Source: an uncultured Clostridia bacterium (lineage in GTDB: Bacteria > Bacillota > Clostridia > Oscillospirales > Acutalibacteraceae). Taken from it: DNA of 64,000 bases. Below are positions 1-64,000 of this stretch, one piece after another. The DNA lies in the NCBI GenBank assembly GCA_947166625.1, contig CAMVEX010000010.1:1-64000 (forward strand), given 5' to 3'. The notes beneath the pieces were generated by a model that was given only the letters and a program-made list of their open reading frames with translations, made no database searches and was not told the origin of the DNA. Numbering within the stretch: position 1 is the first letter of the stretch; each line of letters begins with the position of its first letter. The translations under genes were made by a program, and so were the position numbers.

Positions 1-54
1 GTTCTGTATGAGTTTTCAATTACTTCTTCTGTTGCACTTGATAGTATAATTCAC

Positions 55-97
55 CAAAAAGGAAAACAGCGCCCGGCTTTTGCCGGGCGCTGCTGTT
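55..97 (-). terminator. Terminator of rpsU
   Basis: An 11-bp perfect GC-rich stem (67-77 with 82-92) with a TTTT loop lies 17 nt past the rpsU stop codon. Read on the minus strand it is followed by a T-rich stretch (TTTTCCTTTTT), the form of an intrinsic terminator. It ends the leuS-rpsU transcription unit. The remaining bases to the window edge (1-54) hold no gene that I can support. Confidence 0.85.
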
Positions 98-108
98 AGC
101 TGTCACAA

Positions 109-285
109 TTACTTGTGCTTGCGTTTACGGGCAGCCTCTGATTTGAGCTTTCTCTTTACCGAGGGCTTCTCGTAATGCTCTCTTTTACGGACCTCCTGGA
201 TAACGCCGTCTCTTGAAGTCTGTCTCTTAAATCTTCTGAGTGCGCTCTCGAGGGATTCGCCTTCTTTAACTTTAACTGTGCTCAC
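109..285 (-). CDS. rpsU: 30S ribosomal protein bS21
   Basis: Small-subunit protein bS21, which binds near the anti-Shine-Dalgarno region of 16S rRNA and helps initiation. The 58-residue product has the family pattern [13 protein letters not shown] followed by a strongly basic tail rich in K and R (ending RKRKHK), and its length is normal. I chose the GTG at 285 because AAGGGAG lies 8 nt upstream of it; the open frame extends to a GTG at 303, but that codon has no ribosome binding site. It has its own promoter in the 112-nt gap after leuS and a terminator directly behind it. Confidence 0.95.
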
Positions 286-315
286 TATATTCACTCCCTT
301 CACATTTCCATAGGG

Positions 316-367
316 ACTTGTCTTACAAGTTTAGACAATTATACACTACGGTGCAGTTTTTTGTCAA
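316..367 (-). promoter_or_regulatory. rpsU promoter and 5' stem-loop
   Basis: On the minus strand TTGACA (362-367) and TATAAT (338-343) are both perfect, with an 18-bp spacer. Just downstream, where the transcript should begin, an ACTTGT/ACAAGT inverted repeat (316-321 with 325-330, 3-nt loop) would fold at the very 5' end of the rpsU mRNA. This lets rpsU be expressed independently of leuS. Whether the stem-loop is only a stabiliser or a regulatory element cannot be told from the sequence. Confidence 0.8.
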
Positions 368-397
368 TTGTGATTTTTCATTAAAAGGATTGACGCA

Positions 398-2812
398 TTA
401 AAGGGGTTTTACCACAATATTTACAAGGCGCCCTTTGACATAAAGCTCCTTGACGATCTGCATACCCTGCGTCGCTTTCGCTATGGAATCAAGCTCTTTG
501 GCGGCGCTTATCGCCTCATCGGAGCCGGAATCCGCGGGGATCACAAGCCTGTCTTTGACTTTACCGTTTATCTGAACGGCTATCTCCACTTCATTATCAA
601 CGCATTTTGCCTCGTCATAGGTCGGCCACGAGGTCTGATTGAGCATTCCCTCAAAGCCCGCCTTTTCCCATATCTCCTCCGTAACATGAGGGATAAAGGG
701 ATTGAGGAGCGTGATAAAGGTTTTGAGCTCGGCTCTGTTTATCTCGCCCTTGGCGTAAATATCGTTTGTAAGGGTCATCATTGCGGCTATCGCCGTATTG
801 TATTTAAGGGTTTCTATATCGGATGAAACCTTTTTGACCGCCTTGTGGAATTTGCTCTCGAGATCCTTTGAATATTCGTCGCCGTCTTTGAGGATATCGA
901 GCAGCCCCCATACTCTGTCTATGAATCTCTTGCAGCCCTTGACAGCCGTTTCGCTCCAGGGAGCCGCCTTTTCATAATCGCCCATAAACAATACGTATGC
1001 TCTGAGAACATCGGCACCGAATTCATCGACCACATCGTTGGGATCGACAACATTGCCCTTGGATTTGGACATCTTGTCGCCGTCGGGCCCGAGGATAAGA
1101 CCCTGAGCGGTCCTCTTGGCATAGGGCTCGTCGCACGGGACCTCGCCGATGTCATAAAGGAATCTGTGCCAGAATCTGGAATAGATAAGGTGTCTGGTGA
1201 CATGCTCCATACCGCCGTTATACCAATCGACGGGCATCCAGTATTTGAGCTTGTCTTTATCGGCAAGCGCCTTGTCATTATGCGGATCGATGTAGCGCAG
1301 GAAATACCACGATGAGCCTGCCCACTGGGGCATGGTATCCGTCTCTCTCTTTGCGTCGCCGCCGCACTTCGGGCATTTGCAGTTGACAAAGGAATCTATC
1401 TTCGCAAGCGGGCTTTCGCCGTCGGTACCGGGCTTGAAATCCTTGACCTCGGGAAGGCGGAGCGGAAGCTCATCATAGGGCACGGCGACCATTCCGCAAT
1501 GCGGGCAATGGACTATCGGGATGGGCTCGCCCCAGTATCTCTGGCGGTTGAACGCCCAGTCATTCATCTTATACTGAACGCCCTTTTCGCCGATACCCTG
1601 CTGCTGAAGATATTCCGCCATCTTTTCGATGGATTCTTTTTTATTCGTAAGGCCGTTGAGGAAGCCGGAATTCACCATTTCGCCGTCGCCGATATATGCT
1701 TCCTTCTCAATATCTCCGCCCCTGATGACCTCGATGATGTCGATGCCGAATTTTTTCGCGAACTCCCAGTCTCTCTGATCGTGGGCGGGGACCGCCATAA
1801 TGGCGCCCGTTCCGTAGCCCATCATTACATAATCGGAGATATAGATGGGAATTTCTTTGCCGTTCAAGGGATTTACGGCTGTAAAGCCTTCGAGCTTTAC
1901 ACCGGTCTTTTCTTTAACGAGCTGAGTTCTCTCAAACGCGGATTTCTTTGAGCAGAGATCTCTGTATTCCTCCACGGCGCTCATATTTGCGATCTTAGCG
2001 GAATACTTATCTATGAGCGGATGCTCGGGAGCCATTACCATAAAGGTAACTCCGAAGAGAGTATCGGGCCTTGTGGTGTAGATCCTGAGTTTTTCGTCTG
2101 TATCTTTAATGGAGAAATTGACGAATGCGCCCGTCGATTTGCCGATCCAGTTTTCCTGCTGCAAAACGATATTGGGCAGGAAATCGACCTCTTTGAGCCC
2201 TTCGAGGAGCTTATCGGCATACTGCGTGATCCTGAGATACCATACATCCTTGGATTTCTGGACTATCTCACTGTGGCAAATATCGCAGTGGCCGCCCTGC
2301 GAATCCTCATTTGAGAGCACGACCTTGCAGCTCGGGCAGTAGTTGACGAGGGTTTTATCTCTGAAAACAAGCCCGTTTTCAAACATTTTGAGGAATATCC
2401 ACTGGGTCCACTTATAATAATCTTCATCGGTCGTGTCGATAACTCTCGACCAGTCAAATGAGAAACCGACCCTTTTGAGCTGGCTCGTGAATCTCTTGAT
2501 ATTGTTATCGGTGACCTGCCTGGGATGGATGCCTGTTTTGATGGCGTAATTCTCCGTCGGCAGACCGAAAGCGTCAAAGCCTATCGGGAAAAGGACATTA
2601 TAGCCCTCAAGCCTTCTCTTTCTCGAAACCACCTCAAGGCCGGAATAAGCCTTGATATGGCCTACGTGCATACCCGCTCCGCTCGGATAAGGGAATTCGA
2701 CAAGCGAATAAAACTTGGGCTTTGAGGAATTATCCTCAGCCGCAAAAGTCTGTTTTTCATCCCATATATCCTGCCACTTTTTTTCTACAGCTCTGAAATC
2801 ATACTGTGACAT
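398..2812 (-). CDS. leuS: Leucyl-tRNA synthetase
   Basis: Charges tRNA-Leu with leucine in the cytoplasm. The 804-residue class I synthetase shows the HIGH-type motif HVGH in PYPSGAGMHVGH near residue 50, zinc-binding CxxC pairs, the CP1 editing region with TTRPDTLFG (about 245) and the KMSKS loop in GDKMSKSKGN near 575, then the anticodon-binding domain. Length is typical for the bacterial type. It follows rsfS after 18 nt with no room for a T-box leader, so it is probably expressed from the upstream ABC/nadD promoter. The start ATG at 2812 is preceded by AAAGGGG at a somewhat long spacing. Confidence 0.97.
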   Translation of the reverse strand: MSQYDFRAVEKKWQDIWDEKQTFAAEDNSSKPKFYSLVEFPYPSGAGMHVGHIKAYSGLEVVSRKRRLEGYNVLFPIGFDAFGLPTENYAIKTGIHPRQVTDNNIKRFTSQLKRVGFSFDWSRVIDTTDEDYYKWTQWIFLKMFENGLVFRDKTLVNYCPSCKVVLSNEDSQGGHCDICHSEIVQKSKDVWYLRITQYADKLLEGLKEVDFLPNIVLQQENWIGKSTGAFVNFSIKDTDEKLRIYTTRPDTLFGVTFMVMAPEHPLIDKYSAKIANMSAVEEYRDLCSKKSAFERTQLVKEKTGVKLEGFTAVNPLNGKEIPIYISDYVMMGYGTGAIMAVPAHDQRDWEFAKKFGIDIIEVIRGGDIEKEAYIGDGEMVNSGFLNGLTNKKESIEKMAEYLQQQGIGEKGVQYKMNDWAFNRQRYWGEPIPIVHCPHCGMVAVPYDELPLRLPEVKDFKPGTDGESPLAKIDSFVNCKCPKCGGDAKRETDTMPQWAGSSWYFLRYIDPHNDKALADKDKLKYWMPVDWYNGGMEHVTRHLIYSRFWHRFLYDIGEVPCDEPYAKRTAQGLILGPDGDKMSKSKGNVVDPNDVVDEFGADVLRAYVLFMGDYEKAAPWSETAVKGCKRFIDRVWGLLDILKDGDEYSKDLESKFHKAVKKVSSDIETLKYNTAIAAMMTLTNDIYAKGEINRAELKTFITLLNPFIPHVTEEIWEKAGFEGMLNQTSWPTYDEAKCVDNEVEIAVQINGKVKDRLVIPADSGSDEAISAAKELDSIAKATQGMQIVKELYVKGRLVNIVVKPL

Positions 2813-2830
2813 TTCAGATCACAACCCCTT

Positions 2831-3193
2831 TCAATTCTCCGTTATGATGTCGGACAGATCGAGCGTTTTCGCGTCCGTCCACAGCCTTTCAAGATTATAG
2901 TATTCTCTGCTCTCACGGTCAAAAATATGGACGAGGACCGTGCCGTAATCGAGCAGTATCCAGCCCGACGCTCTGCCCTCGATATGCTCGGGGTCAATGC
3001 CGAGGCGTTTATTTATCTCATACTCCACCTCATCCGCAAGCGATTTGGTATGAGTGTTTGAGGTGCCGTTTGCTATTACGAACACATCGGAGACTATGGT
3101 GACCTCTTCGGTTTCGATAGCCACTATCTTCTCCGCCTTTTTTTCGTCAAGGACCTTTGCTATTTCTCTTGCAAGCTCTCTTGATTCTGTCAT
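2831..3193 (-). CDS. rsfS: Ribosome silencing factor RsfS (Iojap/YbeB family)
   Basis: Binds ribosomal protein uL14 and blocks subunit joining when nutrients are scarce. The 120-residue protein is a full-length family member: the segment VFVIANGTSNTHTKSLADEV and the later GWILLDYGTVLVHIF are the conserved DUF143 blocks. It stands directly downstream of nadD-yqeK, the usual bacterial order nadD-yqeK-rsfS, and 18 nt upstream of leuS, so it is an internal gene of that operon. Confidence 0.95.
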   Translation of the reverse strand: MTESRELAREIAKVLDEKKAEKIVAIETEEVTIVSDVFVIANGTSNTHTKSLADEVEYEINKRLGIDPEHIEGRASGWILLDYGTVLVHIFDRESREYYNLERLWTDAKTLDLSDIITEN

Positions 3194-3231
3194 TATATCG
3201 TTCCTTTCGATAGGATTTATGTTTTGATCTT

Positions 3232-4383
3232 TCAGCCGCCGAGCAGCCCGAAATGCCGCAGCATATCGTTATAGCAATCCACACTTGCGGGATGAACGCT
3301 CATATCATGCTCTGCAAGATGAGTGATCGTATAGCGCGAGGTGTAAAGGATTGCATGCTCAAGCGAGATGCGGGCGAGCCTTCTCACGGTTTCAACATCG
3401 GGATAGTCACGGTCCGCCGAAATGAAATCCGCGGTATAGACTATCTTTTGCATCAGCGTCATATCGGCTTTGCCCGTGGTATGCCACCTGATGGCGGAAA
3501 GTATCTCCTCATCATCGACTATTCCGTTCTCTTTGAGAAAAACGGGCGCCGACATCTGATGATGAATTTTGTGGTTGCCGCGCTCAAGCTCGGTCATATC
3601 GCCGCCGATGAGTTTGAGCTGCTCATCTGTCGGCAGGCGTTTTGTTATATCGTGAAGCAGCCCTGCGAGCTTTGCCTTGGTAACATCCGCTCCGAAGCGG
3701 CCTGCAAGATCCCCCGCGGCTTCGCTCACACATTCGCTGTGATACATCCGCTTTGAATCGAGCATCTTATGTAAAATCTCACGATAGGAATCAAAATCAT
3801 CATCGTAGAGATTATTCTCTTTGATATAGCCGAGCACGGCGGGGTCAAGCAGACCCTCGCAGTCAAAATTGCTTTTGATCCTTGCCCTGAGCTCCGTAGA
3901 GCTTAGCTCGAGCGGGTCATATTCGACAAATACGATTTTTTTACGCTGGGCGGGAGTGTATTTTGAAAAATCGGGCTTGAATCCCTTTACTCTCGCCGCG
4001 GCGCAAACCGTGCAAAGCTCAAGGATCTCCTCCCACATATACCAATGCGTAAAGGATTCGAGCATATCGGAGCCGATTATGAAAAACAGCTCGTCGCCCG
4101 GGCAGAGAGAACGGAGCTCGCGCAGAGTTTCGACCGTATAGCTTATATCCCCTCTCCTGAGCTCGATATCGGACACCTCAAAAAGGCTGTCCGTAAAAGC
4201 GAGGCGGCACATATTGAGCCTGTCTTTCGCATCGGCATAAGCCGCAGAGGATTTATGGGGGGCGATATTTGACGGGATGATAAGCACTTTATCGAGCCCG
4301 AGATAAGCCGCGCATTTTTTTGCGATATTCAGATGACCGTTGTGGGGCGGATTGAAGCTTCCGCCGAGAATTCCGATCTTCAT
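3232..4383 (-). CDS. nadD-yqeK: Fused nicotinate-nucleotide adenylyltransferase and YqeK HD hydrolase
   Basis: One continuous frame of 383 residues carries two enzymes. Residues 1 to about 190 are NadD, which makes deamido-NAD from nicotinate mononucleotide: nucleotidyl-transferase motif GGSFNPPHNGH at 7-17 and the SSTELR motif near 160. After a short linker (about 190-205), residues to the end match YqeK, an HD-domain symmetrical diadenosine tetraphosphate hydrolase, with HSE near 217, the HD pair in LLHDITKR and HHQMSAP further on. In most Firmicutes these are two adjacent genes; here no stop separates them. ATG 4383 lies 1 nt after the stop of the ABC permease gene, and rsfS follows. Confidence 0.93.
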   Translation of the reverse strand: MKIGILGGSFNPPHNGHLNIAKKCAAYLGLDKVLIIPSNIAPHKSSAAYADAKDRLNMCRLAFTDSLFEVSDIELRRGDISYTVETLRELRSLCPGDELFFIIGSDMLESFTHWYMWEEILELCTVCAAARVKGFKPDFSKYTPAQRKKIVFVEYDPLELSSTELRARIKSNFDCEGLLDPAVLGYIKENNLYDDDFDSYREILHKMLDSKRMYHSECVSEAAGDLAGRFGADVTKAKLAGLLHDITKRLPTDEQLKLIGGDMTELERGNHKIHHQMSAPVFLKENGIVDDEEILSAIRWHTTGKADMTLMQKIVYTADFISADRDYPDVETVRRLARISLEHAILYTSRYTITHLAEHDMSVHPASVDCYNDMLRHFGLLGG

Positions 4384-4384
4384 A

Positions 4385-5188
4385 TCAGCTTATGTTGATC
4401 CTCTTATGCATTATGTGAGCCGTCAGGAAGAAGTAAACAATATCCTGAATAAGCATAAACACAAAGGGGATAAGCTCGAGCGCCGTGCCGTTTGAGGTGA
4501 CGTCGCCGAAATTTATCTTCATTGATTTATCCGCCGCGAGGACCACATAGATCCCGAAATATTTCTCAAAGAGCGAAATGCCCAGCGAGAAGATGATGAA
4601 GGTGGCCACAAAAATGAGGATGGACCAGATCACGTGCGCCTTTTGAAACTGGCGGATATGCGACAGCGCTATCGAGAAATAAACCATTATGGTAAATGAT
4701 AAAACGGTGCCGAAGAAATAGGCGATGAAATAGATAGCGTAAGTGATTATCTGCGCCTTTGACGGGAAATTGCCGAACATCGTGAGGAATATTGAGGCGT
4801 TGTCGATCATCTCGCCGTATTCGCCCTGAACATATCTCGTCATCAGATCGGTGACAAGCACAAAATCGGCAAATGAAACTATCATCCACAATCCGTAAAC
4901 GATGATTTTTGAGCCCAGGAGCTGCTTGCTGTTTACGGGAAGGGTGAAGCTCAGATAACCCTGCTGACCGAAGAGGGATTTCTGATAATCATAGACTACA
5001 AAGAAGAAAGTAACGAAAATCAGGAGCGCGGAAACAAGGAAGCTGACTACGCCGCCGATGATCAGATATTTTGACTTATCCGCTATCTTTCCGAAATAAA
5101 ATACGCCTATGGCAAATATCTCGACAAGATAAAACAGCGGGATGACCCTCGCGCTCGCGAGGAAATCGTTTTTAAGGAGTTTGAGCAT
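4385..5188 (-). CDS. ABC-2 type permease subunit
   Basis: Integral membrane protein of 267 residues with about six hydrophobic segments, including FYLVEIFAIGVFYFG near the N-terminus and a C-terminal helix FVFMLIQDIVYFF. It lies 16 nt behind an ABC ATPase gene and is probably the membrane half of that exporter. I chose ATG 5188 (product starting MLKLLKNDF) because AAGGGCAAG lies just upstream; the longer frame runs back into the ATPase gene and has no hydrophobic or family-like content there. The substrate is unknown; such two-gene exporters often move peptides, antibiotics or lipids. Confidence 0.8.
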   Translation of the reverse strand: MLKLLKNDFLASARVIPLFYLVEIFAIGVFYFGKIADKSKYLIIGGVVSFLVSALLIFVTFFFVVYDYQKSLFGQQGYLSFTLPVNSKQLLGSKIIVYGLWMIVSFADFVLVTDLMTRYVQGEYGEMIDNASIFLTMFGNFPSKAQIITYAIYFIAYFFGTVLSFTIMVYFSIALSHIRQFQKAHVIWSILIFVATFIIFSLGISLFEKYFGIYVVLAADKSMKINFGDVTSNGTALELIPFVFMLIQDIVYFFLTAHIMHKRINIS

Positions 5189-5204
5189 CTTGCCCTTGAC
5201 TTTA

Positions 5205-5912
5205 TCAGAACTGCCAGTCACCTGCAAACACCTCCTTGAATACTTCGTTGACCGTTTTGCCGCTCTGGGTAAGATGAGCGACACTGTCCTGCATAAGCAG
5301 TTTTCCTCTGCCTATCATTATTATCGAATCAAGCACACCTTCTATATCGTGGATAAGGTGGGTTGACATCATCAGAGTTGAGCCCTCGGGGCGGTTTTTG
5401 ATGATCGAATCGAGGATGAAATCTCTCGCCGCCGGGTCAACGCCGCCCATAGGCTCGTCGAGGATATAAATCTCGGCATTCCTGCACATAACGAGGATGA
5501 GCTGAAGCTTTTCCTGCTGACCCTTTGACATGGTCTTCGCCTTCTGCTTATGGGGAAGCTGGAAGGTGTCGAGCATATTCATAGCCTTTTTGATATCAAA
5601 ATCATCATAAAAATCGGCTATGTATTTAACGGCGTCATCCGCCGTCATCCAGCTCGCGAGATAGGTCTTTTCGGGAAGATAGGCGACCAGCGATTTTGTC
5701 TTTGCTCCGGGCCTTCTGCCGGCTACGAGCACTTCGCCGCTGTAATCGTTGATAAGTCCCGTTAAAATTTTGATAAGCGAGGTCTTGCCGCTGCCGTTGG
5801 GGCCGAGCAGACCGATTATCTGACCCTCGGGAAGCCCGAAGGATACATCCTTCAAAACGGTGTGGCTGCCGTAGGATTTGGTCAGATTGTTTACTCTGAT
5901 GATCTCAGACAA
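5205..5912 (-). CDS. ABC transporter ATP-binding protein
   Basis: Energises the permease encoded just downstream. All ABC motifs are present: Walker A GPNGSGKTS, the signature-type MSKGQQEK in place of LSGGQ, Walker B IYILDEPMGGVDP and the switch histidine in STHL. The YtrB/CcmA-like exporter subtype is suggested by its short length (235 residues). I chose TTG 5912 (product MSEIIRVNN) because GGAGGG lies 5 nt upstream; an earlier TTG at 5930 lies ahead of that site. It is the first gene of the operon leading into nadD-yqeK, rsfS and leuS. Confidence 0.9.
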   Translation of the reverse strand: MSEIIRVNNLTKSYGSHTVLKDVSFGLPEGQIIGLLGPNGSGKTSLIKILTGLINDYSGEVLVAGRRPGAKTKSLVAYLPEKTYLASWMTADDAVKYIADFYDDFDIKKAMNMLDTFQLPHKQKAKTMSKGQQEKLQLILVMCRNAEIYILDEPMGGVDPAARDFILDSIIKNRPEGSTLMMSTHLIHDIEGVLDSIIMIGRGKLLMQDSVAHLTQSGKTVNEVFKEVFAGDWQF

Positions 5913-5958
5913 ATTGAACCCTCCGTTCAAATTAAATTACGCAAATTTTCACAGATGC

Positions 5959-5976
5959 ATTATAACATCTATTATA
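5959..5976 (-). promoter_or_regulatory. Probable -10 elements upstream of the ABC/nadD/leuS operon
   Basis: Two perfect TATAAT hexamers on the minus strand (5971-5976 and 5959-5964) lie 50-60 nt upstream of the ATPase start in an AT-rich stretch. Neither has a convincing -35 hexamer at 17 bp, so only the -10 boxes are called. Confidence 0.5.
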
Positions 5977-6085
5977 ACAAAATAAAACAGTTATTTTTAC
6001 AGAATTTGAAAGCGATATTAACTTATTTTTAACATTTAGCTAAAAAACGGCAATCGGAATAAACGGAGTCCGATCTGCCTCTGTC

Positions 6086-6123
6086 ACAAAAAATGACCGG
6101 CACCGCCCCTCGGCGATACCGGC
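6086..6123 (-). terminator. Terminator of the hemolysin III gene
   Basis: The minus strand reads CCGGTATCGCC, a short loop, then GGCGGTGCCGG (6097-6122), followed by TCATTTTTTG. This imperfect GC-rich hairpin with a T-run begins about 15 nt past the stop codon of the upstream gene. Confidence 0.75.
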
Positions 6124-6138
6124 AGACAAAATATCATT

Positions 6139-6810
6139 TTACATACAGAACCATATTATCGGGACAGACATCACTATCGAGCCGAGAAGGATAAAGATAT
6201 GAAACACTCCGTGAAAATATTTGTATCCCTTTCTCTGGAGGCCGTAAAAAATCATTCCCGAGGTATATACGACACCGCCCGCGATCAGCAGGATTATGAA
6301 TATTCGCGGATAGGCGCGGAGCATCCAGCGCATTGTGAATATTACTCCCCAGCCCGCGAGAAAATAAGCGCCGTATGAGATGATCTTATATTTTTTCATA
6401 TCCACCGCGGTAACTACCGTTCCGATGATCGCCGTCACGCAGACCACCGCAAAAGAGATCCACGCCACAAGCGGATTTATGCGCATGATACCGGTCATCG
6501 CCACGGGCGCGAAAGAGCCGGCGATGAGAGCGTAAATATCGCAGTGATCTATCACTCTCATTATGACTTTGCCTCTGAGGGCCTTTTTGGGGTCAAGCCC
6601 GTGATAAACACTTGAGATGCAATATACGGTGATCATGGACAATCCGTAAATAACTCCCGAAACAATGCCCCGGATATTTTGGTGCCACCCCGCTCTCGCA
6701 ACGCAGACGATCAGCACCGCAAGCCCGTAAACGGCTCCGACTATGTGGGTTATCATATTGAGCTTTTCTTCATTGTAGGTGTAGCGCGGGAGTTTATATT
6801 TTCCGCTCAT
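6139..6810 (-). CDS. Hemolysin III / PAQR family membrane protein
   Basis: Multi-pass membrane protein (223 residues, about seven hydrophobic helices) of the YqfA/hemolysin III family, related to eukaryotic progestin and adipoQ receptors. The family's conserved metal-site blocks are visible: the N-terminal NMITHIVGAVYG, then SSVYHGL, then VIDHCDIYALIAGS, and the C-terminal histidines in FHGVFHIF. I chose ATG 6810 (MSGKYKLP) because AAAGGAAG lies upstream at normal spacing; an extended frame to 6867 has no such site. The cellular function of bacterial members is poorly defined. It is transcribed divergently from an XRE regulator gene whose operator-like repeats lie in the shared gap. Confidence 0.9.
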   Translation of the reverse strand: MSGKYKLPRYTYNEEKLNMITHIVGAVYGLAVLIVCVARAGWHQNIRGIVSGVIYGLSMITVYCISSVYHGLDPKKALRGKVIMRVIDHCDIYALIAGSFAPVAMTGIMRINPLVAWISFAVVCVTAIIGTVVTAVDMKKYKIISYGAYFLAGWGVIFTMRWMLRAYPRIFIILLIAGGVVYTSGMIFYGLQRKGYKYFHGVFHIFILLGSIVMSVPIIWFCM

Positions 6811-6870
6811 TTCATCACTTCCTTTCGCCGGATATGTTAATGCCTCAAGGCTGAAATGTGAAGGCACGAA

Positions 6871-6935
6871 AAGTAGAAAAATATCTACTTTGGGTAGAAT
6901 CGGTGTTGACGGATGGCTCTACTTATGGTAGAATC
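6871..6935 (+). promoter_or_regulatory. XRE gene promoter with operator-like dyads
   Basis: The plus-strand promoter is TTGACG (6906-6911), a 17-bp spacer and TAGAAT (6929-6934). Around it are three related dyads: AAGTAGA-N6-TCTACTT (6871-6890), CTAC-N5-GTAG (6885-6897) and CTAC-N5-GTAG (6919-6931), the last overlapping the -10 box. The segments 6884-6901 and 6918-6935 form an 18-bp direct repeat with 16 matches, 34 bp apart. The arrangement is what an autoregulatory repressor site looks like; binding by the adjacent XRE protein is inferred. Confidence 0.7.
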
Positions 6936-6958
6936 AGAAAAAGAGAGGAGTGAAAGCC

Positions 6959-7291
6959 TTGACAGAGAATGAATTCAATACCTCGCTTGCAAATAATCTC
7001 ATCAAATACCGAAAGCTCAATGGGCTCACTCAGGCGGAGCTTGCCGAGAGCATAAATTATTCCGATAAATCAATTTCAAAATGGGAGAGCGGGAAGGGCA
7101 CTCCCGGTGTCTTTCAGCTTCTTGTCATTTCCGAAATATACGGCATCAGCGTATCGGAGCTCATCGGGCAGACCGAGCCCGGCAAGGCGACCGCAGAAAA
7201 AATGAAGGTCGCCGAAAAAGACCGCAAAGCGATGGAAAAAGCGCGCAAAAAAGCTCTCGAACGAGCCAAAAAACAAAAGAGGAACAGATAA
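6959..7291 (+). CDS. XRE-family helix-turn-helix regulator
   Basis: DNA-binding regulator of 110 residues. Residues 5-65 form a Cro/CI-type five-helix domain: LIKYRKLNGLTQAELAES then SDKSISKWESGKG, the recognition helix. The C-terminal 40 residues are an almost continuous run of K, R, E and A, probably a charged helix. I chose TTG 6959 (MTENEFNTS) because GAGAGGAG lies 8 nt upstream; a GTG at 6950 overlaps that site. Its stop overlaps the next start by one base (TAATG), so it is translationally coupled to the glycosidase gene. The dyads at its promoter suggest it represses itself and perhaps the divergent membrane protein gene. Confidence 0.88.
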   Translation: MTENEFNTSLANNLIKYRKLNGLTQAELAESINYSDKSISKWESGKGTPGVFQLLVISEIYGISVSELIGQTEPGKATAEKMKVAEKDRKAMEKARKKALERAKKQKRNR

Positions 7292-8388
7292 TGAAAATAA
7301 TCTGTGTAAACTGTATTAAAAGTGAAAATCTTATAAAAGCCGTTGTCCGCACCGATTCGGCGGGCTATGGCGCATATATAGTTATCGCGGGCAAAGCATA
7401 CCCCGATGAATTCAATATCGAGGAGCCGTTTGACCGCAAGACCCATGTTTTTCACTTCGGAGAATCGGAAATATCCGAAGACGAAAAAATCAAATTCTAT
7501 GTAAAAAAGCGCAAAAAATCACGCCGCCCGAAATGCATCGAATTCACTTTCACAGCCGATTTTGCCGATGAAAGCAAGCTTATCGGGGAATATGACAGCG
7601 GATTTGCCGTGAAGGGATCTCAGGAAAAAGAGATCATCCGCGGGGTGAAATACACCTGCTTTGATATTGAGGATAAAAACGGAAGCCCCGTCAAAGCGTT
7701 TACGCTTGATATTGACACAAAATACGCCTCTCTCTATGTCGGCACGCCCGGTGACGGATACAAAAGCCGCAAGGTTAAAGCCAAATTGCCCGATATGATA
7801 GAGGCGGCGGTCAAAAACGATATACCCGTTGCCGCTGCGATGAACGCCGATTTTTTTGATATGTTCGGTGATTTTCATCCGTCGGGGCTCTGCGTCAAAA
7901 ATTCAAGGGTGGTGGCAAATCCGGACAGCGAAAGGCCTTTTGTCGGCATACTTAAAGACGGCTCTCCCGTGATCACGGATACGATCGAGAGCCCGGGCAT
8001 TGTCGGCAGGCTTGACCAGGCGGCGTCGGGGCTTCAGATGATAGTCAAAGACGGGAAAATCTTTGACTTCGCTCCGCTTGAGCCGTTTTCATTCGTGAGG
8101 CATCCGCGCACCGCCGCGGGCGTCAGGAAAGACGGGAGCGTGATAATGCTCGCCGTTGACGGCAGGATCCCCGAATATTCCAACGGGGCGACGCTCGTCG
8201 ATCTCGCGAAATTTATGATAAGCGCGGGAGCCGACCGCGCGCTCAATCTTGACGGCGGAGGCTCAACGGCGGTATATATCAAAGGCGATAACGGCTTTGA
8301 GCTCAAAAATTATCCCGCAGACCTGTTCAGACCGCGGGCAAAACTCATTCGCAAGGAATTCAATTCACTGCTTGTGATTTCAAAATAA
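7291..8388 (+). CDS. Phosphodiester glycosidase (NAGPA domain) protein
   Basis: The C-terminal half (about 120-365) matches the NAGPA/DUF2233 family of phosphodiester glycosidases, whose founding member removes GlcNAc from GlcNAc-1-phospho-mannose. Visible family blocks are AAMNADFFDM, HPSGLCVKN, RHPRTAAGVR, MLAVDGR and LNLDGGGSTA. The first 120 residues are not recognisable to me. There is no signal peptide or membrane helix, so unlike the secreted members this one appears cytoplasmic. ATG 7291 is preceded by AGAGGAA and overlaps the regulator's stop codon. Substrate unknown. Confidence 0.85.
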   Translation: MKIICVNCIKSENLIKAVVRTDSAGYGAYIVIAGKAYPDEFNIEEPFDRKTHVFHFGESEISEDEKIKFYVKKRKKSRRPKCIEFTFTADFADESKLIGEYDSGFAVKGSQEKEIIRGVKYTCFDIEDKNGSPVKAFTLDIDTKYASLYVGTPGDGYKSRKVKAKLPDMIEAAVKNDIPVAAAMNADFFDMFGDFHPSGLCVKNSRVVANPDSERPFVGILKDGSPVITDTIESPGIVGRLDQAASGLQMIVKDGKIFDFAPLEPFSFVRHPRTAAGVRKDGSVIMLAVDGRIPEYSNGATLVDLAKFMISAGADRALNLDGGGSTAVYIKGDNGFELKNYPADLFRPRAKLIRKEFNSLLVISK

Positions 8389-8421
8389 ACGCCTGTAACC
8401 GGGCGGGGATGATACGATATA

Positions 8422-8460
8422 CCGCAGCCGTACCGATAAGGTCACGGCTGCGTTTTTATT
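8422..8460 (+). terminator. Terminator of the XRE-glycosidase operon
   Basis: CGCAGCCGT and ACGGCTGCG (9-bp arms starting at 8424) enclose a 12-nt loop and are followed by TTTTTATT. It overlaps the 3' end of the convergent DUF4186 gene. Confidence 0.85.
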
Positions 8461-8810
8461 TGAGTCTGCCTCTCTATCCACGCCATAAGGAGATTCACTA
8501 TCTTTTCCTGCTGGATTTGGGTGAGCTCTCTGTGAAGCGGGATGTGATACCACTTATTGAGGCATCCGCGGCAGCAGCAGGCGGTGGCGTGCATGGCCTT
8601 GAAAACGGGGTGGCCGTGCATCGGGGTCTGCCTGCCGTCATTTACCGGGTCGGCAGGCGCGAGCTTCATTCTCACAAAATCGGCGGCGTGCCGCCTGACG
8701 GTATCATACCCCTTTTCGGATATATAGGCAAGATCCGCCCTGCTCAGGCGGAATCCGGACCGGAATTTTGATTTTTGGAGCTTGTCAAGAGCCTGCGAAA
8801 TCGACTGCAT
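8442..8810 (-). CDS. DUF4186 protein
   Basis: A 122-residue full-length DUF4186 protein, function unknown. The whole sequence follows the family: KSKFRSGFRLSRADLAYI, TVRRHAADFVR, PMHGHPVF, the cysteine cluster ATACCCRGCL, and a C-terminal ILLMAWI-type helix. The H/C cluster (HGHPVF, HATACCCRGC) looks like a metal or redox site. Its ATG overlaps the stop of the upstream lipoprotein gene by one base (TGATG), so it is the last gene of a coupled operon. Confidence 0.88.
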   Translation of the reverse strand: MQSISQALDKLQKSKFRSGFRLSRADLAYISEKGYDTVRRHAADFVRMKLAPADPVNDGRQTPMHGHPVFKAMHATACCCRGCLNKWYHIPLHRELTQIQQEKIVNLLMAWIERQTQIKTQP

Positions 8811-9232
8811 CAGCCTTTTATCTGGGCGAATGAATAGATGTCGCTGCTGTTGATCTCATATTCTCTCGGGCTGTCCTCACAGAGCTCGCCGTTCACATAG
8901 AATGCCCATTCGGTATCCTCGGGAAGCTCATAATTGAGGATTTCCATACCGGTTATCTTGCCCTTTTTATTCTCAATGAATTCGGCTACCTTGATTTTTT
9001 CAAGAGCGCCGCCGAGGGTCTTTTCGGTGGTCCAGACAGTATAGCCGTCAATGGTGCCGTCCGCCTTCACTATATCCCAGTAAAAGCTTCTGCCCGTGCC
9101 CGAGGTGCCGTAAACGGTCCTGATAGCCTCGCGGGGCTTTGTTTCAACGGTTTTCGGAGTTTTGTTTCCGCAGGCGCAAAGCGAGCCCGCAAGGCATAAA
9201 ACTACGAGTATTACAGCAATGATTCTGCGCAT
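8810..9232 (-). CDS. Lipoprotein with DUF4430-like domain
   Basis: Exported lipoprotein of 140 residues. The N-terminus MRRIIAVILVVLCLAGSLCAC is a lipoprotein signal with lipobox GSLC and predicted acylated Cys 19 (followed by a second Cys 21). The C-terminal region (WAFYVNGELCEDSPREYEI, SSDIYSFAQIK) resembles DUF4430, a transcobalamin C-terminal-like fold seen in surface ligand-binding proteins. Function unknown. It follows yhhN by 19 nt and is coupled to the DUF4186 gene. Confidence 0.8.
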   Translation of the reverse strand: MRRIIAVILVVLCLAGSLCACGNKTPKTVETKPREAIRTVYGTSGTGRSFYWDIVKADGTIDGYTVWTTEKTLGGALEKIKVAEFIENKKGKITGMEILNYELPEDTEWAFYVNGELCEDSPREYEINSSDIYSFAQIKG

Positions 9233-9251
9233 GATGATTACCTCTCTTGAT

Positions 9252-9932
9252 TTATCTTAATGCCACGCTCATCGCGAGCAATATCTGAGCCGCATAATAT
9301 GTGGAAAGCTCAGCCGTGACGAGCGCATTTTTCTTTTTGACGGGTGTGAAATACAAAATTCCTATGCAGGTGTCGCTCACCATAAACAGACAGGAGCCGA
9401 TAAGCGCCGATATATTCGCGGCGCAGGGCTCTCTCATCACAAGGAGAGCGCACATCGCTATTTTCCAGGCAAGGAGCCCGTAATAAGCGCATAAGACGGC
9501 GGCAAAAGCGCCGTTGATTTTCATTTTGAGCAGCTTTATGAGCACGGCGGCAACCGGGATCATCGCCGCGAAAGCGATGAGAGTTTTCCAATTAAAACCG
9601 CCTATGCTCGAGAAAGCGAGCAGATAGAAAATATGGCCGATAAGGAAATACACCGTGCCTATCGGGATGAGCTTCTTTCTGAATGTCGGGGCGATTTCTT
9701 TGATCCCGAGGAATATATCTCCGCAGAAGCCGAACATCAGCGCAAACACTGTGAAGCTGAAATACCTGATGTTTCCTCCGCCCCTTATGAAGTTGCCGTA
9801 AACCGCTACGCTGATGAAGCCGAAGCTCGCCATGAATTTACATATCATGCCCTCGAAGGATTTGTTTTTTCGCCTGAGAAGCACGCACGCGGCGGCAAAT
9901 ATAAAGGTGAGCGCCGTCAATACATATATCAT
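9252..9932 (-). CDS. YhhN/TMEM86-family membrane protein
   Basis: A 226-residue protein with about eight hydrophobic helices. The pattern FGDIFLGI near 80 (here GFCGDIFLG), LIGHIFYLLAF and the late MVSDTCIGI agrees with the YhhN family, whose animal members (TMEM86) are lysoplasmalogenases; activity in bacteria is inferred only. I chose ATG 9932 because GGGAGGAG lies 7 nt upstream; the frame extends to 9962 without a better site. ATG overlaps the stop of the GNAT gene (TAATG). Confidence 0.82.
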   Translation of the reverse strand: MIYVLTALTFIFAAACVLLRRKNKSFEGMICKFMASFGFISVAVYGNFIRGGGNIRYFSFTVFALMFGFCGDIFLGIKEIAPTFRKKLIPIGTVYFLIGHIFYLLAFSSIGGFNWKTLIAFAAMIPVAAVLIKLLKMKINGAFAAVLCAYYGLLAWKIAMCALLVMREPCAANISALIGSCLFMVSDTCIGILYFTPVKKKNALVTAELSTYYAAQILLAMSVALR

Positions 9933-10660
9933 TATGTTTCTCCTCCCTTTGCCAATGCCCATTCACCGCATTTTCTGAATCCGCAGTTTTCATAAAAACG
10001 AAGCAGACTGTCTTGCCTGCAAAAGAGAAACGAAGGCTTTTCGGGGCTTGCCATATAAGGCACAAGAGCCGAAGCGAGCCCTCTGCCACGCGCTTTGATA
10101 TCCGTCACGACGGCTCCGAGAAGAATGCTTTTATCTCCCTCAAAAAGTCTGAAGCAGGTCGCGAGAAGGGAGCCGTCCTCAACTATGCCGCCGAATTTTG
10201 CCGTGGCTTTATTGAGCCTCGCGCAGATATCAGCCTTGAATGCGCCGAAATCATCCGATGTGAAGCCCGCCTGAAACAGGAGCTTATAGGCGCTCCCTAT
10301 ATCGCATTCGGCGGTAAAATTCTCCGGCGCGGGATATTCATTCGGGATAAATTCGACGATAAATGAGCCGTCCGCCTTGGGAAATCCGAGCCGCTCGATA
10401 ACGGATCTTTCACCCTTGACGCTTAAAAAGCCCGTGGCTTTGAGATAGAGCGAAAGCTCCTCAAAATCCGCACCTTCAAGGGCGCATACCGTCACATTCC
10501 CGTCAATGCTGCACAGCGCCGCCTTATCCTGCTGGACGGCGATCCTTACAAACGGAGCCTCATTCGCGCCGTATGTTTCGGCGAGCGCCCTTATGACCGC
10601 CGCAAACGGGTCTGCCGGCAAAAAATCGAGTTCATTTATATTTTCCGCAAGTTTTATCAT
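9932..10660 (-). CDS. GNAT-family N-acetyltransferase-like protein
   Basis: A 242-residue protein whose C-terminal half carries GNAT features: the acetyl-CoA binding segment VTDIKARGRGLASALV (motif A, here RGRGLA) and the closing FCRQDSLLRFYENCGFRKCG typical of FR47-like acetyltransferases. The N-terminal 120 residues are divergent and may be a second degenerate GNAT lobe. The substrate is unknown. Start and stop overlap both neighbours by 4 and 1 bases, so it is an internal gene of the galactokinase/M42 operon. Confidence 0.8.
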   Translation of the reverse strand: MIKLAENINELDFLPADPFAAVIRALAETYGANEAPFVRIAVQQDKAALCSIDGNVTVCALEGADFEELSLYLKATGFLSVKGERSVIERLGFPKADGSFIVEFIPNEYPAPENFTAECDIGSAYKLLFQAGFTSDDFGAFKADICARLNKATAKFGGIVEDGSLLATCFRLFEGDKSILLGAVVTDIKARGRGLASALVPYMASPEKPSFLFCRQDSLLRFYENCGFRKCGEWALAKGGET

Positions 10661-11673
10661 ACAGCCAAATTATTTATCATCTCTCTGACGAGATCTCTTG
10701 TTGAAACTATATCGTCATATTTGCACACGCAGCAGGGCGAATGGAGATACCTCGTCGGCACCGAAACCGTCAGCACCTTGACTCCGCCGCGGCTCTTGTG
10801 TATCGCGCCGGCATCATTTCCGCCTGCCACTCTCGTTTTGGTCTGAGCCTTGATATTATTTGATTTCGCGACCTCGAGCGCCTTTTGATAAAGCGATCTG
10901 TCATAGACGGTTGCCCTGTCCATAAATGAAACGGCTCCGCCCTCGCCGCAGACGCACACCCTCGCCTCGCCCTTTACGCCGCTGATGTCGGCGGCGGTCG
11001 TGGTTTCGATAACTATCGCGTAATCCGGATCTATGGTGTATGCGCTCGCCTTGGCGCCTCTCGTGCCTATCTCTTCCTGAACACTGAAGCTGAAATAACA
11101 ATCATATTCAAGCTCGGAGCGGATCAGATCGATCATTATCGCGCATCCCGCTCTGTCATCAATGGCTTTGGATTTAATGAAGCCGTCGCCGAATCTGATA
11201 AATTCGCTCTCAAAATGGATCTCTTCGCCGAGCGGAGCGAGCGAGAGCGCCTCCTCTTTATTTTTCGCGCCGATGTCGATATACATATCGTCTTTTTTGG
11301 GCAGATCCTGCTCTTCGCTTTTTTCGATAAGATGTATCGGCTTTATCCCGAGAACGCCGGGGATGTTTTTTTCGCCGATGAGAACGGTCCTGCCGATGAT
11401 CACTTCGGGATCGACCCCGCCGACGGTCGCGAATTTGAGGAATCCGCCCGAATCCGCTCCCGTAACTATCATGCCGACCTCATCCATGTGAGAATCAAGC
11501 ATTATTTTGTTTTTTGGGCTATTTTTGCCCTTTTTGAACACAATGAGGTTGCCGAGGGGGTCGATTTTATAATCGCAAAAGCCCTCAATGCGTGAGATTA
11601 TGTAATCTCTTACCTTATCCTCCCTGCCGGAAATGCCGGGAAGCGAGCATAATTCTTTAAGTGTTTCAAGCAT
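10657..11673 (-). CDS. M42-family metallo-aminopeptidase (downstream paralogue)
   Basis: Cytoplasmic di-metal aminopeptidase of the M42 family (FrvX/PepA-glutamyl aminopeptidase/YsdC), 338 residues. The metal and catalytic blocks are present in order: LDSHMDEVGM, AIDDRAGC, VQEEIGTRGA with the catalytic Glu, AIVIETTTAAD and the C-terminal RYLHSPCC histidine. I chose ATG 11673 (MLETLKEL) because GAGGAG lies 8 nt upstream. It overlaps the upstream M42 paralogue by 8 nt and the GNAT gene by 4 nt. These enzymes trim peptides in large dodecameric shells; some M42 relatives act as cellulases, so specificity is not certain. Confidence 0.92.
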   Translation of the reverse strand: MLETLKELCSLPGISGREDKVRDYIISRIEGFCDYKIDPLGNLIVFKKGKNSPKNKIMLDSHMDEVGMIVTGADSGGFLKFATVGGVDPEVIIGRTVLIGEKNIPGVLGIKPIHLIEKSEEQDLPKKDDMYIDIGAKNKEEALSLAPLGEEIHFESEFIRFGDGFIKSKAIDDRAGCAIMIDLIRSELEYDCYFSFSVQEEIGTRGAKASAYTIDPDYAIVIETTTAADISGVKGEARVCVCGEGGAVSFMDRATVYDRSLYQKALEVAKSNNIKAQTKTRVAGGNDAGAIHKSRGGVKVLTVSVPTRYLHSPCCVCKYDDIVSTRDLVREMINNLAV

Positions 11674-12691
11674 TTTCGGCACTCCTCTCGATGATGTATT
11701 CCGCCATAAGGCGCGCCGTATTCTCTATATCCGCCGCGTCAACCACCTCGACGGCGGTGTGCATATTGCGGATGGGGATCGAGAGCAGGGCGGTTTTGAT
11801 GCCCCTGCCCGAAACCTGTATATCATCGCCGTTGGTGCCGGTGCTGCCGCCCATTACCTCGGCGGTATGGGGTATTTCTTTCTTTTCGGCGATCTCGGTG
11901 AGCCTGCGGCTCATAGCGTAATCAAGCGACGGCGCGTAGCCGACCATCGTGCCCGAGCCGAGGGCGACATATTTATCATCCGAAAGACCGGGCGCCGCCG
12001 CGAAACTGACATCGCAGGCTATGGCTTCATCCGCCTGTGAATTGAATGCGCCTGCCGCGGCTCCGCTTCCGCCGGTCTCCTCCTGGGCGGAAAACATCAC
12101 ATCAATGCGGCAGGTCTTTTTGCCCTCAAGGAGCTGAAGGCATCTCAGAACAGCCGCGACGCCTGCTCTGTCATCCACCGAAGGGGATGCGATCCTGTTG
12201 CCCGCAAGATGTGAAAACGGGGCTTTGAATGTGATCCTGTCGCCGGGGGAGACGACTTTTTCCGCCTCTTCCTTTTTCATTCCGATATCAACGGTGATTT
12301 CGTCAAATTTTTTGACCTTTCCGCTGTCCGAATCCGCTTTGAGATGGGGAGGAGTGGAAGTGATGACGCCGTAAATATCGCTCTTGCCGTGAATTATGAC
12401 CTCGGCGGCAGTCAATACCCTGCAATCAGCCCCGCCGACTCTCGCCACCTTGATAAATCCGTCATCATCAACGGCGGTGACGGCGAGCCCTATCTGATCT
12501 GTATGGGCGTCGAGAAGGATCGAAAATCCCTCTCCCCTTGTGCCGGTGACATTGCCGAGGGTATCGATTTTTGAGGGCATATATCTGCCGAGCATTTCGC
12601 ATATTTTTTCGGCAGCGGCGCCTTCATCGCCGGATGTGCCTTTAAGCTCGCAGAGGCTTCTGAGCAGGCAGGTAACTTCGCTGTATTCCAT
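11666..12691 (-). CDS. M42-family metallo-aminopeptidase (upstream paralogue)
   Basis: Second M42 peptidase, 341 residues, only distantly similar to its neighbour. Metal and catalytic blocks: LLDAHTDQIGL, SVDDRAGV, SAQEETGGSGAA, AIACDVSF and the final histidine in RNMHTAVEVVD. It keeps Asp in ACDVS where the downstream copy has Glu. The ATG at 12691 has AGGTG 6-7 nt upstream; a GTG at 12700 inside the galactokinase gene is less likely. The two paralogues may form a mixed or two separate shells with different specificity (inference). Confidence 0.92.
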   Translation of the reverse strand: MEYSEVTCLLRSLCELKGTSGDEGAAAEKICEMLGRYMPSKIDTLGNVTGTRGEGFSILLDAHTDQIGLAVTAVDDDGFIKVARVGGADCRVLTAAEVIIHGKSDIYGVITSTPPHLKADSDSGKVKKFDEITVDIGMKKEEAEKVVSPGDRITFKAPFSHLAGNRIASPSVDDRAGVAAVLRCLQLLEGKKTCRIDVMFSAQEETGGSGAAAGAFNSQADEAIACDVSFAAAPGLSDDKYVALGSGTMVGYAPSLDYAMSRRLTEIAEKKEIPHTAEVMGGSTGTNGDDIQVSGRGIKTALLSIPIRNMHTAVEVVDAADIENTARLMAEYIIERSAENA

Positions 12692-12692
12692 T

Positions 12693-14747
12693 TCAGTCAC
12701 CTACCATCATAGTGCCGCCGAAGGGCCTTATCCTGAGCACATAGCACGCCTTTTCGCCGAATACGGAGCAGATTTTTTTCTTGAAGGATTCAAGCTTATC
12801 GTCGGGGACGAACGCCTGAACGGTGCCTGCGAAGCCGCCTCCGTGGACTCTCCACGCCCCGCATCCCTTCAATTCGTCATCGCAGATCGCGAGAGCGAGA
12901 GAAACAGCCTGCTTTGTGGGATATTTGCTTGTATATACATTCTGATTATACATAAATGACGATGCGCCACTCTCCGTTACGAGGCGCTTGAACTGCTCAA
13001 AATCATTCGCCGCGAGAGCCTCTCCCTGCTTATCCACTCTCTCATTCTCATTAAAGAAATGCTTTGCGCGCAGGATCGCTCTGTCATTGGTCTTTTCTCT
13101 GACCTTGGCAAGATTATTTTCAAATTCTTCTCTGTCAACCTCCCGGAGGACCTTTTTGCCGAATACGGAAGCTACCGCCTCCATCTCTTCTCTGACGGCG
13201 GCGTAATCATCGGTAAGGTCGGAGTGATCCGCTCCGGTGTCGATTATGCAGAGCGAATGGCCGCAGGAGCCCAGATCAAACTCGATTTTGTTTATCACGG
13301 GATTTTCGGGATCTTTGAAATCTATTTTGATGAAGCTGCCCACGGAGCACGCCATCTGATCCATAAGTCCGCAGGGCTTGCCGAAATATTTATTCTCGGC
13401 ATACTGCGAGATCTTCGCTATCTCAACGGGGTCTATCTTGCCGCTGTTATAGAGATGATTGAGCATCGTGCAGACAAGCACCTCAAAAGCCGCCGATGAG
13501 GATAATCCCGAGCCGCTCTTTACATCCGAGGCGGTCGCCGCGCAGAAGCCGCCGATATTATATCCTCTCTCTTTGAAAGCGGCGCAGATACCTCTTATCA
13601 GAGAAGCCGAATGTCCGGATTCGACCTGCTTTACACCCAGATCGTCCAGAGAGATGGTATCCATATTGTAGCCTTCGGATTTTATCCTGATGATATTGTC
13701 ATCGGTTATCGAAGCGACTGCGATGGCGTCGAGATCAACGCCCGCGGCGATCACCTTGCCGTGGTTATGATCGGTGTGGTTGCCGCCGATCTCGCTTCTG
13801 CCGGGGGCTGAGAATACGGAGATTTTTTTGCCCTCGCCGTAAATTTCATCAAATTCCTTTGAAACTCTGATATATCTCTGCTTCTGCGCTTCGATATCGC
13901 TCTTTTTATATATCGCGGCAAATCTTTCATCATATCTGCCTGCGGTAAGATTCTCTCTCATAAGTGAATTTTCGATCATTTCGGGACTTCCTTTCAGTTT
14001 TTTCTTGCGTACTTTTTTCATTATTGCGGTCACGATTTTTTCGGTTGCCACCCACACTCCGTTTGCGCTCAGGCAGGTGAGGCCCGTAAAGAAGGTGATC
14101 AGCACTATGGGTATCAAAAATCCGGGCGTGAGCGGATCGTAAAGATTGCGGCCGGCTATCGTAAACGACAGAAGCCTCGGCAGGGCGCCTATCAGCGACA
14201 GGGTGATAAACCGCCAATAGCCGAAATCAAGCGAGCCGTAGATCGCGGATTTCAGATTGAATGACAAAACGGGCACCATGCCCATGGTCACAAGCACAAC
14301 GGGGCTTCCATTGCCGTTTTCGGACTGGATTATATGCCTGAGCAGGTCGCTCTTGCGTATCAGCTTCCAGGAACCTCCCGCTCCCCACTTTTTGCCCCAG
14401 AAATATTTTATCGTCATCTGAAGGCCCGTGCCGATAATATTGACGGGGATGGCGATCTTCGCAGGCAAAACCGCGCCGGCAATGAAGCAGACCGTGGAGG
14501 TGGTGTAAATCGGGATAACGGTCTTGACCGCGTAAAGCCCGATTATAACTCCGATGAAAAGCCAGGTCTTGTTTATTGAAAATATTTGATTTTCAAGATT
14601 TTTAAGAAACTGCTGATAGGTCTTCCACCAGGTCCACATCCACTCATATCTGAGCAGAAAGACGAGCGCCAGCAGGACGAAGGAAACCGTCACCAGAATA
14701 AGACCCGTAAACAGCAGCAATCTTTTAGTCAGCTTTCTGTTTCTCAA
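12693..14747 (-). CDS. Membrane VTT-like domain fused to galactokinase
   Basis: One frame of about 684 residues without internal stop. The first 256 residues are a membrane protein with about five or six helices resembling the VTT/TVP38-TMEM64 family (FIAGAVLPAKIAIP, GMVPVLSFNLKSAIYGS, FITLSLIGALPRLLSF). The remaining 428 residues are a complete GHMP galactokinase: APGRSEIGGNHTDHNHG (signature), GSGLSSSAAFEVLV (ATP loop) and GAWRVHGGGFAGTVQA. The kinase part has its own internal ATG at 13979 with AAAGGAAG (13987-13994) 7 nt upstream, in the same frame. I chose TTG 14747 as the start because AAAGGTG lies 6 nt before it; an ATG at 14789 has no ribosome binding site. It may yield a fusion, a free kinase, or both. 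Confidence 0.85.
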   Translation of the reverse strand: MRNRKLTKRLLLFTGLILVTVSFVLLALVFLLRYEWMWTWWKTYQQFLKNLENQIFSINKTWLFIGVIIGLYAVKTVIPIYTTSTVCFIAGAVLPAKIAIPVNIIGTGLQMTIKYFWGKKWGAGGSWKLIRKSDLLRHIIQSENGNGSPVVLVTMGMVPVLSFNLKSAIYGSLDFGYWRFITLSLIGALPRLLSFTIAGRNLYDPLTPGFLIPIVLITFFTGLTCLSANGVWVATEKIVTAIMKKVRKKKLKGSPEMIENSLMRENLTAGRYDERFAAIYKKSDIEAQKQRYIRVSKEFDEIYGEGKKISVFSAPGRSEIGGNHTDHNHGKVIAAGVDLDAIAVASITDDNIIRIKSEGYNMDTISLDDLGVKQVESGHSASLIRGICAAFKERGYNIGGFCAATASDVKSGSGLSSSAAFEVLVCTMLNHLYNSGKIDPVEIAKISQYAENKYFGKPCGLMDQMACSVGSFIKIDFKDPENPVINKIEFDLGSCGHSLCIIDTGADHSDLTDDYAAVREEMEAVASVFGKKVLREVDREEFENNLAKVREKTNDRAILRAKHFFNENERVDKQGEALAANDFEQFKRLVTESGASSFMYNQNVYTSKYPTKQAVSLALAICDDELKGCGAWRVHGGGFAGTVQAFVPDDKLESFKKKICSVFGEKACYVLRIRPFGGTMMVGD

Positions 14748-14813
14748 AACCGTCACCTTTATTTTGCGGCGGAGCGCATAATTCGACATTATATAACATA
14801 ATTATACTATTAT

Positions 14814-14842
14814 ATTTTAATACAATCCGATAAAATAATCAA
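14814..14842 (-). promoter_or_regulatory. Promoter of the VTT-galactokinase/M42 operon
   Basis: On the minus strand TTGATT (14837-14842), 17 bp, TAAAAT (14814-14819). Several further TATAAT strings follow in the very AT-rich leader. Confidence 0.6.
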
Positions 14843-14892
14843 CCTATATTTTGCCGCGGGATCAAACCTCACATAAAAGTTATCAAAAACAG

Positions 14893-14921
14893 GTGAAATT
14901 CCCGTTTCTCTGTGGTATAAT
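14893..14921 (+). promoter_or_regulatory. Promoter of the hydroxyacid dehydrogenase gene
   Basis: GTGAAA (14893-14898), 17-bp spacer, perfect TATAAT (14916-14921), about 30 nt upstream of the start codon on the plus strand. Confidence 0.65.
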
Positions 14922-14951
14922 CATAAAAACGCCGATAACGAGGTGACACAA

Positions 14952-15899
14952 ATGAAAACAGTAATTCTTGACGGATATGCCGAAAATCCGGGCGATCTCA
15001 GTTGGGATTGGCTCGCCGAATACGGAGAATACAAGGTCTATGACCGCACTCCCGCCGAGCTGATAGATGAGCGCTGCGCCGGATTTGACACGGTGATCAC
15101 AAACAAGACCCCCCTCACGAAGGAGACCCTCTCCAAAATCAAAAATCTCAGATATGTCGGTCTGCTCAGCACGGGCTATAATGTGGTCGATTGGGAATAT
15201 TGCAGGGAGCGCGGGATCCCCGTGTGCAACATCCCCTCTTACAGCACCATGGCGGTGGCGCAGAATGTATTTGCCCACATCATTGCCTACACAAATCAGG
15301 TGGCGGCCCACTCCGCATCCGTCCACGCGGGCGAATGGGCATCAAACCCCGATTTTTCATATCAGGTGGCGCCGATATATGAGCTTGACGGCAAAACTCT
15401 CGGCATTATCGGCTTCGGCAAGATAGGCGCAGCGGTCGCAAAGATCGGCATCGCCTTCGGTATGAAAATACTCGCGCAGACAAATCATCCCAAAGATATT
15501 GAGGGCGTTGAATTCACAGACAGGGAGACGCTTATCAAAAATTCCGATTTCATCACGATACACACTCCGCTCACCCCCGAAACTCAGGATATGGTAAATT
15601 CCGAATTCCTTTCAAAAATGAAGCCGACCGCGATGCTGATAAACACTTCGCGCGGCCCGGTGATTGATGAAAAAGCGCTCGCCGAGGCGCTGAAAAACGG
15701 CGTGATAGCCGCCGCGGGGCTCGATGTAATGAGGCGCGAGCCGCCCGAAAAAGATAATCCGCTCACCCGCCTGCCGAATTGCTCAATCACTCCGCATATC
15801 GCTTGGGCGGGGTATGAAACAAGGATAAGGCTTATGGATATATGCAAACAAAATATCCGCGCCTACGCCGACGGCAAGCCGATAAATCTCGTATATTGA
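14952..15899 (+). CDS. D-2-hydroxyacid dehydrogenase (NAD-dependent)
   Basis: Soluble oxidoreductase of 315 residues in the glycerate dehydrogenase/hydroxypyruvate reductase-like group. The Rossmann motif is TLGIIGFGKIGAAVA near 145-160, followed by NTSRGPVIDE (substrate/cofactor Arg), and the catalytic Glu and His are in REPPEKDNPL and ITPHIAWA. It probably interconverts a 2-keto acid and a D-2-hydroxy acid; the exact substrate is not readable. ATG 14952 has GAGGTG upstream at 6 nt; a GTG at 14943 is too close. The DUF3842 gene follows 11 nt downstream. Confidence 0.9.
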   Translation: MKTVILDGYAENPGDLSWDWLAEYGEYKVYDRTPAELIDERCAGFDTVITNKTPLTKETLSKIKNLRYVGLLSTGYNVVDWEYCRERGIPVCNIPSYSTMAVAQNVFAHIIAYTNQVAAHSASVHAGEWASNPDFSYQVAPIYELDGKTLGIIGFGKIGAAVAKIGIAFGMKILAQTNHPKDIEGVEFTDRETLIKNSDFITIHTPLTPETQDMVNSEFLSKMKPTAMLINTSRGPVIDEKALAEALKNGVIAAAGLDVMRREPPEKDNPLTRLPNCSITPHIAWAGYETRIRLMDICKQNIRAYADGKPINLVY

Positions 15900-15910
15900 G
15901 GGGACGGACT

Positions 15911-16312
15911 ATGAAAATTCTCGTAATCGACGGGCAGGGCGGTCAGCTCGGAGCCCAGATAATAAAAGCGATCAAAAGCAATATATCGGATGCGCAGGTC
16001 ACCGCCGTCGGCACCAATTCAGCCGCAACGCTCGCCATGCTCAAGGCGGGAGCCGATTCCGGGGCGACGGGTGAAAACCCCGTCAAGGTCGCCTGCCGCT
16101 CGGCGCAGGTGATAATCGGGCCGATAGGGATAGTTATTGCCGATTCGCTCTGCGGCGAAATCACGCCGGAAATGTCGGTCGCGGTCGGTCAGGCAAACGC
16201 GGTCAGGATACTCGTACCGATGAATAAATGCGAAAACCGCGTTGCCGGGATCCGTAATCTCCCAACAAACGCGCTGATAGACGATGTGATAGCAAAGCTC
16301 AAGGATATGTAA
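15911..16312 (+). CDS. DUF3842 protein
   Basis: A 133-residue DUF3842 protein of unknown function, well conserved in Clostridia. It starts with a Rossmann-like MKILVIDGQGGQLGAQI loop and has a later glycine-rich IIGPIGIVIADSLCGEIT, suggesting a nucleotide-binding fold. The family's GEITPEMSVAV and NKCENRVAGI blocks are present. I chose ATG 15911, with GAGGGG 7 nt upstream; the frame extends back into the dehydrogenase gene. It shares the dehydrogenase promoter and ends in a terminator at 16340. Confidence 0.85.
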   Translation: MKILVIDGQGGQLGAQIIKAIKSNISDAQVTAVGTNSAATLAMLKAGADSGATGENPVKVACRSAQVIIGPIGIVIADSLCGEITPEMSVAVGQANAVRILVPMNKCENRVAGIRNLPTNALIDDVIAKLKDM

Positions 16313-16339
16313 TTTTTCTTAACTCAATAATTACCGTCA

Positions 16340-16368
16340 GATCCGCAGGACAGCCTGCGGATCTTTTG
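16340..16368 (+). terminator. Terminator of the dehydrogenase-DUF3842 operon
   Basis: A 10-bp perfect stem GATCCGCAGG/CCTGCGGATC (16340-16349 with 16354-16363), 4-nt loop, then TTTTGCG. Confidence 0.85.
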
Positions 16369-16404
16369 CGTGAAACCGCCACTTATACCGCCCGATCCGG
16401 GCGC

Positions 16405-16432
16405 AAAAAAATCGGCCCGCCGAAGCGAGCCG
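16405..16432 (-). terminator. Terminator of the exported protein gene at 16460
   Basis: Minus strand CGGCTCGC-TTCG-GCGGGCCG (one G-T pair, stable tetraloop) followed by ATTTTTTT (16405-16411). Confidence 0.85.
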
Positions 16433-16459
16433 AAATTTTGTAAATCTGTCAGTTTTTAC

Positions 16460-17017
16460 TTACGCAGCCTTTTTCTTGGTGCAAACATAAGCAGCGGCAG
16501 CAGCAACGGAGATAGCTGCGAAAGCAGCGATACCCATTGAGGATGAGCCGGTGTCTGCTGAGGGAGCAGCGTCTGTCTCTTCAACAGCCTCAGTCTCTCT
16601 GTTACCTGCATAGAGATCCTTGATCTTCTGCTTGAGAGTGTTGATGAGGTTGTGGCAATACTCAAGAACCTTGCCTACGATGGGAAGGCTTTCAAGCTTT
16701 GCTTCGAGATCGCTGATAGCGCCCGCAACGTCTGCCTGAGCAACTGCGCCGAGGCCGATGCTGTCGATGAAGTCGATAAGACGAACGATGATATCTTCAA
16801 CTGCATCCCACCACTCTGCGTGAGTGTCAAAAACAGCGATGAGGCTGTCGATGATGTCAGCAGCGGTCATATCAAAGAAAGAAGTCTTGTCGATAGTGAG
16901 GTTGAGACCCTTTGCAGCTTCGGTAGCTTCGGTGGATGATTCATCCTCTGCAAAAGCGAGAGCCATGCATGAGAACGCCATAACGAGCGCAAGTAAAACT
17001 GCTAAAAACTTTTTCAT
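16460..17017 (-). CDS. Exported protein with C-terminal membrane anchor
   Basis: A 185-residue surface protein. It begins with a clear Sec signal (MKKFLAVLLALVMAFS, cleavage near AFAED), continues with an acidic, helical middle part rich in I, D and L, and ends with SADTGSSSMG, a hydrophobic helix and a positive tail TKKKAA. That C-terminal layout imitates a sortase substrate, but the LPxTG motif itself is absent, so anchoring by the helix alone is as likely. No family recognised. ATG 17017 is preceded by AAAGGA; an ATG nine bases earlier is too close to that site. Its promoter carries phased repeats. Confidence 0.8.
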   Translation of the reverse strand: MKKFLAVLLALVMAFSCMALAFAEDESSTEATEAAKGLNLTIDKTSFFDMTAADIIDSLIAVFDTHAEWWDAVEDIIVRLIDFIDSIGLGAVAQADVAGAISDLEAKLESLPIVGKVLEYCHNLINTLKQKIKDLYAGNRETEAVEETDAAPSADTGSSSMGIAAFAAISVAAAAAYVCTKKKAA

Positions 17018-17067
17018 TGGAACCATATCCTTTCATGTAAATAGTTTTTGTGGAAATTTACGGGCAT

Positions 17068-17120
17068 ATAATATCACGAATTGTAACACTTGTCAATACT
17101 TTTTGTAACTTTTTTGTAAC
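17068..17120 (-). promoter_or_regulatory. Strong promoter with helically phased repeats
   Basis: Minus strand TTGACA (17091-17096), 17 bp, TATTAT (17068-17073). The heptamer GTTACAA occurs three times in the same orientation at 17081-17087, 17103-17109 and 17114-17120, spaced 22 and 11 bp. Spacing by whole helical turns is characteristic of OmpR/PhoB-type regulator sites; which regulator binds is unknown. Confidence 0.7.
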
Positions 17121-17213
17121 CATTTTTAATATCTTCGTTTTTCCCGGCTCATTCGCGGCGCGCTTTGCAGGGATCTTAAGCGCGGAAATATGCGGATAAA
17201 CGGGCTTTAGGAA

Positions 17214-18113
17214 TCAAGTAATGTTAATGATTATATAATAAGCGGGGGTGTTTTCGTAGCAGAATACTATATCGTAAGCGCCTGTCGGAAAGCTGCCGGA
17301 TTCGTCATTCATTACGGAATTTTCAAAATTGAAGCCGCCGTATGCCGCCTCTTTGTACTTGTCGCTGAACGCTGCCGACGAAGCAATATTGTCGGCGCTC
17401 ATTATGAGATAATCCTTTGAATCCCTGTGAGGCAGGCAATAGATCATCAGCTTGTTGGCAAGCAGATTTTCCTCGCCCTCTCTGGCGTTTGAGCCGTCTA
17501 TATAGAATCTGATGGGCTCGCCGATCTGAAAACTGTCTCTTATGCCTTTAAGCGCGAGCTGCCTGCCGTTGCCCTCCTGCGAAATCCCGCCGTCAAGGCG
17601 GAGCCCCGTGAGAGTGAAAGGAGTGGCGGAATTGAGAGCATAGACGGTGCCTGAGGACGGGACCCTCTGCTGAGCATCGACCGTCTGCCCTTCGTAGGGC
17701 TCTGCGGCGTATGTAACCATGGGCGAAAGCGCCTCATATCGGAGCGGAAGCGCCCATTTACCGTCATTGGAAATCACTCTGCCGCCGTAATAATACCATT
17801 TATCAATATTCAATTCCGAATTGAGCCACGCTTCGAGGTCGCTGCCCGTTCTGTAATAATAAAACGAGGTAGTCTCGCCGCTGACGATAAAGAATTCGTT
17901 TAATTCAGCCGCCATATCGGGGTATTTCGCCGCCCATATCTCGGGCCTGTTTTTGAGAGTGGCTCCGTCAACGACCACGGGCTTTTCCGCAGTTGTCGGC
18001 TCCGTTGAAGCCGCAGCACTGTGGGTCATCGGCTCCCCGGTAAATTCCACCCTGCCGCACGCGCAAAGAGAAAGGGAAAGCAAAATGCAAATCAAAGCGG
18101 TCATTTTTTTCAT
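17214..18113 (-). CDS. Putative lipoprotein of unknown function
   Basis: A 299-residue exported lipoprotein: MKKMTALICILLSLSLCAC gives a lipoprotein signal with lipobox SLSLC or LCAC, followed by a Thr/Ser/Ala-rich linker (about 30-45). The rest is globular with no motif I recognise; Tyr-rich patches (TTSFYYYRTGSD, DKWYYYGGR) may contact ligand. ATG 18113 has GGAGA upstream; a GTG at 18119 lies inside the same leader. It stands alone between an unrelated gene and a divergent mgtC promoter. Nothing in the 17121-17213 gap downstream could be assigned. Confidence 0.7.
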   Translation of the reverse strand: MKKMTALICILLSLSLCACGRVEFTGEPMTHSAAASTEPTTAEKPVVVDGATLKNRPEIWAAKYPDMAAELNEFFIVSGETTSFYYYRTGSDLEAWLNSELNIDKWYYYGGRVISNDGKWALPLRYEALSPMVTYAAEPYEGQTVDAQQRVPSSGTVYALNSATPFTLTGLRLDGGISQEGNGRQLALKGIRDSFQIGEPIRFYIDGSNAREGEENLLANKLMIYCLPHRDSKDYLIMSADNIASSAAFSDKYKEAAYGGFNFENSVMNDESGSFPTGAYDIVFCYENTPAYYIIINIT

Positions 18114-18158
18114 AGACACATCTCCGTGAATATGTATTTTGGGGTATATAACTGTTAT

Positions 18159-18187
18159 ATTTTATCATATCCGGCAGTTTTTTTCAA
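18159..18187 (-). promoter_or_regulatory. Promoter of the lipoprotein gene
   Basis: Minus strand TTGAAA (18182-18187), 17 bp, TAAAAT (18159-18164). Confidence 0.7.
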
Positions 18188-18282
18188 CAACGCCGGGGGA
18201 TCTCATCCATTGCCTTTTTGACCTAATATTGCGCCGAATGTTGTAAATTTTAACAATTATCCGCCGTTTATGTTGAAAATTC

Positions 18283-18311
18283 TTGCATTTTTCTCACAAC
18301 GATGATATAAT
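18283..18311 (+). promoter_or_regulatory. Promoter of the mgtC-like gene
   Basis: TTGCAT (18283-18288), 17 bp, perfect TATAAT (18306-18311), 38 nt before the start codon. Confidence 0.75.
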
Positions 18312-18348
18312 AATTTATTATACAAATCAGGTGAAGGAGGAATGCGAT

Positions 18349-19089
18349 ATGACACTTGTGCAGTATTTCACCCAGCAAATATCTCCGTGGCAGTATCTCG
18401 ACTTTTTTATAAGAATACTCGTCGCCTGCATCTGCGGAGCCGCGATAGGCTTTGAGAGAAGCCGCAGGCTTAAAAACGCGGGTCTGAGGACCCACATCGT
18501 CGTATGCTGCGCCGCCGCTCTTATGATGATAGTTTCAAAATACGGATTTATGGATCTTACATCCATGGCGGGCGATGTTTTCAACGGGACAAGAGGAGCC
18601 GACCCGGCCCGTATAGCGGCGCAGGTGGTCAGCGGTATTTCGTTCCTCGGCGCAGGCGTTATTTTTAAACACGGCGCGAGCGTAAAAGGTTTGACGACCG
18701 CGGCGGGTATTTGGGCTACGGCGGGCATAGGCCTCGCGATAGGTGCGGGAATGTACGGCATCGGTCTTTTTGCCATGGTTGTGATAGTAGTGATCCAGTT
18801 CGTAATGCATAAATATAAATTCGGCGTTGAGACCTGGAGCGACAATAAGCTTGATTTTCATGTAAAAGAGGATGGGAAATTCCGTGCTGAATTTCTCGCA
18901 GCAGTAGAAAAGACCTGGAACGCCCAGCTTGAAGAGATCTCCATAGACAATGACGGTGACAGCACCGACGGAAAATTTCATTATGAAGTTGTCATCAAAG
19001 CTCCCTCAAATCTGCCTATGGAAGAGATAGTGAAATTCTTTAATGATGACGAGAGAATAATCAGATTCAGCGTCACCCCGAATATCTGA
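18349..19089 (+). CDS. MgtC/SapB-family membrane protein
   Basis: A 246-residue inner-membrane protein. The N-terminal half is the MgtC domain: about four or five helices with the conserved GAAIGFERS and NAGLRTHIVVCCAAALMM segments and a later GAGVIF/GLTTAAGIWA stretch. The C-terminal 85 residues are a soluble ACT-like tail. MgtC proteins are linked to growth at low magnesium, acid stress and, in pathogens, inhibition of the F-ATPase; the role here is unknown. ATG 18349 is preceded by AAGGAGG at 8 nt. The next gene follows after 12 nt and is probably co-transcribed. Confidence 0.9.
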   Translation: MTLVQYFTQQISPWQYLDFFIRILVACICGAAIGFERSRRLKNAGLRTHIVVCCAAALMMIVSKYGFMDLTSMAGDVFNGTRGADPARIAAQVVSGISFLGAGVIFKHGASVKGLTTAAGIWATAGIGLAIGAGMYGIGLFAMVVIVVIQFVMHKYKFGVETWSDNKLDFHVKEDGKFRAEFLAAVEKTWNAQLEEISIDNDGDSTDGKFHYEVVIKAPSNLPMEEIVKFFNDDERIIRFSVTPNI

Positions 19090-19101
19090 GGAGGCGCGGA
19101 T

Positions 19102-19452
19102 ATGTTATTTGTATGCTACCCCAAATGCTCCACCTGCCAAAAAGCAAAGAAATATCTTGACGATCACGGAGCGAAATATGAATTGAGAGATATAAAGGCA
19201 GACAATCCCTCCGCCGATGAGCTGAAAAAATGGATAAAGCTCAGCGGACTGCCCGTAAAACGCTTTTTTAACACATCGGGCATGCAATACAGAGCGCTCG
19301 GTCTGAAAGATAAAATCGACAAAATGAGCGAGGATGAGCAGATCTCTCTGCTCGCGAGCGACGGAATGCTCGTTAAGCGCCCCCTGCTGATCGCCGGCGA
19401 AACAGTCCTTGCAGGATTCAGAGAGCCGGAATACGAAAAGGCCCTCGGTTAA
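19102..19452 (+). CDS. ArsC/Spx-family thioredoxin-fold protein
   Basis: A 116-residue ArsC/Spx/YffB-type protein. CYPKCSTCQKAKKYLD at the N-terminus carries the Cx2Cx2C pattern with the redox pair CSTC, and NTSGMQYRALGLKDK, then KRPLLIAG (the cis-Pro loop) follow as in the family. It could be an arsenate reductase-like or an Spx-like regulator; the lack of other ars genes argues against arsenic resistance. The 3' two-thirds of this gene are repeated almost exactly 573 bp downstream in a broken copy. Confidence 0.9.
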   Translation: MLFVCYPKCSTCQKAKKYLDDHGAKYELRDIKADNPSADELKKWIKLSGLPVKRFFNTSGMQYRALGLKDKIDKMSEDEQISLLASDGMLVKRPLLIAGETVLAGFREPEYEKALG

Positions 19453-19471
19453 ACCGCCGCGGCAAATAATC
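19210..19471 (+). repeat. Direct repeat, copy A (within the ArsC/Spx gene)
   Basis: From TCCGCCGATGAGCTG to AATAATC this 262-bp segment recurs at 19783-20044 in the same orientation with five differences that I can count (about 98 % identity). It covers codon 37 to the stop plus about 20 nt of downstream sequence. Confidence 0.93.
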
Positions 19472-19518
19472 GGGGTCGCGAAGCAGGTTATCACAAAAAT
19501 ATAGCTTAGGAGCGAAAA

Positions 19519-19734
19519 ATGAATAAAAAAGAAAAGCCGAATAAAAAGTTTTCTGAAACAACATTGTTCAGTATTCTCTATTTCTGTGCTTTCGGATGCG
19601 TTTTGTCTTTAATAATAACTGGAGTAAAATACCTGGCAGCTCATCCGGTATTGCTGGCGGCGATCATAACGGCGCTCATTGCGGCAGTCGTGCTGATTAT
19701 TTATTTGATTATGCGCAGAAAAAAGCGCAAATAA
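19519..19734 (+). CDS. Small membrane protein
   Basis: A 71-residue protein with a charged N-terminus (MNKKEKPNKK), two hydrophobic helices (about 17-35 and 42-63) and a basic tail RRKKRK. The start ATG has TAGGAG upstream. No family recognised. It sits between the intact ArsC/Spx-like gene and its broken copy, and the broken copy is in the same frame immediately after its TAA stop, so it probably became trapped between the two halves of the duplication. Confidence 0.6.
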   Translation: MNKKEKPNKKFSETTLFSILYFCAFGCVLSLIITGVKYLAAHPVLLAAIITALIAAVVLIIYLIMRRKKRK

Positions 19735-20025
19735 GCATTTCTGAGATTTGATATAAAAAATATACCCGAAAACGGCAAAATCTCCGCCGACGAGCTGAAA
19801 AAATGGATAAAGCTCAGCGGGCTGCCCGTAAAACGCTTTTTTAACACATCGGGCATGCAATACAGAGCGCTCGGTCTGAAAGATAAAATCGACAAAATGA
19901 GCGAGGATGAGCAGATCTCTCTGCTCGCGAGCGACGGAATGCTCGTTAAGCGCCCCCTGCTGATCGCCGGCGAAACAGTCCTTGCAGGATTCAGAGAGCC
20001 GGAATACGAAAAGGCTCTCGGTTAA
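19735..20025 (+). pseudogene. Truncated ArsC/Spx-like copy lacking its active-site start
   Basis: A 96-codon open stretch directly following the stop of the small membrane protein gene. It reads FDIKNIPENGKISADELKKW and then is identical in protein sequence to the intact gene up to its stop. It lacks the N-terminal CxxC segment and any usable start codon. The first 16 codons (19735-19782) differ from the intact gene but still look ArsC-like (FDIKNIPENGK against RDIKADNP), so the copy was probably a diverged paralogue whose 3' part was overwritten by gene conversion, rather than a simple duplication. Confidence 0.8.
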
Positions 20026-20044
20026 ACCGCCGCAGCAGATAATC
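19783..20044 (+). repeat. Direct repeat, copy B (in the pseudogene)
   Basis: Second copy of the 262-bp repeat found at 19210-19471, same orientation, offset exactly 573 bp, five substitutions and no gaps. Confidence 0.93.
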
Positions 20045-20055
20045 CGGTAATTTCA

Positions 20056-20083
20056 AAGCACCCTTCCGAGCGGAAGGGTGCTT
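20056..20083. terminator. Hairpin between convergent genes
   Basis: A 12-bp perfect stem (AAGCACCCTTCC with GGAAGGGTGCTT, 4-nt loop) between the pseudogene and the convergent lipase gene. The T-content after it is modest on both strands (CGCTTATTT on plus, GAAATTACC on minus), so it may work weakly in both directions. Confidence 0.6.
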
Positions 20084-20091
20084 GCGCTTAT

Positions 20092-21558
20092 TTAATTCCA
20101 GCGTTTCAGCGTCTGAGAGCTGTCGCTCACCATAAAGGCGGGATAATCGGCGTTTGAATTGACGTCGGGCTTATCGGCGCTGAGCAGCCACATATAGAAT
20201 TCAGCCGAATCGGTGCCGTAAGAGCCCGAAACATGGGGCGCGTCTTTTATTATCCACGTGTTGTCGGGATAGAGCGCGCTCGAGGAATCGCAGACCTTAT
20301 CGGGCGAGACATAGGGCGAGGAAGTATCTGCATTCTCAAGTGTCTTGCCCAGAGGAGCGATGGTGGCATATCCGCTCATAAGAGGGGTTTCAAGCGCCGC
20401 GTCGCCGTTTACATAAGAGCGCTCATACACGGGGGCTACGGCTGAATTATAGCTTGTGACCACTTCGATCTCGAGCCCTTCGGCAACGGCGTTTTTGATC
20501 ATCGCGTCTCTGTTTCTCATCATTTCCTGCAATTCATCGGCTTTTGCGATGAATTCCGCTCTCGCCTGCTTGGTGCCCGGTCTCTCGAACATATATTTGA
20601 TGCAGGCATCGTAATCATCGGGCAAAACAAGCGCCCAGACAGAGAGCATATTGCCGAATATCGGGATCATCATCTCATCAAAGACCTGATCCTTATTATT
20701 GGCGACAAATTTGCCGGCGAGCTTTGTCACGAGCTTGATGGCTCCCGTAAATTTAAGAGCCTTGATGAGCCCCTTGAAGGCAAAATTATCATTCAGATGA
20801 AGCAGATAACTGTAAAGGATCGTTTCATCTATCACCACTTTGCCCTGAAGCAGGTCGGAGGTGACATAGGTGCCGCACCAGGTGGACGAAACGCAAATAA
20901 GGCGGTTTACCTTTTCACATCCGTATTTTGTCAGATAGCCGACCGTCATCACGCCGCCCATACTGCAATTGACTATATTCACCTTGTCGCAGTTATGCTC
21001 CGCCAGGGCGCGCTCAACGGTCTCGTTTATCTCATCCGCTATATCGAGCGGATTCATACGCCAATCGTAATTGAAATAATAGACCTTATCCGCTCCGAAG
21101 GTTTCGGCGGCGGTGCGGGTGATGCCGAATTCATAAGTCTCTCTCTCAAAAAATTCGGGATACTGACCTATCGCTCCGGGGAGCTTTTCGGTGCCGACTT
21201 CATATTTTGACGAGCCGTCTTCATTGCAGGCATAGCCTTCAAATATTGGCATGAGCGCCTCAATGAGAATATGAGTGGCGGCCTTGCGGTCATTTTTGAA
21301 AAGCTTTGTAAAAAGCGCAGAGCCGACCGCCTTGAGGATTTTGCCTATATTGACGTCGCCGAGGCAGGTATGCTCATTCTCCTTGCCGTAGTTGAGGTAA
21401 AGACCTGTAAAATCCATACCTCTGACTATTATCACGGGGTAATCTCCCGCAGGGGAGAGCGCGGGCTCCGGGGTATCTGCGGCGCTCTGAGCGAACGCAG
21501 GCAGGCAGATACCGATGATCATTGCCGCCGCAAGCAGCAGGGATATGATTTTTTTCAT
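20092..21558 (-). CDS. Secreted LCAT/phospholipase-like alpha/beta hydrolase
   Basis: A 488-residue exported lipase-like protein. Signal peptide MKKIISLLLAAAMIIGI with cleavage near AFAQS; oxyanion-type strand YPVIIVRGMDFTG (about 40-52); YYFNYDWRMNP at 160-170, a hallmark of lecithin:cholesterol acyltransferase-like enzymes; nucleophile Ser 199 in NCSMGG, a GxSxG elbow with Asn in the first position; a probable catalytic His in KDAPHVSGSYG. It should hydrolyse or transfer acyl chains of lipids outside the cell. It is the last gene of an operon with an MFS_2 transporter and a zinc-ribbon membrane protein. Confidence 0.83.
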   Translation of the reverse strand: MKKIISLLLAAAMIIGICLPAFAQSAADTPEPALSPAGDYPVIIVRGMDFTGLYLNYGKENEHTCLGDVNIGKILKAVGSALFTKLFKNDRKAATHILIEALMPIFEGYACNEDGSSKYEVGTEKLPGAIGQYPEFFERETYEFGITRTAAETFGADKVYYFNYDWRMNPLDIADEINETVERALAEHNCDKVNIVNCSMGGVMTVGYLTKYGCEKVNRLICVSSTWCGTYVTSDLLQGKVVIDETILYSYLLHLNDNFAFKGLIKALKFTGAIKLVTKLAGKFVANNKDQVFDEMMIPIFGNMLSVWALVLPDDYDACIKYMFERPGTKQARAEFIAKADELQEMMRNRDAMIKNAVAEGLEIEVVTSYNSAVAPVYERSYVNGDAALETPLMSGYATIAPLGKTLENADTSSPYVSPDKVCDSSSALYPDNTWIIKDAPHVSGSYGTDSAEFYMWLLSADKPDVNSNADYPAFMVSDSSQTLKRWN

Positions 21559-21582
21559 TTCATTTCCTCCCTGAAACGATAA

Positions 21583-23088
21583 TTAAGCGTTCTTTTCATC
21601 GGCCTCCATTTTTTCCATCATGGCGCGCTTTGCTCTCGCTCTCTCAAGATCAATATACATACGCTCTCTGGTATCCTTGTCGATGTTATAAAAAGCCATC
21701 GGAAGAAGAGCAAGGAAATCAAAGATAAGGTGAGGACCGAAAGCGATGAGGAAAAGGCGCCACTTGGTTTGCTGGGTCTGGATGGCTGTTTCGCCTATTT
21801 CATACTGTGCCCAGTCCTGAAGCAAATGGGCGTTTACTATACGCAGGATCGCATCCTTCGCCTTGGTGAAATATCCGTTTATAAGGTTGATCGTCGCCTC
21901 CACGCGGAAGCCGTTTTTCCATTCGCAGTAATCAAGCACTTCGTAGTTTATCTCCTGCCCGACTATGCCCTTGGTGGCGTAGAATACCATTTCAAGCAGG
22001 TTTCCTGCACCGAAGGCGAGCGACATGGGAAGTTTCTTCTGATAGAATCCGTTTTTCTCCCCGCCGATAAGACCGGTAAGGAAAAACAAGCCTTCACTTA
22101 TGAATATGGAGCCGTTTGAGAAATACCACAGCATCTTGGTCGAAAACCGCTGTCTGAATTTGGGAGCAAGAGCATAAGAGGCGTATGACACGGGCATACC
22201 GGGGATGCCGGCGACCGTGGGCAGCATATTGAAATTCAAGACATCGTTGTAGTAGAGATCTTCGCCGGAGCCTATATCTATGCCTCCGATAAGGCCGGTG
22301 AGGGTGTAGATCAAAAGAGGTCTGTTGCGGAATACGGAAAGTATGCCCTTGACGGGGTGAGGCGGTTTCTCGCTCTGAGGAACTCTCTCTTTGCTGACTA
22401 TATACCACAGTATCGTCGGCACTATGGCGATGATCCAGATCGTCGTCTTGAAGGCGATGAAGGTCTTTGTGAGCGAGGCTTTCATTTTGCCGTTGCCGAT
22501 AAGGTCATAGAGCAGGCCGAGTATCTGCGAGGGCAGTTTTGAGATCAGATCCCCCACGAAATTCGCGCTCACGAGCAGACTCGTTCGCTCATTCGGATTC
22601 GGAGTGAAAACATTCTCTATATATCCGCCTCCGCCGAAAAACGCGCCGATGGTTTCATTGAAATACTGGAGCACCATATAGGCGATAAGCTTCTGACCGG
22701 TGCTCATTCCGAAATAGCTCGCTATCAGCGGCAAAAAGCAGGTGTAAAGGCCTGAGAGGATGCTCGGAAGCATTGCGAGATACTGGAAGGGCTTGAATTT
22801 GCCCCATCTCGTCCTCATATTATCGATTATCGCCGCCGTAAGCGGATCATTTACCATATCGTAAACTGTCAGGGCGGCGGTCGCTTTGGCGAGGCCCTTG
22901 GGCTCGATGCCGAAAATCTTATAGAGCCAGATATCCGCGCCTACATCGTATTTGCCGAGGCTCAGGGTGCCGAACGCCTTGAACGCCACATAGGCGATTC
23001 TTTCTTTTGTGGTGCAAAACAGGCGGTCCATATACGCCTGATTCATATTGAGCTGCTCGGAATCTCTGATCTTATCATCAGCCATCAT
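21583..23088 (-). CDS. MFS_2/GPH-type cation symporter
   Basis: A 501-residue, about twelve-helix transporter of the MelB/GPH (MFS_2) superfamily. The sodium/proton-site region YDMVNDPLTAAIIDNMRTRW, with GKFKPF after it, matches the MelB pattern with both acidic residues. Unlike the usual sugar symporters it has a 30-residue charged N-terminal tail and a long C-terminal basic/acidic tail (ERARAKRAMMEKMEADEK). ATG 23088 follows AAGGAGG and overlaps the zinc-ribbon gene's 3' end by 11 nt. The substrate is unknown. The neighbouring lipase suggests a lipid-derived substrate; MFS_2 also includes the animal lysolipid carrier MFSD2A. Confidence 0.88.
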   Translation of the reverse strand: MMADDKIRDSEQLNMNQAYMDRLFCTTKERIAYVAFKAFGTLSLGKYDVGADIWLYKIFGIEPKGLAKATAALTVYDMVNDPLTAAIIDNMRTRWGKFKPFQYLAMLPSILSGLYTCFLPLIASYFGMSTGQKLIAYMVLQYFNETIGAFFGGGGYIENVFTPNPNERTSLLVSANFVGDLISKLPSQILGLLYDLIGNGKMKASLTKTFIAFKTTIWIIAIVPTILWYIVSKERVPQSEKPPHPVKGILSVFRNRPLLIYTLTGLIGGIDIGSGEDLYYNDVLNFNMLPTVAGIPGMPVSYASYALAPKFRQRFSTKMLWYFSNGSIFISEGLFFLTGLIGGEKNGFYQKKLPMSLAFGAGNLLEMVFYATKGIVGQEINYEVLDYCEWKNGFRVEATINLINGYFTKAKDAILRIVNAHLLQDWAQYEIGETAIQTQQTKWRLFLIAFGPHLIFDFLALLPMAFYNIDKDTRERMYIDLERARAKRAMMEKMEADEKNA

Positions 23089-23947
23089 TTTCCGCCTCCT
23101 TTTCTTCGGTCTGCGCTTCGGGCTCGGAGCCGTGATGCTTCTTTTCGGCGTCTTTTGCTATCTCCGCCTCTTTGGCATCCTGCCTCGCCTGAAGTCTTTT
23201 ATATTGCTCCGCTCTGATCTCTTCGGGAGTCATGGTCTTTTGCATTTCAAAATATTCCTCGATCGGGATCCCGCCCACATAACACTGCTTGTGATGAACG
23301 GGTATCCCCTGATGAAGCACGGTAAAGTCAATAACGACATTCACGATCTGGAGCGCGAGATAGAGATAAATGCCTGCCGAGGGCTTGCCCGTAAAGACCG
23401 CAGACGATTTATCCGCCATAAAGATGAAAAGAGAAGCGAATGAGGTGATAATTATCAGCGAATCGGTTATGACCGCTCTGAGCATCGCTCTCTTTGAGCA
23501 CGCCATCATCAGCAGGATGAAATGAATAAGCGAGATTATTATTGACAGCGCGAGGATAAGGAGGCTTGCCGTGAGCATCATATCGGAGGTAAGGAATCCG
23601 TCTGACCCGATGGTATCCACGCCGTTGTAAATCGTTATCAGGGAAACGTTGCCCTCATAATCGCCGAATGACGGATTGAGGGCGCCCTTTACTATCGGCA
23701 GGATCAGGGCGAAAATCGGGACAAACGAGGTTATTATACGCACAACGGCGAGCTTGGTCCCGACAAACGACGCCTTGAGGCGGTCGATCTTCTTCTGAAA
23801 ATGATAATGCTGGACCTCGGCGACATCTGCCTGCTGCATAAGCCTCTCCTGCAAATCGTAAACGACTATGTTGGCCCCGCAGTGAGGGCAATGCTGACGC
23901 CAGTCGGTCATCTTCAGATGAGCGTTGCATTTCGGGCAATTTGCCAT
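23078..23947 (-). CDS. Zinc-ribbon membrane protein
   Basis: A 289-residue protein with an N-terminal zinc ribbon CPKCNAHL-N8-CPHCGA (Cys 4, 7, 19, 22 approximately), a soluble spacer, then about five hydrophobic helices (70-215) and a charged C-terminal tail rich in E, A and K. No named family recognised. As first gene of the lipase/transporter operon it may sense or assemble the system (inference only). ATG 23947 has GGGAGG upstream. Confidence 0.75.
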   Translation of the reverse strand: MANCPKCNAHLKMTDWRQHCPHCGANIVVYDLQERLMQQADVAEVQHYHFQKKIDRLKASFVGTKLAVVRIITSFVPIFALILPIVKGALNPSFGDYEGNVSLITIYNGVDTIGSDGFLTSDMMLTASLLILALSIIISLIHFILLMMACSKRAMLRAVITDSLIIITSFASLFIFMADKSSAVFTGKPSAGIYLYLALQIVNVVIDFTVLHQGIPVHHKQCYVGGIPIEEYFEMQKTMTPEEIRAEQYKRLQARQDAKEAEIAKDAEKKHHGSEPEAQTEEKEAENDG

Positions 23948-23970
23948 ATTTTACCTCCCGTTAAAATTGC

Positions 23971-23990
23971 AAAAACGCCGGGATCCGGCG
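23971..23990 (-). terminator. Leader hairpin with T-run (possible attenuator)
   Basis: Minus strand CGCCGG-ATC-CCGGCG (23976-23990) followed by TTTTTG (23971-23975). It has the form of an intrinsic terminator, yet it lies between the promoter at 24035-24063 and the ribosome binding site of the zinc-ribbon gene, so it would act in the 5' leader. Further upstream in that leader a TTGCAC/GTGCAA inverted repeat (24005-24010 with 24027-24032) could form a second structure. It could alternatively just terminate the gene ending at 24079. Confidence 0.6.
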
Positions 23991-24034
23991 CTCTTTGCGT
24001 TAAATTGCACAAAACAGTTTCACATAGTGCAAAT

Positions 24035-24063
24035 ATTATATCACGATTTTATAATAAATTCAA
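24035..24063 (-). promoter_or_regulatory. Promoter of the zinc-ribbon/transporter/lipase operon
   Basis: Minus strand TTGAAT (24058-24063), 17 bp, perfect TATAAT (24035-24040), 16 nt downstream of the preceding gene's stop. Confidence 0.7.
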
Positions 24064-24078
24064 TAAAAAATTGAAAAT

Positions 24079-25020
24079 TTATACGGTTACAAGCATCATT
24101 CTTTTTTCGGAAAAGGGGAGGATGCCCGAAACGAACTTCTTTGCCGCCGCCTCATAGGCAACGAGGATCTTTCCCTTGCAGAATTCGAGATCTTCGCTCA
24201 TTCGCGGAATGGTTATCTCCTTCTCCGCCCTGCCCGAGTCAAGATAAATGAGAGGGATCTTTTCGCCCTCGATTTCAAATTCTCCGTCCGGCTCTCCGCC
24301 GGTTTTATAAATTTTCAGTTTTGAACTCATTACGCCGCCCGATACGGATAAAACCGCTCTGCCGTCATCCGTTGCCGCGAAGCCCTGCACCTTGTCGCAG
24401 ACGGAATAAGCGACGGTCGGTTTTTCGCTGTTGATACCGAATTGCGAATCGGGATTTACCGCATATCCGAAAACGAGCGCGGAGTATTCGCCGCCGTCGG
24501 GGGTTTTGAGGATATGGGAATCATCGGTTTCATAATCTTTCGCGTGATATTCGCCGACATACACGGTTTCGCCGTCGCAGGAACAGAATGACGCCCTGCA
24601 CGGGACGGGCACCGAGCCGACGAAAGACACCGTGTCGCCGTCTTTTGCGGAAATGACATCGTCTTTTTTGAGCACAAACAGCTTCTCGGCGTTGCTTACA
24701 TAGATAAATTCACCCGCCGCCGTGACGCCTCCTGCGTGGCCGGCGTATTTGCTGCCGTCCTGCCTGCTGAGGATCACAAGCATTTCCGCTCCGTCCTTCA
24801 TAACATAAAGGCGCGAGGGATCGCCGTTTTCCATATATCCGCAGCAGATAAAAGAATCCTCATCCGCGAGATAGGTCGAGCCCTGCGGCACAAAATCCGT
24901 TTTAAGCCCCGGAATATCGGCGGCTTTTTCGGAAATTTTTGAATATTCGGGATATGCCGCTCCCCACAGAAGCGACGAAACAAATGTAAAAAATGACAGG
25001 ATCAAGGCAGTGATTTTCAT
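24079..25020 (-). CDS. Exported protein, probably beta-propeller-like
   Basis: A 313-residue secreted protein. Signal peptide MKITALILSFFTFVSSLLWG; the rest is made of short strand-turn repeats such as HAGGVTAAGEFIYVSNAEKL, GETVYVGEY and GFAATDDGRAVLSVS, the rhythm of a six- or seven-bladed propeller. No catalytic motif is visible. ATG 25020 (MKITALI) has AAAGGAGG upstream at 8 nt; a longer frame to 25044 overlaps the promoter. It is transcribed divergently from the clostripain gene. Confidence 0.72.
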   Translation of the reverse strand: MKITALILSFFTFVSSLLWGAAYPEYSKISEKAADIPGLKTDFVPQGSTYLADEDSFICCGYMENGDPSRLYVMKDGAEMLVILSRQDGSKYAGHAGGVTAAGEFIYVSNAEKLFVLKKDDVISAKDGDTVSFVGSVPVPCRASFCSCDGETVYVGEYHAKDYETDDSHILKTPDGGEYSALVFGYAVNPDSQFGINSEKPTVAYSVCDKVQGFAATDDGRAVLSVSGGVMSSKLKIYKTGGEPDGEFEIEGEKIPLIYLDSGRAEKEITIPRMSEDLEFCKGKILVAYEAAAKKFVSGILPFSEKRMMLVTV

Positions 25021-25042
25021 ATTTAAAGCCTCCTTTTGAAAC

Positions 25043-25071
25043 ATAATATCACATATCTGTCGTATTTACAA
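25043..25071 (-). promoter_or_regulatory. Promoter of the propeller-like gene
   Basis: Minus strand TTGTAA (25066-25071), 17 bp, TATTAT (25043-25048). Confidence 0.65.
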
Positions 25072-25094
25072 CAGCCTCAATTCGGATAAATGTA

Positions 25095-25123
25095 TTGACA
25101 CTTTGCCGCGGAAAAAATATAAT
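25095..25123 (+). promoter_or_regulatory. Consensus promoter of the clostripain-like gene
   Basis: Perfect TTGACA (25095-25100), 17-bp spacer, perfect TATAAT (25118-25123). One of the strongest sigma-A-type promoters of the window. Confidence 0.85.
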
Positions 25124-25160
25124 AATACGGAATAATAATTTGGCTAAGGAGGCATTGCAA

Positions 25161-27575
25161 ATGGATCAGCAGCCAAGAAGCCGTGAAAAAAATATCACGG
25201 GTCAGGGCAAACCGATAGAAAGACGCGGAGAGGGTCTCGGCTCGGGTCCGGTAGGCAGAAATGAAGGCTATCAGGGCAGAGGCGGCTCATCATCTCCTTC
25301 GGGCGGCGCTCCTCAGCGCTCGGGCGGCCCCACCCGCTCCGGCGGAAGAAAGGGCGGCTTGATCGCCATACTTCTCGCTTTGCTTCTGGGCGGAGGCGGA
25401 TTCGGTCTGAGCAGCCTGTTCGGCGGCAACGGCAGCGAAACTCCCGCGGCTCCGTCATCAAACACCGCTTCGTTTTCGAGTATGTTCAGCGGATTTACAA
25501 ACAGCACCGTTTCATCCGGCTGGGTCACCGAGCCCAACACCGGCAAACTCGATAAATCCGTCGCAGACGGGGCGAGGGCAAAGAGAACGGTCATCTACGG
25601 CGACAGCAGGGACCGCGCTACGGTAATGGTATATCTCTGCGGCACCGACCTTGAATCCAGAGCCGGGATGGCAAGCAACGATCTCAGAGAAATGGCGGCG
25701 GCTACCATCGGCAAAAACGTTGAGGTCATAATATATACCGGCGGCTGCACCTCCTGGAAAATAAGCGGGATAAGCAACAGTGTAAATCAGATATACAGGC
25801 TCTCAAACGGCAACCTGACCTGCCTTGTCAAAAATGACGGCACGGACGCCATGACCAAGAGCTCAACTCTCACGAGATTCATAAATTACTGCACGAAAAA
25901 CTACCCCGCAAACCGCAATATGCTCATTATGTGGGATCACGGCGGCGGCTCTATCTCGGGCTTCGGCTATGATGAGAGAAACAAGACCGCGGGCTCACTC
26001 ACTCTCAAAGGCATAAACGACGCTCTCAAAGCATCGGGCACAAAATTCGATTTCATCGGCTTTGACGCCTGCCTTATGGGCACCCTCGAGAACGCCCTTA
26101 TGCTCAACGAATATGCGGATTATATGATAGGCTCGGAAGAAACCGAGCCGGGCGTCGGCTGGTATTACACAAACTGGCTCACCGCTCTCTCAAAAAATCC
26201 CTCAATGCCGACGGTCGAGATAGGCAAGATAATCGTTGATGATTTCGTATCATTCTGCAATCAGAAATGCCCCGGTCAGAAGACCACTCTCTCGGTGGTC
26301 GATCTCGCGGAGCTTGCGGCTACGGTGCCTGCCGAATTCAGCAAATTCGCCGCAGACACTGCCGATCTGATAAAGAGCGATAATTACAAGGTGGTATCCG
26401 ACGCGAGAGCGAATACCCGCGAATTCGCCGTTTCGAGCAAGACCGATCAGATAGATCTCGTCCACCTCGCATACAATATGAAGACCGATGAGGCGAAAGG
26501 GCTTGCGGACGCCATCCTCGGGGCGGTCAAATACAACAAGACCTCATCCTCGATAAGCAACGCCTACGGCCTCGCGATATACTTCCCCTATAAAAAGACC
26601 TCGCGCGTCGAAAGCGCGGTAAAGGCATACGAAGCGATAGGTATCGACAGCAAATACACGGAATGCGTTCGCTCATTCGCGAGCCTTGAGCTTGCGGGTC
26701 AGGTGGTAGCGCAGGATTCGGCCCCCTCATCTCCCCTGCCCTCGCTTCTGGGCAACTTCACCGGCCAGTCGCCTGTTTCGGGCGGCGATATCACGAGCAT
26801 TCTCGGCAGCCTGCTGGGCGGTGCATCCTCATACACGGCTTCTTCATCCCTCGGCGGTCTCGGCGATCTGGCAGGTCTCGCGGGCTCATTCCTCGGCAGG
26901 AGCATAGATATTGAGAGCGCCTCCGAAACGATAGCCGCAAACCAGCTTGACACTTCATCATTCGCCTGGACCAAGGTGGGCGATAACTATCAGATGACGA
27001 TCAGCGACAGCCAGTGGAAGCAGATTCATTCGCTTGAGCTCAATCTCTTCTATGACGACGGCAAGGGCTATATTGATATGGGCCTTGACAATGTGTATAA
27101 ATTCACCGAGGAAGGCGCACTTGTGAGCGATTTTGACGGCACCTGGCTCGCCATTGACGGTCAGCCCGTTCCTTATTATCACACAGACACGTATGAAGAC
27201 GGTGATTATTATATCATCACGGGCAGGGTGCCCGTTCTTCTCAACGGTCAGAGAGCAAATCTCATCATAGTATTTGACAGCGACAATCCCAAGGGATATA
27301 TCGCGGGCGCGCGCACCGACTATGTTGACGGCGAGACCGAAACGATAGCCAAAGGTATGGAATCCCTTAAAAACGGCGATAAGATCGAATTCGTCTGCGA
27401 CTACTATTCATACGATAACGAGTATCTTGACAGCTACATCCTCGGAGATACCCTTATCTATAACGGCAGCCACACGATCTCAAACGTATATGTCGAGGCA
27501 GAAAAATGCTCCGCGGCTTATATGATCACCGATATATATAATAACGAATACTGGACTCCCGTCATCCCCGGTTGA
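25161..27575 (+). CDS. Clostripain-family (C11) cysteine peptidase
   Basis: An 804-residue membrane-attached peptidase. After a polar, Gly/Arg/Pro-rich cytoplasmic leader (1-70) comes one hydrophobic segment (LIAILLALLLGGGGFG), then the C11 domain: strand ATVMVYLCGTDLESR, catalytic His 260 in MWDHGGGS and catalytic Cys 304 in FDACLMGTLENA. Residues about 530-600 form a low-complexity Ser/Gly/Leu linker, followed by a C-terminal domain with repeated strand motifs. C11 enzymes cut after Arg/Lys and often self-process. ATG 25161 has AAGGAGG upstream. The LCP gene follows under its own promoter. Confidence 0.9.
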   Translation: MDQQPRSREKNITGQGKPIERRGEGLGSGPVGRNEGYQGRGGSSSPSGGAPQRSGGPTRSGGRKGGLIAILLALLLGGGGFGLSSLFGGNGSETPAAPSSNTASFSSMFSGFTNSTVSSGWVTEPNTGKLDKSVADGARAKRTVIYGDSRDRATVMVYLCGTDLESRAGMASNDLREMAAATIGKNVEVIIYTGGCTSWKISGISNSVNQIYRLSNGNLTCLVKNDGTDAMTKSSTLTRFINYCTKNYPANRNMLIMWDHGGGSISGFGYDERNKTAGSLTLKGINDALKASGTKFDFIGFDACLMGTLENALMLNEYADYMIGSEETEPGVGWYYTNWLTALSKNPSMPTVEIGKIIVDDFVSFCNQKCPGQKTTLSVVDLAELAATVPAEFSKFAADTADLIKSDNYKVVSDARANTREFAVSSKTDQIDLVHLAYNMKTDEAKGLADAILGAVKYNKTSSSISNAYGLAIYFPYKKTSRVESAVKAYEAIGIDSKYTECVRSFASLELAGQVVAQDSAPSSPLPSLLGNFTGQSPVSGGDITSILGSLLGGASSYTASSSLGGLGDLAGLAGSFLGRSIDIESASETIAANQLDTSSFAWTKVGDNYQMTISDSQWKQIHSLELNLFYDDGKGYIDMGLDNVYKFTEEGALVSDFDGTWLAIDGQPVPYYHTDTYEDGDYYIITGRVPVLLNGQRANLIIVFDSDNPKGYIAGARTDYVDGETETIAKGMESLKNGDKIEFVCDYYSYDNEYLDSYILGDTLIYNGSHTISNVYVEAEKCSAAYMITDIYNNEYWTPVIPG

Positions 27576-27663
27576 CGGAGCCCGGGAGCCCCGATTTTGT
27601 ATGTTTTTACAAAAATCAAGGCAATTATTCTGTATTATCATTGATTTTATTCGCATTTTATTC

Positions 27664-27692
27664 TTAACTTTTTAATACAATTATGCTATAAT
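27664..27692 (+). promoter_or_regulatory. Promoter of the LCP gene
   Basis: TTAACT (27664-27669), 17 bp, perfect TATAAT (27687-27692). The rest of the 161-nt gap holds no gene. Confidence 0.7.
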
Positions 27693-27736
27693 GAGAGCCC
27701 TGAGCAGACGAAAAAATTTTTCAGGCGGAGTAAACG

Positions 27737-29230
27737 ATGTCTAAAAGAGAAAAATACGAAGATATATCCAGCAGCAGTAAACCGGGCAGTTTCAAAGAGA
27801 AACTCGGCTACTCCTGCGAAAAAATCAAAATATTTTTTATGAGAAATCACAAGAGAAACCTCAAGGCGGTTTTGAGCGTGGTCATCTGTCTTGTTCTCAT
27901 CGTTGCCGCGATGGGCGGCGCTTATATACGCAAGCTGCTCGGTCTGATCAAATTCGATCCCGGCAATTTCGGCAATCCGGACGCCACGTTCGAGAGCGTT
28001 GAGCCCGATGAAAATCTCTCATTTGCCACCATTTCCGACGTCGGCGCTTCTTCCATAAAGGAATACGCCAAAAACTGGGCTCTGAACGGCGGCGACAAGC
28101 TCTACAGCAAATATGTATTCAATGTGCTTCTCATCGGCGAGGACGGGACGGATGAAGATTCTTTCCTGCGCTCCGACACGATGATAATAGCCTCGGTCAA
28201 CACCAAGACCAAAAAGATAACCCTCAGCTCCGTTATGCGCGACTGCTACACCTATATGAATATAGACGGCGAAGACAGATACGATAAAATCAACGCCGCA
28301 TACGCATGGGGCGGAGCCTCAAAGCTGATGCAGGTTTTATCCGATAACCTCAAAATCAAGCTTGACCACTATGTTTCGATAAATTTCAATTCATTCGCAA
28401 AGGCTATAAATAAGCTCGGCGGCATAGATGTTCCCATAACGGAAAAAGAAGCCGAATTTATGAACCGCACCACTCACCTCAACGATTTCACCGCGGGCGA
28501 GAGCGTTCACCTCAACGGCGAAAGAGCCCTCATATACGCGAGGATAAGAAAGCTTGACAGCGATATCGAGCGCACCCGCAGGCAGAGAAATGTGATCTCG
28601 GCGGCGATAAAGAAGGTCAAGGCTTCGTCGGTCAGCGATATCAACGGCCTTATCGAGGATTTCCTCCCCTATGTGACCACAAACTACAAGACCGGTGAGA
28701 TCCTCTCTCTCGGCACTCAGGCGCTCAGCGGCGGCTGGCAGAATTATGAGATAACCGGCGATGTGCTTCCGAATGAGGACGCCCGCCTGGCGGTCAACAG
28801 CTTCCAGGCTTACAGCGGAAAGGTGTTTGTATGGATAGTTGACTACACCCTCGCGGCGCGCGAAATTCAGCTCGCTCTCTACGGCAACACAAATATAGAG
28901 ATCGGCACCAACCACATCTCTCCCGTAGATATGGCAGACGGCGACAGCGGAACGACCTCTTATTACTCCAGCTCCCGAAACTACTATTATTCCTATCAGC
29001 AGAGCCAGCAGACGCAGACAACGCGCAGCAGATGGTATCAATGGACCAAGGCTCCGGAGAGCACGGATTATTACAACTCCACCTCAAGCCTGCGCGACAG
29101 ACTGTCCTCGGCTTTTTCAAGAGACAATACCGAAAACACACAGGCGCCCGTATATACAGACCCCGTTACTCAGTACACAGAGCCCTCTGCCCAGCCCTAT
29201 GTTGAGCCGTCGTCGGTATTTGAGGAATAA
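27737..29230 (+). CDS. LytR-CpsA-Psr (LCP) family wall-polymer ligase
   Basis: A 497-residue cell-envelope enzyme that transfers lipid-linked glycopolymers to peptidoglycan. Short cytoplasmic tail, one membrane helix (about 45-65, VLSVVICLVLIVAAMG), then the LCP domain: LLIGEDG, RSDTMIIASVNTKTKKI, SSVMRDCYTYM (the conserved arginine-containing strand), KINAAYAWGG and ARIRKLDSDIERTRRQR, the polyprenyl-phosphate-binding arginines. The last 120 residues are Ser/Thr/Tyr/Gln-rich and probably span the wall. Start ATG 27737 has GGCGGAG upstream. Confidence 0.93.
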   Translation: MSKREKYEDISSSSKPGSFKEKLGYSCEKIKIFFMRNHKRNLKAVLSVVICLVLIVAAMGGAYIRKLLGLIKFDPGNFGNPDATFESVEPDENLSFATISDVGASSIKEYAKNWALNGGDKLYSKYVFNVLLIGEDGTDEDSFLRSDTMIIASVNTKTKKITLSSVMRDCYTYMNIDGEDRYDKINAAYAWGGASKLMQVLSDNLKIKLDHYVSINFNSFAKAINKLGGIDVPITEKEAEFMNRTTHLNDFTAGESVHLNGERALIYARIRKLDSDIERTRRQRNVISAAIKKVKASSVSDINGLIEDFLPYVTTNYKTGEILSLGTQALSGGWQNYEITGDVLPNEDARLAVNSFQAYSGKVFVWIVDYTLAAREIQLALYGNTNIEIGTNHISPVDMADGDSGTTSYYSSSRNYYYSYQQSQQTQTTRSRWYQWTKAPESTDYYNSTSSLRDRLSSAFSRDNTENTQAPVYTDPVTQYTEPSAQPYVEPSSVFEE

Positions 29231-29250
29231 ACAATAAAATATACACGAAA

Positions 29251-29285
29251 ACCCGCAAGGACCGAGTGCCTTGCGGGTGATTTTT
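29251..29285. terminator. Bidirectional terminator
   Basis: ACCCGCAAGG and CCTTGCGGGT (29251-29260 with 29269-29278) with T-runs on both sides (GATTTTTATT on plus; TTTTCG on minus), serving the LCP gene and the convergent sulfoquinovose operon. Confidence 0.85.
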
Positions 29286-29306
29286 ATTATTCGGTTTTGC
29301 GGTGAT

Positions 29307-30752
29307 TTATTCCGCCGCCGATTCGTCTGCCGCTCTCTGAGCCGCAAGCTCTTCGTGGACCGTAACGAGCTTCTTCTTTGAAAGATCGTATCCGACAAAA
29401 AGGATGACCGCCATAAGCGCGAGCATGATCGCGGGAACGAGCGTGGATATATCATAGAGCTTTGAGAGCACTTCATCGGGCAGAGGGATGCCCTTCTTTG
29501 AAAGCTCGCCGTCATATTTGATATAGGCGAGCAGGGCGTTGAGACCTACGCCGGCAAGAGTCTGTCCGAGCTTGCGGGTGAATGAGAATACGGCGTAAGC
29601 CATTCCCTCTTCCCTTTTGCCCGTCTTGACCTCGTGATAATCTATGGTATCCATAACAAGCGCCCAGACTTCAAGCACAAGGAAGGTCTGACCGAGACCC
29701 GAGAAGAAAGTGAAAGCAAGGAAAACGGTCGGATACGAAGCGAGAGCGGTGCCTCTGACGGCAAAGAGCGCGATATTCACGACCGCCGCGAAAGCCATAC
29801 CTGCGGCGCAGAGCTCTTTCTTGCCGAATTTCCTTATAAGTTTATTCATTATCGGGATGAATATCGCCATCGGGCCGTAGGTGCAGATCGTTACAAATGC
29901 GTAAAGACCCGGTTTCCGGTAATAATCGGTAAAGAGGTATGTATAGGTTGACTGATAATAGAACTGGAATGCGATAAGAAGCATCGAGGCAAGCGAGAGG
30001 GTGACGAACGCCCTGTTGCCGAAGAGCTCTTTGACCGTAGCCACCGCGCTGTAATTCTTATCCTTCTTATGCTTCTGCGGAGCGATCCTCTCTTTTGTAA
30101 GCTTGTAATGGATAAAATAGACAGCCACGGAGAGGACCGAAAGGATCAGCACACACCAGAAAAGTTTCTTTTCATCAAGCGCTTTGATATCGGTGCCGTT
30201 TTTGTATTTGCCGGTAACGGTATAAACTATCATCGGGAGAATTATCGTGCCGGGCAGACCGCCGACGCCCGCGCCGATCGAGCGCCACATCGAGAGCGAC
30301 GAGCGCTCAAGCTCATCATCGGTAACGACCGAGGCAAGTGAGCCGTAAGGGATATTTACCGCCGTGTACATCATACCGTACATAATATAGGTGATATAGG
30401 CGTAAATAAGATACTGTATTTCGCTCAGGCCGGGAATTTTAAGGAACATAAGCGCCGCAGAGATCGCGAGAGGGATCGAAAAACCGATGATCCACGGTCT
30501 GAACTGACCCTTCGGATTCGGCTTTCTCGACTGGATAAACGCGCCCCAGAGCGGATCGTTGATCGCATCCCAGATCCTCGCCACGAGAATCAGCACGACG
30601 ATATAGCCGGGTCTTATCCCGAGCGAATCGGTATAGAATTTATTTTGGAAAGCGCCGATGAGCGAAAATGTGAGCAGACCCGCGGTGTCGCCGAGAGCAT
30701 AACCCACCTTATCTTTGAATTTTATGCCGTGAGTTGCTGTTGTTTCTGCCAA
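29307..30752 (-). CDS. GPH-family sugar symporter, probable sulfoquinovose importer
   Basis: A 481-residue twelve-helix MelB-type symporter. The conserved acidic pair is in ARIWDAINDPLWGAF, and the loop GQFRPWIIG follows. It is the last gene of the sulfoquinovose operon, 16 nt behind the TauE-like exporter. Because the sulfoquinovosidase has no signal peptide, this carrier is the best candidate for import of sulfoquinovose or its glycosides such as sulfoquinovosylglycerol. That substrate is inferred from context, not from sequence. Confidence 0.85.
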   Translation of the reverse strand: MAETTATHGIKFKDKVGYALGDTAGLLTFSLIGAFQNKFYTDSLGIRPGYIVVLILVARIWDAINDPLWGAFIQSRKPNPKGQFRPWIIGFSIPLAISAALMFLKIPGLSEIQYLIYAYITYIMYGMMYTAVNIPYGSLASVVTDDELERSSLSMWRSIGAGVGGLPGTIILPMIVYTVTGKYKNGTDIKALDEKKLFWCVLILSVLSVAVYFIHYKLTKERIAPQKHKKDKNYSAVATVKELFGNRAFVTLSLASMLLIAFQFYYQSTYTYLFTDYYRKPGLYAFVTICTYGPMAIFIPIMNKLIRKFGKKELCAAGMAFAAVVNIALFAVRGTALASYPTVFLAFTFFSGLGQTFLVLEVWALVMDTIDYHEVKTGKREEGMAYAVFSFTRKLGQTLAGVGLNALLAYIKYDGELSKKGIPLPDEVLSKLYDISTLVPAIMLALMAVILFVGYDLSKKKLVTVHEELAAQRAADESAAE

Positions 30753-30768
30753 ACCAATCTCTCCTTTA

Positions 30769-31500
30769 TCATTTTATCAAGAGGGACGCGCCGCTTATCA
30801 GCATCAGAATATAAGTGAGAATGAGAAAGACCTTCCTGCTCATTTTTTTGCTTATGAAACTGCCGATCACAAGGGCGCCTGCAAGTATCACGACAGATAT
30901 TGCCGTGAGCCTGACCGTTGAGGGGATAAAATACCCCTCATAAATATCCGCCGCGAAAAGGATGCCGTTGAGAAGTATCCACACCGCGCTGAGAGTGCCT
31001 CTGAATTCGTCTTTATCGCGCATTTTGCCGCTCGCGTAAGTGACCAGAAGCGGACCTCCGCAGACAAACATCCCGTGGACGACTCCCGAGAGGATGAGTA
31101 GGATCACCGAAACGGGCTCCGGGAGCTCTTTATCATCCTTATTCCTGAAAAATTTGACGGCATTCATCAGAGCAAAAGCTATCACGATGATGCCGAGCGT
31201 CTTGTAGAGAAGCGAGGGATTTCCGGTAAAAAACCTTTTGAGCCAGATCCCCGCCGCCATTCCTACAAGCATTATGCCCGTCATCTTGCCGAGCTCTTTT
31301 TTATTTATGTGTCTGAAACAGGTCGCGACCACATATACCGAGGCGGCGAGCCCGAGCAGATTGAGCACCGGCTTCGCCACATCATATCCCACAAGCATCA
31401 CCGAAAACGGCATGGCGAGCACCGTGCCCGCGAATCCCGTAATGCACTGGATTATGTTTGTGAGAAATACGACCAAAAGAAAAAGTATATTTTTAACCAT
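30769..31500 (-). CDS. TauE/SafE-family exporter, probable sulfonate efflux
   Basis: A 243-residue, about eight-helix permease of the TSUP (TauE/SafE) family, with the family pattern GFAGTVLAMPF in the first helix pair and GVVHGMFVCGGPLL in the second repeat. Family members export sulfite, sulfoacetate and other sulfonates. Inside a sulfoquinovose operon it most likely exports the three-carbon end product 2,3-dihydroxypropanesulfonate. ATG overlaps the isomerase stop by one base (TGATG). Confidence 0.88.
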   Translation of the reverse strand: MVKNILFLLVVFLTNIIQCITGFAGTVLAMPFSVMLVGYDVAKPVLNLLGLAASVYVVATCFRHINKKELGKMTGIMLVGMAAGIWLKRFFTGNPSLLYKTLGIIVIAFALMNAVKFFRNKDDKELPEPVSVILLILSGVVHGMFVCGGPLLVTYASGKMRDKDEFRGTLSAVWILLNGILFAADIYEGYFIPSTVRLTAISVVILAGALVIGSFISKKMSRKVFLILTYILMLISGASLLIK

Positions 31501-32834
31501 CAGAATTCACATACGGGTATGCCGAGCATATTGCCGAGAGCCTTCACCGTATCGTAAATATCGCCCTGCGCCACTGCAAAATGAGGTTCCCAGCCCCCTT
31601 TGACCGCGGTTTCTACCAAATTGCGCGCGTCGCTTTCCGTCTGAATGACGGTCGAGGTGCCGTAAAACTGCTGAGGCTTGTCGAGGGCTTTGCCCTTCGC
31701 GATAAAGAATCTGAAGCTGCCGTCCGCCTCTCTGCCGATCCTGAAAATCGTGACCTTTTCCTCGGGTCTGCATCCGAATTCGAGAGTGGGGCCGATTTTG
31801 CGGTTGCAGTGAAGCCCCGCGCAGGCTCCGGTATCCTCTCTTGCGAGCGAGCAGGGAGCCATACCGCAATGCCAGAAGGTGACGGTATTCTCTTTTTCGT
31901 CAAGAGAAACGGGGTCGCCGAAAAAGGCGCTCTTTCCCGTAAGGAAAGATGAGATATACATGGTCAGCGCTCCGTATGAATCCGCCTCGCAGGCGCAGGA
32001 TACGCCGAGATCATTCAGAATACCGAGCACGGAGCACACCGGGGTGCCGAAAGCCGTAAAGAAATCCGGCCAGCAGCGGCTCGCGAGAGCGCCGATATTA
32101 TTTGCCTTCACATAATCGGAATATGATTTATAAAGCCTTGCGAAATCCTCAACATTTTTGCTCTCTATATCATCGAGCCTGTTGATCCTCTTTGCCGCAT
32201 CCTCAAGATAAGGCTCTATCTCTTCGCGGGTGTAGGATTTCGCGCGGTCGATAAGCTCTCTCGCCTCGATGCTCTCAAGCGTTACTCCGAAAACTCTGAG
32301 CATATCGGAATCAAGCGCTCTGCCGAAGCCGAAGCCCTGCGGAGTATGCCCTACCTGGAGCAGATGAAGCGAATTCATGGCTTTTTTGACCTTTGCCGCG
32401 GCTACCGCGCACGCCACCGCATTTTTTACGCTCTCTTCATCGGGTGAGCCGAACACATATTCAAAGCTTCTGCTGAAGGCTCTGAGCGTATTTGCCGCCG
32501 AAAAGGCTCCGGTGAGGGAGTTGAGGCGCAGACGGGTGCCGTCGATCACGGGCTCGCGCAGAGTCCAGAGCAAGACGGGGCAGTCGAATTTATGAAGGAT
32601 CTCGCTCATATAAGCCGCGTTTGCGAAGGTGAGATTCTGAACTATCACGAGATCCGCGTGCGCGTCGCCTATATAATCTTTGAGTTTGTCTATGCTCAGC
32701 AGCATTTCACCGGGAACGCGGATATTTTCATCAATGCTTTTGAGCAGGGCGGCGCTTTTATCAAACTCCGCCCGGGCGCTCTCAAGATGGAATGTGCCTA
32801 CGCCTATGGGGATATATACGGGTAAGAAACTCAT
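31500..32834 (-). CDS. sftI: FucI/AraA-fold isomerase, probable sulfoquinovose isomerase
   Basis: A 444-residue ketol-isomerase of the L-fucose/L-arabinose isomerase superfamily. The metal-site blocks are visible: CACEADSYGALTMY with the ligand Glu, AFFGDPVSLDE with the ligand Asp, and FWHCGMAP with the ligand His. In the sulfo-SFT pathway such an enzyme converts sulfoquinovose to 6-deoxy-6-sulfofructose. The assignment rests on the fold plus the neighbours (sulfoquinovosidase, transaldolase, sulfolactaldehyde reductase, TauE). I chose ATG 32834 with GAGG upstream; a TTG at 32843 overlaps the preceding gene. Confidence 0.82.
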   Translation of the reverse strand: MSFLPVYIPIGVGTFHLESARAEFDKSAALLKSIDENIRVPGEMLLSIDKLKDYIGDAHADLVIVQNLTFANAAYMSEILHKFDCPVLLWTLREPVIDGTRLRLNSLTGAFSAANTLRAFSRSFEYVFGSPDEESVKNAVACAVAAAKVKKAMNSLHLLQVGHTPQGFGFGRALDSDMLRVFGVTLESIEARELIDRAKSYTREEIEPYLEDAAKRINRLDDIESKNVEDFARLYKSYSDYVKANNIGALASRCWPDFFTAFGTPVCSVLGILNDLGVSCACEADSYGALTMYISSFLTGKSAFFGDPVSLDEKENTVTFWHCGMAPCSLAREDTGACAGLHCNRKIGPTLEFGCRPEEKVTIFRIGREADGSFRFFIAKGKALDKPQQFYGTSTVIQTESDARNLVETAVKGGWEPHFAVAQGDIYDTVKALGNMLGIPVCEF

Positions 32835-32839
32835 TGAAA

Positions 32840-33703
32840 TCAATCCTCGATTCCGTTAACTATTTTATAGGTGGCGCGGAAATCTCCCTTGCCCATACCC
32901 ATTTCCATGCCTTTGTCAAACACCGCTTTGCAGTTTTGAAGCCCGGGCATCGCAAGGCCCTCCTGCGCGGCAAGGCGCTGGGCAATGCCTAAATCCTTAT
33001 GCTCGTTTTCGAGAGAAAAGGCGGTAGTCCAGTTATTATTCTTAAGATTTTCTTTTTGTGATTCAAGATAGAAGTTGCCCGCTCCGCCGTATGAGACGGC
33101 GGTGGCGAAATCATCAACGGAAATGCCGAGCTTGCGGGCAAGGCCGAGAGTTTCATTCACGCCGTTCTGGATTTCGGCAACAAGGGTGTTGTGGCAGATT
33201 TTCATGGTGATGCCCATTCCGTTTTCGCCCATACGGATAACGTTGCAGCCCATATATTTGAGAATTGGCTCGATAACGGGATAAAGCTCCTCATCGCAGC
33301 CTACAAGCACTCCGAGGGTGCCGTCGATGGCGGCGGGCTTTGATTTGACAACGGGAGCATCCGCCCACTGAGCGCCCTTCGCCTTTATCATGGCGGCGCA
33401 TTCAAGCGAAACGGAGGGGTCGATGGTGCTCATATCTATACAGATCTTTGTTTCGTCGATATAGGGGAGAAGCTCTGTGTAAACTCCCTTTACGTGCTCC
33501 GATTTGGGGACCATCGTAATGATGACATCGGCGTTTTTTGCCACCTCGATATTGTTTTCGCAGGGAACTGCGCCCTGAGAGGCGAGCTTCTCTACCTGCG
33601 CTTTGTTGAGGTCGGAAACGAACACTTTATCATTATGCTTTTTAACTATGTTGGCGCTCATGGATTCGCCCATGATGCCAAGACCTATAAATCCTATTTT
33701 CAT
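32840..33703 (-). CDS. 3-hydroxyisobutyrate dehydrogenase-family 3-sulfolactaldehyde reductase
   Basis: A 287-residue beta-hydroxyacid dehydrogenase most like E. coli YihU. Rossmann motif GFIGLGIMGESMS at 4-16, catalytic Lys 168 in MKICHNTL. At 116-123 the usual family substrate loop PVSGG is replaced by PVVKSKPA, with two lysines, recalling PVGRTSAN of YihU, where basic residues hold the sulfonate. The predicted reaction is NADH-dependent reduction of 3-sulfolactaldehyde to 2,3-dihydroxypropanesulfonate, which regenerates NAD in a fermenter. It follows the transaldolase gene after 6 nt. Confidence 0.85.
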   Translation of the reverse strand: MKIGFIGLGIMGESMSANIVKKHNDKVFVSDLNKAQVEKLASQGAVPCENNIEVAKNADVIITMVPKSEHVKGVYTELLPYIDETKICIDMSTIDPSVSLECAAMIKAKGAQWADAPVVKSKPAAIDGTLGVLVGCDEELYPVIEPILKYMGCNVIRMGENGMGITMKICHNTLVAEIQNGVNETLGLARKLGISVDDFATAVSYGGAGNFYLESQKENLKNNNWTTAFSLENEHKDLGIAQRLAAQEGLAMPGLQNCKAVFDKGMEMGMGKGDFRATYKIVNGIED

Positions 33704-33709
33704 ATCAAA

Positions 33710-34396
33710 TCACTCCGTAATCGTGTTATCCCATGCCGTCTGGAATTTTGCAAGGCCGTAATCCGTAAACGGATGATAGAAGCTGTCTTTGAATACCTGA
33801 AGGCCGGCGGTGACTATATCGGCACCCGCTACGGCGCAGTCAACTATCTGTTTGCCGTTTCTCACGGCGGCGCAGATTATCTGAGTCTCGCCCAGGAAGC
33901 CGTAATTCGCATACATTTCAACTATATCGTTGATATAGCCCACGCAATCCTCTCCGCTGTTTTCCTTCCAGCCGATAAACGGCGAAACGAAGAGCGAGCC
34001 GTTCTTCGCGGCGATAAGCGCCTGAGACGCGGAAAATACGAGGGTGAGATTGGTGCGGATGCCTTCCTTCTCAAGGCGGCGTGCGGCGGCTATGCCGGCG
34101 TGTGTGCAGGGGATCTTGATGACGAAATTCTTGCACATCGCAGAGATCTTTCTCGCCATTTCAACCATTTCATCGGCATTGTCGAGATGAGGATTTATCT
34201 CGACCGAAATCGGGAAAACATCCCAGCCCTCTATGCCCTTCTCTTTAACGAAATCCGCAAGCTCCGCAATTACGGTGTAAAACGGCTTTCCGCTGTTCAT
34301 AATATGATTGGGATTTGTTGTGATCCCGTCGATTCCGAAGGTGTCATACGCCTCTCTGATTTCATCAATTTTTGCAGAATCGAGAAAATACTTCAT
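33710..34396 (-). CDS. sftT: Transaldolase, probable 6-deoxy-6-sulfofructose transaldolase
   Basis: A 228-residue short transaldolase of the FSA/TalC type: start MKYFLDSAKIDEI, then GITTNPNHI, the Schiff-base Lys 94 in FVIKIPCT, and ADIVTAGLQVF near the C-terminus. In the sulfo-SFT pathway it cleaves 6-deoxy-6-sulfofructose, passing the dihydroxyacetone unit to glyceraldehyde-3-phosphate to give fructose-6-phosphate and free 3-sulfolactaldehyde. Function is assigned from family plus operon. GGAGG lies 9 nt upstream of the ATG, 1 nt after the sulfoquinovosidase stop. Confidence 0.87.
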   Translation of the reverse strand: MKYFLDSAKIDEIREAYDTFGIDGITTNPNHIMNSGKPFYTVIAELADFVKEKGIEGWDVFPISVEINPHLDNADEMVEMARKISAMCKNFVIKIPCTHAGIAAARRLEKEGIRTNLTLVFSASQALIAAKNGSLFVSPFIGWKENSGEDCVGYINDIVEMYANYGFLGETQIICAAVRNGKQIVDCAVAGADIVTAGLQVFKDSFYHPFTDYGLAKFQTAWDNTITE

Positions 34397-34397
34397 T

Positions 34398-36401
34398 TTA
34401 ATAAACCTCCCTGATTTTATTCATTATTGAATGCAGGCTTTCGTCTGCGTTTTTCCTGTAATATACCGGTATCTTGCCCACGGGCGCCTCGACCGCATAG
34501 AGGCCTCCCTTTAATTCTCTGCCCGTTGAGAGTTCTATCCATTCATCCCCGGGCAGATAGACCTGCCTGAGAGAAGCGCCTTTTTTTATCACCGGCGCCA
34601 CAAGGATGTCTCTGCCGAGCAAATATTCATAGCTTTCTTCATAGGCTTTCTCTTCATCATAATAGAAGAAAAGCGGTCTGACGACGCCGACGCCCTTTTC
34701 GGCATTATACCTGACGGCATCTTTGATATAGGGCTTGAGAAGGGTGTGTATCTGCGCCATCTTTGTCTGATGAGAGAGCACCTCATCGCTCGCGTCAAAC
34801 TGCGCGTTGAGATCGGGATTGTTGCCCTCGTGGCTTCTCATAAGGGGCGAAAAGGCGTTCATTTCGCACCAGCGCATATAAAGCTCCTCGCTCCTGCGCA
34901 TTTTGCCGAAGGTGGTATATCCGCCGATATCCGAATGGCTCAAGCCGTAGCCGCTGCAGGTGAGCGAAAGCATCGCGGGGATCACCGAGGGCAGGCCGTT
35001 ATCGAGCGAAAAATCAACGTGATTGTCGCCGTTCCACATCATTGTGGAATATCTCGGGGTGGCGGAATGACCCGCTCTCGTAAAGAACATTATATCTCCG
35101 AGCCTGCCGGATTCCTCGATCGCCTCTCTGTTGAGCTGAGCCCATCTCGCGGGCCAGGTGTTATGGACGAGCTCGGGATCCTCGCCGCTGTAAAGCACGC
35201 AATCCGTCGGCAGATATTCGCCGAAATCCGCCATCCAGCCCGAAAGCCCGAAATCTATCATATTCTTTTTGATAACGTTTTTGAGCCACTCCCACGCGTC
35301 GGGATTTGTAAAATCCACCATGGCGGCGGGGAAGGTCGTTATCGTGACATAATAATCCTTGCCCTCTTTATCCTTTACGCAGTAGCCCTTTTCGCTCGCC
35401 TCTTTATAAAGCGGCTTCTCTATGGCGAGGAAGGGGTTGCAGTAGCCCATCACGCGGATATTTTTTTCTTTTAATTCCTCTATCGCTTTGTCGAGCCCGG
35501 GGTAAAGCTCTCTGTCCCACTCCCAGTTCCACATAAGCTGTTTGCCGAAGGCGGTGATCCTCCTGCCTTCCCAATCCTGGATCCATACGCCGGCGACCTT
35601 CATGCCGCGGTCAAGGCAGGTCCTGACTTTATTCATCATTATTTCGGTGCCGCCCTGGATGCCGAGGATGGCGCCGTCATAAACCCAGTCCGGAAGCTCC
35701 GGCTGCCTGCCGAGGATCTCGGACAGATCGCTCACGGTATCCTCAAAGGTATCTCCGAAGCCGATGCAGAAATTGTCGATACTGTCTATCTTCAATGTAT
35801 GGAAATCGGGGTTGCGGAAATCGAATTCGCATCTCGCCGAGGTCTGCGAATGGAAATAATATTTTTTGCTTGAGAGAAAAGTGGGCTGGGCATAATATGT
35901 TTCATAATCCGAAAACTTATGCTTTTTATCCGAAATATCAATGCCGAATTTTATCTTGAGATATTTTTTGGAAATCATTTTGGCATTCTGATGCTCGGCC
36001 ACCCATACATTCACCTTCTGACCGCGCAGGTCAAATTCTGAAAAGGTCTCGCCGGTGCCGTAGATATGCTCATCGGCTGTCGCGGGGATGCTGAATATCA
36101 TCCGGTTATATGCGCCGAGCCCCTGAAACTCGGCGTAGATCCTGTTGCCCGAAGCGGTGAGGATCGCCTTGCCCTCGGTCATCGTCAGCTCGGCTACGCT
36201 CCCGTTGACGACGATTTTTTTAACGCTCAGAGGCTTATCCACAAAGGTTTTTTCTTTGATGGTAAAGCTGCCCCTTGTCATCGAATAGCTGTTTTTGCCG
36301 TAGCCCACGCGAAAGAGCTCTGCGCCGGTATAAATCTTATAAACACAGCGCCCGCCCCGCATCACGCTGAGGTCTTTATTCTGAAGTGAAAACTCGATCA
36401 T
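34398..36401 (-). CDS. sftG: GH31 sulfoquinovosidase
   Basis: A 667-residue GH31 enzyme, very similar along its length to E. coli YihQ, which releases sulfoquinovose from its glycosides. Nucleophile Asp 392 in WMADFGEYLPTD, acid/base Asp 459 in MWNGDNHVDF. Of the five residues that define the sulfoquinovose pocket in YihQ (Gln262, Gln288, Arg301, Trp304, Tyr508, recalled numbering), four are conserved (QGGTE, IQDW, MWNW, IGGYTT), but Arg301 is Gln 288 here (FGKQLMW) and a new Arg appears nearby in EGRRIT. No signal peptide, so cytoplasmic. ATG 36401 has GAGGTAG upstream. First gene of the operon. Confidence 0.92.
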   Translation of the reverse strand: MIEFSLQNKDLSVMRGGRCVYKIYTGAELFRVGYGKNSYSMTRGSFTIKEKTFVDKPLSVKKIVVNGSVAELTMTEGKAILTASGNRIYAEFQGLGAYNRMIFSIPATADEHIYGTGETFSEFDLRGQKVNVWVAEHQNAKMISKKYLKIKFGIDISDKKHKFSDYETYYAQPTFLSSKKYYFHSQTSARCEFDFRNPDFHTLKIDSIDNFCIGFGDTFEDTVSDLSEILGRQPELPDWVYDGAILGIQGGTEIMMNKVRTCLDRGMKVAGVWIQDWEGRRITAFGKQLMWNWEWDRELYPGLDKAIEELKEKNIRVMGYCNPFLAIEKPLYKEASEKGYCVKDKEGKDYYVTITTFPAAMVDFTNPDAWEWLKNVIKKNMIDFGLSGWMADFGEYLPTDCVLYSGEDPELVHNTWPARWAQLNREAIEESGRLGDIMFFTRAGHSATPRYSTMMWNGDNHVDFSLDNGLPSVIPAMLSLTCSGYGLSHSDIGGYTTFGKMRRSEELYMRWCEMNAFSPLMRSHEGNNPDLNAQFDASDEVLSHQTKMAQIHTLLKPYIKDAVRYNAEKGVGVVRPLFFYYDEEKAYEESYEYLLGRDILVAPVIKKGASLRQVYLPGDEWIELSTGRELKGGLYAVEAPVGKIPVYYRKNADESLHSIMNKIREVY

Positions 36402-36433
36402 ACGCACACTACCTCATTTTAATTATCCTTATT

Positions 36434-36462
36434 ATTCTACACCGATTATGCAAAAATTGCAA
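36434..36462 (-). promoter_or_regulatory. Promoter of the sulfoquinovose operon
   Basis: Minus strand TTGCAA (36457-36462), 17 bp, TAGAAT (36434-36439), about 35 nt before the sulfoquinovosidase start. No regulator gene lies in or next to the operon. Confidence 0.7.
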
Positions 36463-36587
36463 TATAAAAATCGTGAGGATCGGCTTATGGCGAATATAAA
36501 ATGACCGCCCGGATCGACGCATTTTGCCTGAAAAGCTTTCATTTTTGAAAATTATTCGAGTTTCGGTACCAACACTCCGAAAATTTT

Positions 36588-36627
36588 GTTCGATACTGTT
36601 GACAATTTCGTTCGATTTATATATAAT
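36588..36627 (+). promoter_or_regulatory. Consensus promoter of phd-vapC with GTTCGAT repeats
   Basis: Perfect TTGACA (36599-36604), 17 bp, perfect TATAAT (36622-36627). GTTCGAT occurs at 36588-36594 and again at 36610-36616 inside the spacer, 22 bp apart, about two helical turns. Such repeats over the promoter fit autorepression by the antitoxin or the toxin-antitoxin complex (inference). Confidence 0.8.
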
Positions 36628-36649
36628 AATCGTGAAAGGAGATGATATT

Positions 36650-36865
36650 ATGTCAATTACCGCAACAGAGCTTAAAATGAATCTTGCAAAGTATCTGCTT
36701 ATGGCATCCACTCAGGATATTTATGTGACCAAAAATGGAAAAGTTATCGCCAAGCTCACAAGCCCCTATCAGGATAAAGTGGGGATTGCCGAATCGCTGA
36801 TAGGCATAATACCGGGCGATGTCTCCCTCAATGAAGTCAAAGAAGAGAGGCTTTCCGAAATATGA
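36650..36865 (+). CDS. Phd/YefM-family antitoxin
   Basis: A 71-residue antitoxin: MSITATELKMNLAKYLLMA is the DNA-binding Phd domain (ATELKMNL in the usual TEAK/ELR position) and IYVTKNGKVIAKLTSP the second conserved strand pair. The acidic C-terminus would wrap the toxin. ATG 36650 has AAAGGAG at 8 nt. Its stop overlaps the toxin start by 4 bases (ATGA), the usual coupling in these modules. Confidence 0.9.
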   Translation: MSITATELKMNLAKYLLMASTQDIYVTKNGKVIAKLTSPYQDKVGIAESLIGIIPGDVSLNEVKEERLSEI

Positions 36866-37278
36866 CGGTTTTGTTTGACACCTGTGTTCTGATAGATTCT
36901 CTTCAAGACCGAAAACCGTTTTCGGAGGATTCCAACAGATTGCTGCTAGCGGTCGCGAGGGAAGAGATCAAAGGATATATCAGCGCCAAATCAGTCGCGG
37001 ATATATATTATCTCATGCACAAAACAACTCACAGCGACGAAAAGACAAGAGATATTCTCTCTAAAATATTTTCTCTGTTTCATATCTCGGATGTTACCGC
37101 ATCCGACTGTCTCGGCGCATTGACTTCGGAAATTTCCGATTATGAAGACGCGATTCTCGCGGAATCGGCGGCGCGCGCCAAATTTGACTGTATCGTTACG
37201 AGAAACGCACCCGATTTCAAAAAATCATCCGTCAAAACCGTTTCGCCCGCTGAACTGGTCGGAATAATAACCGCCTGA
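36862..37278 (+). CDS. PIN-domain toxin, VapC-like
   Basis: A 138-residue PIN-domain ribonuclease, toxin of the pair. Acidic active-site positions are in LFDTCVLIDS (Asp 6), SVADIYYLM, SDYEDAILAE and FDCIVTRNAPDF. VapC toxins cut tRNA or rRNA. The toxin appears intact. The module lies between the sulfoquinovose operon and the radical-SAM genes, and the next start codon follows 23 nt later. Confidence 0.9.
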   Translation: MTVLFDTCVLIDSLQDRKPFSEDSNRLLLAVAREEIKGYISAKSVADIYYLMHKTTHSDEKTRDILSKIFSLFHISDVTASDCLGALTSEISDYEDAILAESAARAKFDCIVTRNAPDFKKSSVKTVSPAELVGIITA

Positions 37279-37301
37279 ATCTTTCCGAAAGAGGACTTTT
37301 T

Positions 37302-39158
37302 ATGTATCCCGAAATTCTTGATAAATATCTCATGAAAGTGCAGAAGCCGGGCAGATATGTCGGCGGCGAGCTTAACAGCATAGTAAAGCGGCGCGAAGAT
37401 GTGGATATATCATACGCTTTCTGCTTCCCCGACACTTATGAAATAGGTATGTCGCATCTCGGCATGAAGATACTCTATTCTCTCGTGAATGCGAGGGATG
37501 ACGCGAGGTGCGAGAGGGTCTTTGCGCCCGACACCGATATGGAGGCGATAATGAGAGAGCATAATATCCCTCTCTACGCCCTCGAAAGCGGCGAGCCCAT
37601 ACGCGATTTTGATATTATCGGATTCACCATGCAGTATGAGCTCAGCTACACCAATGTGCTCAATATGCTCGATCTCGCGGGTCTGCCCGTGAGAAGCGGG
37701 GAGCGCGCCGCTCTCACCCCGATAGTTATCGCCGGCGGCACCTGCGTTTGCAATTCGGAGCCCATGGCGGATTTCTTTGATATTACCCTGCCCGGTGACG
37801 GCGAGGAGGTCACAAACGAGCTTATCGACCTGCTCAAAGAATACAAGGCGAAGGGCGCGTCGAAGCGCGATTTTCTCATCGCCGCCGCTCAGATCCCGGG
37901 CGTTTATGTCCCCTCTCTCTATGAGGTGGAATATAATGATGACTGCACCGTAAGATCCGTCACCCCCACCTGCGGAGCGCCCGAAAAGGTGATCAAGCGG
38001 AATGTTGCCGACCTCGATAAAATGTTCGCCCCCGAAAAATTCGTGGTGCCGTTTCTCGAAACGGTGTTTGACAGGACGACCGTCGAGATATTCAGAGGAT
38101 GTATCAGAGGATGCAGATTCTGCCAGGCGGGTTTTCTTTCGCGCCCGCTCAGAGAAAAATCGCCCGCAGAGGTCGAGAGGCAGTGCCGCGCGATTTGCGA
38201 GAGCAGCGGATATGACGAGATCTCGCTCTGCTCGCTGAGCACGAGCGACTATAAGGGGCTTGAGGAGCTGCTCACGAATATGCTCCCCTGGGCGGATGAA
38301 AACAGCATAAATGTCGCCCTCCCCTCCCTGCGCATAGATAATTTCCCCAAAGAGCTTATGGAAAAGCTGAATACCGTCCGCCGCAGCGGCCTTACCTTCG
38401 CTCCCGAGGCGGGCACTCAGCGCCTTCGCGATGTGATAAACAAAAATATTTATGAGAAGGATATACTCTCGACCGCGGCTCAGGCATTCGCCGGCGGATG
38501 GACTGCCGTCAAGCTCTATTTTATGATAGGCCTGCCGACCGAAACAAATGAGGATATCAAGGGCATAGCCGACCTCGCGCAGGCGGTCGTTGATGAATTT
38601 TATCACTGCGAAAACAAGCCGAAGGGCAAGAGCGTGAACGTGAATATCTCTCTCGCCTCGCTCGTTCCGAAGCCGTTCACCCCGTTTCAGTGGGAGGCGC
38701 AGGATAAGCCCGATGTGCTTATCGAAAAGCAGGATTATCTGCTCTCATGCATCAGGACAAGAAAAGTCCAGCTCTCGCGCCATGTGCCGTGGACGAGCTT
38801 CCTTGAGGGAGTGTTCGCCAGGGGCGACAGACGGCTCGGCAAAGTTATCGAAACCGCGTGGCGCAAAGGCTGCCATTTTGACAGTTGGGAGGAGCATCTC
38901 GACCGCGAAAAATGGATGCAGAGCTTTGAAGAATGCGGCATTGACCCGTTCTTTTACACCGCAAGGGTGAGAAGCGTTGACGAGGTGCTTCCGTGGGATC
39001 ACATGGATTACGGGGTCACCAAAAAATTCCTCATAAACGAATATCATAAGGCTCACAGAGGCGAAACTACGCCGAGCTGCCGCGAAAAATGCTCAAACTG
39101 CGGGGCGGCAAGGCTGAACGGAGGTGTATGCAATGAATTCCGTAAGACTGTGGTATAA
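37302..39158 (+). CDS. B12-binding-domain radical SAM protein (TIGR03960 family)
   Basis: A 618-residue radical SAM enzyme. An N-terminal region resembling a cobalamin-binding domain (about 35-190, FCFPDTYEIGMSHLGMKIL, VIAGGTC) precedes the radical SAM core with the [4Fe-4S] motif RGCIRGCRFCQAG near 265-277 and APEAGTQRLRDVINK further on. The C-terminal part ends with CREKCSNCGA. The family's substrate is not established; it nearly always precedes a TIGR03936 gene, as here. Start has AAAGAGGA upstream. Confidence 0.92.
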   Translation: MYPEILDKYLMKVQKPGRYVGGELNSIVKRREDVDISYAFCFPDTYEIGMSHLGMKILYSLVNARDDARCERVFAPDTDMEAIMREHNIPLYALESGEPIRDFDIIGFTMQYELSYTNVLNMLDLAGLPVRSGERAALTPIVIAGGTCVCNSEPMADFFDITLPGDGEEVTNELIDLLKEYKAKGASKRDFLIAAAQIPGVYVPSLYEVEYNDDCTVRSVTPTCGAPEKVIKRNVADLDKMFAPEKFVVPFLETVFDRTTVEIFRGCIRGCRFCQAGFLSRPLREKSPAEVERQCRAICESSGYDEISLCSLSTSDYKGLEELLTNMLPWADENSINVALPSLRIDNFPKELMEKLNTVRRSGLTFAPEAGTQRLRDVINKNIYEKDILSTAAQAFAGGWTAVKLYFMIGLPTETNEDIKGIADLAQAVVDEFYHCENKPKGKSVNVNISLASLVPKPFTPFQWEAQDKPDVLIEKQDYLLSCIRTRKVQLSRHVPWTSFLEGVFARGDRRLGKVIETAWRKGCHFDSWEEHLDREKWMQSFEECGIDPFFYTARVRSVDEVLPWDHMDYGVTKKFLINEYHKAHRGETTPSCREKCSNCGAARLNGGVCNEFRKTVV

Positions 39159-39795
39159 AAAATCGGGGCTTGTCATCTACACCTCTCATCTCGATATGAA
39201 CAGATGCTTCACCAGAGCCGTCAGGCGCGCCGGGATCCCTCTCTGGTACACCGAGGGATTCAATCCCCACCCCTATATCACCTTCCTGCTTCCCCTGCCG
39301 CTCGGTCAGGGCGGGGAGAGAGAGCCGATAGATATAAGGCTCGAGAAAGAGATCCCGTTTGAAGAGATAAAGAGCCGCCTCAATTCCGTCCTGCCCGAAG
39401 GGCTTGAGATCGTCGATGTGACCGAAGCGGTAAATAAGGTCCATCTCATCACCCACGCGCGCTATCTCATCGAGATCGGATTTGAAAACGATGGCGAGGC
39501 GGAGGGCTTTGCGGCGGGAGCGCAGAGCGTGATTGATTCCGGAATACTCAATGCGCAAAAGCGCTCAAAGCGAGGCATAAACACGGTCAATCTCTGCGAA
39601 TTCGTCGATTCATTCTCAGCCGTAAACGACGGCGCGGCGGTCAGGATAGATACCGTCCTCGCGACGGGGACTCAAAAAAATCTGAATGCGGGGCTGCTCA
39701 TCGACGCTCTCTGCGGAGAATTCGGCGCCGAAGCCGAAAAAATCTCCATACTCAGAAAAGAAATATATATGGATAATAAAATAATTTTTGAATAA
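39133..39795 (+). CDS. TIGR03936-family radical-SAM-associated protein (DUF2344)
   Basis: A 220-residue DUF2344 protein, the regular partner of the upstream radical SAM enzyme; in some species the two are fused. Family blocks: VRLWYKKSGLVIYTSHLDM, RAVRRAGIPLWYTEGFNPHP and LPLPLGQGGEREP. I chose ATG 39133 because GGAGG lies 8 nt before it; it overlaps the upstream gene by 26 nt. Biochemical role unknown; a link with tRNA or ribosome maturation is suggested in other genomes by neighbouring ribosomal genes, and here rplS follows. Confidence 0.9.
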   Translation: MNSVRLWYKKSGLVIYTSHLDMNRCFTRAVRRAGIPLWYTEGFNPHPYITFLLPLPLGQGGEREPIDIRLEKEIPFEEIKSRLNSVLPEGLEIVDVTEAVNKVHLITHARYLIEIGFENDGEAEGFAAGAQSVIDSGILNAQKRSKRGINTVNLCEFVDSFSAVNDGAAVRIDTVLATGTQKNLNAGLLIDALCGEFGAEAEKISILRKEIYMDNKIIFE

Positions 39796-39808
39796 CTTAA
39801 AAAAATAC

Positions 39809-39837
39809 TTGCATTTTATAAAATACTGTGATATATT
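39809..39837 (+). promoter_or_regulatory. rplS promoter
   Basis: TTGCAT (39809-39814), 17 bp, TATATT (39832-39837), giving a leader of about 130 nt before rplS. Confidence 0.7.
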
Positions 39838-39844
39838 TATACAG

Positions 39845-39972
39845 CATTTCGTCCGTCATTAGGGCGTCCGGTCCGCCGGATACTGCGAAGACGGGATTTA
39901 ATTTGAAAATTAAAACGGGTGGTCCTCTGGCGCTTGAGCTACGAACATCTGAAAAAAACGGAGGTTATTCAA
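39845..39972 (+). promoter_or_regulatory. Putative rplS (L19) leader RNA
   Basis: The untranslated stretch between promoter and rplS is GC-rich in blocks able to pair (GTCCGTC, GGCGTCCGGTCCGCCGG, GGGTGGTCC) and ends at GGAGG, eight nt before the ATG. A structured leader upstream of rplS is known in Firmicutes (L19 leader). I could not verify the secondary structure or its fit to that model. Confidence 0.4.
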
Positions 39973-40317
39973 ATGGATGCACTCAAACTCATCGCGCAGG
40001 ATTCACTCAAAGAAGAAGTACCGGTAATCGAAATCGGCGACACCGTTAAGGTATCGGTCAGAGTCCGCGAGGGCGAAAAATCAAGAATCCAGATTTTCGA
40101 GGGAACAGTTATCGCTCGTAAGGGTTCCGGAATTTCCGAAACCTTCACCGTCCGCCGCGTATCTTACGGCGTAGGCGTTGAAAGAGTATTCCCGATTCAT
40201 TCCCCCAATGTTGCAGGCGTTCAGGTCGTCAGACACGGCCGCGTTCGCAGAAGCAAGCTCTATTATCTTCGTGACAGAGTCGGCAAGGCAGCAAAGGTCA
40301 AGGAACAGATCAGATAA
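39973..40317 (+). CDS. rplS: 50S ribosomal protein bL19
   Basis: A 114-residue bL19, located at the 30S-50S interface. The full family pattern is present: [58 protein letters not shown] and the basic [23 protein letters not shown] 39973 has GGAGG at 8 nt. A weak terminator at 40332 follows, so the downstream signal-peptidase genes are likely partly read through from this promoter. The order rplS-lepB-rbgA-rnhB is a common Firmicutes arrangement. Confidence 0.97.
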
Positions 40318-40331
40318 CAAATCATTTGAGG

Positions 40332-40368
40332 GGTGTAGCAATTTTGATTGTTGCACCTTTCTTGTTTA
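40332..40368 (+). terminator. Hairpin downstream of rplS
   Basis: GGTGTAGCAA and TTGTTGCACC (40332-40341 with 40348-40357) pair with two G-U wobbles and are followed by TTTCTTGTTT. It may be a partial terminator between rplS and lepB. Confidence 0.65.
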
Positions 40369-40390
40369 CGCGGTCAAAGGTGGTGAAACG

Positions 40391-40978
40391 GTGAAGCGGC
40401 AGATAGATGTCTATTATGTGCTTTTCCCCGAAAAAGCATCAAAATTTCATATCGGTATCTTTGAAACGGTGGATTCTCTCAAGGGAGCCATTATAGCCGT
40501 ATTCATCGTATTCTGCCTCGTCTTCCGTGCGGTCGGGGTCAGCGGGACCTCAATGGTGCCCACCCTCAATGACGGAGACTGGCTCGCCATCACCGGCATC
40601 ACCGCAGATCTCAGGCACGGCGATATCGTGGTCGTGACCCAGCCATGGAACAGAAATATCCCGATCATAAAGAGGGTAATCGGGCTCCCCGGCGATACGA
40701 TATTCATTGATTTTGAAAACGGGATTGTCTATCGCAACGGCGAGATGCTCAGCGAGCCTTATATCGCGGAGCCGACCCATAAATATTATGACGTCGAATT
40801 CCCGCTCACGGTGCCGGAGGGCAAGATTTTCGCCATGGGCGATAACAGAAACGATTCGCTTGACAGCCGTTCGTCTCAGATAGGTCTGATAGATGAGAGA
40901 TATGTGCTCGGCAGAGTGTTTTTCAGATTTTTTGAAGATACGGGCTTTTTAAGCAGAGCAGATAAGGAGGCAGAATGA
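40391..40978 (+). CDS. lepB: Signal peptidase I, first copy
   Basis: A 195-residue type I signal peptidase. One N-terminal membrane helix (about 33-47), catalytic Ser 54 in VSGTSMVPTL, general-base Lys in IIKRVIGLPGD and the box IFAMGDNRNDSLDSR. It cleaves Sec signal peptides outside the membrane. The start is GTG 40391 with AGGTGG 7 nt upstream; no in-frame ATG in the right place. Its stop overlaps the second peptidase gene (ATGATG). Confidence 0.93.
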   Translation: MKRQIDVYYVLFPEKASKFHIGIFETVDSLKGAIIAVFIVFCLVFRAVGVSGTSMVPTLNDGDWLAITGITADLRHGDIVVVTQPWNRNIPIIKRVIGLPGDTIFIDFENGIVYRNGEMLSEPYIAEPTHKYYDVEFPLTVPEGKIFAMGDNRNDSLDSRSSQIGLIDERYVLGRVFFRFFEDTGFLSRADKEAE

Positions 40979-41658
40979 TGGATGAATATAACCGCGACGA
41001 ATTCAACGCCGAAGCCGAAAACACTTCGGTCGCCGTAAGCGAAGTGGAAGAAGAAACGGAAAACGCCCGAAGGATCCTCGCAGAGAGCGAAGAGCCCGTT
41101 TCATTAAAGCCGAAAGAAAAAACTTCGGCTCTTTCGGGATTATTCGATCTTGTCTCGATATTCGCCTCCGCAGCCATCATAGTGGCGATAGCCTTCATCT
41201 TCTTTTTCCGCACCGTGGGAGTTGACGGAAGCTCAATGTATCCCACCCTTCACGACCGCGACAGGATCATCCTTTCCGCATTCATCACCAAGCCGGAATA
41301 CGGCGATATAGTCGTCACCTGCCAGCCCTCCGCATACAGTTACATCGAATCCACGCTTGTCAAAAGAGTTATCGCCACCGAGGGGCAGACCGTGGATATA
41401 GATTTCACAAAGGGCATCGTCTATGTGGACGGCAAAGCTCTCGATGAGCCTTATGTCAACGAGCCGACTTATGATGATGAATCCTTCTCGGGCCCGGTCA
41501 CCGTGCCGGAAGGCTACGTTTTCGTAATGGGAGATAACAGAAACGCCTCCACCGACAGCCGCGATTACAGGGTCGGCTTTATCAGGGAGGATTACATAAT
41601 GGGCAAGGCGCTTTTCAGGATCGCCCCGCTCGGCAAATTCAAGCTGGAAAGATATTAA
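40975..41658 (+). CDS. lepB: Signal peptidase I, second copy
   Basis: A 227-residue type I signal peptidase differing from its neighbour by a 45-residue acidic N-terminal cytoplasmic extension before the membrane helix (LFDLVSIFASAAIIVAIAF). Ser in VDGSSMYPTLHDRD, Lys in LVKRVIATEGQ, and FVMGDNRNASTDSRD. AAGGAGG lies upstream of ATG 40975, overlapping the first copy's stop by 4 nt. The two share the core but differ in the substrate-pocket flanks, so they may divide the signal peptides between them. Confidence 0.93.
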   Translation: MMDEYNRDEFNAEAENTSVAVSEVEEETENARRILAESEEPVSLKPKEKTSALSGLFDLVSIFASAAIIVAIAFIFFFRTVGVDGSSMYPTLHDRDRIILSAFITKPEYGDIVVTCQPSAYSYIESTLVKRVIATEGQTVDIDFTKGIVYVDGKALDEPYVNEPTYDDESFSGPVTVPEGYVFVMGDNRNASTDSRDYRVGFIREDYIMGKALFRIAPLGKFKLERY

Positions 41659-41659
41659 A

Positions 41660-42511
41660 ATGAATGATAAAATGATCGTGCAGTGGTTCCCCGGCCACAT
41701 GGCAAAAACGCGGCGCCTTATAAAGGAGTCGCTCCCTCTGGTGGACGCCGTATGCGAAATAGTTGACGCGCGCCTGCCCGAGAGCAGCCGCAACCCCGAA
41801 ATCGACGAAATAGTCGGCGGAAAGCCGAGGATAATACTGCTCAATAAATGCGATCTCGCAGACGATAACGCGACCGCCGAGAGGATCCGCCTCTTCGCTT
41901 CAAAGGGAGTCACCGCACTGCCCGTGGATTGCCGCAGCGGAAAAGGTCTGCAAAAATTTCAGAGCGCCGTGCGAGAGGTGCTGAAAGATAAAATTCAGGC
42001 AAACATCGACAGAGGGATGGGCGGCAAGACCCTCAGAGTGATGGTGGTCGGCATACCTAACACCGGCAAATCCTCGTTTATCAACCGCATGGCGGGCAAA
42101 AACAGGGCAAAGGTCGCCGACAAGCCGGGCGTTACAAGGGGAAATCAATGGTTTTCCATAGGTCAGGGGATCGAGCTGCTTGACACTCCCGGAGTGCTCT
42201 GGCCGAAATTTGAAGATCCCGAGGTCGGCTTCAAGCTCTCTTTTATAGGCTCCGTCAAGGATGAAATCCTCGATATTCAGGAGATAGCCGTGCGTCTGCT
42301 CAAGGTCATGCAGACGAGGTACCCCGACAATCTCGCAAAACGATACGGCATAGAAAATTTTGAGGAGCTTGAGCCCTATGAACTGCTTGAGCTCATCGCC
42401 TCAAAGCGCGGAATGCTTCTGCGCGGCGGCGAATATGACACCGAAAGATGCGCCGTGATGCTTCTCGACGAATACAGAGACGGCAGGCTCGGCAAGATCA
42501 CACTCGATTAA
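41660..42511 (+). CDS. rbgA: Ribosome biogenesis GTPase RbgA (YlqF)
   Basis: A 283-residue circularly permuted GTPase required for late 50S assembly. Motifs occur in the permuted order G4 (LNKCDL), G5-like (VDCRSG), G1 (GIPNTGKSS), G3 (DTPGVLWP), and the N-terminal QWFPGHMAKT block is the family signature. The ATG follows the signal-peptidase stop by 1 nt. Position after rplS and lepB and before rnhB is the usual synteny. Confidence 0.96.
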   Translation: MNDKMIVQWFPGHMAKTRRLIKESLPLVDAVCEIVDARLPESSRNPEIDEIVGGKPRIILLNKCDLADDNATAERIRLFASKGVTALPVDCRSGKGLQKFQSAVREVLKDKIQANIDRGMGGKTLRVMVVGIPNTGKSSFINRMAGKNRAKVADKPGVTRGNQWFSIGQGIELLDTPGVLWPKFEDPEVGFKLSFIGSVKDEILDIQEIAVRLLKVMQTRYPDNLAKRYGIENFEELEPYELLELIASKRGMLLRGGEYDTERCAVMLLDEYRDGRLGKITLD

Positions 42512-42551
42512 AACAGGTTTATCCCGAATCCCGATGAAGGAGGCGACACCG

Positions 42552-43709
42552 ATGCGCAGAGCGCTCGCGGTTTTTCTCGCAGCAGTTCTTTTTCTCGATA
42601 TAATCTGTCTCGGAGTTATCTTTTTCACGAGAGACACGAGCAGCAACCGCAAAAAGAATGATGACGGCATTTTTGAGCGCGCCGTCATAATGGCTGCGGG
42701 CAACAATATGATAAGCGATAAGATAATAGAGCAGGCTGCCGCCGGCAACGCGCCAGGCAACTATAATTTTGACCCTGTCTATGAGAATATAGCGGATGAG
42801 CTCAGCCGGGCAGACGCCGCCGTTATCACCCAGGAGAGCGTCATATCCTCCGAGCATCCCGTCTCCGGCACCTATCCGCTCTATAATTCCCCCGCCAAGA
42901 TCGCGGACGAGCTCAAAAAACTCGGTTTCAACATAATAAATATAGCCACAAACCACGCGCTGGATTACGGCGAGCAGGGGCTTCTGAATACCATAGACTG
43001 CCTCAAAAACACCGAAAGGCTCGGGGTAATAGGCGCCGTGGCAGATAAAGAATATGCCTCCGCTCCGATCATTCGCAACATTAAAGGTATCAAGGTCGCT
43101 TTCGTCGCGTTCACAGACCCCATCCCGCAAAAATCACTGCCGGAGGATTCGCCCGCCTACCTCTGCGTTTCGAGCGATGAATCGCTGATTTATGACGCAG
43201 TCGCCTCGGCGAAACGGCAGGCGGATTTCGTGGTGGTCTGCGCCCACTGGGGCAAGGAATACGGAGCGGATGTGACTCCGGAGCAAAGGGCTATGGCAAA
43301 AAAACTCGGCGAGTGGGGAGCCGATGTGGTGATAGGCACAAACCCCCACGAGCTTCAGGAAATGGAATATATAGATAATACCGACGGGAGCAGGACCCTC
43401 GTCGCCTATTCGCTGGGCAACTTTGTTTCAACTCAGACAAACGGCGAGCTTCTGCTCGGAGGTCTGCTGAGCTTTGAGCTTGTGAGAAACACCGAAACGG
43501 GCGCCGTCACTCTCGAAAACCCCAAAATGAAGGGCGTAGTCACCCATTACGGCATCGACGCCTCAAACACCCGCCTTTATATGCTCTCGGATTATACGAG
43601 CGAGCTTGCGAATGTTCACGCGGTGGACAGAAGCCGTACCCCCGATTTCAGCCTAAGATACCTCAAAAAGCTGATGAGCGAAAGAATAAGCAGCGAATTT
43701 GCGGAGTGA
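42552..43709 (+). CDS. CapA-family protein (metallophosphoesterase fold)
   Basis: A 385-residue exported or membrane-anchored CapA/PgsA-like protein. N-terminal helix LAVFLAAVLFLDIICLGVIF anchors it; the metallophosphoesterase-like blocks follow: MAAGNNMISD, NIATNHALDYG, VVVCAHWGKEYG, IGTNPHELQEME and YSLGNFVSTQT. CapA proteins are associated with poly-gamma-glutamate capsules, but most lone members such as this one have no capsule genes beside them. ATG 42552 has AAGGAGG 8 nt upstream. Confidence 0.88.
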   Translation: MRRALAVFLAAVLFLDIICLGVIFFTRDTSSNRKKNDDGIFERAVIMAAGNNMISDKIIEQAAAGNAPGNYNFDPVYENIADELSRADAAVITQESVISSEHPVSGTYPLYNSPAKIADELKKLGFNIINIATNHALDYGEQGLLNTIDCLKNTERLGVIGAVADKEYASAPIIRNIKGIKVAFVAFTDPIPQKSLPEDSPAYLCVSSDESLIYDAVASAKRQADFVVVCAHWGKEYGADVTPEQRAMAKKLGEWGADVVIGTNPHELQEMEYIDNTDGSRTLVAYSLGNFVSTQTNGELLLGGLLSFELVRNTETGAVTLENPKMKGVVTHYGIDASNTRLYMLSDYTSELANVHAVDRSRTPDFSLRYLKKLMSERISSEFAE

Positions 43710-43711
43710 TT

Positions 43712-44311
43712 ATGGATCATACATTTGAAATTTCGGCAAAAGAAAGAGGATACCTCTCCGTCTGCGGTATCGACGAAGCGGGCAGAGGTCCGCTCGCGGG
43801 CCCCGTTTATGCGGCGGCGGTAATTCTCCCCGATGGGCTCGAAATCGAAGGGCTCAACGATTCAAAAAAACTTACAGAAAAAAAGAGGGAAGCCCTCTTT
43901 GATGTTATAAAAGAAAATGCTCTCGCCTGCTCCGTAGGCACGGCAAGCGAGCGCGAAATAGACGAGATAAACATTTTACAGGCAACCTTCCTCGCGATGA
44001 AAAGAGCGGTCGAAGGGCTCAAGATCCCCGCCGATTACGCTCTTGTTGACGGCAACAGGATGCCCCCTCTCGGAATACCGGGCGAAACGATAATCAAGGG
44101 CGACGCCAAAAGCCCCTCCGTGGCGGCGGCTTCGATAATAGCGAAGGTAAGCCGTGACAGATTTATGTATGAGCTTGACAAAAAGCTGCCCGAATATCAG
44201 TTTTCAAAGCATAAGGGCTACGGCACCGCGCTCCACTATGAGATGATAAAAAAATACGGCGTATCGGAATATCACCGCCTTTCATTTCTCAAAAATCTGA
44301 GTGAAAAATAA
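43712..44311 (+). CDS. rnhB: Ribonuclease HII
   Basis: A 199-residue RNase HII that nicks RNA-DNA hybrids and misincorporated ribonucleotides. Catalytic acidic residues are in GIDEAGRGPLAGP (Asp-Glu), ALVDGNRM and the later KGDAKSPSVAAASIIAKVSRD block. ATG 43712 has GCGGAG just upstream and follows the CapA stop by 2 nt; yraN follows by 2 nt. Confidence 0.96.
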   Translation: MDHTFEISAKERGYLSVCGIDEAGRGPLAGPVYAAAVILPDGLEIEGLNDSKKLTEKKREALFDVIKENALACSVGTASEREIDEINILQATFLAMKRAVEGLKIPADYALVDGNRMPPLGIPGETIIKGDAKSPSVAAASIIAKVSRDRFMYELDKKLPEYQFSKHKGYGTALHYEMIKKYGVSEYHRLSFLKNLSEK

Positions 44312-44313
44312 TT

Positions 44314-44670
44314 ATGATAAAAAATAAAGCAGGCGTGTGGGGCGAGATCTACACGGTAAGGTATCTCCGCGACAGAGGATATAAAATAATCTCATCCAAC
44401 TATGTCTGCCGCTTCGGCGAGCTTGACGCGGTGGCGATGAAGGACGGAGTTCTCTGCTTCGTTGAGGTAAAAACGAGGAATGAGCTCACCCAAAACCGCC
44501 CTATGGAAGCGGTGGATGAGGCGAAGCAGGAGCGTGTGCGGCTCGCGGCAAACAGCTTCATTTCATATTCCAAGCTGAATAATCCGATAAGATTCGATGT
44601 CAGCGAGGTCTATCTTGACGATGATTATAAATGCAGATCCGTAAATTATATAAAAAACGCTTTTGAATAG
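44314..44670 (+). CDS. YraN/UPF0102-family nuclease-like protein
   Basis: A 118-residue UPF0102 protein with a restriction-endonuclease-like core: GVWGEIYTVRYLRDRGYKII, FGELDAVAMKDGVLCFVEVKTR (D and ExK catalytic pattern) and DEAKQERVRLAAN. Family members lie beside rnhB very widely; the substrate is unknown. Confidence 0.92.
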   Translation: MIKNKAGVWGEIYTVRYLRDRGYKIISSNYVCRFGELDAVAMKDGVLCFVEVKTRNELTQNRPMEAVDEAKQERVRLAANSFISYSKLNNPIRFDVSEVYLDDDYKCRSVNYIKNAFE

Positions 44671-44707
44671 ATCACGGATGACCCTTTCGGAAAGGCGGTG
44701 AGTTAAA

Positions 44708-45211
44708 TTGATCGATTCGATTACAAATTATCTGGTCGGGACCTTTCAGGATAAAATTCCGGCTGAGCTGATCATATTCTTTATCTCGCTGCTGCCGATA
44801 CTCGAGCTCAGGGGCGGAATGCTGGCGGCGAAGCTGCTCGGCGTGGGGCTTTTTAAGGCCTTCATAATCTGCTACGCGGGCAATATCCTGCCGATCCCGT
44901 TTATTTTGCTCTTTATCAGAAAGATATTCAGGCTGCTCAGGCGGAGCGAAAAGCTCGGCAGGCTGGTGGATAAAATCGAAGCGGGCACGATGAAAAAGAA
45001 AGAAAAGGTGCTCAGATACAAGCAGTGGGGGCTTCTGCTGTTTGTTGCCGTTCCCCTGCCCGGCACCGGCGGATGGACGGGCGCCCTGCTCGCCGCTCTG
45101 CTCGATATCCGCTTCAAAAAATCGCTTCCCATAATCGCTCTGGGAGTTCTCATCGCAGATCTGATAATGTCGGTCATCTCTTACGGTCTGCTCGGCGCGA
45201 TAATCGGATAA
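44708..45211 (+). CDS. COG2426-type small multidrug-export membrane protein
   Basis: A 167-residue membrane protein with about four helices and the family blocks LLPILELRGGMLAAKLLG and FVAVPLPGTGGWTGALLAALL. Annotated as a small multi-drug export protein in databases, though transport is not well shown. The start is TTG 44708 with GGCGGTGAG upstream. Confidence 0.87.
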   Translation: MIDSITNYLVGTFQDKIPAELIIFFISLLPILELRGGMLAAKLLGVGLFKAFIICYAGNILPIPFILLFIRKIFRLLRRSEKLGRLVDKIEAGTMKKKEKVLRYKQWGLLLFVAVPLPGTGGWTGALLAALLDIRFKKSLPIIALGVLIADLIMSVISYGLLGAIIG

Positions 45212-45234
45212 ACCTACGGAGGAAATACAGAATT

Positions 45235-45930
45235 ATGGTATATGTTACCGGAGATATGCACGGCGATATCAGCCGATTCAACGACCCCGCCCTCAAACAG
45301 CTTAAGAAGGGCGATGTGCTGATAGTCTGCGGAGATTTCGGCTTTATCTGGGATAACAGCAGGCAGGAGCAAAAGAATCTTAAAAAGCTCGCTTCCAAAA
45401 AATACGATATTTGTTTCGTTGACGGCACCCACGAGAATTTTGAGATAATCAATTCCCTGCCCGAGACCACCTGGCAGGGCGGCAAGGTGCACAAGGTGGC
45501 GAATAATATCTATCACCTGATGAGAGGGCAGATATATAAGATCGACAATATCACCTATTTCACCATGGGCGGCGGCGAAAGCCCCGATATAGATATCAGA
45601 TTTGAGGCAAACGCCTGGTCAAAGGATGAATTCCCGAGCCGCGATGAAATGGTGGAAGGCGCAAAACGCCTCGAAGAACTTGACTGCAAGATAGATTATA
45701 TCATCACTCACGAGCCGCCCGTCAAGGTAAAGACCTTCCTCTCTCTCAAGGATGAGGAAAGGGTCGCCGTAAACGGTCTGAACACCTATCTTGACGAGCT
45801 TTCATCCGCCTGCACCTACAGGCGCTGGTTTTTCGGCTCGATGCATCTCGATAAATTCATATCCTCCTCGATGGTCGCGGTTTACAGAGCCGTTATCAAC
45901 ACCATCACGGGCGAGGTTTTGACTAAATAA
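45235..45930 (+). CDS. Calcineurin-type metallophosphoesterase
   Basis: A 231-residue phosphoesterase. Metal-binding blocks: GDMHGDISRF, VCGDFGFIWD, DGTHENFE (Asn-His type), YIITHEPP and the terminal FFGSMHLDKF. The substrate is unknown; family members act on nucleotides, phosphoproteins or phospholipids. ATG 45235; GGAGG lies 12 nt upstream, longer than usual. A terminator follows at 45961. Confidence 0.88.
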   Translation: MVYVTGDMHGDISRFNDPALKQLKKGDVLIVCGDFGFIWDNSRQEQKNLKKLASKKYDICFVDGTHENFEIINSLPETTWQGGKVHKVANNIYHLMRGQIYKIDNITYFTMGGGESPDIDIRFEANAWSKDEFPSRDEMVEGAKRLEELDCKIDYIITHEPPVKVKTFLSLKDEERVAVNGLNTYLDELSSACTYRRWFFGSMHLDKFISSSMVAVYRAVINTITGEVLTK

Positions 45931-45960
45931 ATCAGCGGCTTTTCCGCCTTAAAAAGTTTA

Positions 45961-45994
45961 CCGCCGGGTCTTGAACAGGACCCGGCGGATTTTT
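45961..45994 (+). terminator. Terminator of the rplS-to-phosphoesterase unit
   Basis: CCGCCGGGTC and GACCCGGCGG (45961-45970 with 45979-45988, 8-nt loop), then ATTTTTATT. It may also stop polC transcription from the other strand, where the T-run is poorer. Confidence 0.85.
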
Positions 45995-46014
45995 ATTGAT
46001 GATTTGATTTGTTA

Positions 46015-49000
46015 TCAGAAGAAGGTTATCTGCGTGGTTTCGGGCAGGGATGAAAAAGCTCCGATGGCTTTGAGAGAATCAATGACGGTCTGTGACGCGT
46101 GCGAGCGGACCTGGGCATCCTCTATCGAGATAAACTCATCCATGATGCCGTTGCCGTTTTCATCTCTGATTATTTCATCATTCTCGTCTTTTTTATATTT
46201 CGCATCCTCAAGCGCTTTGGCGGCATTTTCGCCGCAGCCTGCGAGAGCCGAAAACGGGAGGCGGATCTTGCCGTCTTCAACGATATAATTGGTGGCGGTC
46301 GATTTATAAATATCTATCGGGAGGAAATCAAAGCCGCGCGCCATCATTTCGTTTACCATCTGGAGCGCTCCGTAAGTATCGCTCTCTTTATCGGATGCCT
46401 CTTTTGAGAGGATCTTTGAATTCAGCTCGTTCATTCTCTGCTTGACCGCTCCCCTGCCGCTGAGAATGGTATCGACCTCAAGATCTTTGCCTCTGACGGT
46501 AAAATATGTGGCATAAAATTCAACGGGATAATTTATCTTATACCACGCGAGGCGTATTGCCGCTATAACATAGGCGGCGGCGTGAGCCTTCGGGAACATA
46601 TATTTTATCTTGAAGCAGGAATCTATATACCATTGAGGCACATCGTGAGCCTTCATCTCTTTGATATGATCCTCGGTGAGAAGCTTTGTGGCGTTGCCCT
46701 TTCTGACGATCTCCATAATATCAAACGCCATTTTGTTCGGCAGCCCCTTATGGATAAGATATACCATAATATTGTCACGGGTCCCGATAACGTTTGAAAT
46801 GGTGCATATACCTTTCTCGATAAGATCTTTCGCGTTGCCGACCCATACATCGGTGCCGTGTGAAAGGCCCGAGATCTGGAGCATATCCGAGAAGTTTTTC
46901 GGCTGAGCGTCCTTGAGCATTTCCAAAACGAACGGGGTGCCGAGCTCCGGAAGCCCGAGGGTGCCGGTGTGGCAGCCGATCTCCTCAGCGGTGACGCCGA
47001 GAGGCTCGGGAGAAGTGAGCAGTTTATAAAGCTCGGGGTCGCAGACATCCGCATCCATAACGCTCGTGTGGGTGAGATCCTCTATATGCTTATAGAGGGT
47101 CGGAACTTCGTGGCCGAGATTATCGAGCTTGAGAATGGTATCGTGAAGCGAATGGAAATCAAAGTGGGTGGTCCTGTGGATAGATGTTGAATCATCCGCG
47201 GGATGCTGGATCGGGGTGAAATCCTCGGCATCCATATCGTTGGGGATAACAACCATTCCTCCGGGGTGCTGGCCGGTGGTGCGCTTGACTCCGACGCAGC
47301 CCAGGGCAAGGCGGTCTATTTCAGCCTCGTGGATATTGGTCTTGCCCGTGACCTCCATCCATTTTTTAACATATCCGTAGGCGGTCTTTTCGGCTATGGT
47401 GCCGATGGTGCCCGCCTTGAAAACCTTTGATTTGCCGAATAATTCCTCGGTGTAGCGGTGGGCGTAAAACTGATATTCGCTTGAGAAATTCAGGTCTATA
47501 TCGGGCGCCTTGTCGCCCTTGAAGCCGAGGAAAGTTTCAAAGGGAATATCGTGGCCGTCCCTTATCATTTTTACTCCGCATTCGGGGCAGACCTTTTCGG
47601 GCATATCGAATCCGCTGCCGTATTCGCCGCCGAGGAAAAATTCACTGTGTTTACATTTGGGGCAGAGGTAGTGGGGCGCGAGAGGATTAACCTCCGAAAT
47701 TCCCGCCGCAAACGCCACGAATGACGAGCCGACGGAGCCACGGGAGCCGACATAATATCCGTGATCTTCGGAATCCTTGACCAGTTTCTGAGCGATGATG
47801 TAAAGCACCGCGTAGCCGTATTTTATAATGGATTCAAGCTCTTTTTCGAGCCTCTGCCTTACATAATCCGGAAGGGGGTTGCCGTAATAGGCCTCCATTC
47901 GCTGATAGCATATCCTGTTAAGCTCCTCATCCGCTCCGTCAATATGCGGGGGGAAGGTGCCTTCCGGGAAGGGCCTTATCGTTTCGCACATATCCGCGAT
48001 TTTATTGGGATTGTCGATGACGATTTCTTTTGCCCTGTCTCCGAGCCAGGAGAATTCCTCGAGCATATCCTGCGTGGTTCTGAAATAAAGGGGAGCCTGC
48101 TCCTGAGCATCCGAAAAGCCCTGAGAGGTCATAAGGATCTCTCTGTAGATCGCATCCTCTTTATCAATGAAATGCACGTCGCCTGTCGCCACAACGGGCT
48201 TGCCCAGTTCATCGGCGAGGGCGATGATCCGCCTGTCTATATCCTCAAGCTCGGCGTCGCTCTCGACCTCTCCGCTCCTGACAAGGAAGCGGTTGTTGCC
48301 CTTGGGCTGAATCTCAAAATAATCATAGAGCTCGGCATATTTCACAAGGGTATCGTGAGGCTTGCCCTCCATCACCGCCGTATATATCTGACCCGCCTGG
48401 CAGGCTGAGCCGATGATAAGACCCTCTCTGTGCTTGATAAGCTCGCTGTGAGGGATAAGCGGATGGCGGTAAAAATACTCGAGATTTGATTTTGTGATGA
48501 GCTGATAAAGATGCTTGAGCCCGACAAGATTCTTTGCGATTATGATTATATGGCGGCTCTTGAGCCTGAGCGGGCTCAGGGTTATTTTTTCGTTTATCTG
48601 ACTGATATCCGTTATCTGCGCCGCCTTGAGCCTGTCAACAAGCTTTGCGAATATCATCGAGAGGATCCTCGCATCCTCATCCGCTCTGTGATGATCGAAA
48701 TCGGGCAGCTTGAGCGCCTTCTGAACGGCGTCGAGCGAGAATCTTTTAGCCTCCGTAACGAGAGCCTGGCTGAGCGGGAGGGTATCTATATGGGTGAAAT
48801 CATATTCGATTTTGCATCTGGCGCAGGCGGCTTTGAGGAAATCGGTATCAAAGGTGGCGTTATGAGCCACAAGGATCCCGTTATCGGCAAATTCAAAGAA
48901 TTTGCGTATCGCCTCCTCTTCGCCGGGGGCGCCCTCAAGCATATTATCCGTGATGCCGGTGAGGTCGATTATCTTTTGCGAAAGCCGTCTGCCGGGGCTC

Positions 49001-50343
49001 ACAAAGGTCCTGAACGACGATACCTCGTGACCGCCCTCGAATTTGACGGCGCCTATTTCTATTATACGGTCATAGCCGGAGCGAAGCCCGGTGGTTTCAA
49101 GATCGAATATGATAAACCTGCCGTCAAGAGGCATATTTGCGGATCCGACGACCGAAGTAACGCGGTCATCCACATAGTAGCCTTCCATACCGTAAACTAT
49201 CTTGATGCCGTTCTTTTTGGCGGCGTTCATAGCCTCGGGGAACGCCTGGACAACTCCGTGATCCGTTATGGCTATCGCCTTATGACCCCATTTTGCCGCT
49301 CTCTCAACGAGCTTTGTCGCGCTTGTCATACCGTCAAGCTGAGACATATTGGTATGAAGATGGAGCTCGACCCTCTTTTCGGGAGCAGTATCCTCCTCGA
49401 CCGTTTCCTCCACGGCGGTCACGGCATTCGCTCTGATGACCTCGCGCTTCATATAGGCGTCATATTCCACGTGGCCTCTGAGCATTACCGCCATACCGTC
49501 CTTCAGAGTGTTATCGAGCTTCATGCAGTAATCGGCTTCTTCAAATATTTTTACGGTAAGCGAGCTTGTTTTATCCGTGATATTGAATGAAATTATCTTG
49601 CGCTTGTGATCTTTTGTGTCTTTTTTATCAAGAGAAAAAACCTTGCCCCAGACCGTAACGTTTCCGTCCTCGATCGAGACATTTTTGATGGGCACCGGCT
49701 TTGACTTTATGCCTCTGCCGAATAATATCTTTGCGTTGGTGAGCGATACGGGCAGATCCTCCCACTCGCGCTCCGGCTTTTTGGGCTTGGGCGGCTCCGC
49801 CTTGGGAATTTCGATATTGATATTGGCTTTTTGCATCTCGATATATTCGGGAGAATTCATATCGATCTCTCTGTCGCTTATGAGAGAAACCTTATAATCC
49901 TCGCCGAAGCGCTCATAAATATCATCCGAAATAAAATCATCCGCATACATATCCTTGAGCACGCCGACGCCGGTCTTTATGGTGATGCCTATCATTTTGT
50001 TTTCGGAATCTATCTCGATCTGCGCGTCGTCAAAATATCCGTTTGCCGCGGCGTTTTCGGCCTTGAGCCTTCTGATGACGGATTCCATACATCCGCTGTC
50101 AAAAACGCCCTTATCGTAGCGGTCATTGATCGTCACCTTGTTTACGGCAAGCTTTTCTTTTATCTGAGCGCAGGCGTCTGCGATGATATCCGAATGAATA
50201 TATCCCGGGAATTTCGCGGTGATTTGCAGAGTTTTGCTGTCATCATCGAGATTTATTTCCGTAACCTTGCCGCCACCCAGCTTCCCGGCTGTTTCGGGGC
50301 TGACAAGAGATTCTATAAAATAAAGTAAATCATTATATTCCAT
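46015..50343 (-). CDS. polC: DNA polymerase III alpha subunit, PolC type
   Basis: The 1442-residue replicative polymerase of low-GC Gram-positives. Domains in order: N-terminal region (1-200), OB fold with ITDKTSSLTVKIF (about 230-320), PHP start (LHLHTNMSQLDGM, near 335), inserted 3'-5' exonuclease (FIIFDLETTGL at about 410, ending near 575), PHP continuation, a zinc finger with two CxxC pairs (CPKC, CPEC), the polymerase core with DIDLNFS and the C-terminal end TTQITFF, which resembles a beta-clamp-binding motif. ATG overlaps the ispG stop by one base. Last gene of the pyrH operon. Confidence 0.97.
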   Translation of the reverse strand: MEYNDLLYFIESLVSPETAGKLGGGKVTEINLDDDSKTLQITAKFPGYIHSDIIADACAQIKEKLAVNKVTINDRYDKGVFDSGCMESVIRRLKAENAAANGYFDDAQIEIDSENKMIGITIKTGVGVLKDMYADDFISDDIYERFGEDYKVSLISDREIDMNSPEYIEMQKANINIEIPKAEPPKPKKPEREWEDLPVSLTNAKILFGRGIKSKPVPIKNVSIEDGNVTVWGKVFSLDKKDTKDHKRKIISFNITDKTSSLTVKIFEEADYCMKLDNTLKDGMAVMLRGHVEYDAYMKREVIRANAVTAVEETVEEDTAPEKRVELHLHTNMSQLDGMTSATKLVERAAKWGHKAIAITDHGVVQAFPEAMNAAKKNGIKIVYGMEGYYVDDRVTSVVGSANMPLDGRFIIFDLETTGLRSGYDRIIEIGAVKFEGGHEVSSFRTFVSPGRRLSQKIIDLTGITDNMLEGAPGEEEAIRKFFEFADNGILVAHNATFDTDFLKAACARCKIEYDFTHIDTLPLSQALVTEAKRFSLDAVQKALKLPDFDHHRADEDARILSMIFAKLVDRLKAAQITDISQINEKITLSPLRLKSRHIIIIAKNLVGLKHLYQLITKSNLEYFYRHPLIPHSELIKHREGLIIGSACQAGQIYTAVMEGKPHDTLVKYAELYDYFEIQPKGNNRFLVRSGEVESDAELEDIDRRIIALADELGKPVVATGDVHFIDKEDAIYREILMTSQGFSDAQEQAPLYFRTTQDMLEEFSWLGDRAKEIVIDNPNKIADMCETIRPFPEGTFPPHIDGADEELNRICYQRMEAYYGNPLPDYVRQRLEKELESIIKYGYAVLYIIAQKLVKDSEDHGYYVGSRGSVGSSFVAFAAGISEVNPLAPHYLCPKCKHSEFFLGGEYGSGFDMPEKVCPECGVKMIRDGHDIPFETFLGFKGDKAPDIDLNFSSEYQFYAHRYTEELFGKSKVFKAGTIGTIAEKTAYGYVKKWMEVTGKTNIHEAEIDRLALGCVGVKRTTGQHPGGMVVIPNDMDAEDFTPIQHPADDSTSIHRTTHFDFHSLHDTILKLDNLGHEVPTLYKHIEDLTHTSVMDADVCDPELYKLLTSPEPLGVTAEEIGCHTGTLGLPELGTPFVLEMLKDAQPKNFSDMLQISGLSHGTDVWVGNAKDLIEKGICTISNVIGTRDNIMVYLIHKGLPNKMAFDIMEIVRKGNATKLLTEDHIKEMKAHDVPQWYIDSCFKIKYMFPKAHAAAYVIAAIRLAWYKINYPVEFYATYFTVRGKDLEVDTILSGRGAVKQRMNELNSKILSKEASDKESDTYGALQMVNEMMARGFDFLPIDIYKSTATNYIVEDGKIRLPFSALAGCGENAAKALEDAKYKKDENDEIIRDENGNGIMDEFISIEDAQVRSHASQTVIDSLKAIGAFSSLPETTQITFF

Positions 50344-51392
50344 TACAATTTTCCTATTTCCTCTATAAGCCGGTCAACGGCCTCATCCTCGCTGACCTTG
50401 CAGATTATTTCACCTTTTTTGAATATAAGAGCGCATCCGTCTCCGCCCGCGATGCCTATATCAGCCTCTCTCGCCTCGCCCGGGCCGTTTACGGCGCACC
50501 CCATAACGGCAACTTTTATCTGCCTGTCACAGGAGCGAAGGCGGGATTCCACCTGATTTGCGAGCGAAATGAGGTCGATTTTAGTCCTGCCGCAGGTGGG
50601 GCAGGAAACGATGTCGGGGCGCGGCTTTCCGAGGCCGAGCGCGTGAAGTATATCCTGCGCAGCCGCAACCTCTTTGACTGGATCGTCGGTGATCGAGACC
50701 CTCACGGTGTCACCGATCCCGTCGGCAAGCAGAGAGCCGATGCCGATGGATGATTTGATAAGCGATGAATTGTAGGTCCCCGCCTCGGTCACTCCGAGGT
50801 GAAGCGGATAGTCGCATTCCTGCGCCGCTATGCGGTAGGCTTCTATCATCACGGGGACATTTGATGATTTGATCGAAATAACTATATTTTCAAAATCGAA
50901 TTTTTCGAGCAGAGAAGCGTGATACATCGCGGATTCAACCAGCGCGCGGGCGCAGGGGGAGCCGTATTTCGCGAGTATTTCCTTCTCCACGGAGCCGGAA
51001 TTCACACCGATCCTGATGGGGATACCGTTTATTTTGCAGGCGTCGGCGACCGCCTTGACCCTGTCCGCAGAGCCGATGTTGCCGGGGTTTATCCTTATTT
51101 TATCCACGCCCTCGGCAATGCTCGCCAAAGCGAGGCGGTAATCAAAATGTATATCCGCCACTATCGGCACGCTCACGCTTTTCTTCAGAGCGGAGATGAG
51201 CTTGACGGATTCCATATCGGGCACCGCGGCTCTGATGATTTCGCACCCCGCCTTTTCGAGAGCGACCGCCTGGGCGACGCTCGCCTGAATATCGCGGGCG
51301 GGTTTATTGAGCATTGATTGCACCGTAACGGGCGCATCACCGCCGATAAAAATATTACCGACGGCGATTTTACGGGATTTTCTGCGTTCCAT
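50343..51392 (-). CDS. ispG: 4-hydroxy-3-methylbut-2-enyl-diphosphate synthase
   Basis: A 349-residue [4Fe-4S] enzyme of the MEP isoprenoid pathway. The barrel domain opens with IAVGNIFIGGDAPVTVQSM; the cluster cysteines are in SCPTCGRTK and VMGCAVNGPGEA near the C-terminus. The GVTEAG block is conserved. It sits between rseP and polC; dxr of the same pathway is two genes upstream. Confidence 0.96.
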   Translation of the reverse strand: MERRKSRKIAVGNIFIGGDAPVTVQSMLNKPARDIQASVAQAVALEKAGCEIIRAAVPDMESVKLISALKKSVSVPIVADIHFDYRLALASIAEGVDKIRINPGNIGSADRVKAVADACKINGIPIRIGVNSGSVEKEILAKYGSPCARALVESAMYHASLLEKFDFENIVISIKSSNVPVMIEAYRIAAQECDYPLHLGVTEAGTYNSSLIKSSIGIGSLLADGIGDTVRVSITDDPVKEVAAAQDILHALGLGKPRPDIVSCPTCGRTKIDLISLANQVESRLRSCDRQIKVAVMGCAVNGPGEAREADIGIAGGDGCALIFKKGEIICKVSEDEAVDRLIEEIGKL

Positions 51393-51393
51393 A

Positions 51394-52500
51394 TTAAAAA
51401 GTTCCTTTTATAAGCTTGAGAATATCGCTGAATGAGATCACTGCCATAAGTATCAGCAGGAGCACCATCCCTATCGCGTGAACAAGCCCTTCAAATTTGC
51501 GCGGTATCGGCTTTCTGAATATCATCTCAACAAGGATGAAGAGCAGATGCCCGCCGTCCAGCGCGGGGAGCGGCAAAAGATTAAACAGACCTATGTTTAT
51601 CGCGATGAGCGCCATTATCATAAGCACATAATCCCAGTTTGCGCTTGCCGTCGCAGTCTGCGCGGCGTCCGCTATGAAGGAAACGGTGCCTATCGGGCCG
51701 GAGAGATCGCTTATCCCGTAGTGACCCGTGATAAGGTCAAAGAGCGAGAGATAGACAAGGCGCGAATATGTGAGCGACTGGGTGAAGGTATTTTTTGCAA
51801 CCGATTTGAATGACGGCTCAACGCCTACTATGACAAAATCATAGATGATCGTAAATATCTTCCTGCCCTTTACCTCGCGGTATTCGGTATCGAATTTGAC
51901 ACCTTTGCATTCCACCTTTTTGCCGTCTCTCAAAACGACGATGTCAAATACTCCGTCGTCATCCCTCTGCATGAGGAATGAAACATCCTCGCCCGTGAAT
52001 ACGCGGTGACCGTTGATCTTATAGAAATGATCGCCCTCTTTGAGGCCATATGAGGGGCTCGCGGCGTCTTTTGAGAATGAATGTATCTCGGTGGTGGAGA
52101 TAAGATTATCGGTCGTGGCGAGCATTATCGCGACTATTATCACACCCATGATGATATTTACGGTGCCGCCCGCGAGGATTACAAGGAATCTCTTCCACGC
52201 TTTTTGATTGCAAAAGGCGCGCTCATCCTCGCTCTCGGTATTCTCGCCCTCCATGGCGACAAAGCCGCCTATCGGGAAAAGCCTCCATGAATACTGCGTT
52301 TCGCCGCGCTTCCTTTTGAGAAGGACGGGCCCCATTCCCATGGAAAACTCATTGATTTTGATCTTGAATATTTTGGCGACGGTAAAATGCCCGAGCTCAT
52401 GAAAGAAAATCAAAAAACCGAAAAAGAGAATGGCTATCAGTATGGGCCAGACCTTGCCCCATATCTCTCCCGCGGTAATGAGAGGAATTATATCGGTCAT
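51394..52500 (-). CDS. rseP: RseP/RasP site-2 protease
   Basis: A 368-residue membrane metalloprotease of the M50 family. Zinc motif FFHELGHFTVAK near 31-42, a PDZ domain (about 130-215), FNLLPLPALDGGH in the third helix as the second metal motif. It cuts membrane-embedded anti-sigma factors and signal-peptide remnants. ATG overlaps the dxr stop by 4 nt (ATGA). Confidence 0.96.
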   Translation of the reverse strand: MTDIIPLITAGEIWGKVWPILIAILFFGFLIFFHELGHFTVAKIFKIKINEFSMGMGPVLLKRKRGETQYSWRLFPIGGFVAMEGENTESEDERAFCNQKAWKRFLVILAGGTVNIIMGVIIVAIMLATTDNLISTTEIHSFSKDAASPSYGLKEGDHFYKINGHRVFTGEDVSFLMQRDDDGVFDIVVLRDGKKVECKGVKFDTEYREVKGRKIFTIIYDFVIVGVEPSFKSVAKNTFTQSLTYSRLVYLSLFDLITGHYGISDLSGPIGTVSFIADAAQTATASANWDYVLMIMALIAINIGLFNLLPLPALDGGHLLFILVEMIFRKPIPRKFEGLVHAIGMVLLLILMAVISFSDILKLIKGTF

Positions 52501-53642
52501 TTAAGCATCGCCTCCGTTTTTTCTCTTATTTCTCTGTCGAGTTCAATTATATCGCCGAGGGTGTAATCATCCGCTCCGGCGGGGTATTCAAGCGAGGCCT
52601 CGACCGCCTGCGCTATCTGTGAAAATCTGATTTTTCCGCTTCTGAAAAGCTCGTTTGCCTTTTCATTCGCCGCGTTGACCGACGCAGTATATAAGCCTCC
52701 GCGCCTGAGCGCCTCGCGGCACAGCTCCATACATCTGAAGGTTTCGCAATCGGGCTTTGAGAATGTGAGAGTCGCCGCCTGAGCGAGATCAAGCTCCTTT
52801 ACGGGGCTCTCGAATCTGTCCGGATAGGTCAGCGCATACTGTATCGGGATCCTCATATCGGGGACTCCGAGCTGCGCTATCACGGAATTGTCATTGTATT
52901 CAACAAGCGAATGAACTATGCTCTGACGGTGGACGAGCACCTCGACCCTGTCCTCCGGGATTCCGAAAAGCCTGACCGCCTCAATTATCTCCAGCCCTTT
53001 ATTCATCATAGTAGCGGAGTCTATGGTGATTTTTGCGCCCATAGACCAGTTCGGATGCTTGAGAGCCTGCTCCGCGGTCACATTTTCGAGCTCCTGCGCC
53101 GTCTTTCCGAAGAAGGGACCGCCCGACGCGGTAAGTATCAGCTTCTTTATCTGCTTTTTATCTCTGCATCCCTGAAGAGATTGAAAAATCGCGGAATGCT
53201 CGCTGTCAACGGGTAGGATGCTCACCGAATTTTCGCGGGCAAGGCGGTTGATGAGATCGCCGCCCGTGACCATAGTCTCTTTATTGGCAAGGGCGATATT
53301 GCTGCCGGCAAGGATCGCCTGCGCAGTGGGCTCAAGGCCCGCGATACCTACAAGCGAATTCAACACGCAATCCGCTTCAAGCCGCGCGCATTCGAGCACT
53401 CCTTCTCTGCCCGGGAGGATCTCGGTATCCGTATCGGCCACCTTGATTTTTAATTCCTCAGCCTTTGCCGGGTCGGCGACAGCCGCGTATGAGGGGCGGA
53501 ATTCTCTTATCTGATTTTCAAGTATATCTATCCTCACATTTGAAGTCAGAGCCTTGATTTCAAAGCCCAAAAGACGGGCTACATCCAGCGCCTGAACGCC
53601 GATGGAGCCTGTCGAGCCGAGAATTGTGAGATTTTTTATCAT
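52497..53642 (-). CDS. dxr: 1-deoxy-D-xylulose-5-phosphate reductoisomerase
   Basis: A 381-residue MEP-pathway enzyme. NADPH loop LGSTGSIG at the N-terminus, ANKETMVTGG, the metal/substrate block DSEHSAIFQSLQG, and TIDSATMMNKGLE. I chose ATG 53642 because GGAGG lies upstream; the open frame extends to 53690 over a stretch unlike the family. Confidence 0.96.
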   Translation of the reverse strand: MIKNLTILGSTGSIGVQALDVARLLGFEIKALTSNVRIDILENQIREFRPSYAAVADPAKAEELKIKVADTDTEILPGREGVLECARLEADCVLNSLVGIAGLEPTAQAILAGSNIALANKETMVTGGDLINRLARENSVSILPVDSEHSAIFQSLQGCRDKKQIKKLILTASGGPFFGKTAQELENVTAEQALKHPNWSMGAKITIDSATMMNKGLEIIEAVRLFGIPEDRVEVLVHRQSIVHSLVEYNDNSVIAQLGVPDMRIPIQYALTYPDRFESPVKELDLAQAATLTFSKPDCETFRCMELCREALRRGGLYTASVNAANEKANELFRSGKIRFSQIAQAVEASLEYPAGADDYTLGDIIELDREIREKTEAMLK

Positions 53643-53703
53643 ACGCTTTGCCTCCGGGGGAAATAACAGGGCCGCTCTGCGAGGAAGCACAGCGACCCGC
53701 CTT

Positions 53704-54573
53704 TTATTTAATTGCGACAGAAAGAATTATTTTGAGCGTGAGATACATCGTGGGCATGGTAAAGAGGAATGAATCCACTCTGTCCATAGCACCGCCGTGC
53801 TCGGGGAAGAGGGTGCCGAAATCCTTGACCGAGTAGTTTCTCTTTATCACGCTCGCCGCGAGATCGCCGCACATTCCCATCACGCAGCATACGGGGATGA
53901 AGGCAAGCACCATCCACCATTTGATAACATCGTTGCCGAAGAAAAATCTGTCAAATATAAAGAATATTATGAGCGCCGTGACGGTGGTACCCACAACGCC
54001 CGCTACAGCCCCTTCAACGGATTTGTTCGGGCTGATATTCGGAGCGAGCTTATGCTTGCCCATAGCCCTTCCGATAAAGAGGGCGAAGGTGTCGCACAGC
54101 CATGCGCAAAGCATCGGCATAAGCAAAAGGAATATGCAGTTTGAGCGGCGGAATATCCCGGGATATTCCTCAAGCAGGTGAAACGTTTTGACAACGCTTG
54201 ACATCGCGAGCGGGACCGCGGTGGAGGCGAAAACGCCGATAGCGACGTGTTCAAATCTCGTCACACTGTACATCTTGAGCATCAGTATCAGGATGAAGAG
54301 AATATAAACCGCGTAGAGCACCGTGCCCGAAACGGGAATATACCGCTTGAGATCAAAGCATTGATAAACTCCGAGCAAGACGGAAAACACCATCATCACA
54401 CCGGTGAGTATTTTGTTTTTACAGCCCGATACTCCCATCACCTCATGGACGCAGAGCGCCGAGAGCAATACTACGGGTATCGCCATCACTTCTTCGTAGC
54501 CGTAGCCCGCGCAAACGAGCATTCCTATGGCAAAGAGGGCAAGAATAATGCCCACTGTTATTCTGACTTTCAT
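53704..54573 (-). CDS. cdsA: Phosphatidate cytidylyltransferase
   Basis: A 289-residue, about eight-helix enzyme making CDP-diacylglycerol. The CDS signature is visible near the C-terminus: KRNYSVKDFGTLFPEHGGAMDRVDS. The 61-nt gap to dxr includes an imperfect hairpin with weak T-content that could modulate read-through. ATG follows AGGGAG. Confidence 0.94.
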   Translation of the reverse strand: MKVRITVGIILALFAIGMLVCAGYGYEEVMAIPVVLLSALCVHEVMGVSGCKNKILTGVMMVFSVLLGVYQCFDLKRYIPVSGTVLYAVYILFILILMLKMYSVTRFEHVAIGVFASTAVPLAMSSVVKTFHLLEEYPGIFRRSNCIFLLLMPMLCAWLCDTFALFIGRAMGKHKLAPNISPNKSVEGAVAGVVGTTVTALIIFFIFDRFFFGNDVIKWWMVLAFIPVCCVMGMCGDLAASVIKRNYSVKDFGTLFPEHGGAMDRVDSFLFTMPTMYLTLKIILSVAIK

Positions 54574-54624
54574 TGAAACTCCCTATGCGGCACAGCCGCA
54601 GTATAAACGCAATAATGAATCATA

Positions 54625-55356
54625 TCAGACCGCGCCGAATCTTCTGTTTCGGGCGGCATAATCCAGGATCGCCCTGTCGAGATCATCCGTGGTGAAATCG
54701 GGCCAGAGGATATCGGAAAACCAAAATTCCGAATAAGCCGCCTGCCAGATCATAAAATTGGATAATCTGTATTCTCCGCTCGGTCTGATTATCAGATCGG
54801 GGTCGGGCTGACCTGCCGTAAAGAGATTGGCGGAAATATCGTCTTCGGTTATATCTCCGGGGCTCAGCTCTCCGCGCTTTACCCTTGCGGCAAGCTCTTT
54901 GACGCTGTGAAGTATCTCATCCCTGCCGCCGTAATTTATCGCAAGATTTACCCGCATGATCTTTTTATCGGCGGATTCCTCTTCGAGCGTTTCTATGCTC
55001 TTTACGATATCGGCGGGCAAGCCGCGTTTTTCGCCGATGAGATGAAAGCGAAGGCCTTTGCGCTCATTCTCTTTTTCTCTCTCCTCAGCCTCTTTGAGAA
55101 AGCTGCGAAAGAGCTTCATAATGGCGGCTACCTCTTTGGGAGGCCTGCGCCAGTTTTCGGTGGAAAAAGCATAAAAGGTCATACATTCTATGCCGATTTC
55201 CGCTCCGTAATCGCAGATCCTGCGAAATACCTCGGCTCCGGCCTTATGCCCCTCGCTGCGCTCGAGACCGCGCTTTGAAGCCCATCTGCCGTTACCGTCC
55301 ATTATTATGCCGATATGCCTCGGCATATTTATTCCTTCAAATTTTTCGGGAACCAT
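54625..55356 (-). CDS. uppS: Undecaprenyl diphosphate synthase
   Basis: A 243-residue cis-prenyltransferase making the C55 carrier for wall synthesis. Signature IGIIMDGNGRWASKRG near 15-30, YAFSTENWRRP, and the final RPSGEYRLSNFMIWQ. ATG 55356 overlaps the frr stop (TAATG), but an internal ATG at 55326 has AAGGA 6 nt upstream and gives a product starting MPRHIGII, so the true start may be there. Confidence 0.95.
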   Translation of the reverse strand: MVPEKFEGINMPRHIGIIMDGNGRWASKRGLERSEGHKAGAEVFRRICDYGAEIGIECMTFYAFSTENWRRPPKEVAAIMKLFRSFLKEAEEREKENERKGLRFHLIGEKRGLPADIVKSIETLEEESADKKIMRVNLAINYGGRDEILHSVKELAARVKRGELSPGDITEDDISANLFTAGQPDPDLIIRPSGEYRLSNFMIWQAAYSEFWFSDILWPDFTTDDLDRAILDYAARNRRFGAV

Positions 55357-55910
55357 TATACAGTCATTATTTCCTGTTCTTTTGCTTTTGAGGATTCGTC
55401 GATCTCTTTGATATATTTATCGGTGAGTTTCTGGATCTCTTCCTGCAGATCGTCAAGATCATCCTCTGTGATCTCGGACGCCTTCTCCATCTTCTTTGCC
55501 TTCTCTATGGCGTCTCTTCTGATGGAGCGGACTGCAACTCTCGAATCCTCCGCCATTTTGCGGACATCCTTGCTGAGGTCCTTGCGGCGCTCCTCCGTAA
55601 GCTGGGGGAATATGAGGCGGATCACTACGCCGTCATTCTGAGGATTGATACCGATATCGCTCGCCTGGATAGCCTTCTCGATGGCGTGGATGGTGGATTT
55701 ATCCCAGGGCTGGATCGTGAGGATCCTCGCCTCGGAAACGGAAACAGCCGCCATCTGATTGATAGGGGTCGGGGTGCCGTAATAATCCACTCTGATTTTA
55801 TCGAGCACATTGGCGTTTGCCCTGCCTGCTCTGAGCTCCGAATATTCGGTATTTAAGAGCTTGACCGTCTTTTGCATTTTTTCTTCTGTGGTGGCAATTA
55901 AAGTATCCAT
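55356..55910 (-). CDS. frr: Ribosome recycling factor
   Basis: A 184-residue full-length RRF, which splits post-termination ribosomes with EF-G. The family pattern is present throughout (ELRAGRANANVLDKIRVDYYG, ISEARILTIQPWDKS-like region, KMAEDSRVAVRSIRRD). AGGAGG upstream of the ATG. pyrH-frr order is conserved in bacteria. Confidence 0.97.
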   Translation of the reverse strand: MDTLIATTEEKMQKTVKLLNTEYSELRAGRANANVLDKIRVDYYGTPTPINQMAAVSVSEARILTIQPWDKSTIHAIEKAIQASDIGINPQNDGVVIRLIFPQLTEERRKDLSKDVRKMAEDSRVAVRSIRRDAIEKAKKMEKASEITEDDLDDLQEEIQKLTDKYIKEIDESSKAKEQEIMTV

Positions 55911-55948
55911 AGTTTCCTCCTGTTATGTAAAATATAATCTTTTCCGGA

Positions 55949-56653
55949 TCAATAAACGAGTGTTCCTATATTTTCGCCGCATACCGCGCGCACGATATTC
56001 TGCGGATCGCTGAGATTGAATACGAGTATTTTGATATTGTTGTCTCTGCAAAGCGATGCCGCCGTGGAATCCATTACCTTGAGATCTTTTTCGAGCACTT
56101 CGGAATGGCTCACTCTGTCATATTTGACGGCGTCCGCGAATTTATTGGGGTCTTTATCATAAACTCCGTCCACATTGGTCGCCTTGAGGATCACTTCCGC
56201 GTTTATCTCGGCAGCTCTGAGCGCCGCGCAGGTGTCGGTCGAAAAGAAGGGGTTGCCCGTACCCGCTCCGAAGATGCAGACCCTGCCCTTTTCGAGATGC
56301 CTTACCGCCTTGTTGCGTATATAAGGCTCCGCAAACTGCTTCATCTCTATCGCCGTCTGAACTCTTACATCGACTCCGAGATGCTCGAGGGTATCCGCGA
56401 GGGCAAGAGAATTCATGACCGTCGCGAGCATTCCTATATGGTCGGCTCTCGTGCGGTCCATCGAGCCGCCGCTGCGCCCTCTCCAGAAGTTGCCGCCGCC
56501 GACCACAAGCCCGACCTCAACGCCGAGGTCGCTGACCTGCTTTACACACTCGCAGATCGAATTCATAATGTCAAAATCAAAGCCGTGACCCTTATCGCCG
56601 GCAAGCACTTCGCCGCTGATTTTAAGCAGGATCCTCTTATATACGGGCTGCAT
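55949..56653 (-). CDS. pyrH: UMP kinase
   Basis: A 234-residue hexameric UMP kinase of the amino-acid-kinase fold. [41 protein letters not shown] and [12 protein letters not shown] are the family blocks. First gene of the operon; the usual upstream rpsB-tsf pair is absent here and a divergent GH89 gene stands in its place. Confidence 0.97.
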
Positions 56654-56685
56654 AGCGCATACCTCCTCATATTACAGTTGAATAC

Positions 56686-56714
56686 ATTTTATAATATTTT
56701 GCGCTTAGTGTAAA
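56686..56714 (-). promoter_or_regulatory. Promoter of the pyrH-to-polC operon
   Basis: Minus strand TTTACA (56709-56714), 17 bp, TAAAAT (56686-56691). Confidence 0.7.
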
Positions 56715-56789
56715 GATAATTTTTGAATTTTGCAAAAAAGTTTACATTACGGGAAACTCCGCGAATCGTTACTCACATCACAAAAACAG

Positions 56790-56818
56790 TTGTATGTTTT
56801 ATAAATATGTAGTATAAT
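56790..56818 (+). promoter_or_regulatory. Promoter of the GH89 gene
   Basis: TTGTAT (56790-56795), 17 bp, perfect TATAAT (56813-56818). The two divergent promoters are about 75 bp apart. Confidence 0.7.
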
Positions 56819-56882
56819 TCAAGGGTAACGAAACCGAGGGGCGCGGTTTTAACGGCGCTTCCTCAATTAAGGAGCAAGTCGA

Positions 56883-58991
56883 TTGAAAAACCTGATTTTA
56901 AGGAATACGCCCGATATTGCGGATCGCTTTGAGCTTCGCGAGATACCCTCCGCCGACGGACTGAACACCTACGAAGTCTTTTGTGAAGACGGTAAAATAA
57001 TCATCTGCGGCGATTGCAAGATCAGCATGGCGATGGGCTATTATGACTATCTCAAAAAATACTGCGGCGTCAATTATTCTCATTGCGGCAACACATCTCT
57101 CAATGTGACCGACGCTCCCCTTTTTGAAGGCAGGCTCTCCAAGATCATCCCCCAAAAAAGAAGGGCTTATCTGAACTACTGCACCTACGGATATTCAACC
57201 GCATTCTGGAAATGGGAGCAGTGGGAAAAAGAGATAGATTTCATGGCGATGAACGGTATAAATATGCCGCTCGCCGTGGTCGGCTCCGAGGCGGTCTGGT
57301 ATTACACCATGCGCGAATTCAAATACAGCGAAAACGGCGCTCTGCGCTATCTGAGCGGCCCCGCATTCTGGCCCTGGCAGATGATGAATAATCTCGAAAG
57401 CTATTTCAGCCTGACCGACGCCGCCTATATAGAGAGCAGAGTAGAGCTCGGCAAAAAGATAATAAACAGAGAAGTTGAGCTCGGTATGACCCCCATTCAG
57501 CAGGGCTTCGCCGGTATGGTGCCGCGCTCATTCAAAAAGCTGTATTCAAAAATACGAATGAGTATGGTGCCCTCCTGGTGCAATTTCCCGATAACCTTCC
57601 AGCTCGACCCCATGGATCCCGTATTCAAAAAATTCGGCACCGCTCTGCTCGCGAAGCAGAGGGAGCTTTTCGGGATCTATCACTACTACGCCTGCGATCC
57701 TTTTCACGAAAACGACCCGGCAGTAAAGGCAAAGGATTATCTCTACAAGGTCGGCGCGGCGATAGACGGTATGTATAAGGATTTCGACCCCGAGTCGGTG
57801 TGGGTAATGCAGAGCTGGTCGCTTCGCGAGCAGATAGTCAAGGCAGTGCCCAAGGGCAGGCTGCTGATCCTCGATATAGACGGCTCGAAGCATTCTGCTA
57901 CCGAAGAATTCTGGGGTCACGATTTCATCCTCGGAAACATTCACTCTTTCGGTGACAGAAACACGCTTCACGGCTCCGTAAAGGCGCTTGCGGATAATCC
58001 CTATTCAAAGCTCGGCGCCCCGAACTGCGTCGGAACGGGTCTTTTCCCCGAGGGAATATATCAAAATCCGCTCTATTACGATTTACAGTATCAGATGCTC
58101 ACCGAGGCTGAAGAAATAAATCTCGACGAATGGCTCGCCGACTATGCCCGCAGACGATATAAGAGCGATGAGAGCGCGGCGGTCACGGCGGTCAAAAAAC
58201 TGCGTGAATCCTGCTATTCGGATAAATGCACGGGCAGAGAAACGGGCTCCCCGATCGCCCTCAGACCGACCACCTCATTCACCCACACCGCCCCCAACGA
58301 TCACCCCGAGCTTCGCTATGACAATAAAACCCTGCTTGAAGCGGCTCAGGCGCTTATCGGGGCTGAAAACGCTTCGGGAGACGGCTATCTCTTTGATGTA
58401 TGCGATATAACGAGGCAGGTGCTCAGCAACTACGCAGGCGCTCTCTATTCAAAGGCCATGCAGGGCTTCAACGAGCGCGATCTCAGCCTGTTTGAACGCA
58501 GCGCAAACGGCTTCCTCAAGATTTGCGACGAGCTTGACGAGCTGCTTCAGACCCGCCCCGAGCTTTCGCTTTATACCCATTTGAAGCAGGCGGGCGAGCT
58601 TGCGCTGAATGAAAAAGAAAAAGAGAATTTTGAGCTCAATCTGCTCACGCAGGTCACCCTCTGGGGTCCGATACAAAACCCCTCACTCTATGATTACGCG
58701 TGGAAGGAATGGGGCGGGCTCATCAAGACCTATTACGCAAAGCGCTGGCAGAGCTTCTTTGAATATCTCGCGATTGAATTCCCTCATAAGCGCAAAAAGA
58801 TCTCCACCGTCACAAAGAAGCAGAGAGACGGCAGAAACACCTATCTCGGCGATCCGTTTTATAAGAGCTTCGCCGAATTTGAAAAGAACTGGCTTCGCAC
58901 CTGCGACCCGGAGCCGCCTTCGGGCGGAGATACCCTTGCCGTTGCAAAGAGGCTGATAGCAAAATATTCCGATAAAATTTTGAAGGGCTGA
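56883..58991 (+). CDS. GH89 alpha-N-acetylglucosaminidase
   Basis: A 702-residue NAGLU-family hydrolase of alpha-linked GlcNAc, as found in mucin and heparan chains. Family blocks: YLNYCTYGYSTAFWKWEQW, the MNGINMPLA turn, YYACDPFHEND with probable acid/base Glu 276, GNIHSFGDRNTLHG and GTGLFPEGIYQNP with probable nucleophile Glu 390. No signal peptide or surface domain, so it is a cytoplasmic form and needs imported oligosaccharide; no transporter gene is nearby. The start is TTG 56883 with AAGGAG upstream. Confidence 0.92.
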   Translation: MKNLILRNTPDIADRFELREIPSADGLNTYEVFCEDGKIIICGDCKISMAMGYYDYLKKYCGVNYSHCGNTSLNVTDAPLFEGRLSKIIPQKRRAYLNYCTYGYSTAFWKWEQWEKEIDFMAMNGINMPLAVVGSEAVWYYTMREFKYSENGALRYLSGPAFWPWQMMNNLESYFSLTDAAYIESRVELGKKIINREVELGMTPIQQGFAGMVPRSFKKLYSKIRMSMVPSWCNFPITFQLDPMDPVFKKFGTALLAKQRELFGIYHYYACDPFHENDPAVKAKDYLYKVGAAIDGMYKDFDPESVWVMQSWSLREQIVKAVPKGRLLILDIDGSKHSATEEFWGHDFILGNIHSFGDRNTLHGSVKALADNPYSKLGAPNCVGTGLFPEGIYQNPLYYDLQYQMLTEAEEINLDEWLADYARRRYKSDESAAVTAVKKLRESCYSDKCTGRETGSPIALRPTTSFTHTAPNDHPELRYDNKTLLEAAQALIGAENASGDGYLFDVCDITRQVLSNYAGALYSKAMQGFNERDLSLFERSANGFLKICDELDELLQTRPELSLYTHLKQAGELALNEKEKENFELNLLTQVTLWGPIQNPSLYDYAWKEWGGLIKTYYAKRWQSFFEYLAIEFPHKRKKISTVTKKQRDGRNTYLGDPFYKSFAEFEKNWLRTCDPEPPSGGDTLAVAKRLIAKYSDKILKG

Positions 58992-59021
58992 TTCCCCGCT
59001 TAACTTCGCATTTGATCTCCG

Positions 59022-59052
59022 CCGCGCGGATCCTCGGTCTGCGCGGTTTTTT
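59022..59052 (+). terminator. Terminator of the GH89 gene
   Basis: CCGCGC and GCGCGG arms (59022-59027 with 59041-59046) followed by TTTTTT. Confidence 0.75.
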
Positions 59053-59078
59053 ATGATTTTATTTCAGACGATAAATCA

Positions 59079-59111
59079 ATTAAGGTTATTTTAAGGTATT
59101 ATATCTATAAT
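59079..59111 (+). promoter_or_regulatory. Two-component operon promoter with CiaR-type direct repeat
   Basis: ATTAAG-GTTAT-TTTAAG (59079-59095) is two TTAAG half-sites 11 bp apart in direct orientation, the NTTAAG-N5-WTTAAG form of CiaR boxes in streptococci. TATAAT follows at 59106-59111 without a normal -35 hexamer, so activation by a bound response regulator is likely. Probably autoregulation by the adjacent regulator. Confidence 0.75.
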
Positions 59112-59140
59112 GGGAAAAACGATGAAAACGAGGTATCAAA

Positions 59141-59821
59141 ATGAAACTTCTGCTTGCCGAGGATGAAGCCGCTCTCAACGAGGCGGTCACCGATATACTC
59201 ACCTATCATAAATATCTTGTTGATTCCGTCTATGACGGAGCCGACGCTCTCGATTACGCCCGCCTCGGCGATTATGACGGGATAATTCTCGATATAATGA
59301 TGCCCAAAAAAAGCGGGATCGAGGTGCTTGAAACTCTGCGCAGAGAGGGAATAAAAACTCCCGTGCTTCTGCTGACGGCAAAAGCCGAGGTGGAAGACAG
59401 GATCGCAGGGCTTGACGCAGGCGCGGATGATTATCTTCCAAAGCCCTTTGCCATGGGCGAGCTTCTCGCGAGGATAAGGGCGATGCTCAGGCGGCGGGAG
59501 GATTTCACCCCCGATATTCTCTCATTCGGCGATCTGACCCTCAACCGCGGCACCTATGAGCTCGGCTCAAACGGTCAGGCTCAGGTGCTACCCAAGATAG
59601 AATTCCGCATGATGGAAATTTTTATGCTCAATAAGGGGATATATATTTCCGGCGACGATTTGCTTGCGAAGGTCTGGGGCTTTGATTCGGACGCCGAAAT
59701 CGGCACCGTCTGGGTCTATATTTCTTATCTGAGAAAGCGCCTTGCCGCTCTCGGCTCAAAGGTCGAGATAACCGCAAAGCGAAATGTGGGCTACACTCTT
59801 ACGGAGGCAGACAATGGTTAA
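59141..59821 (+). CDS. OmpR/PhoB-family response regulator
   Basis: A 226-residue regulator: receiver domain with acidic pocket LLAEDEAAL, phosphoacceptor Asp in ILDIMMPKKSG, LLTAKAEVEDRIAGLDAGADDYLPKPF (Thr and Lys switch residues); winged-helix C-terminal domain with TVWVYISYLRKRLAA. It overlaps the sensor kinase gene by 8 nt. The repeat at its promoter suggests it activates its own operon. Confidence 0.96.
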   Translation: MKLLLAEDEAALNEAVTDILTYHKYLVDSVYDGADALDYARLGDYDGIILDIMMPKKSGIEVLETLRREGIKTPVLLLTAKAEVEDRIAGLDAGADDYLPKPFAMGELLARIRAMLRRREDFTPDILSFGDLTLNRGTYELGSNGQAQVLPKIEFRMMEIFMLNKGIYISGDDLLAKVWGFDSDAEIGTVWVYISYLRKRLAALGSKVEITAKRNVGYTLTEADNG

Positions 59822-61124
59822 AACTCTCAAACGAAAATTCGTCAAGACCTCTATGACCGCCGTCACCGCTCTGCTGCTCATCTTCATATTATCGGTCAAC
59901 GCGGTGAATGTTGTGGTTTCATACCGGCGGAATAATCAGAAGCTCAATGCGGTGAATTACGATATTTTTCACGCGGAAATGCGGGGCGACGGATTCAGAC
60001 CGCCCGAAGAAATACCGCCCGGGGATATTGAGGATGAAGAAGAAAATTATGATGATTTATCCGACGATTACCGAATGAAAAAAGAGCTTCCCAAGGAAGC
60101 CCCCCTTTTCGGGATAAGCAGGGATGACGCCGAGGGAGCGAGATTTTTCAAGGCGGTGACCGATACGCTCGGAAACATCTCTTCCGTAAATACGGAGCAT
60201 ATCTATTCAGTCACTGCCGACGAGGCCCGCGAGCTTGCCGAGGCGGTCATCAAATCCGGTAAGGCGAAGGGATTTACGGATGGCTTTATGTATATGTCAT
60301 CCTCCGATTCAAGCGGAGCCAAGACCGTCACATTCCTCGATATTTCATCGGATCTATCGGGAATCACCGCAGTTTTGCTGATTTCGTTCTCCGCGGGCGC
60401 GCTTTGCTGGCTGCTTATGCTGCTGCTTACAAGCAAGGCTTCCGACAGGGCGATAAAGCCCATAGCCGAAAATATCGAACGGCAAAAGCAGTTTGTCACG
60501 GACGCCGGTCACGAGATAAAAACTCCGCTCGCCGTCATCAAAGCAAACGCCGAGGCGATGGAGCTCTATAACGGCGAAAACAAATGGAGCAAAAATATCA
60601 AATCGCAGGTTGACCGTATGACGGAGCTGATGCAAAATCTCCTCACGCTCGCAAAATCGGATGAAAATGTGCCCGAATCCGCTATCGAGCCGGTGTCGCT
60701 CTCGGAGCTGAGCGAAAAAGCGGTTTCGGCATATACCGAAGCGGCGGTCTCAAACGGCAAAAAAATAATCGCCGACACGGCGCCCGGAGTTACCGTCAAC
60801 TCAAACGCGAAGCTGATCGAGAGGATCCTCGATATCCTGCTTGACAACGCCCTGAAATATTCATCCGCCGAAAGCGAGATAAAATATACCCTCACATCAT
60901 CCAAAAAACACGGCGAGATACATATTGAAAATATCTGCGACTCCCTGCCGGACTGTGAGCCCGAAAAGCTCTTTGACCGTTTTTACAGATCAGACAGCTC
61001 GCGAAATTCCGAAGGCTTCGGTATCGGCCTCTCAAGCGCAAAATCGACCGCAGAATCCCTCGGCGGCTCTCTTACCGCAAAATTCAAGGAAAACAACACG
61101 GTCGAATTCATTCTTAAAATATAA
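59814..61124 (+). CDS. Sensor histidine kinase
   Basis: A 436-residue membrane kinase. Two membrane helices (about 13-33 and 183-203) bracket an extracytoplasmic domain of about 150 residues, unusually acidic near its start (EIPPGDIEDEEENYDDLSDD), perhaps binding cations or cationic peptides. H-box DAGHEIKTPLAVIKANAEAM, N-box ILDNALKYS, and G-boxes FYRSDSSRNSEGFGIGLS. I chose ATG 59814 with GGAGG upstream. The sensed signal is unknown. Confidence 0.94.
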   Translation: MVKTLKRKFVKTSMTAVTALLLIFILSVNAVNVVVSYRRNNQKLNAVNYDIFHAEMRGDGFRPPEEIPPGDIEDEEENYDDLSDDYRMKKELPKEAPLFGISRDDAEGARFFKAVTDTLGNISSVNTEHIYSVTADEARELAEAVIKSGKAKGFTDGFMYMSSSDSSGAKTVTFLDISSDLSGITAVLLISFSAGALCWLLMLLLTSKASDRAIKPIAENIERQKQFVTDAGHEIKTPLAVIKANAEAMELYNGENKWSKNIKSQVDRMTELMQNLLTLAKSDENVPESAIEPVSLSELSEKAVSAYTEAAVSNGKKIIADTAPGVTVNSNAKLIERILDILLDNALKYSSAESEIKYTLTSSKKHGEIHIENICDSLPDCEPEKLFDRFYRSDSSRNSEGFGIGLSSAKSTAESLGGSLTAKFKENNTVEFILKI

Positions 61125-61125
61125 A

Positions 61126-61161
61126 CAAAAAAGCCGGGCGGCCCGCGATGAGCTGCCCGGT
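61126..61161 (-). terminator. Terminator of the exported repeat protein at 61190
   Basis: Minus strand stem CCGGGCAGC/GCCGCCCGG (61133-61142 with 61152-61161) followed by TTTTTTGTTT. It lies directly behind the sensor-kinase stop codon of the convergent operon. Confidence 0.8.
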
Positions 61162-61189
61162 CGAATTATATCATTTTTTGCTGTGTGAA

Positions 61190-62395
61190 TCAAAAACCCG
61201 AAGCGAAGAAGCTGAGTATCTTTTCGATGCCCTTGCCGATAGCGACATTGACTTTCCATGCAAAATTATTGAAGCCGGATTCGGCAAATCTCTCAGTTCT
61301 GGGAGCTGCCCAGTTCTGGAATTTAACAAGGAAGATATAGAGCTTCGCAAGGAAACGGTCTTTGAATTCGGCGTTTGTGCCGCTTGTATGGAAATCGGTG
61401 AGGACGACTTCCTGATTCTCGTTCTGTTCATAAACAAGATCCCACTGCGGAAGATCTTTGCCGTCGCCGTACTGAGATGCGGTGGAGCCGTAGATATCCT
61501 TTGCCGCTTTGGTGAAATCATAGTTTTTGAGAGCGCTGTTATGGGCGCTGTCATCGGGAACGATGATGAAGCGGTAAATCTTAACGGTGCCGGGGTCGGG
61601 AAGATACTCTTCGCAATGCGAGCATTTGCCCTTGTTGGCATTGTAGATCTGAAGGACGGTGTTTCCTCCCTGAGCCTTGCCGCAGGCGGGGCATTTGAAA
61701 GCATAGAATGCTTCGATGTTTACGCCCTCAACGGCGGGATCCGCGGAGGTCTCATCCACAAGAGCGGGGGTGCCGTCATCCCAGACTGCGTATAAAGTAA
61801 CATCCTCTACAAGATCGATTCTCCAAACGCCGCCGACTACATATTTGGGAGCGAGCGCTTCTTTATCTTCAGCCCAGCCGATAAAGGTATAGCCTTTTTT
61901 AGTGGGATAAGTGGAGGAGAGGGAGTTTTTGCCGCTCTTTCCGGTTTGAGTGCCGGGGCCGCCGCTGCCTCCGTTATCATCAAAGGTGATGGTAAAGGTT
62001 TCGCTGTTTTCTTCCTCTGCGTCCTGAGGACTGCTTCCTTCCTTCTCCTTTGCTGCGGCTGCTTCTTCGGCCTCTTTCTCTTTAATTGCCGCTTTCTTTG
62101 CGTCAGCTATGGCAACGGCCTTGTTGACCTGATCGATGGTGTACATCTTGCCGGCGATGATGCCGTACATAGCGGGAGCAAGTCCGCCCCATTTGAAGGT
62201 GCCTGCGTTGTATTCTATGGGATTTGAAGCCTGCGAGAGTCTTTCATCCTTGGTGTAATCATAATCGCTTGCCGCCGCTGTGCCGGGCTCTGCGGTTGAG
62301 CCTCCATCCTCCGCAAAAGCGGGGATTGCAACGCTCAGGGTGAGCATCATGGCAAGCAATAAGGACAGGATTTTTTTGATTTTCAAAGCAATCAA
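61190..62395 (-). CDS. Exported protein with InlB-type B-repeat and zinc-ribbon-like domain
   Basis: A 401-residue secreted protein. Signal peptide (about 1-29, LSLLLAMMLTLSVAIPAFAED), a charged Glu/Ala/Lys helix (95-130), one Listeria-Bacteroides-type B-repeat (ITFDDNGGSGGPGTQTG to DVTLYAVWD, with KGYTFIGWAEDK), then a CPAC-N19-CSHC pattern (FKCPACGKAQGG, GKCSHCEEYLPD) resembling a rubredoxin-type zinc knuckle, and a helical tail. Surface localisation is inferred; the end SFFASGF is not a sorting signal. The start is a TTG with AAGGAAAG upstream; a second in-frame TTG lies nine bases later. Confidence 0.78.
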   Translation of the reverse strand: MIALKIKKILSLLLAMMLTLSVAIPAFAEDGGSTAEPGTAAASDYDYTKDERLSQASNPIEYNAGTFKWGGLAPAMYGIIAGKMYTIDQVNKAVAIADAKKAAIKEKEAEEAAAAKEKEGSSPQDAEEENSETFTITFDDNGGSGGPGTQTGKSGKNSLSSTYPTKKGYTFIGWAEDKEALAPKYVVGGVWRIDLVEDVTLYAVWDDGTPALVDETSADPAVEGVNIEAFYAFKCPACGKAQGGNTVLQIYNANKGKCSHCEEYLPDPGTVKIYRFIIVPDDSAHNSALKNYDFTKAAKDIYGSTASQYGDGKDLPQWDLVYEQNENQEVVLTDFHTSGTNAEFKDRFLAKLYIFLVKFQNWAAPRTERFAESGFNNFAWKVNVAIGKGIEKILSFFASGF

Positions 62396-62443
62396 CCAAC
62401 TTTCCTTATATATTAAAAATGTAAATAATTCCGATAAGGCTGC

Positions 62444-62479
62444 GCTCTGCCCGCCCTGAGACGGGCAGAGCTTTGTTTT
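62444..62479 (+). terminator. Orphan plus-strand hairpin with T-run
   Basis: GCTCTGCCCG and CGGGCAGAGC (62444-62453 with 62462-62471), followed on the plus strand by TTTGTTTT. No plus-strand gene ends nearby; on the minus strand it directly follows the ferredoxin stop but has a poor T-run (GCAGCCTTATC). It may serve as a 3' stabiliser or weak terminator for the ferredoxin transcript. Confidence 0.5.
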
Positions 62480-62484
62480 ACTGC

Positions 62485-62655
62485 TTATTCAGCTACAGGG
62501 GCACCAACGGGGCAAGCGTCTGCGCATGCGCCGCACTCAATGCACTTACCTGCGTCGATTTCGTATTTGCCGTCGCCCTCGGCGATAGCTTCTACGGGGC
62601 ATTCCGCTGCGCAAGCGCCGCAGGAGATGCAGTCGTCACTGATTTTGTAAGCCAT
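62485..62655 (-). CDS. 2x[4Fe-4S] ferredoxin
   Basis: A 56-residue clostridial-type ferredoxin, a low-potential electron carrier. Two complete cluster motifs: DDCISCGACAAECP (Cys 9, 12, 15, 19) and GKCIECGACADACP (Cys 38, 41, 44, 48). AGGAGG lies 8 nt before ATG 62655. It stands alone between two surface-protein genes with no redox partner in the window. It is a hallmark of an anaerobe. Confidence 0.95.
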   Translation of the reverse strand: MAYKISDDCISCGACAAECPVEAIAEGDGKYEIDAGKCIECGACADACPVGAPVAE

Positions 62656-62702
62656 AGTGTAATCCTCCTAAATAATTTATGCTGAATTTAAGTTGAATTC
62701 GA

Positions 62703-64000
62703 TCAGAAGAGAAGCCCCTTGAGCAGGTTGATGATGGTGGGTATCAGCTCGGGAATGAATGAGGGCTTGAAGAAGCTGGCGGAAAGCGGCAGGGCTGTGA
62801 GATACCAGCCTGTAGCGGTCTCGCCGTTCGCAAGCTCAAGAGTCTCTTTGGTGGGCCAGAGAAGGATGATGATGGTGTTTTCGGGATCGGTGTTGAGGTT
62901 GCCCTCGCCCTTCTTGCAGGGGCGGTCGCCTTTCCAGTAATACCATTTGAAATTCTTGCCCAGAGCGGAGTAGATATTGCCGTTCATATTGATCTTGAAG
63001 CCGTCTTCGATATTGAAGCCGAATCCGTCGGTATCATATACGCGGAAGAAGAATTCGTTATCTGCCTTCCACTGAACCTGCATGATAGTGGTGTTGCAAA
63101 GGGTATATTCGTCATTTTCATAGCCTTCGATCCACTGATCCTGCGTGGGCATATCCGCCCATTCCTTTACGGGATGATCGAGGTGATATACCTTGGTGCC
63201 GACCATTTCGCAGCTGCGGTAGGGTCTTGTGACGACGTTGCCCTTGGGGTCATTATAAACGGGCTTGCTCTCGTCATAGACGATCTTGCCTTCGTCATCC
63301 TTTTTGACTTCCTGCTTCACCTTGCCGGTGATTTCGTCGATAACGGGGTTGCCTTCTTCGTCAAGGACGTCAACATATACTGGCTCATAAACGGGATTGC
63401 CGTCATCATCGGTCTTCTGGGTCTTGACGGTCTTTGATACGGGAGCGGAATTGGCGCTGTCAAGCCAGACGTTGAATATCGGCTTCTTGGGGGCAGTGCC
63501 GTCGGCTGAAGTCTCGGCTTCATCAACATAGTTGGGGTCATATATGACCGTGCCGTAAAGAGCTACGAAACGCTGATAGCCTGCGCCTGCCTCTGTTTTG
63601 CCGTTGGCGTAGTCAACATAAGCCCAGCGCTCTGCGCTGCCGTACATTACATAAACGGTGAGAGGACCGTCATAGGGTCTGAAACGCGAAACGGGAGTAT
63701 CGGAGCCCTCAACGGTAAATGCGGATTTATCAAGGATCTCGCCCTCTGCGAGGTTATCATTGATTATCTTCTCAAGGTCGGCGTCGATAAGCGAGCTGTA
63801 GGTGATCGCCGTGTCGCCGGAGAATTTCTTGGTGGTGAGCTCTGCCCACTGGCCGTCGGGCTTCTTATACATTACGGTGAATTCATACTCTTTGGGTACG
63901 AATGTTGCGGAGATCTCGACCACCTTGGTGCTCGAATAGGTCTTAAGATTGCTGTCGATGAATTCCTTATCGAGAGTAACGGTATAGTCGCCGAGAAGGC
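62703..64000 (-). CDS. Exported repeat protein, 5' part beyond the window
   Basis: C-terminal part of a larger protein; the frame is open to the window edge, so the N-terminus lies outside. What is visible (about 430 residues) has strand-rich repeats such as SATFVPKEYEFTVMYKK and EFFFRVYDTDGFGF, a charged DDDGNPVYEPVYVDVLDEEG-type repeat linker, and a hydrophobic C-terminal end FIPELIPTIINLLKGLLF without sorting signal. It resembles surface adhesin-like repeat proteins. No enzymatic motif. ATG cannot be assigned; a GTG at 63923 is only an internal codon. Confidence 0.72.
   Translation of the reverse strand, partial: LLGDYTVTLDKEFIDSNLKTYSSTKVVEISATFVPKEYEFTVMYKKPDGQWAELTTKKFSGDTAITYSSLIDADLEKIINDNLAEGEILDKSAFTVEGSDTPVSRFRPYDGPLTVYVMYGSAERWAYVDYANGKTEAGAGYQRFVALYGTVIYDPNYVDEAETSADGTAPKKPIFNVWLDSANSAPVSKTVKTQKTDDDGNPVYEPVYVDVLDEEGNPVIDEITGKVKQEVKKDDEGKIVYDESKPVYNDPKGNVVTRPYRSCEMVGTKVYHLDHPVKEWADMPTQDQWIEGYENDEYTLCNTTIMQVQWKADNEFFFRVYDTDGFGFNIEDGFKINMNGNIYSALGKNFKWYYWKGDRPCKKGEGNLNTDPENTIIILLWPTKETLELANGETATGWYLTALPLSASFFKPSFIPELIPTIINLLKGLLF

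Follow-up and report, generated by a model that had tools for sequence, protein, structure and literature searches.

The six genes at positions 29307–36401 of the window (the whole stretch of DNA analysed here, 64,000 nucleotides) very probably encode a compact form of the sulfo-SFT sulfoglycolysis pathway, also called sulfo-TAL. This reading draws on gene content, gene order, homology and co-occurrence, from which all reactions, transport directions and the natural substrate given below are predicted, and the exact substrate of the GH31 glycosidase is less sure than the pathway assignment. While the pathway itself is already known, the operon departs from described clusters in the sugar-C6 pocket of its GH31 enzyme (R301Q with E369T) and in having neither SftX nor the linked ROK regulator seen in many relatives.

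All six ORFs are intact and lie on the minus strand (Table 1). In order of transcription the junctions are a gap of 1 nt, a gap of 6 nt, overlaps of 4 and 1 nt, and a gap of 16 nt; the earlier note's description of a six-gene operon with "gaps of 16 nt or overlaps" throughout is thus accurate if 16 nt is read as the maximum gap. The Pfam families follow each other as GH31, TAL_FSA, NAD_binding_2/11, Fucose_iso_C, TauE and MFS_2, with no regulator gene within the six, and a terminator-like hairpin separates the last gene from the convergent one at 27737–29230. Among 80 named loci retrieved by way of the transaldolase, some of them short contigs that could not hold the whole operon, 50 contain all six genes. 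These 50 are all encoded on a single strand and 47 share the gene order of the window, so the arrangement is not due to chance.

Table 1. Features of the operon and its flanks, in order of transcription
Feature	Position	Strand	Remarks
Promoter-like site TTGCAA-17-TAGAAT	36434-36462	minus	9/12 matches, consensus match only; 32 nt before first ATG
GH31 glycosidase	34398-36401	minus	ATG start; in-frame GTG at 36407 possible
Transaldolase (SftT)	33710-34396	minus	
Reductase (SftR-like, NAD-dependent)	32840-33703	minus	
Isomerase (putative SftI)	31500-32843	minus	TTG start; internal ATG at 32834 possible
TauE/SafE-family exporter (putative)	30769-31500	minus	
GPH-family symporter (putative)	29307-30752	minus	TTG start
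Terminator-like hairpin	29251-29278	minus	consensus match only; scored on both strands

In the proposed pathway, sulfoquinovose (SQ) or sulfoquinovosyl glycerol would enter through the GPH symporter, which exceeds the cut-off of TIGR00792 (290.9 bits against 231), also matches PF13347, has relatives in 59 of the 80 loci and is a likely importer of SQ or its glyceryl glycoside. The GH31 enzyme, in which inspection by eye revealed no signal peptide, would free SQ in the cytoplasm, and SftI would isomerize it to 6-deoxy-6-sulfofructose. SftT would then transfer a three-carbon dihydroxyacetone unit from this to glyceraldehyde 3-phosphate, yielding fructose 6-phosphate and 3-sulfolactaldehyde, the latter to be reduced to 2,3-dihydroxypropanesulfonate (DHPS) with regeneration of NAD+. 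Export of DHPS would fall to the TauE/SafE protein (PF01925, 71.8 bits; relatives in 61/80 loci), which is likely to serve as the exporter.

The transaldolase supports this assignment; the genome search gave no other TAL_FSA match. Comparison with characterized relatives, as the earlier note had proposed, gave the solved BmSF-TAL (8bc3) as nearest by a wide margin, with 306.6 bits, whereas the highest-scoring ordinary transaldolase (1vpx) reached 157.8; the TIGR00875 model scores 194.4 bits, below its cut-off of 246. By sequence, SftT groups with BmSF-TAL and apart from ordinary FSA/TalC enzymes, and its SPF-x-G-WKE motif is found in 80/80 named loci. One position may weigh against sulfo-SFT: Arg30 of BmSF-TAL, also Arg in loci L142 and L144, is Asn in the window's SftT (Lys in 3/80 rows, these being sequences of at least 215 aa).

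The isomerase is most likely SftI, a putative SQ isomerase of the FucI/AraA fold. Its only NCBIfam match is the SQ isomerase model NF048012, over nearly the full length, and the 400.7 bits obtained do not reach the cut-off of 700, which counts against the assignment. The isomerase of the canonical cluster L144, which carries SftX and an Arg301 glycosidase, likewise stays below it with 413.6 bits, which indicates that such a score is normal for this isomerase group. Glu286, Asp310 and His421, the supposed metal-site residues, are conserved in 68/68 rows. The shortfall on the SftI model, together with a predicted structure (pLDDT 87.4) resembling arabinose and fucose isomerases at 12–15% identity, would fit an operon of an ordinary fucose or arabinose isomerase and an FSA transaldolase acting on a neutral pentose or hexose, with neighbors there by coincidence. 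However, the isomerase matches no FucI/AraA model (NCBIfam, E 0.001), BmSF-TAL is a much closer match to SftT than any ordinary enzyme is, and 50 of the 80 loci carry the complete gene set, all of which makes such an operon extremely improbable. We rejected a role in ordinary fucose or arabinose metabolism because of the family scores, and the grouping with ordinary enzymes that the earlier note had named as contrary evidence did not appear in them.

Co-occurrence likewise speaks for sulfo-SFT: of 45 genomes from the genus, 23 have the transaldolase, and exactly these 23 have the glycosidase. When 398 genomes from the phylum were sampled, the glycosidase had matches at E ≤1e-90 in six genomes other than the window's own; five of these (G124, G159, G286, G342, G424) also hold an SftI-like gene (E ≤1e-60), and the sixth, G320, has an SftT that is 59% identical.

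The reductase belongs to the 3-hydroxyisobutyrate dehydrogenase family, and its role in converting sulfolactaldehyde to DHPS is suggested by context and by one conserved lysine. Lys120, at the position of an Arg in YihU, and Lys168 are found in 74/74 rows (12 of 75 reductases gave no pattern match, which was settled by alignment of the 74 rows of at least 260 aa), and the basic pocket residue argues for sulfo-SFT. Two observations count against it: YihU (6sm7) is only the fifth-best PDB match, at 118 bits, and tartronate-semialdehyde reductase models score higher (181.7 bits) than sulfolactaldehyde reductase (155.1), with none over its cut-off. The operon has a reductase and no dehydrogenase, in line with the reductive ending claimed in the earlier note, while no sulfolactaldehyde reductase model is passed. 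A second pathway end in the same cell, from DHPS to 3-hydroxypropanesulfonate or sulfite, was considered and dropped. The genome holds two glycyl radical enzymes, one of which, at 1119.6 bits, scores above the cut-off for pyruvate formate-lyase, while the other reaches 166 bits for HpsG and 131 bits for HpfG against cut-offs of 1000, and neither is HpsG or HpfG by this measure. Given a reductase without a dehydrogenase and neither of these enzymes, DHPS is a plausible exported end product.

The preference of the reductase for tartronate-semialdehyde models, and the replacement of an Arg in two of the enzymes, could also point to an operon devoted to a non-sulfonated sugar, in which the isomerase, a fructose-6-phosphate-aldolase-like enzyme and a tartronate-semialdehyde-like reductase degrade a neutral 6-deoxy or other hexose. 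We regard this as very unlikely. The canonical cluster L144 has the same gene order, and identity between its proteins and the window's is 61% for the isomerase, 69% for the transaldolase, 62% for the reductase and 45% for the exporter; Lys120 occupies the YihU Arg site, a TauE/SafE exporter is present, no FucI/AraA model matches and FSA is not preferred.

A more complicated picture emerges for the glycosidase. It exceeds the cut-off of the NF007746/YihQ model (783 bits against 553), its best PDB matches are 8r56, YihQ 5aed, E. rectale SftG 6pnr and A. tumefaciens 5ohy/5ohs, and we infer an SftG-like enzyme of the YihQ group that putatively releases SQ from its glycoside. It agrees with YihQ/SftG (5aed, 8r56, 6pnr, 5ohy) in family, length, the catalytic Asp pair and five of the six pocket positions compared, and differs from them in R301Q, E369T and an FPAA stretch. 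Asp405 and Asp472, which we take to be the catalytic nucleophile and acid/base, are kept in 66/66 rows (clade SftG sequences of at least 600 aa). Presumably Q262, Q288, R301, W304, Y508 and H537 form the YihQ/SftG pocket, residue roles that are said to come from work by Speciale in 2016 and Abayakoon in 2018; all but R301 are kept in 66/66 rows each, and R301 is replaced by Gln in 66/66. In the alignment, all four solved sulfoquinovosidases carry Arg301 and Glu369, positions at which the window's enzyme has Gln and Thr. The claim of a sulfoquinovosidase thus holds at the level of the family model but not for a plain SftG/YihQ enzyme, and the missing Arg301 was counted against the sulfo-SFT reading.

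These changes lend some weight to an alternative that is compatible with a sulfo-SFT core, namely that the operon-type GH31 enzyme cleaves another glycoside, either SQ with a different aglycone or a related C6-modified sugar, in a pocket that does not rely on the arginine. In its favor, R301Q and E369T are common to 70/70 operon-type rows, and the FGEFYCG stretch of canonical enzymes is replaced by ITTFPAA. A glycosidase motif search by pattern came up empty in 3/73 rows (L015, L045 and L065). Across an alignment of 84 rows, made up of sequences of at least 350 aa plus four PDB stretches, the two positions are coupled: Arg is paired with an acidic residue in 12/12 rows and Gln with a non-acidic one in 71/72. 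The joint change also occurs in L124, which groups with R-bearing relatives in a tree of 28 of the 73 rows and indicates that it arose at least twice. Against this alternative, the two catalytic Asp residues and the five remaining pocket positions are conserved, some genomes of the genus have an Arg301 form alongside the same core genes, and the glycosidase lies directly upstream of sftT in 60 of the 71 loci holding both. The operon-type glycosidase occurs in 20 genomes of the genus, and a direct recheck of 13 of them found Gln and Thr in 13/13, whereas three of the 23 genomes (G001, G005, G015) pair the same core genes with an Arg301 glycosidase on another contig and miss the operon-type form, as if both forms do one job. 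On balance we consider a different glycoside rather unlikely, and prefer SQ release by a variant sulfoquinovosidase. A link between R301Q and the Arg30 change in SftT was also tried and dropped, as L142 pairs a Gln glycosidase with an Arg30 transaldolase. A changed sulfonate-site position is likewise seen in another sulfoquinovosidase subgroup, of an unrelated enzyme family and with its own gene clusters; in that case Tyr has replaced a Leu that made a backbone contact, whereas the window's GH31 enzyme has lost a charged side chain.

SftX (DUF4867), which the literature treats as a conserved member of the sulfo-SFT pathway, was found neither in the operon nor in the window's genome, nor in nine other isomerase-bearing genomes of the genus, and its absence was counted against the sulfo-SFT reading; the same search was positive in G001, G005, G015 and G029. 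Mapped onto the SftI tree (73 rows), SftX presence needs four changes, two of them forced by well supported branches. SftI residues changing with the loss of SftX were looked for, and one weak candidate column (243) but nothing convincing was obtained. Many relatives also have a linked ROK regulator, which the window's operon lacks. Over 74 loci, 41 have both genes, 23 neither, 10 SftX alone (some of these on short contigs) and none ROK alone; this comes down to two independent pairs (sign test, median p 0.5), and the association between the two genes should be taken as a lead, no more.

Comparison with known systems shows how the variant differs. According to PMC11968277, the Eubacterium rectale (Agathobacter rectalis) cluster shares with the window's operon an SQ isomerase, an SF transaldolase, the exporter SftE, a GH31 SftG and an NADH-dependent SLA reductase with a reductive ending in DHPS, but in addition carries SftX (DUF4867) and a glycerol kinase, neither of which is in the window's operon, and its SftG (6pnr) has Arg301 where the window has Gln. 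The earlier statement that known systems use exactly this set of genes is therefore incorrect; its assignment of the pathway type is supported, since SftT groups with BmSF-TAL and the isomerase matches the SftI model, while the gene set and the glycosidase are not as it described. The sulfo-TAL system of Bacillus (Priestia) megaterium/aryabhattai is similar in its transaldolase, the closest solved relative, and in its FucI-family isomerase SqvD, but oxidizes SLA to sulfolactate and has a DUF4867 protein, SqvB (PMC9594981 and PMC12890257), where the window has a reductase and no such protein.

A recent rumen study described an isethionate-forming sulfo-transketolase pathway in Caproiciproducens and Ca. 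Limivicinus, and reported isethionate but no detected DHPS in rumen microcosms given SQ (PMC13219744). This was counted against sulfo-SFT, although it need not involve the window's genus. These bacteria resemble the present case as herbivore-gut Clostridia with the same SftI type; Limivicinus has YihQ and Caproiciproducens also SftT, whereas the Caproiciproducens genomes lack a reductase of the window's type and isethionate is the product, in contrast to the DHPS predicted here (PMC13219744). Neither transketolase (SqwGH) nor SqwI genes are among the six operon genes.

In the guts of herbivores, sulfur is available from plant sulfolipid, and which of the sulfite-respiring bacteria obtain food depends on the sulfonate released by fermenters. 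For the kind of animals in which the isethionate route was reported, the operon and related loci suggest a route to DHPS as well. It is conceivable, if somewhat doubtful, that a second class of GH31 sulfosugar glycosidase exists in the Clostridia of herbivore guts, encoded within an SftX-free sulfo-SFT operon and lacking the Arg301–Glu369 pair, and that it either recognizes the sulfonate in a new way or acts on a new sulfosugar glycoside. In that case, sulfoglycolysis ending in DHPS would be widespread among ruminants and hindgut fermenters, alongside the isethionate route reported for the cow rumen. The occurrence within one genus of operons with and without SftX provides a natural experiment on the role of this orphan cupin, as do the Arg and Gln forms of the glycosidase, found with the same core genes, on sulfonate recognition.

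Many relatives of the operon derive from herbivore-gut assemblies. Among the fetched loci from L015 on, many of which reach only part of the flanks, no fixed insertion site common to them was found, and a neighboring radical-SAM gene is shared by L022 and L158.

The six genes that the earlier note had read as a sulfoquinovose (SQ) operon are where it placed them: all six are intact and lie close together on the minus strand, with junctions of 1, 6, -4, -1 and 16 nt. In transcription order they match the Pfam families GH31 (the glycosidase SftG), TAL_FSA (the transaldolase SftT), the 3-hydroxyisobutyrate dehydrogenase family (a reductase), Fucose_iso_C (the isomerase SftI), TauE (an exporter) and MFS_2 (a symporter). 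A promoter-like site lies 32 nt upstream of the first ATG, and the last gene is followed by a terminator-like hairpin; both are consensus matches only. There is no regulator gene among the six. We consider it very likely that the operon encodes the sulfo-SFT pathway, leading from SQ through sulfofructose and sulfolactaldehyde (SLA) to DHPS. The divergent gene pair beyond its upstream end would, from its family matches, likely be a toxin-antitoxin pair.

Coordinates of the operon and of features noted beside it
Sequence	Position	Strand	Feature
Window	29307-36401	-	Six-gene operon
Window	36524-37278	+	Phd/YefM-like antitoxin gene (weak match), then PIN-domain (PIN_3) gene, 4-nt overlap; divergent from the operon
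L028 (named locus)	14627-15730		ROK-family regulator gene between exporter and symporter genes; same slot in many SftX-bearing loci
L144 (comparison locus)	9593-19499		Canonical sulfo-SFT cluster, same order; tripartite tricarboxylate-type transporter genes (type judged by eye), GPH not matched
L174 (window's own genome, contig C41)	1375-3696		Glycyl radical enzyme adjoining a putative activase and a putative sugar kinase

SftT and the solved Bacillus sulfofructose transaldolase BmSF-TAL align over their whole length at 306.6 bits, as against 157.8 bits for the best ordinary transaldolase and about 87 bits for E. coli FSA. On the fructose-6-phosphate aldolase model SftT falls short of the curated cut-off. 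No second TAL_FSA match was found in the window's genome (97.5% complete). At position 30 it differs from BmSF-TAL, carrying Asn in place of Arg; Asn occupies this position in 77/80 aligned sequences and Lys in the other three, while Arg is also found in the canonical cluster L144 and in L142, a locus of genome G320.

For the isomerase, the sulfoquinovose isomerase model is the sole match in the NCBIfam search, at 400.7 bits and short of the cut-off of 700. The isomerase of L144, whose cluster includes SftX and an Arg301 glycosidase, reaches 413.6 bits on the same model, so that a score below the cut-off marks a broad group rather than an outlier. No solved chain matches the isomerase by sequence, but its predicted structure (pLDDT 87.4) matches those of arabinose isomerases and fucose isomerases, with a sequence identity of 12-15%. 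Glu286, Asp310 and His421, which by analogy with FucI we take to be a putative metal site, are conserved in 68/68 rows; they are also present in more distant isomerases and thus provide no argument for SQ as the substrate. The reductase and YihU are members of one wider family, and the reductase's Lys120, also basic, stands at the position of a YihU Arg in 74/74 rows, as it does in L144. Since no model of specific activity reaches its own cut-off (those for tartronate-semialdehyde reductase score above that for sulfolactaldehyde reductase) and YihU is the fifth-best solved relative, we infer its role as SLA reductase from context.

The glycosidase scores 783 bits on the YihQ model, above the cut-off of 553, and solved sulfoquinovosidases lead its PDB matches by about 390 bits. 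Its pocket carries Gln where YihQ has Arg301, which we take to be the sulfonate-binding residue, and Thr where YihQ has Glu369. In an alignment of 84 rows that includes many close relatives, the partner of Arg is acidic in 12/12 and that of Gln non-acidic in 71/72, the exception being L142 (Gln with Asp); on a tree of 28 glycosidase rows the Gln state requires two changes. The remaining pocket positions and both catalytic Asp residues are conserved in 66/66. Despite the exchanged residues we regard the enzyme as probably the glycosidase of the pathway, in view of its distribution. Within the genus, the transaldolase is present in 23 of 45 genomes and the glycosidase in the same 23, counts that are not independent events given the relatedness within the genus. 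Twenty of these, counting the window's own genome, have a glycosidase of the operon type; the 19 other copies share 65-84% identity with that of the window over the part present (the copy of G003 is in two pieces and that of G012 partial); Gln with Thr was seen in all 13 of the 20 inspected directly. The other three (G001, G005 and G015) carry an SftX-bearing cluster and an Arg301 glycosidase on a contig other than that of the transaldolase, and no glycosidase is linked to these clusters in the loci fetched around them. As the Arg301 form is found here instead of the operon type, one form seems to be able to replace the other.

A paper on E. rectale counts SftX (DUF4867), a cupin of unknown function, among the conserved components of the sulfo-SFT pathway, and mentions sulfo-EMP and sulfo-TK clusters that lack it (PMC11968277). 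It is absent from the window operon and was not found by a search of the window's genome. Among the first 25 genus genomes searched, 13 have SftI above 300 bits; SftX was found in three of these and not in ten, the window's included, although five of the other nine are just 76-84% complete. Across the 80 named loci SftX is present in 50 and absent from 30, short contigs counted, and its distribution on the SftI tree needs four changes. All 41 loci with a ROK regulator also have SftX, with too few independent changes for a test, and the regulator is found in 0/23 loci without SftX, which hints that the two belong together.

The pathway was reported in 2020, according to two reviews (PMC9594981, PMC12890257). 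Excerpts of a rumen study assign the YihQ-bearing genomes mostly to Acutalibacteraceae, Oscillospiraceae and Lachnospiraceae, report isethionate, with DHPS not detected, from SQ-amended microcosms, and describe an incomplete transaldolase branch in Caproiciproducens, with SftT present and SLA reductase lacking; they do not take up rumen Clostridia with a complete sulfo-SFT operon (PMC13219744). The accessible portions of the openly licensed literature on sulfoquinovose with Acutalibacteraceae or DUF4867 yielded neither a sulfo-SFT operon that lacks SftX nor a Gln301 glycosidase group. The pathway itself is known; what would be new, judged by the sequence, is its compact form with the altered glycosidase, carried by an uncultured clostridium that has many relatives in herbivore guts.

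A single SftT scan gave 131 stretches encoding a relative, 80 of which were kept. Record titles name goat, sheep, water buffalo, reindeer, red deer, roe deer and horse as hosts, other titles naming none; the RUG and HAN series are presumably from cattle and Lapin from rabbit. Outside the genus sftT is rare (E 1e-50 or better in 2/294 other genomes of the order and 1/397 other phylum genomes, both even samples). The surroundings of the operon vary among most relatives where flanks are present. Together with the fact that about half of the genus has the operon, this suggests a history of gain and loss. Three loci (L169 of G727, L170 of G714 and L171 of G013) hold an sftG-sftT pair with no further operon gene within the 19-20 kb taken; in G013 the isomerase, exporter and symporter lie on a separate contig, a few genes from a putative infB. 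The 8.5-kb contig of L142, on which neither the reductase nor SftX is present, combines the Arg30-type transaldolase and the Gln301 glycosidase with an isomerase that is distant (27%), and is possibly another variant.
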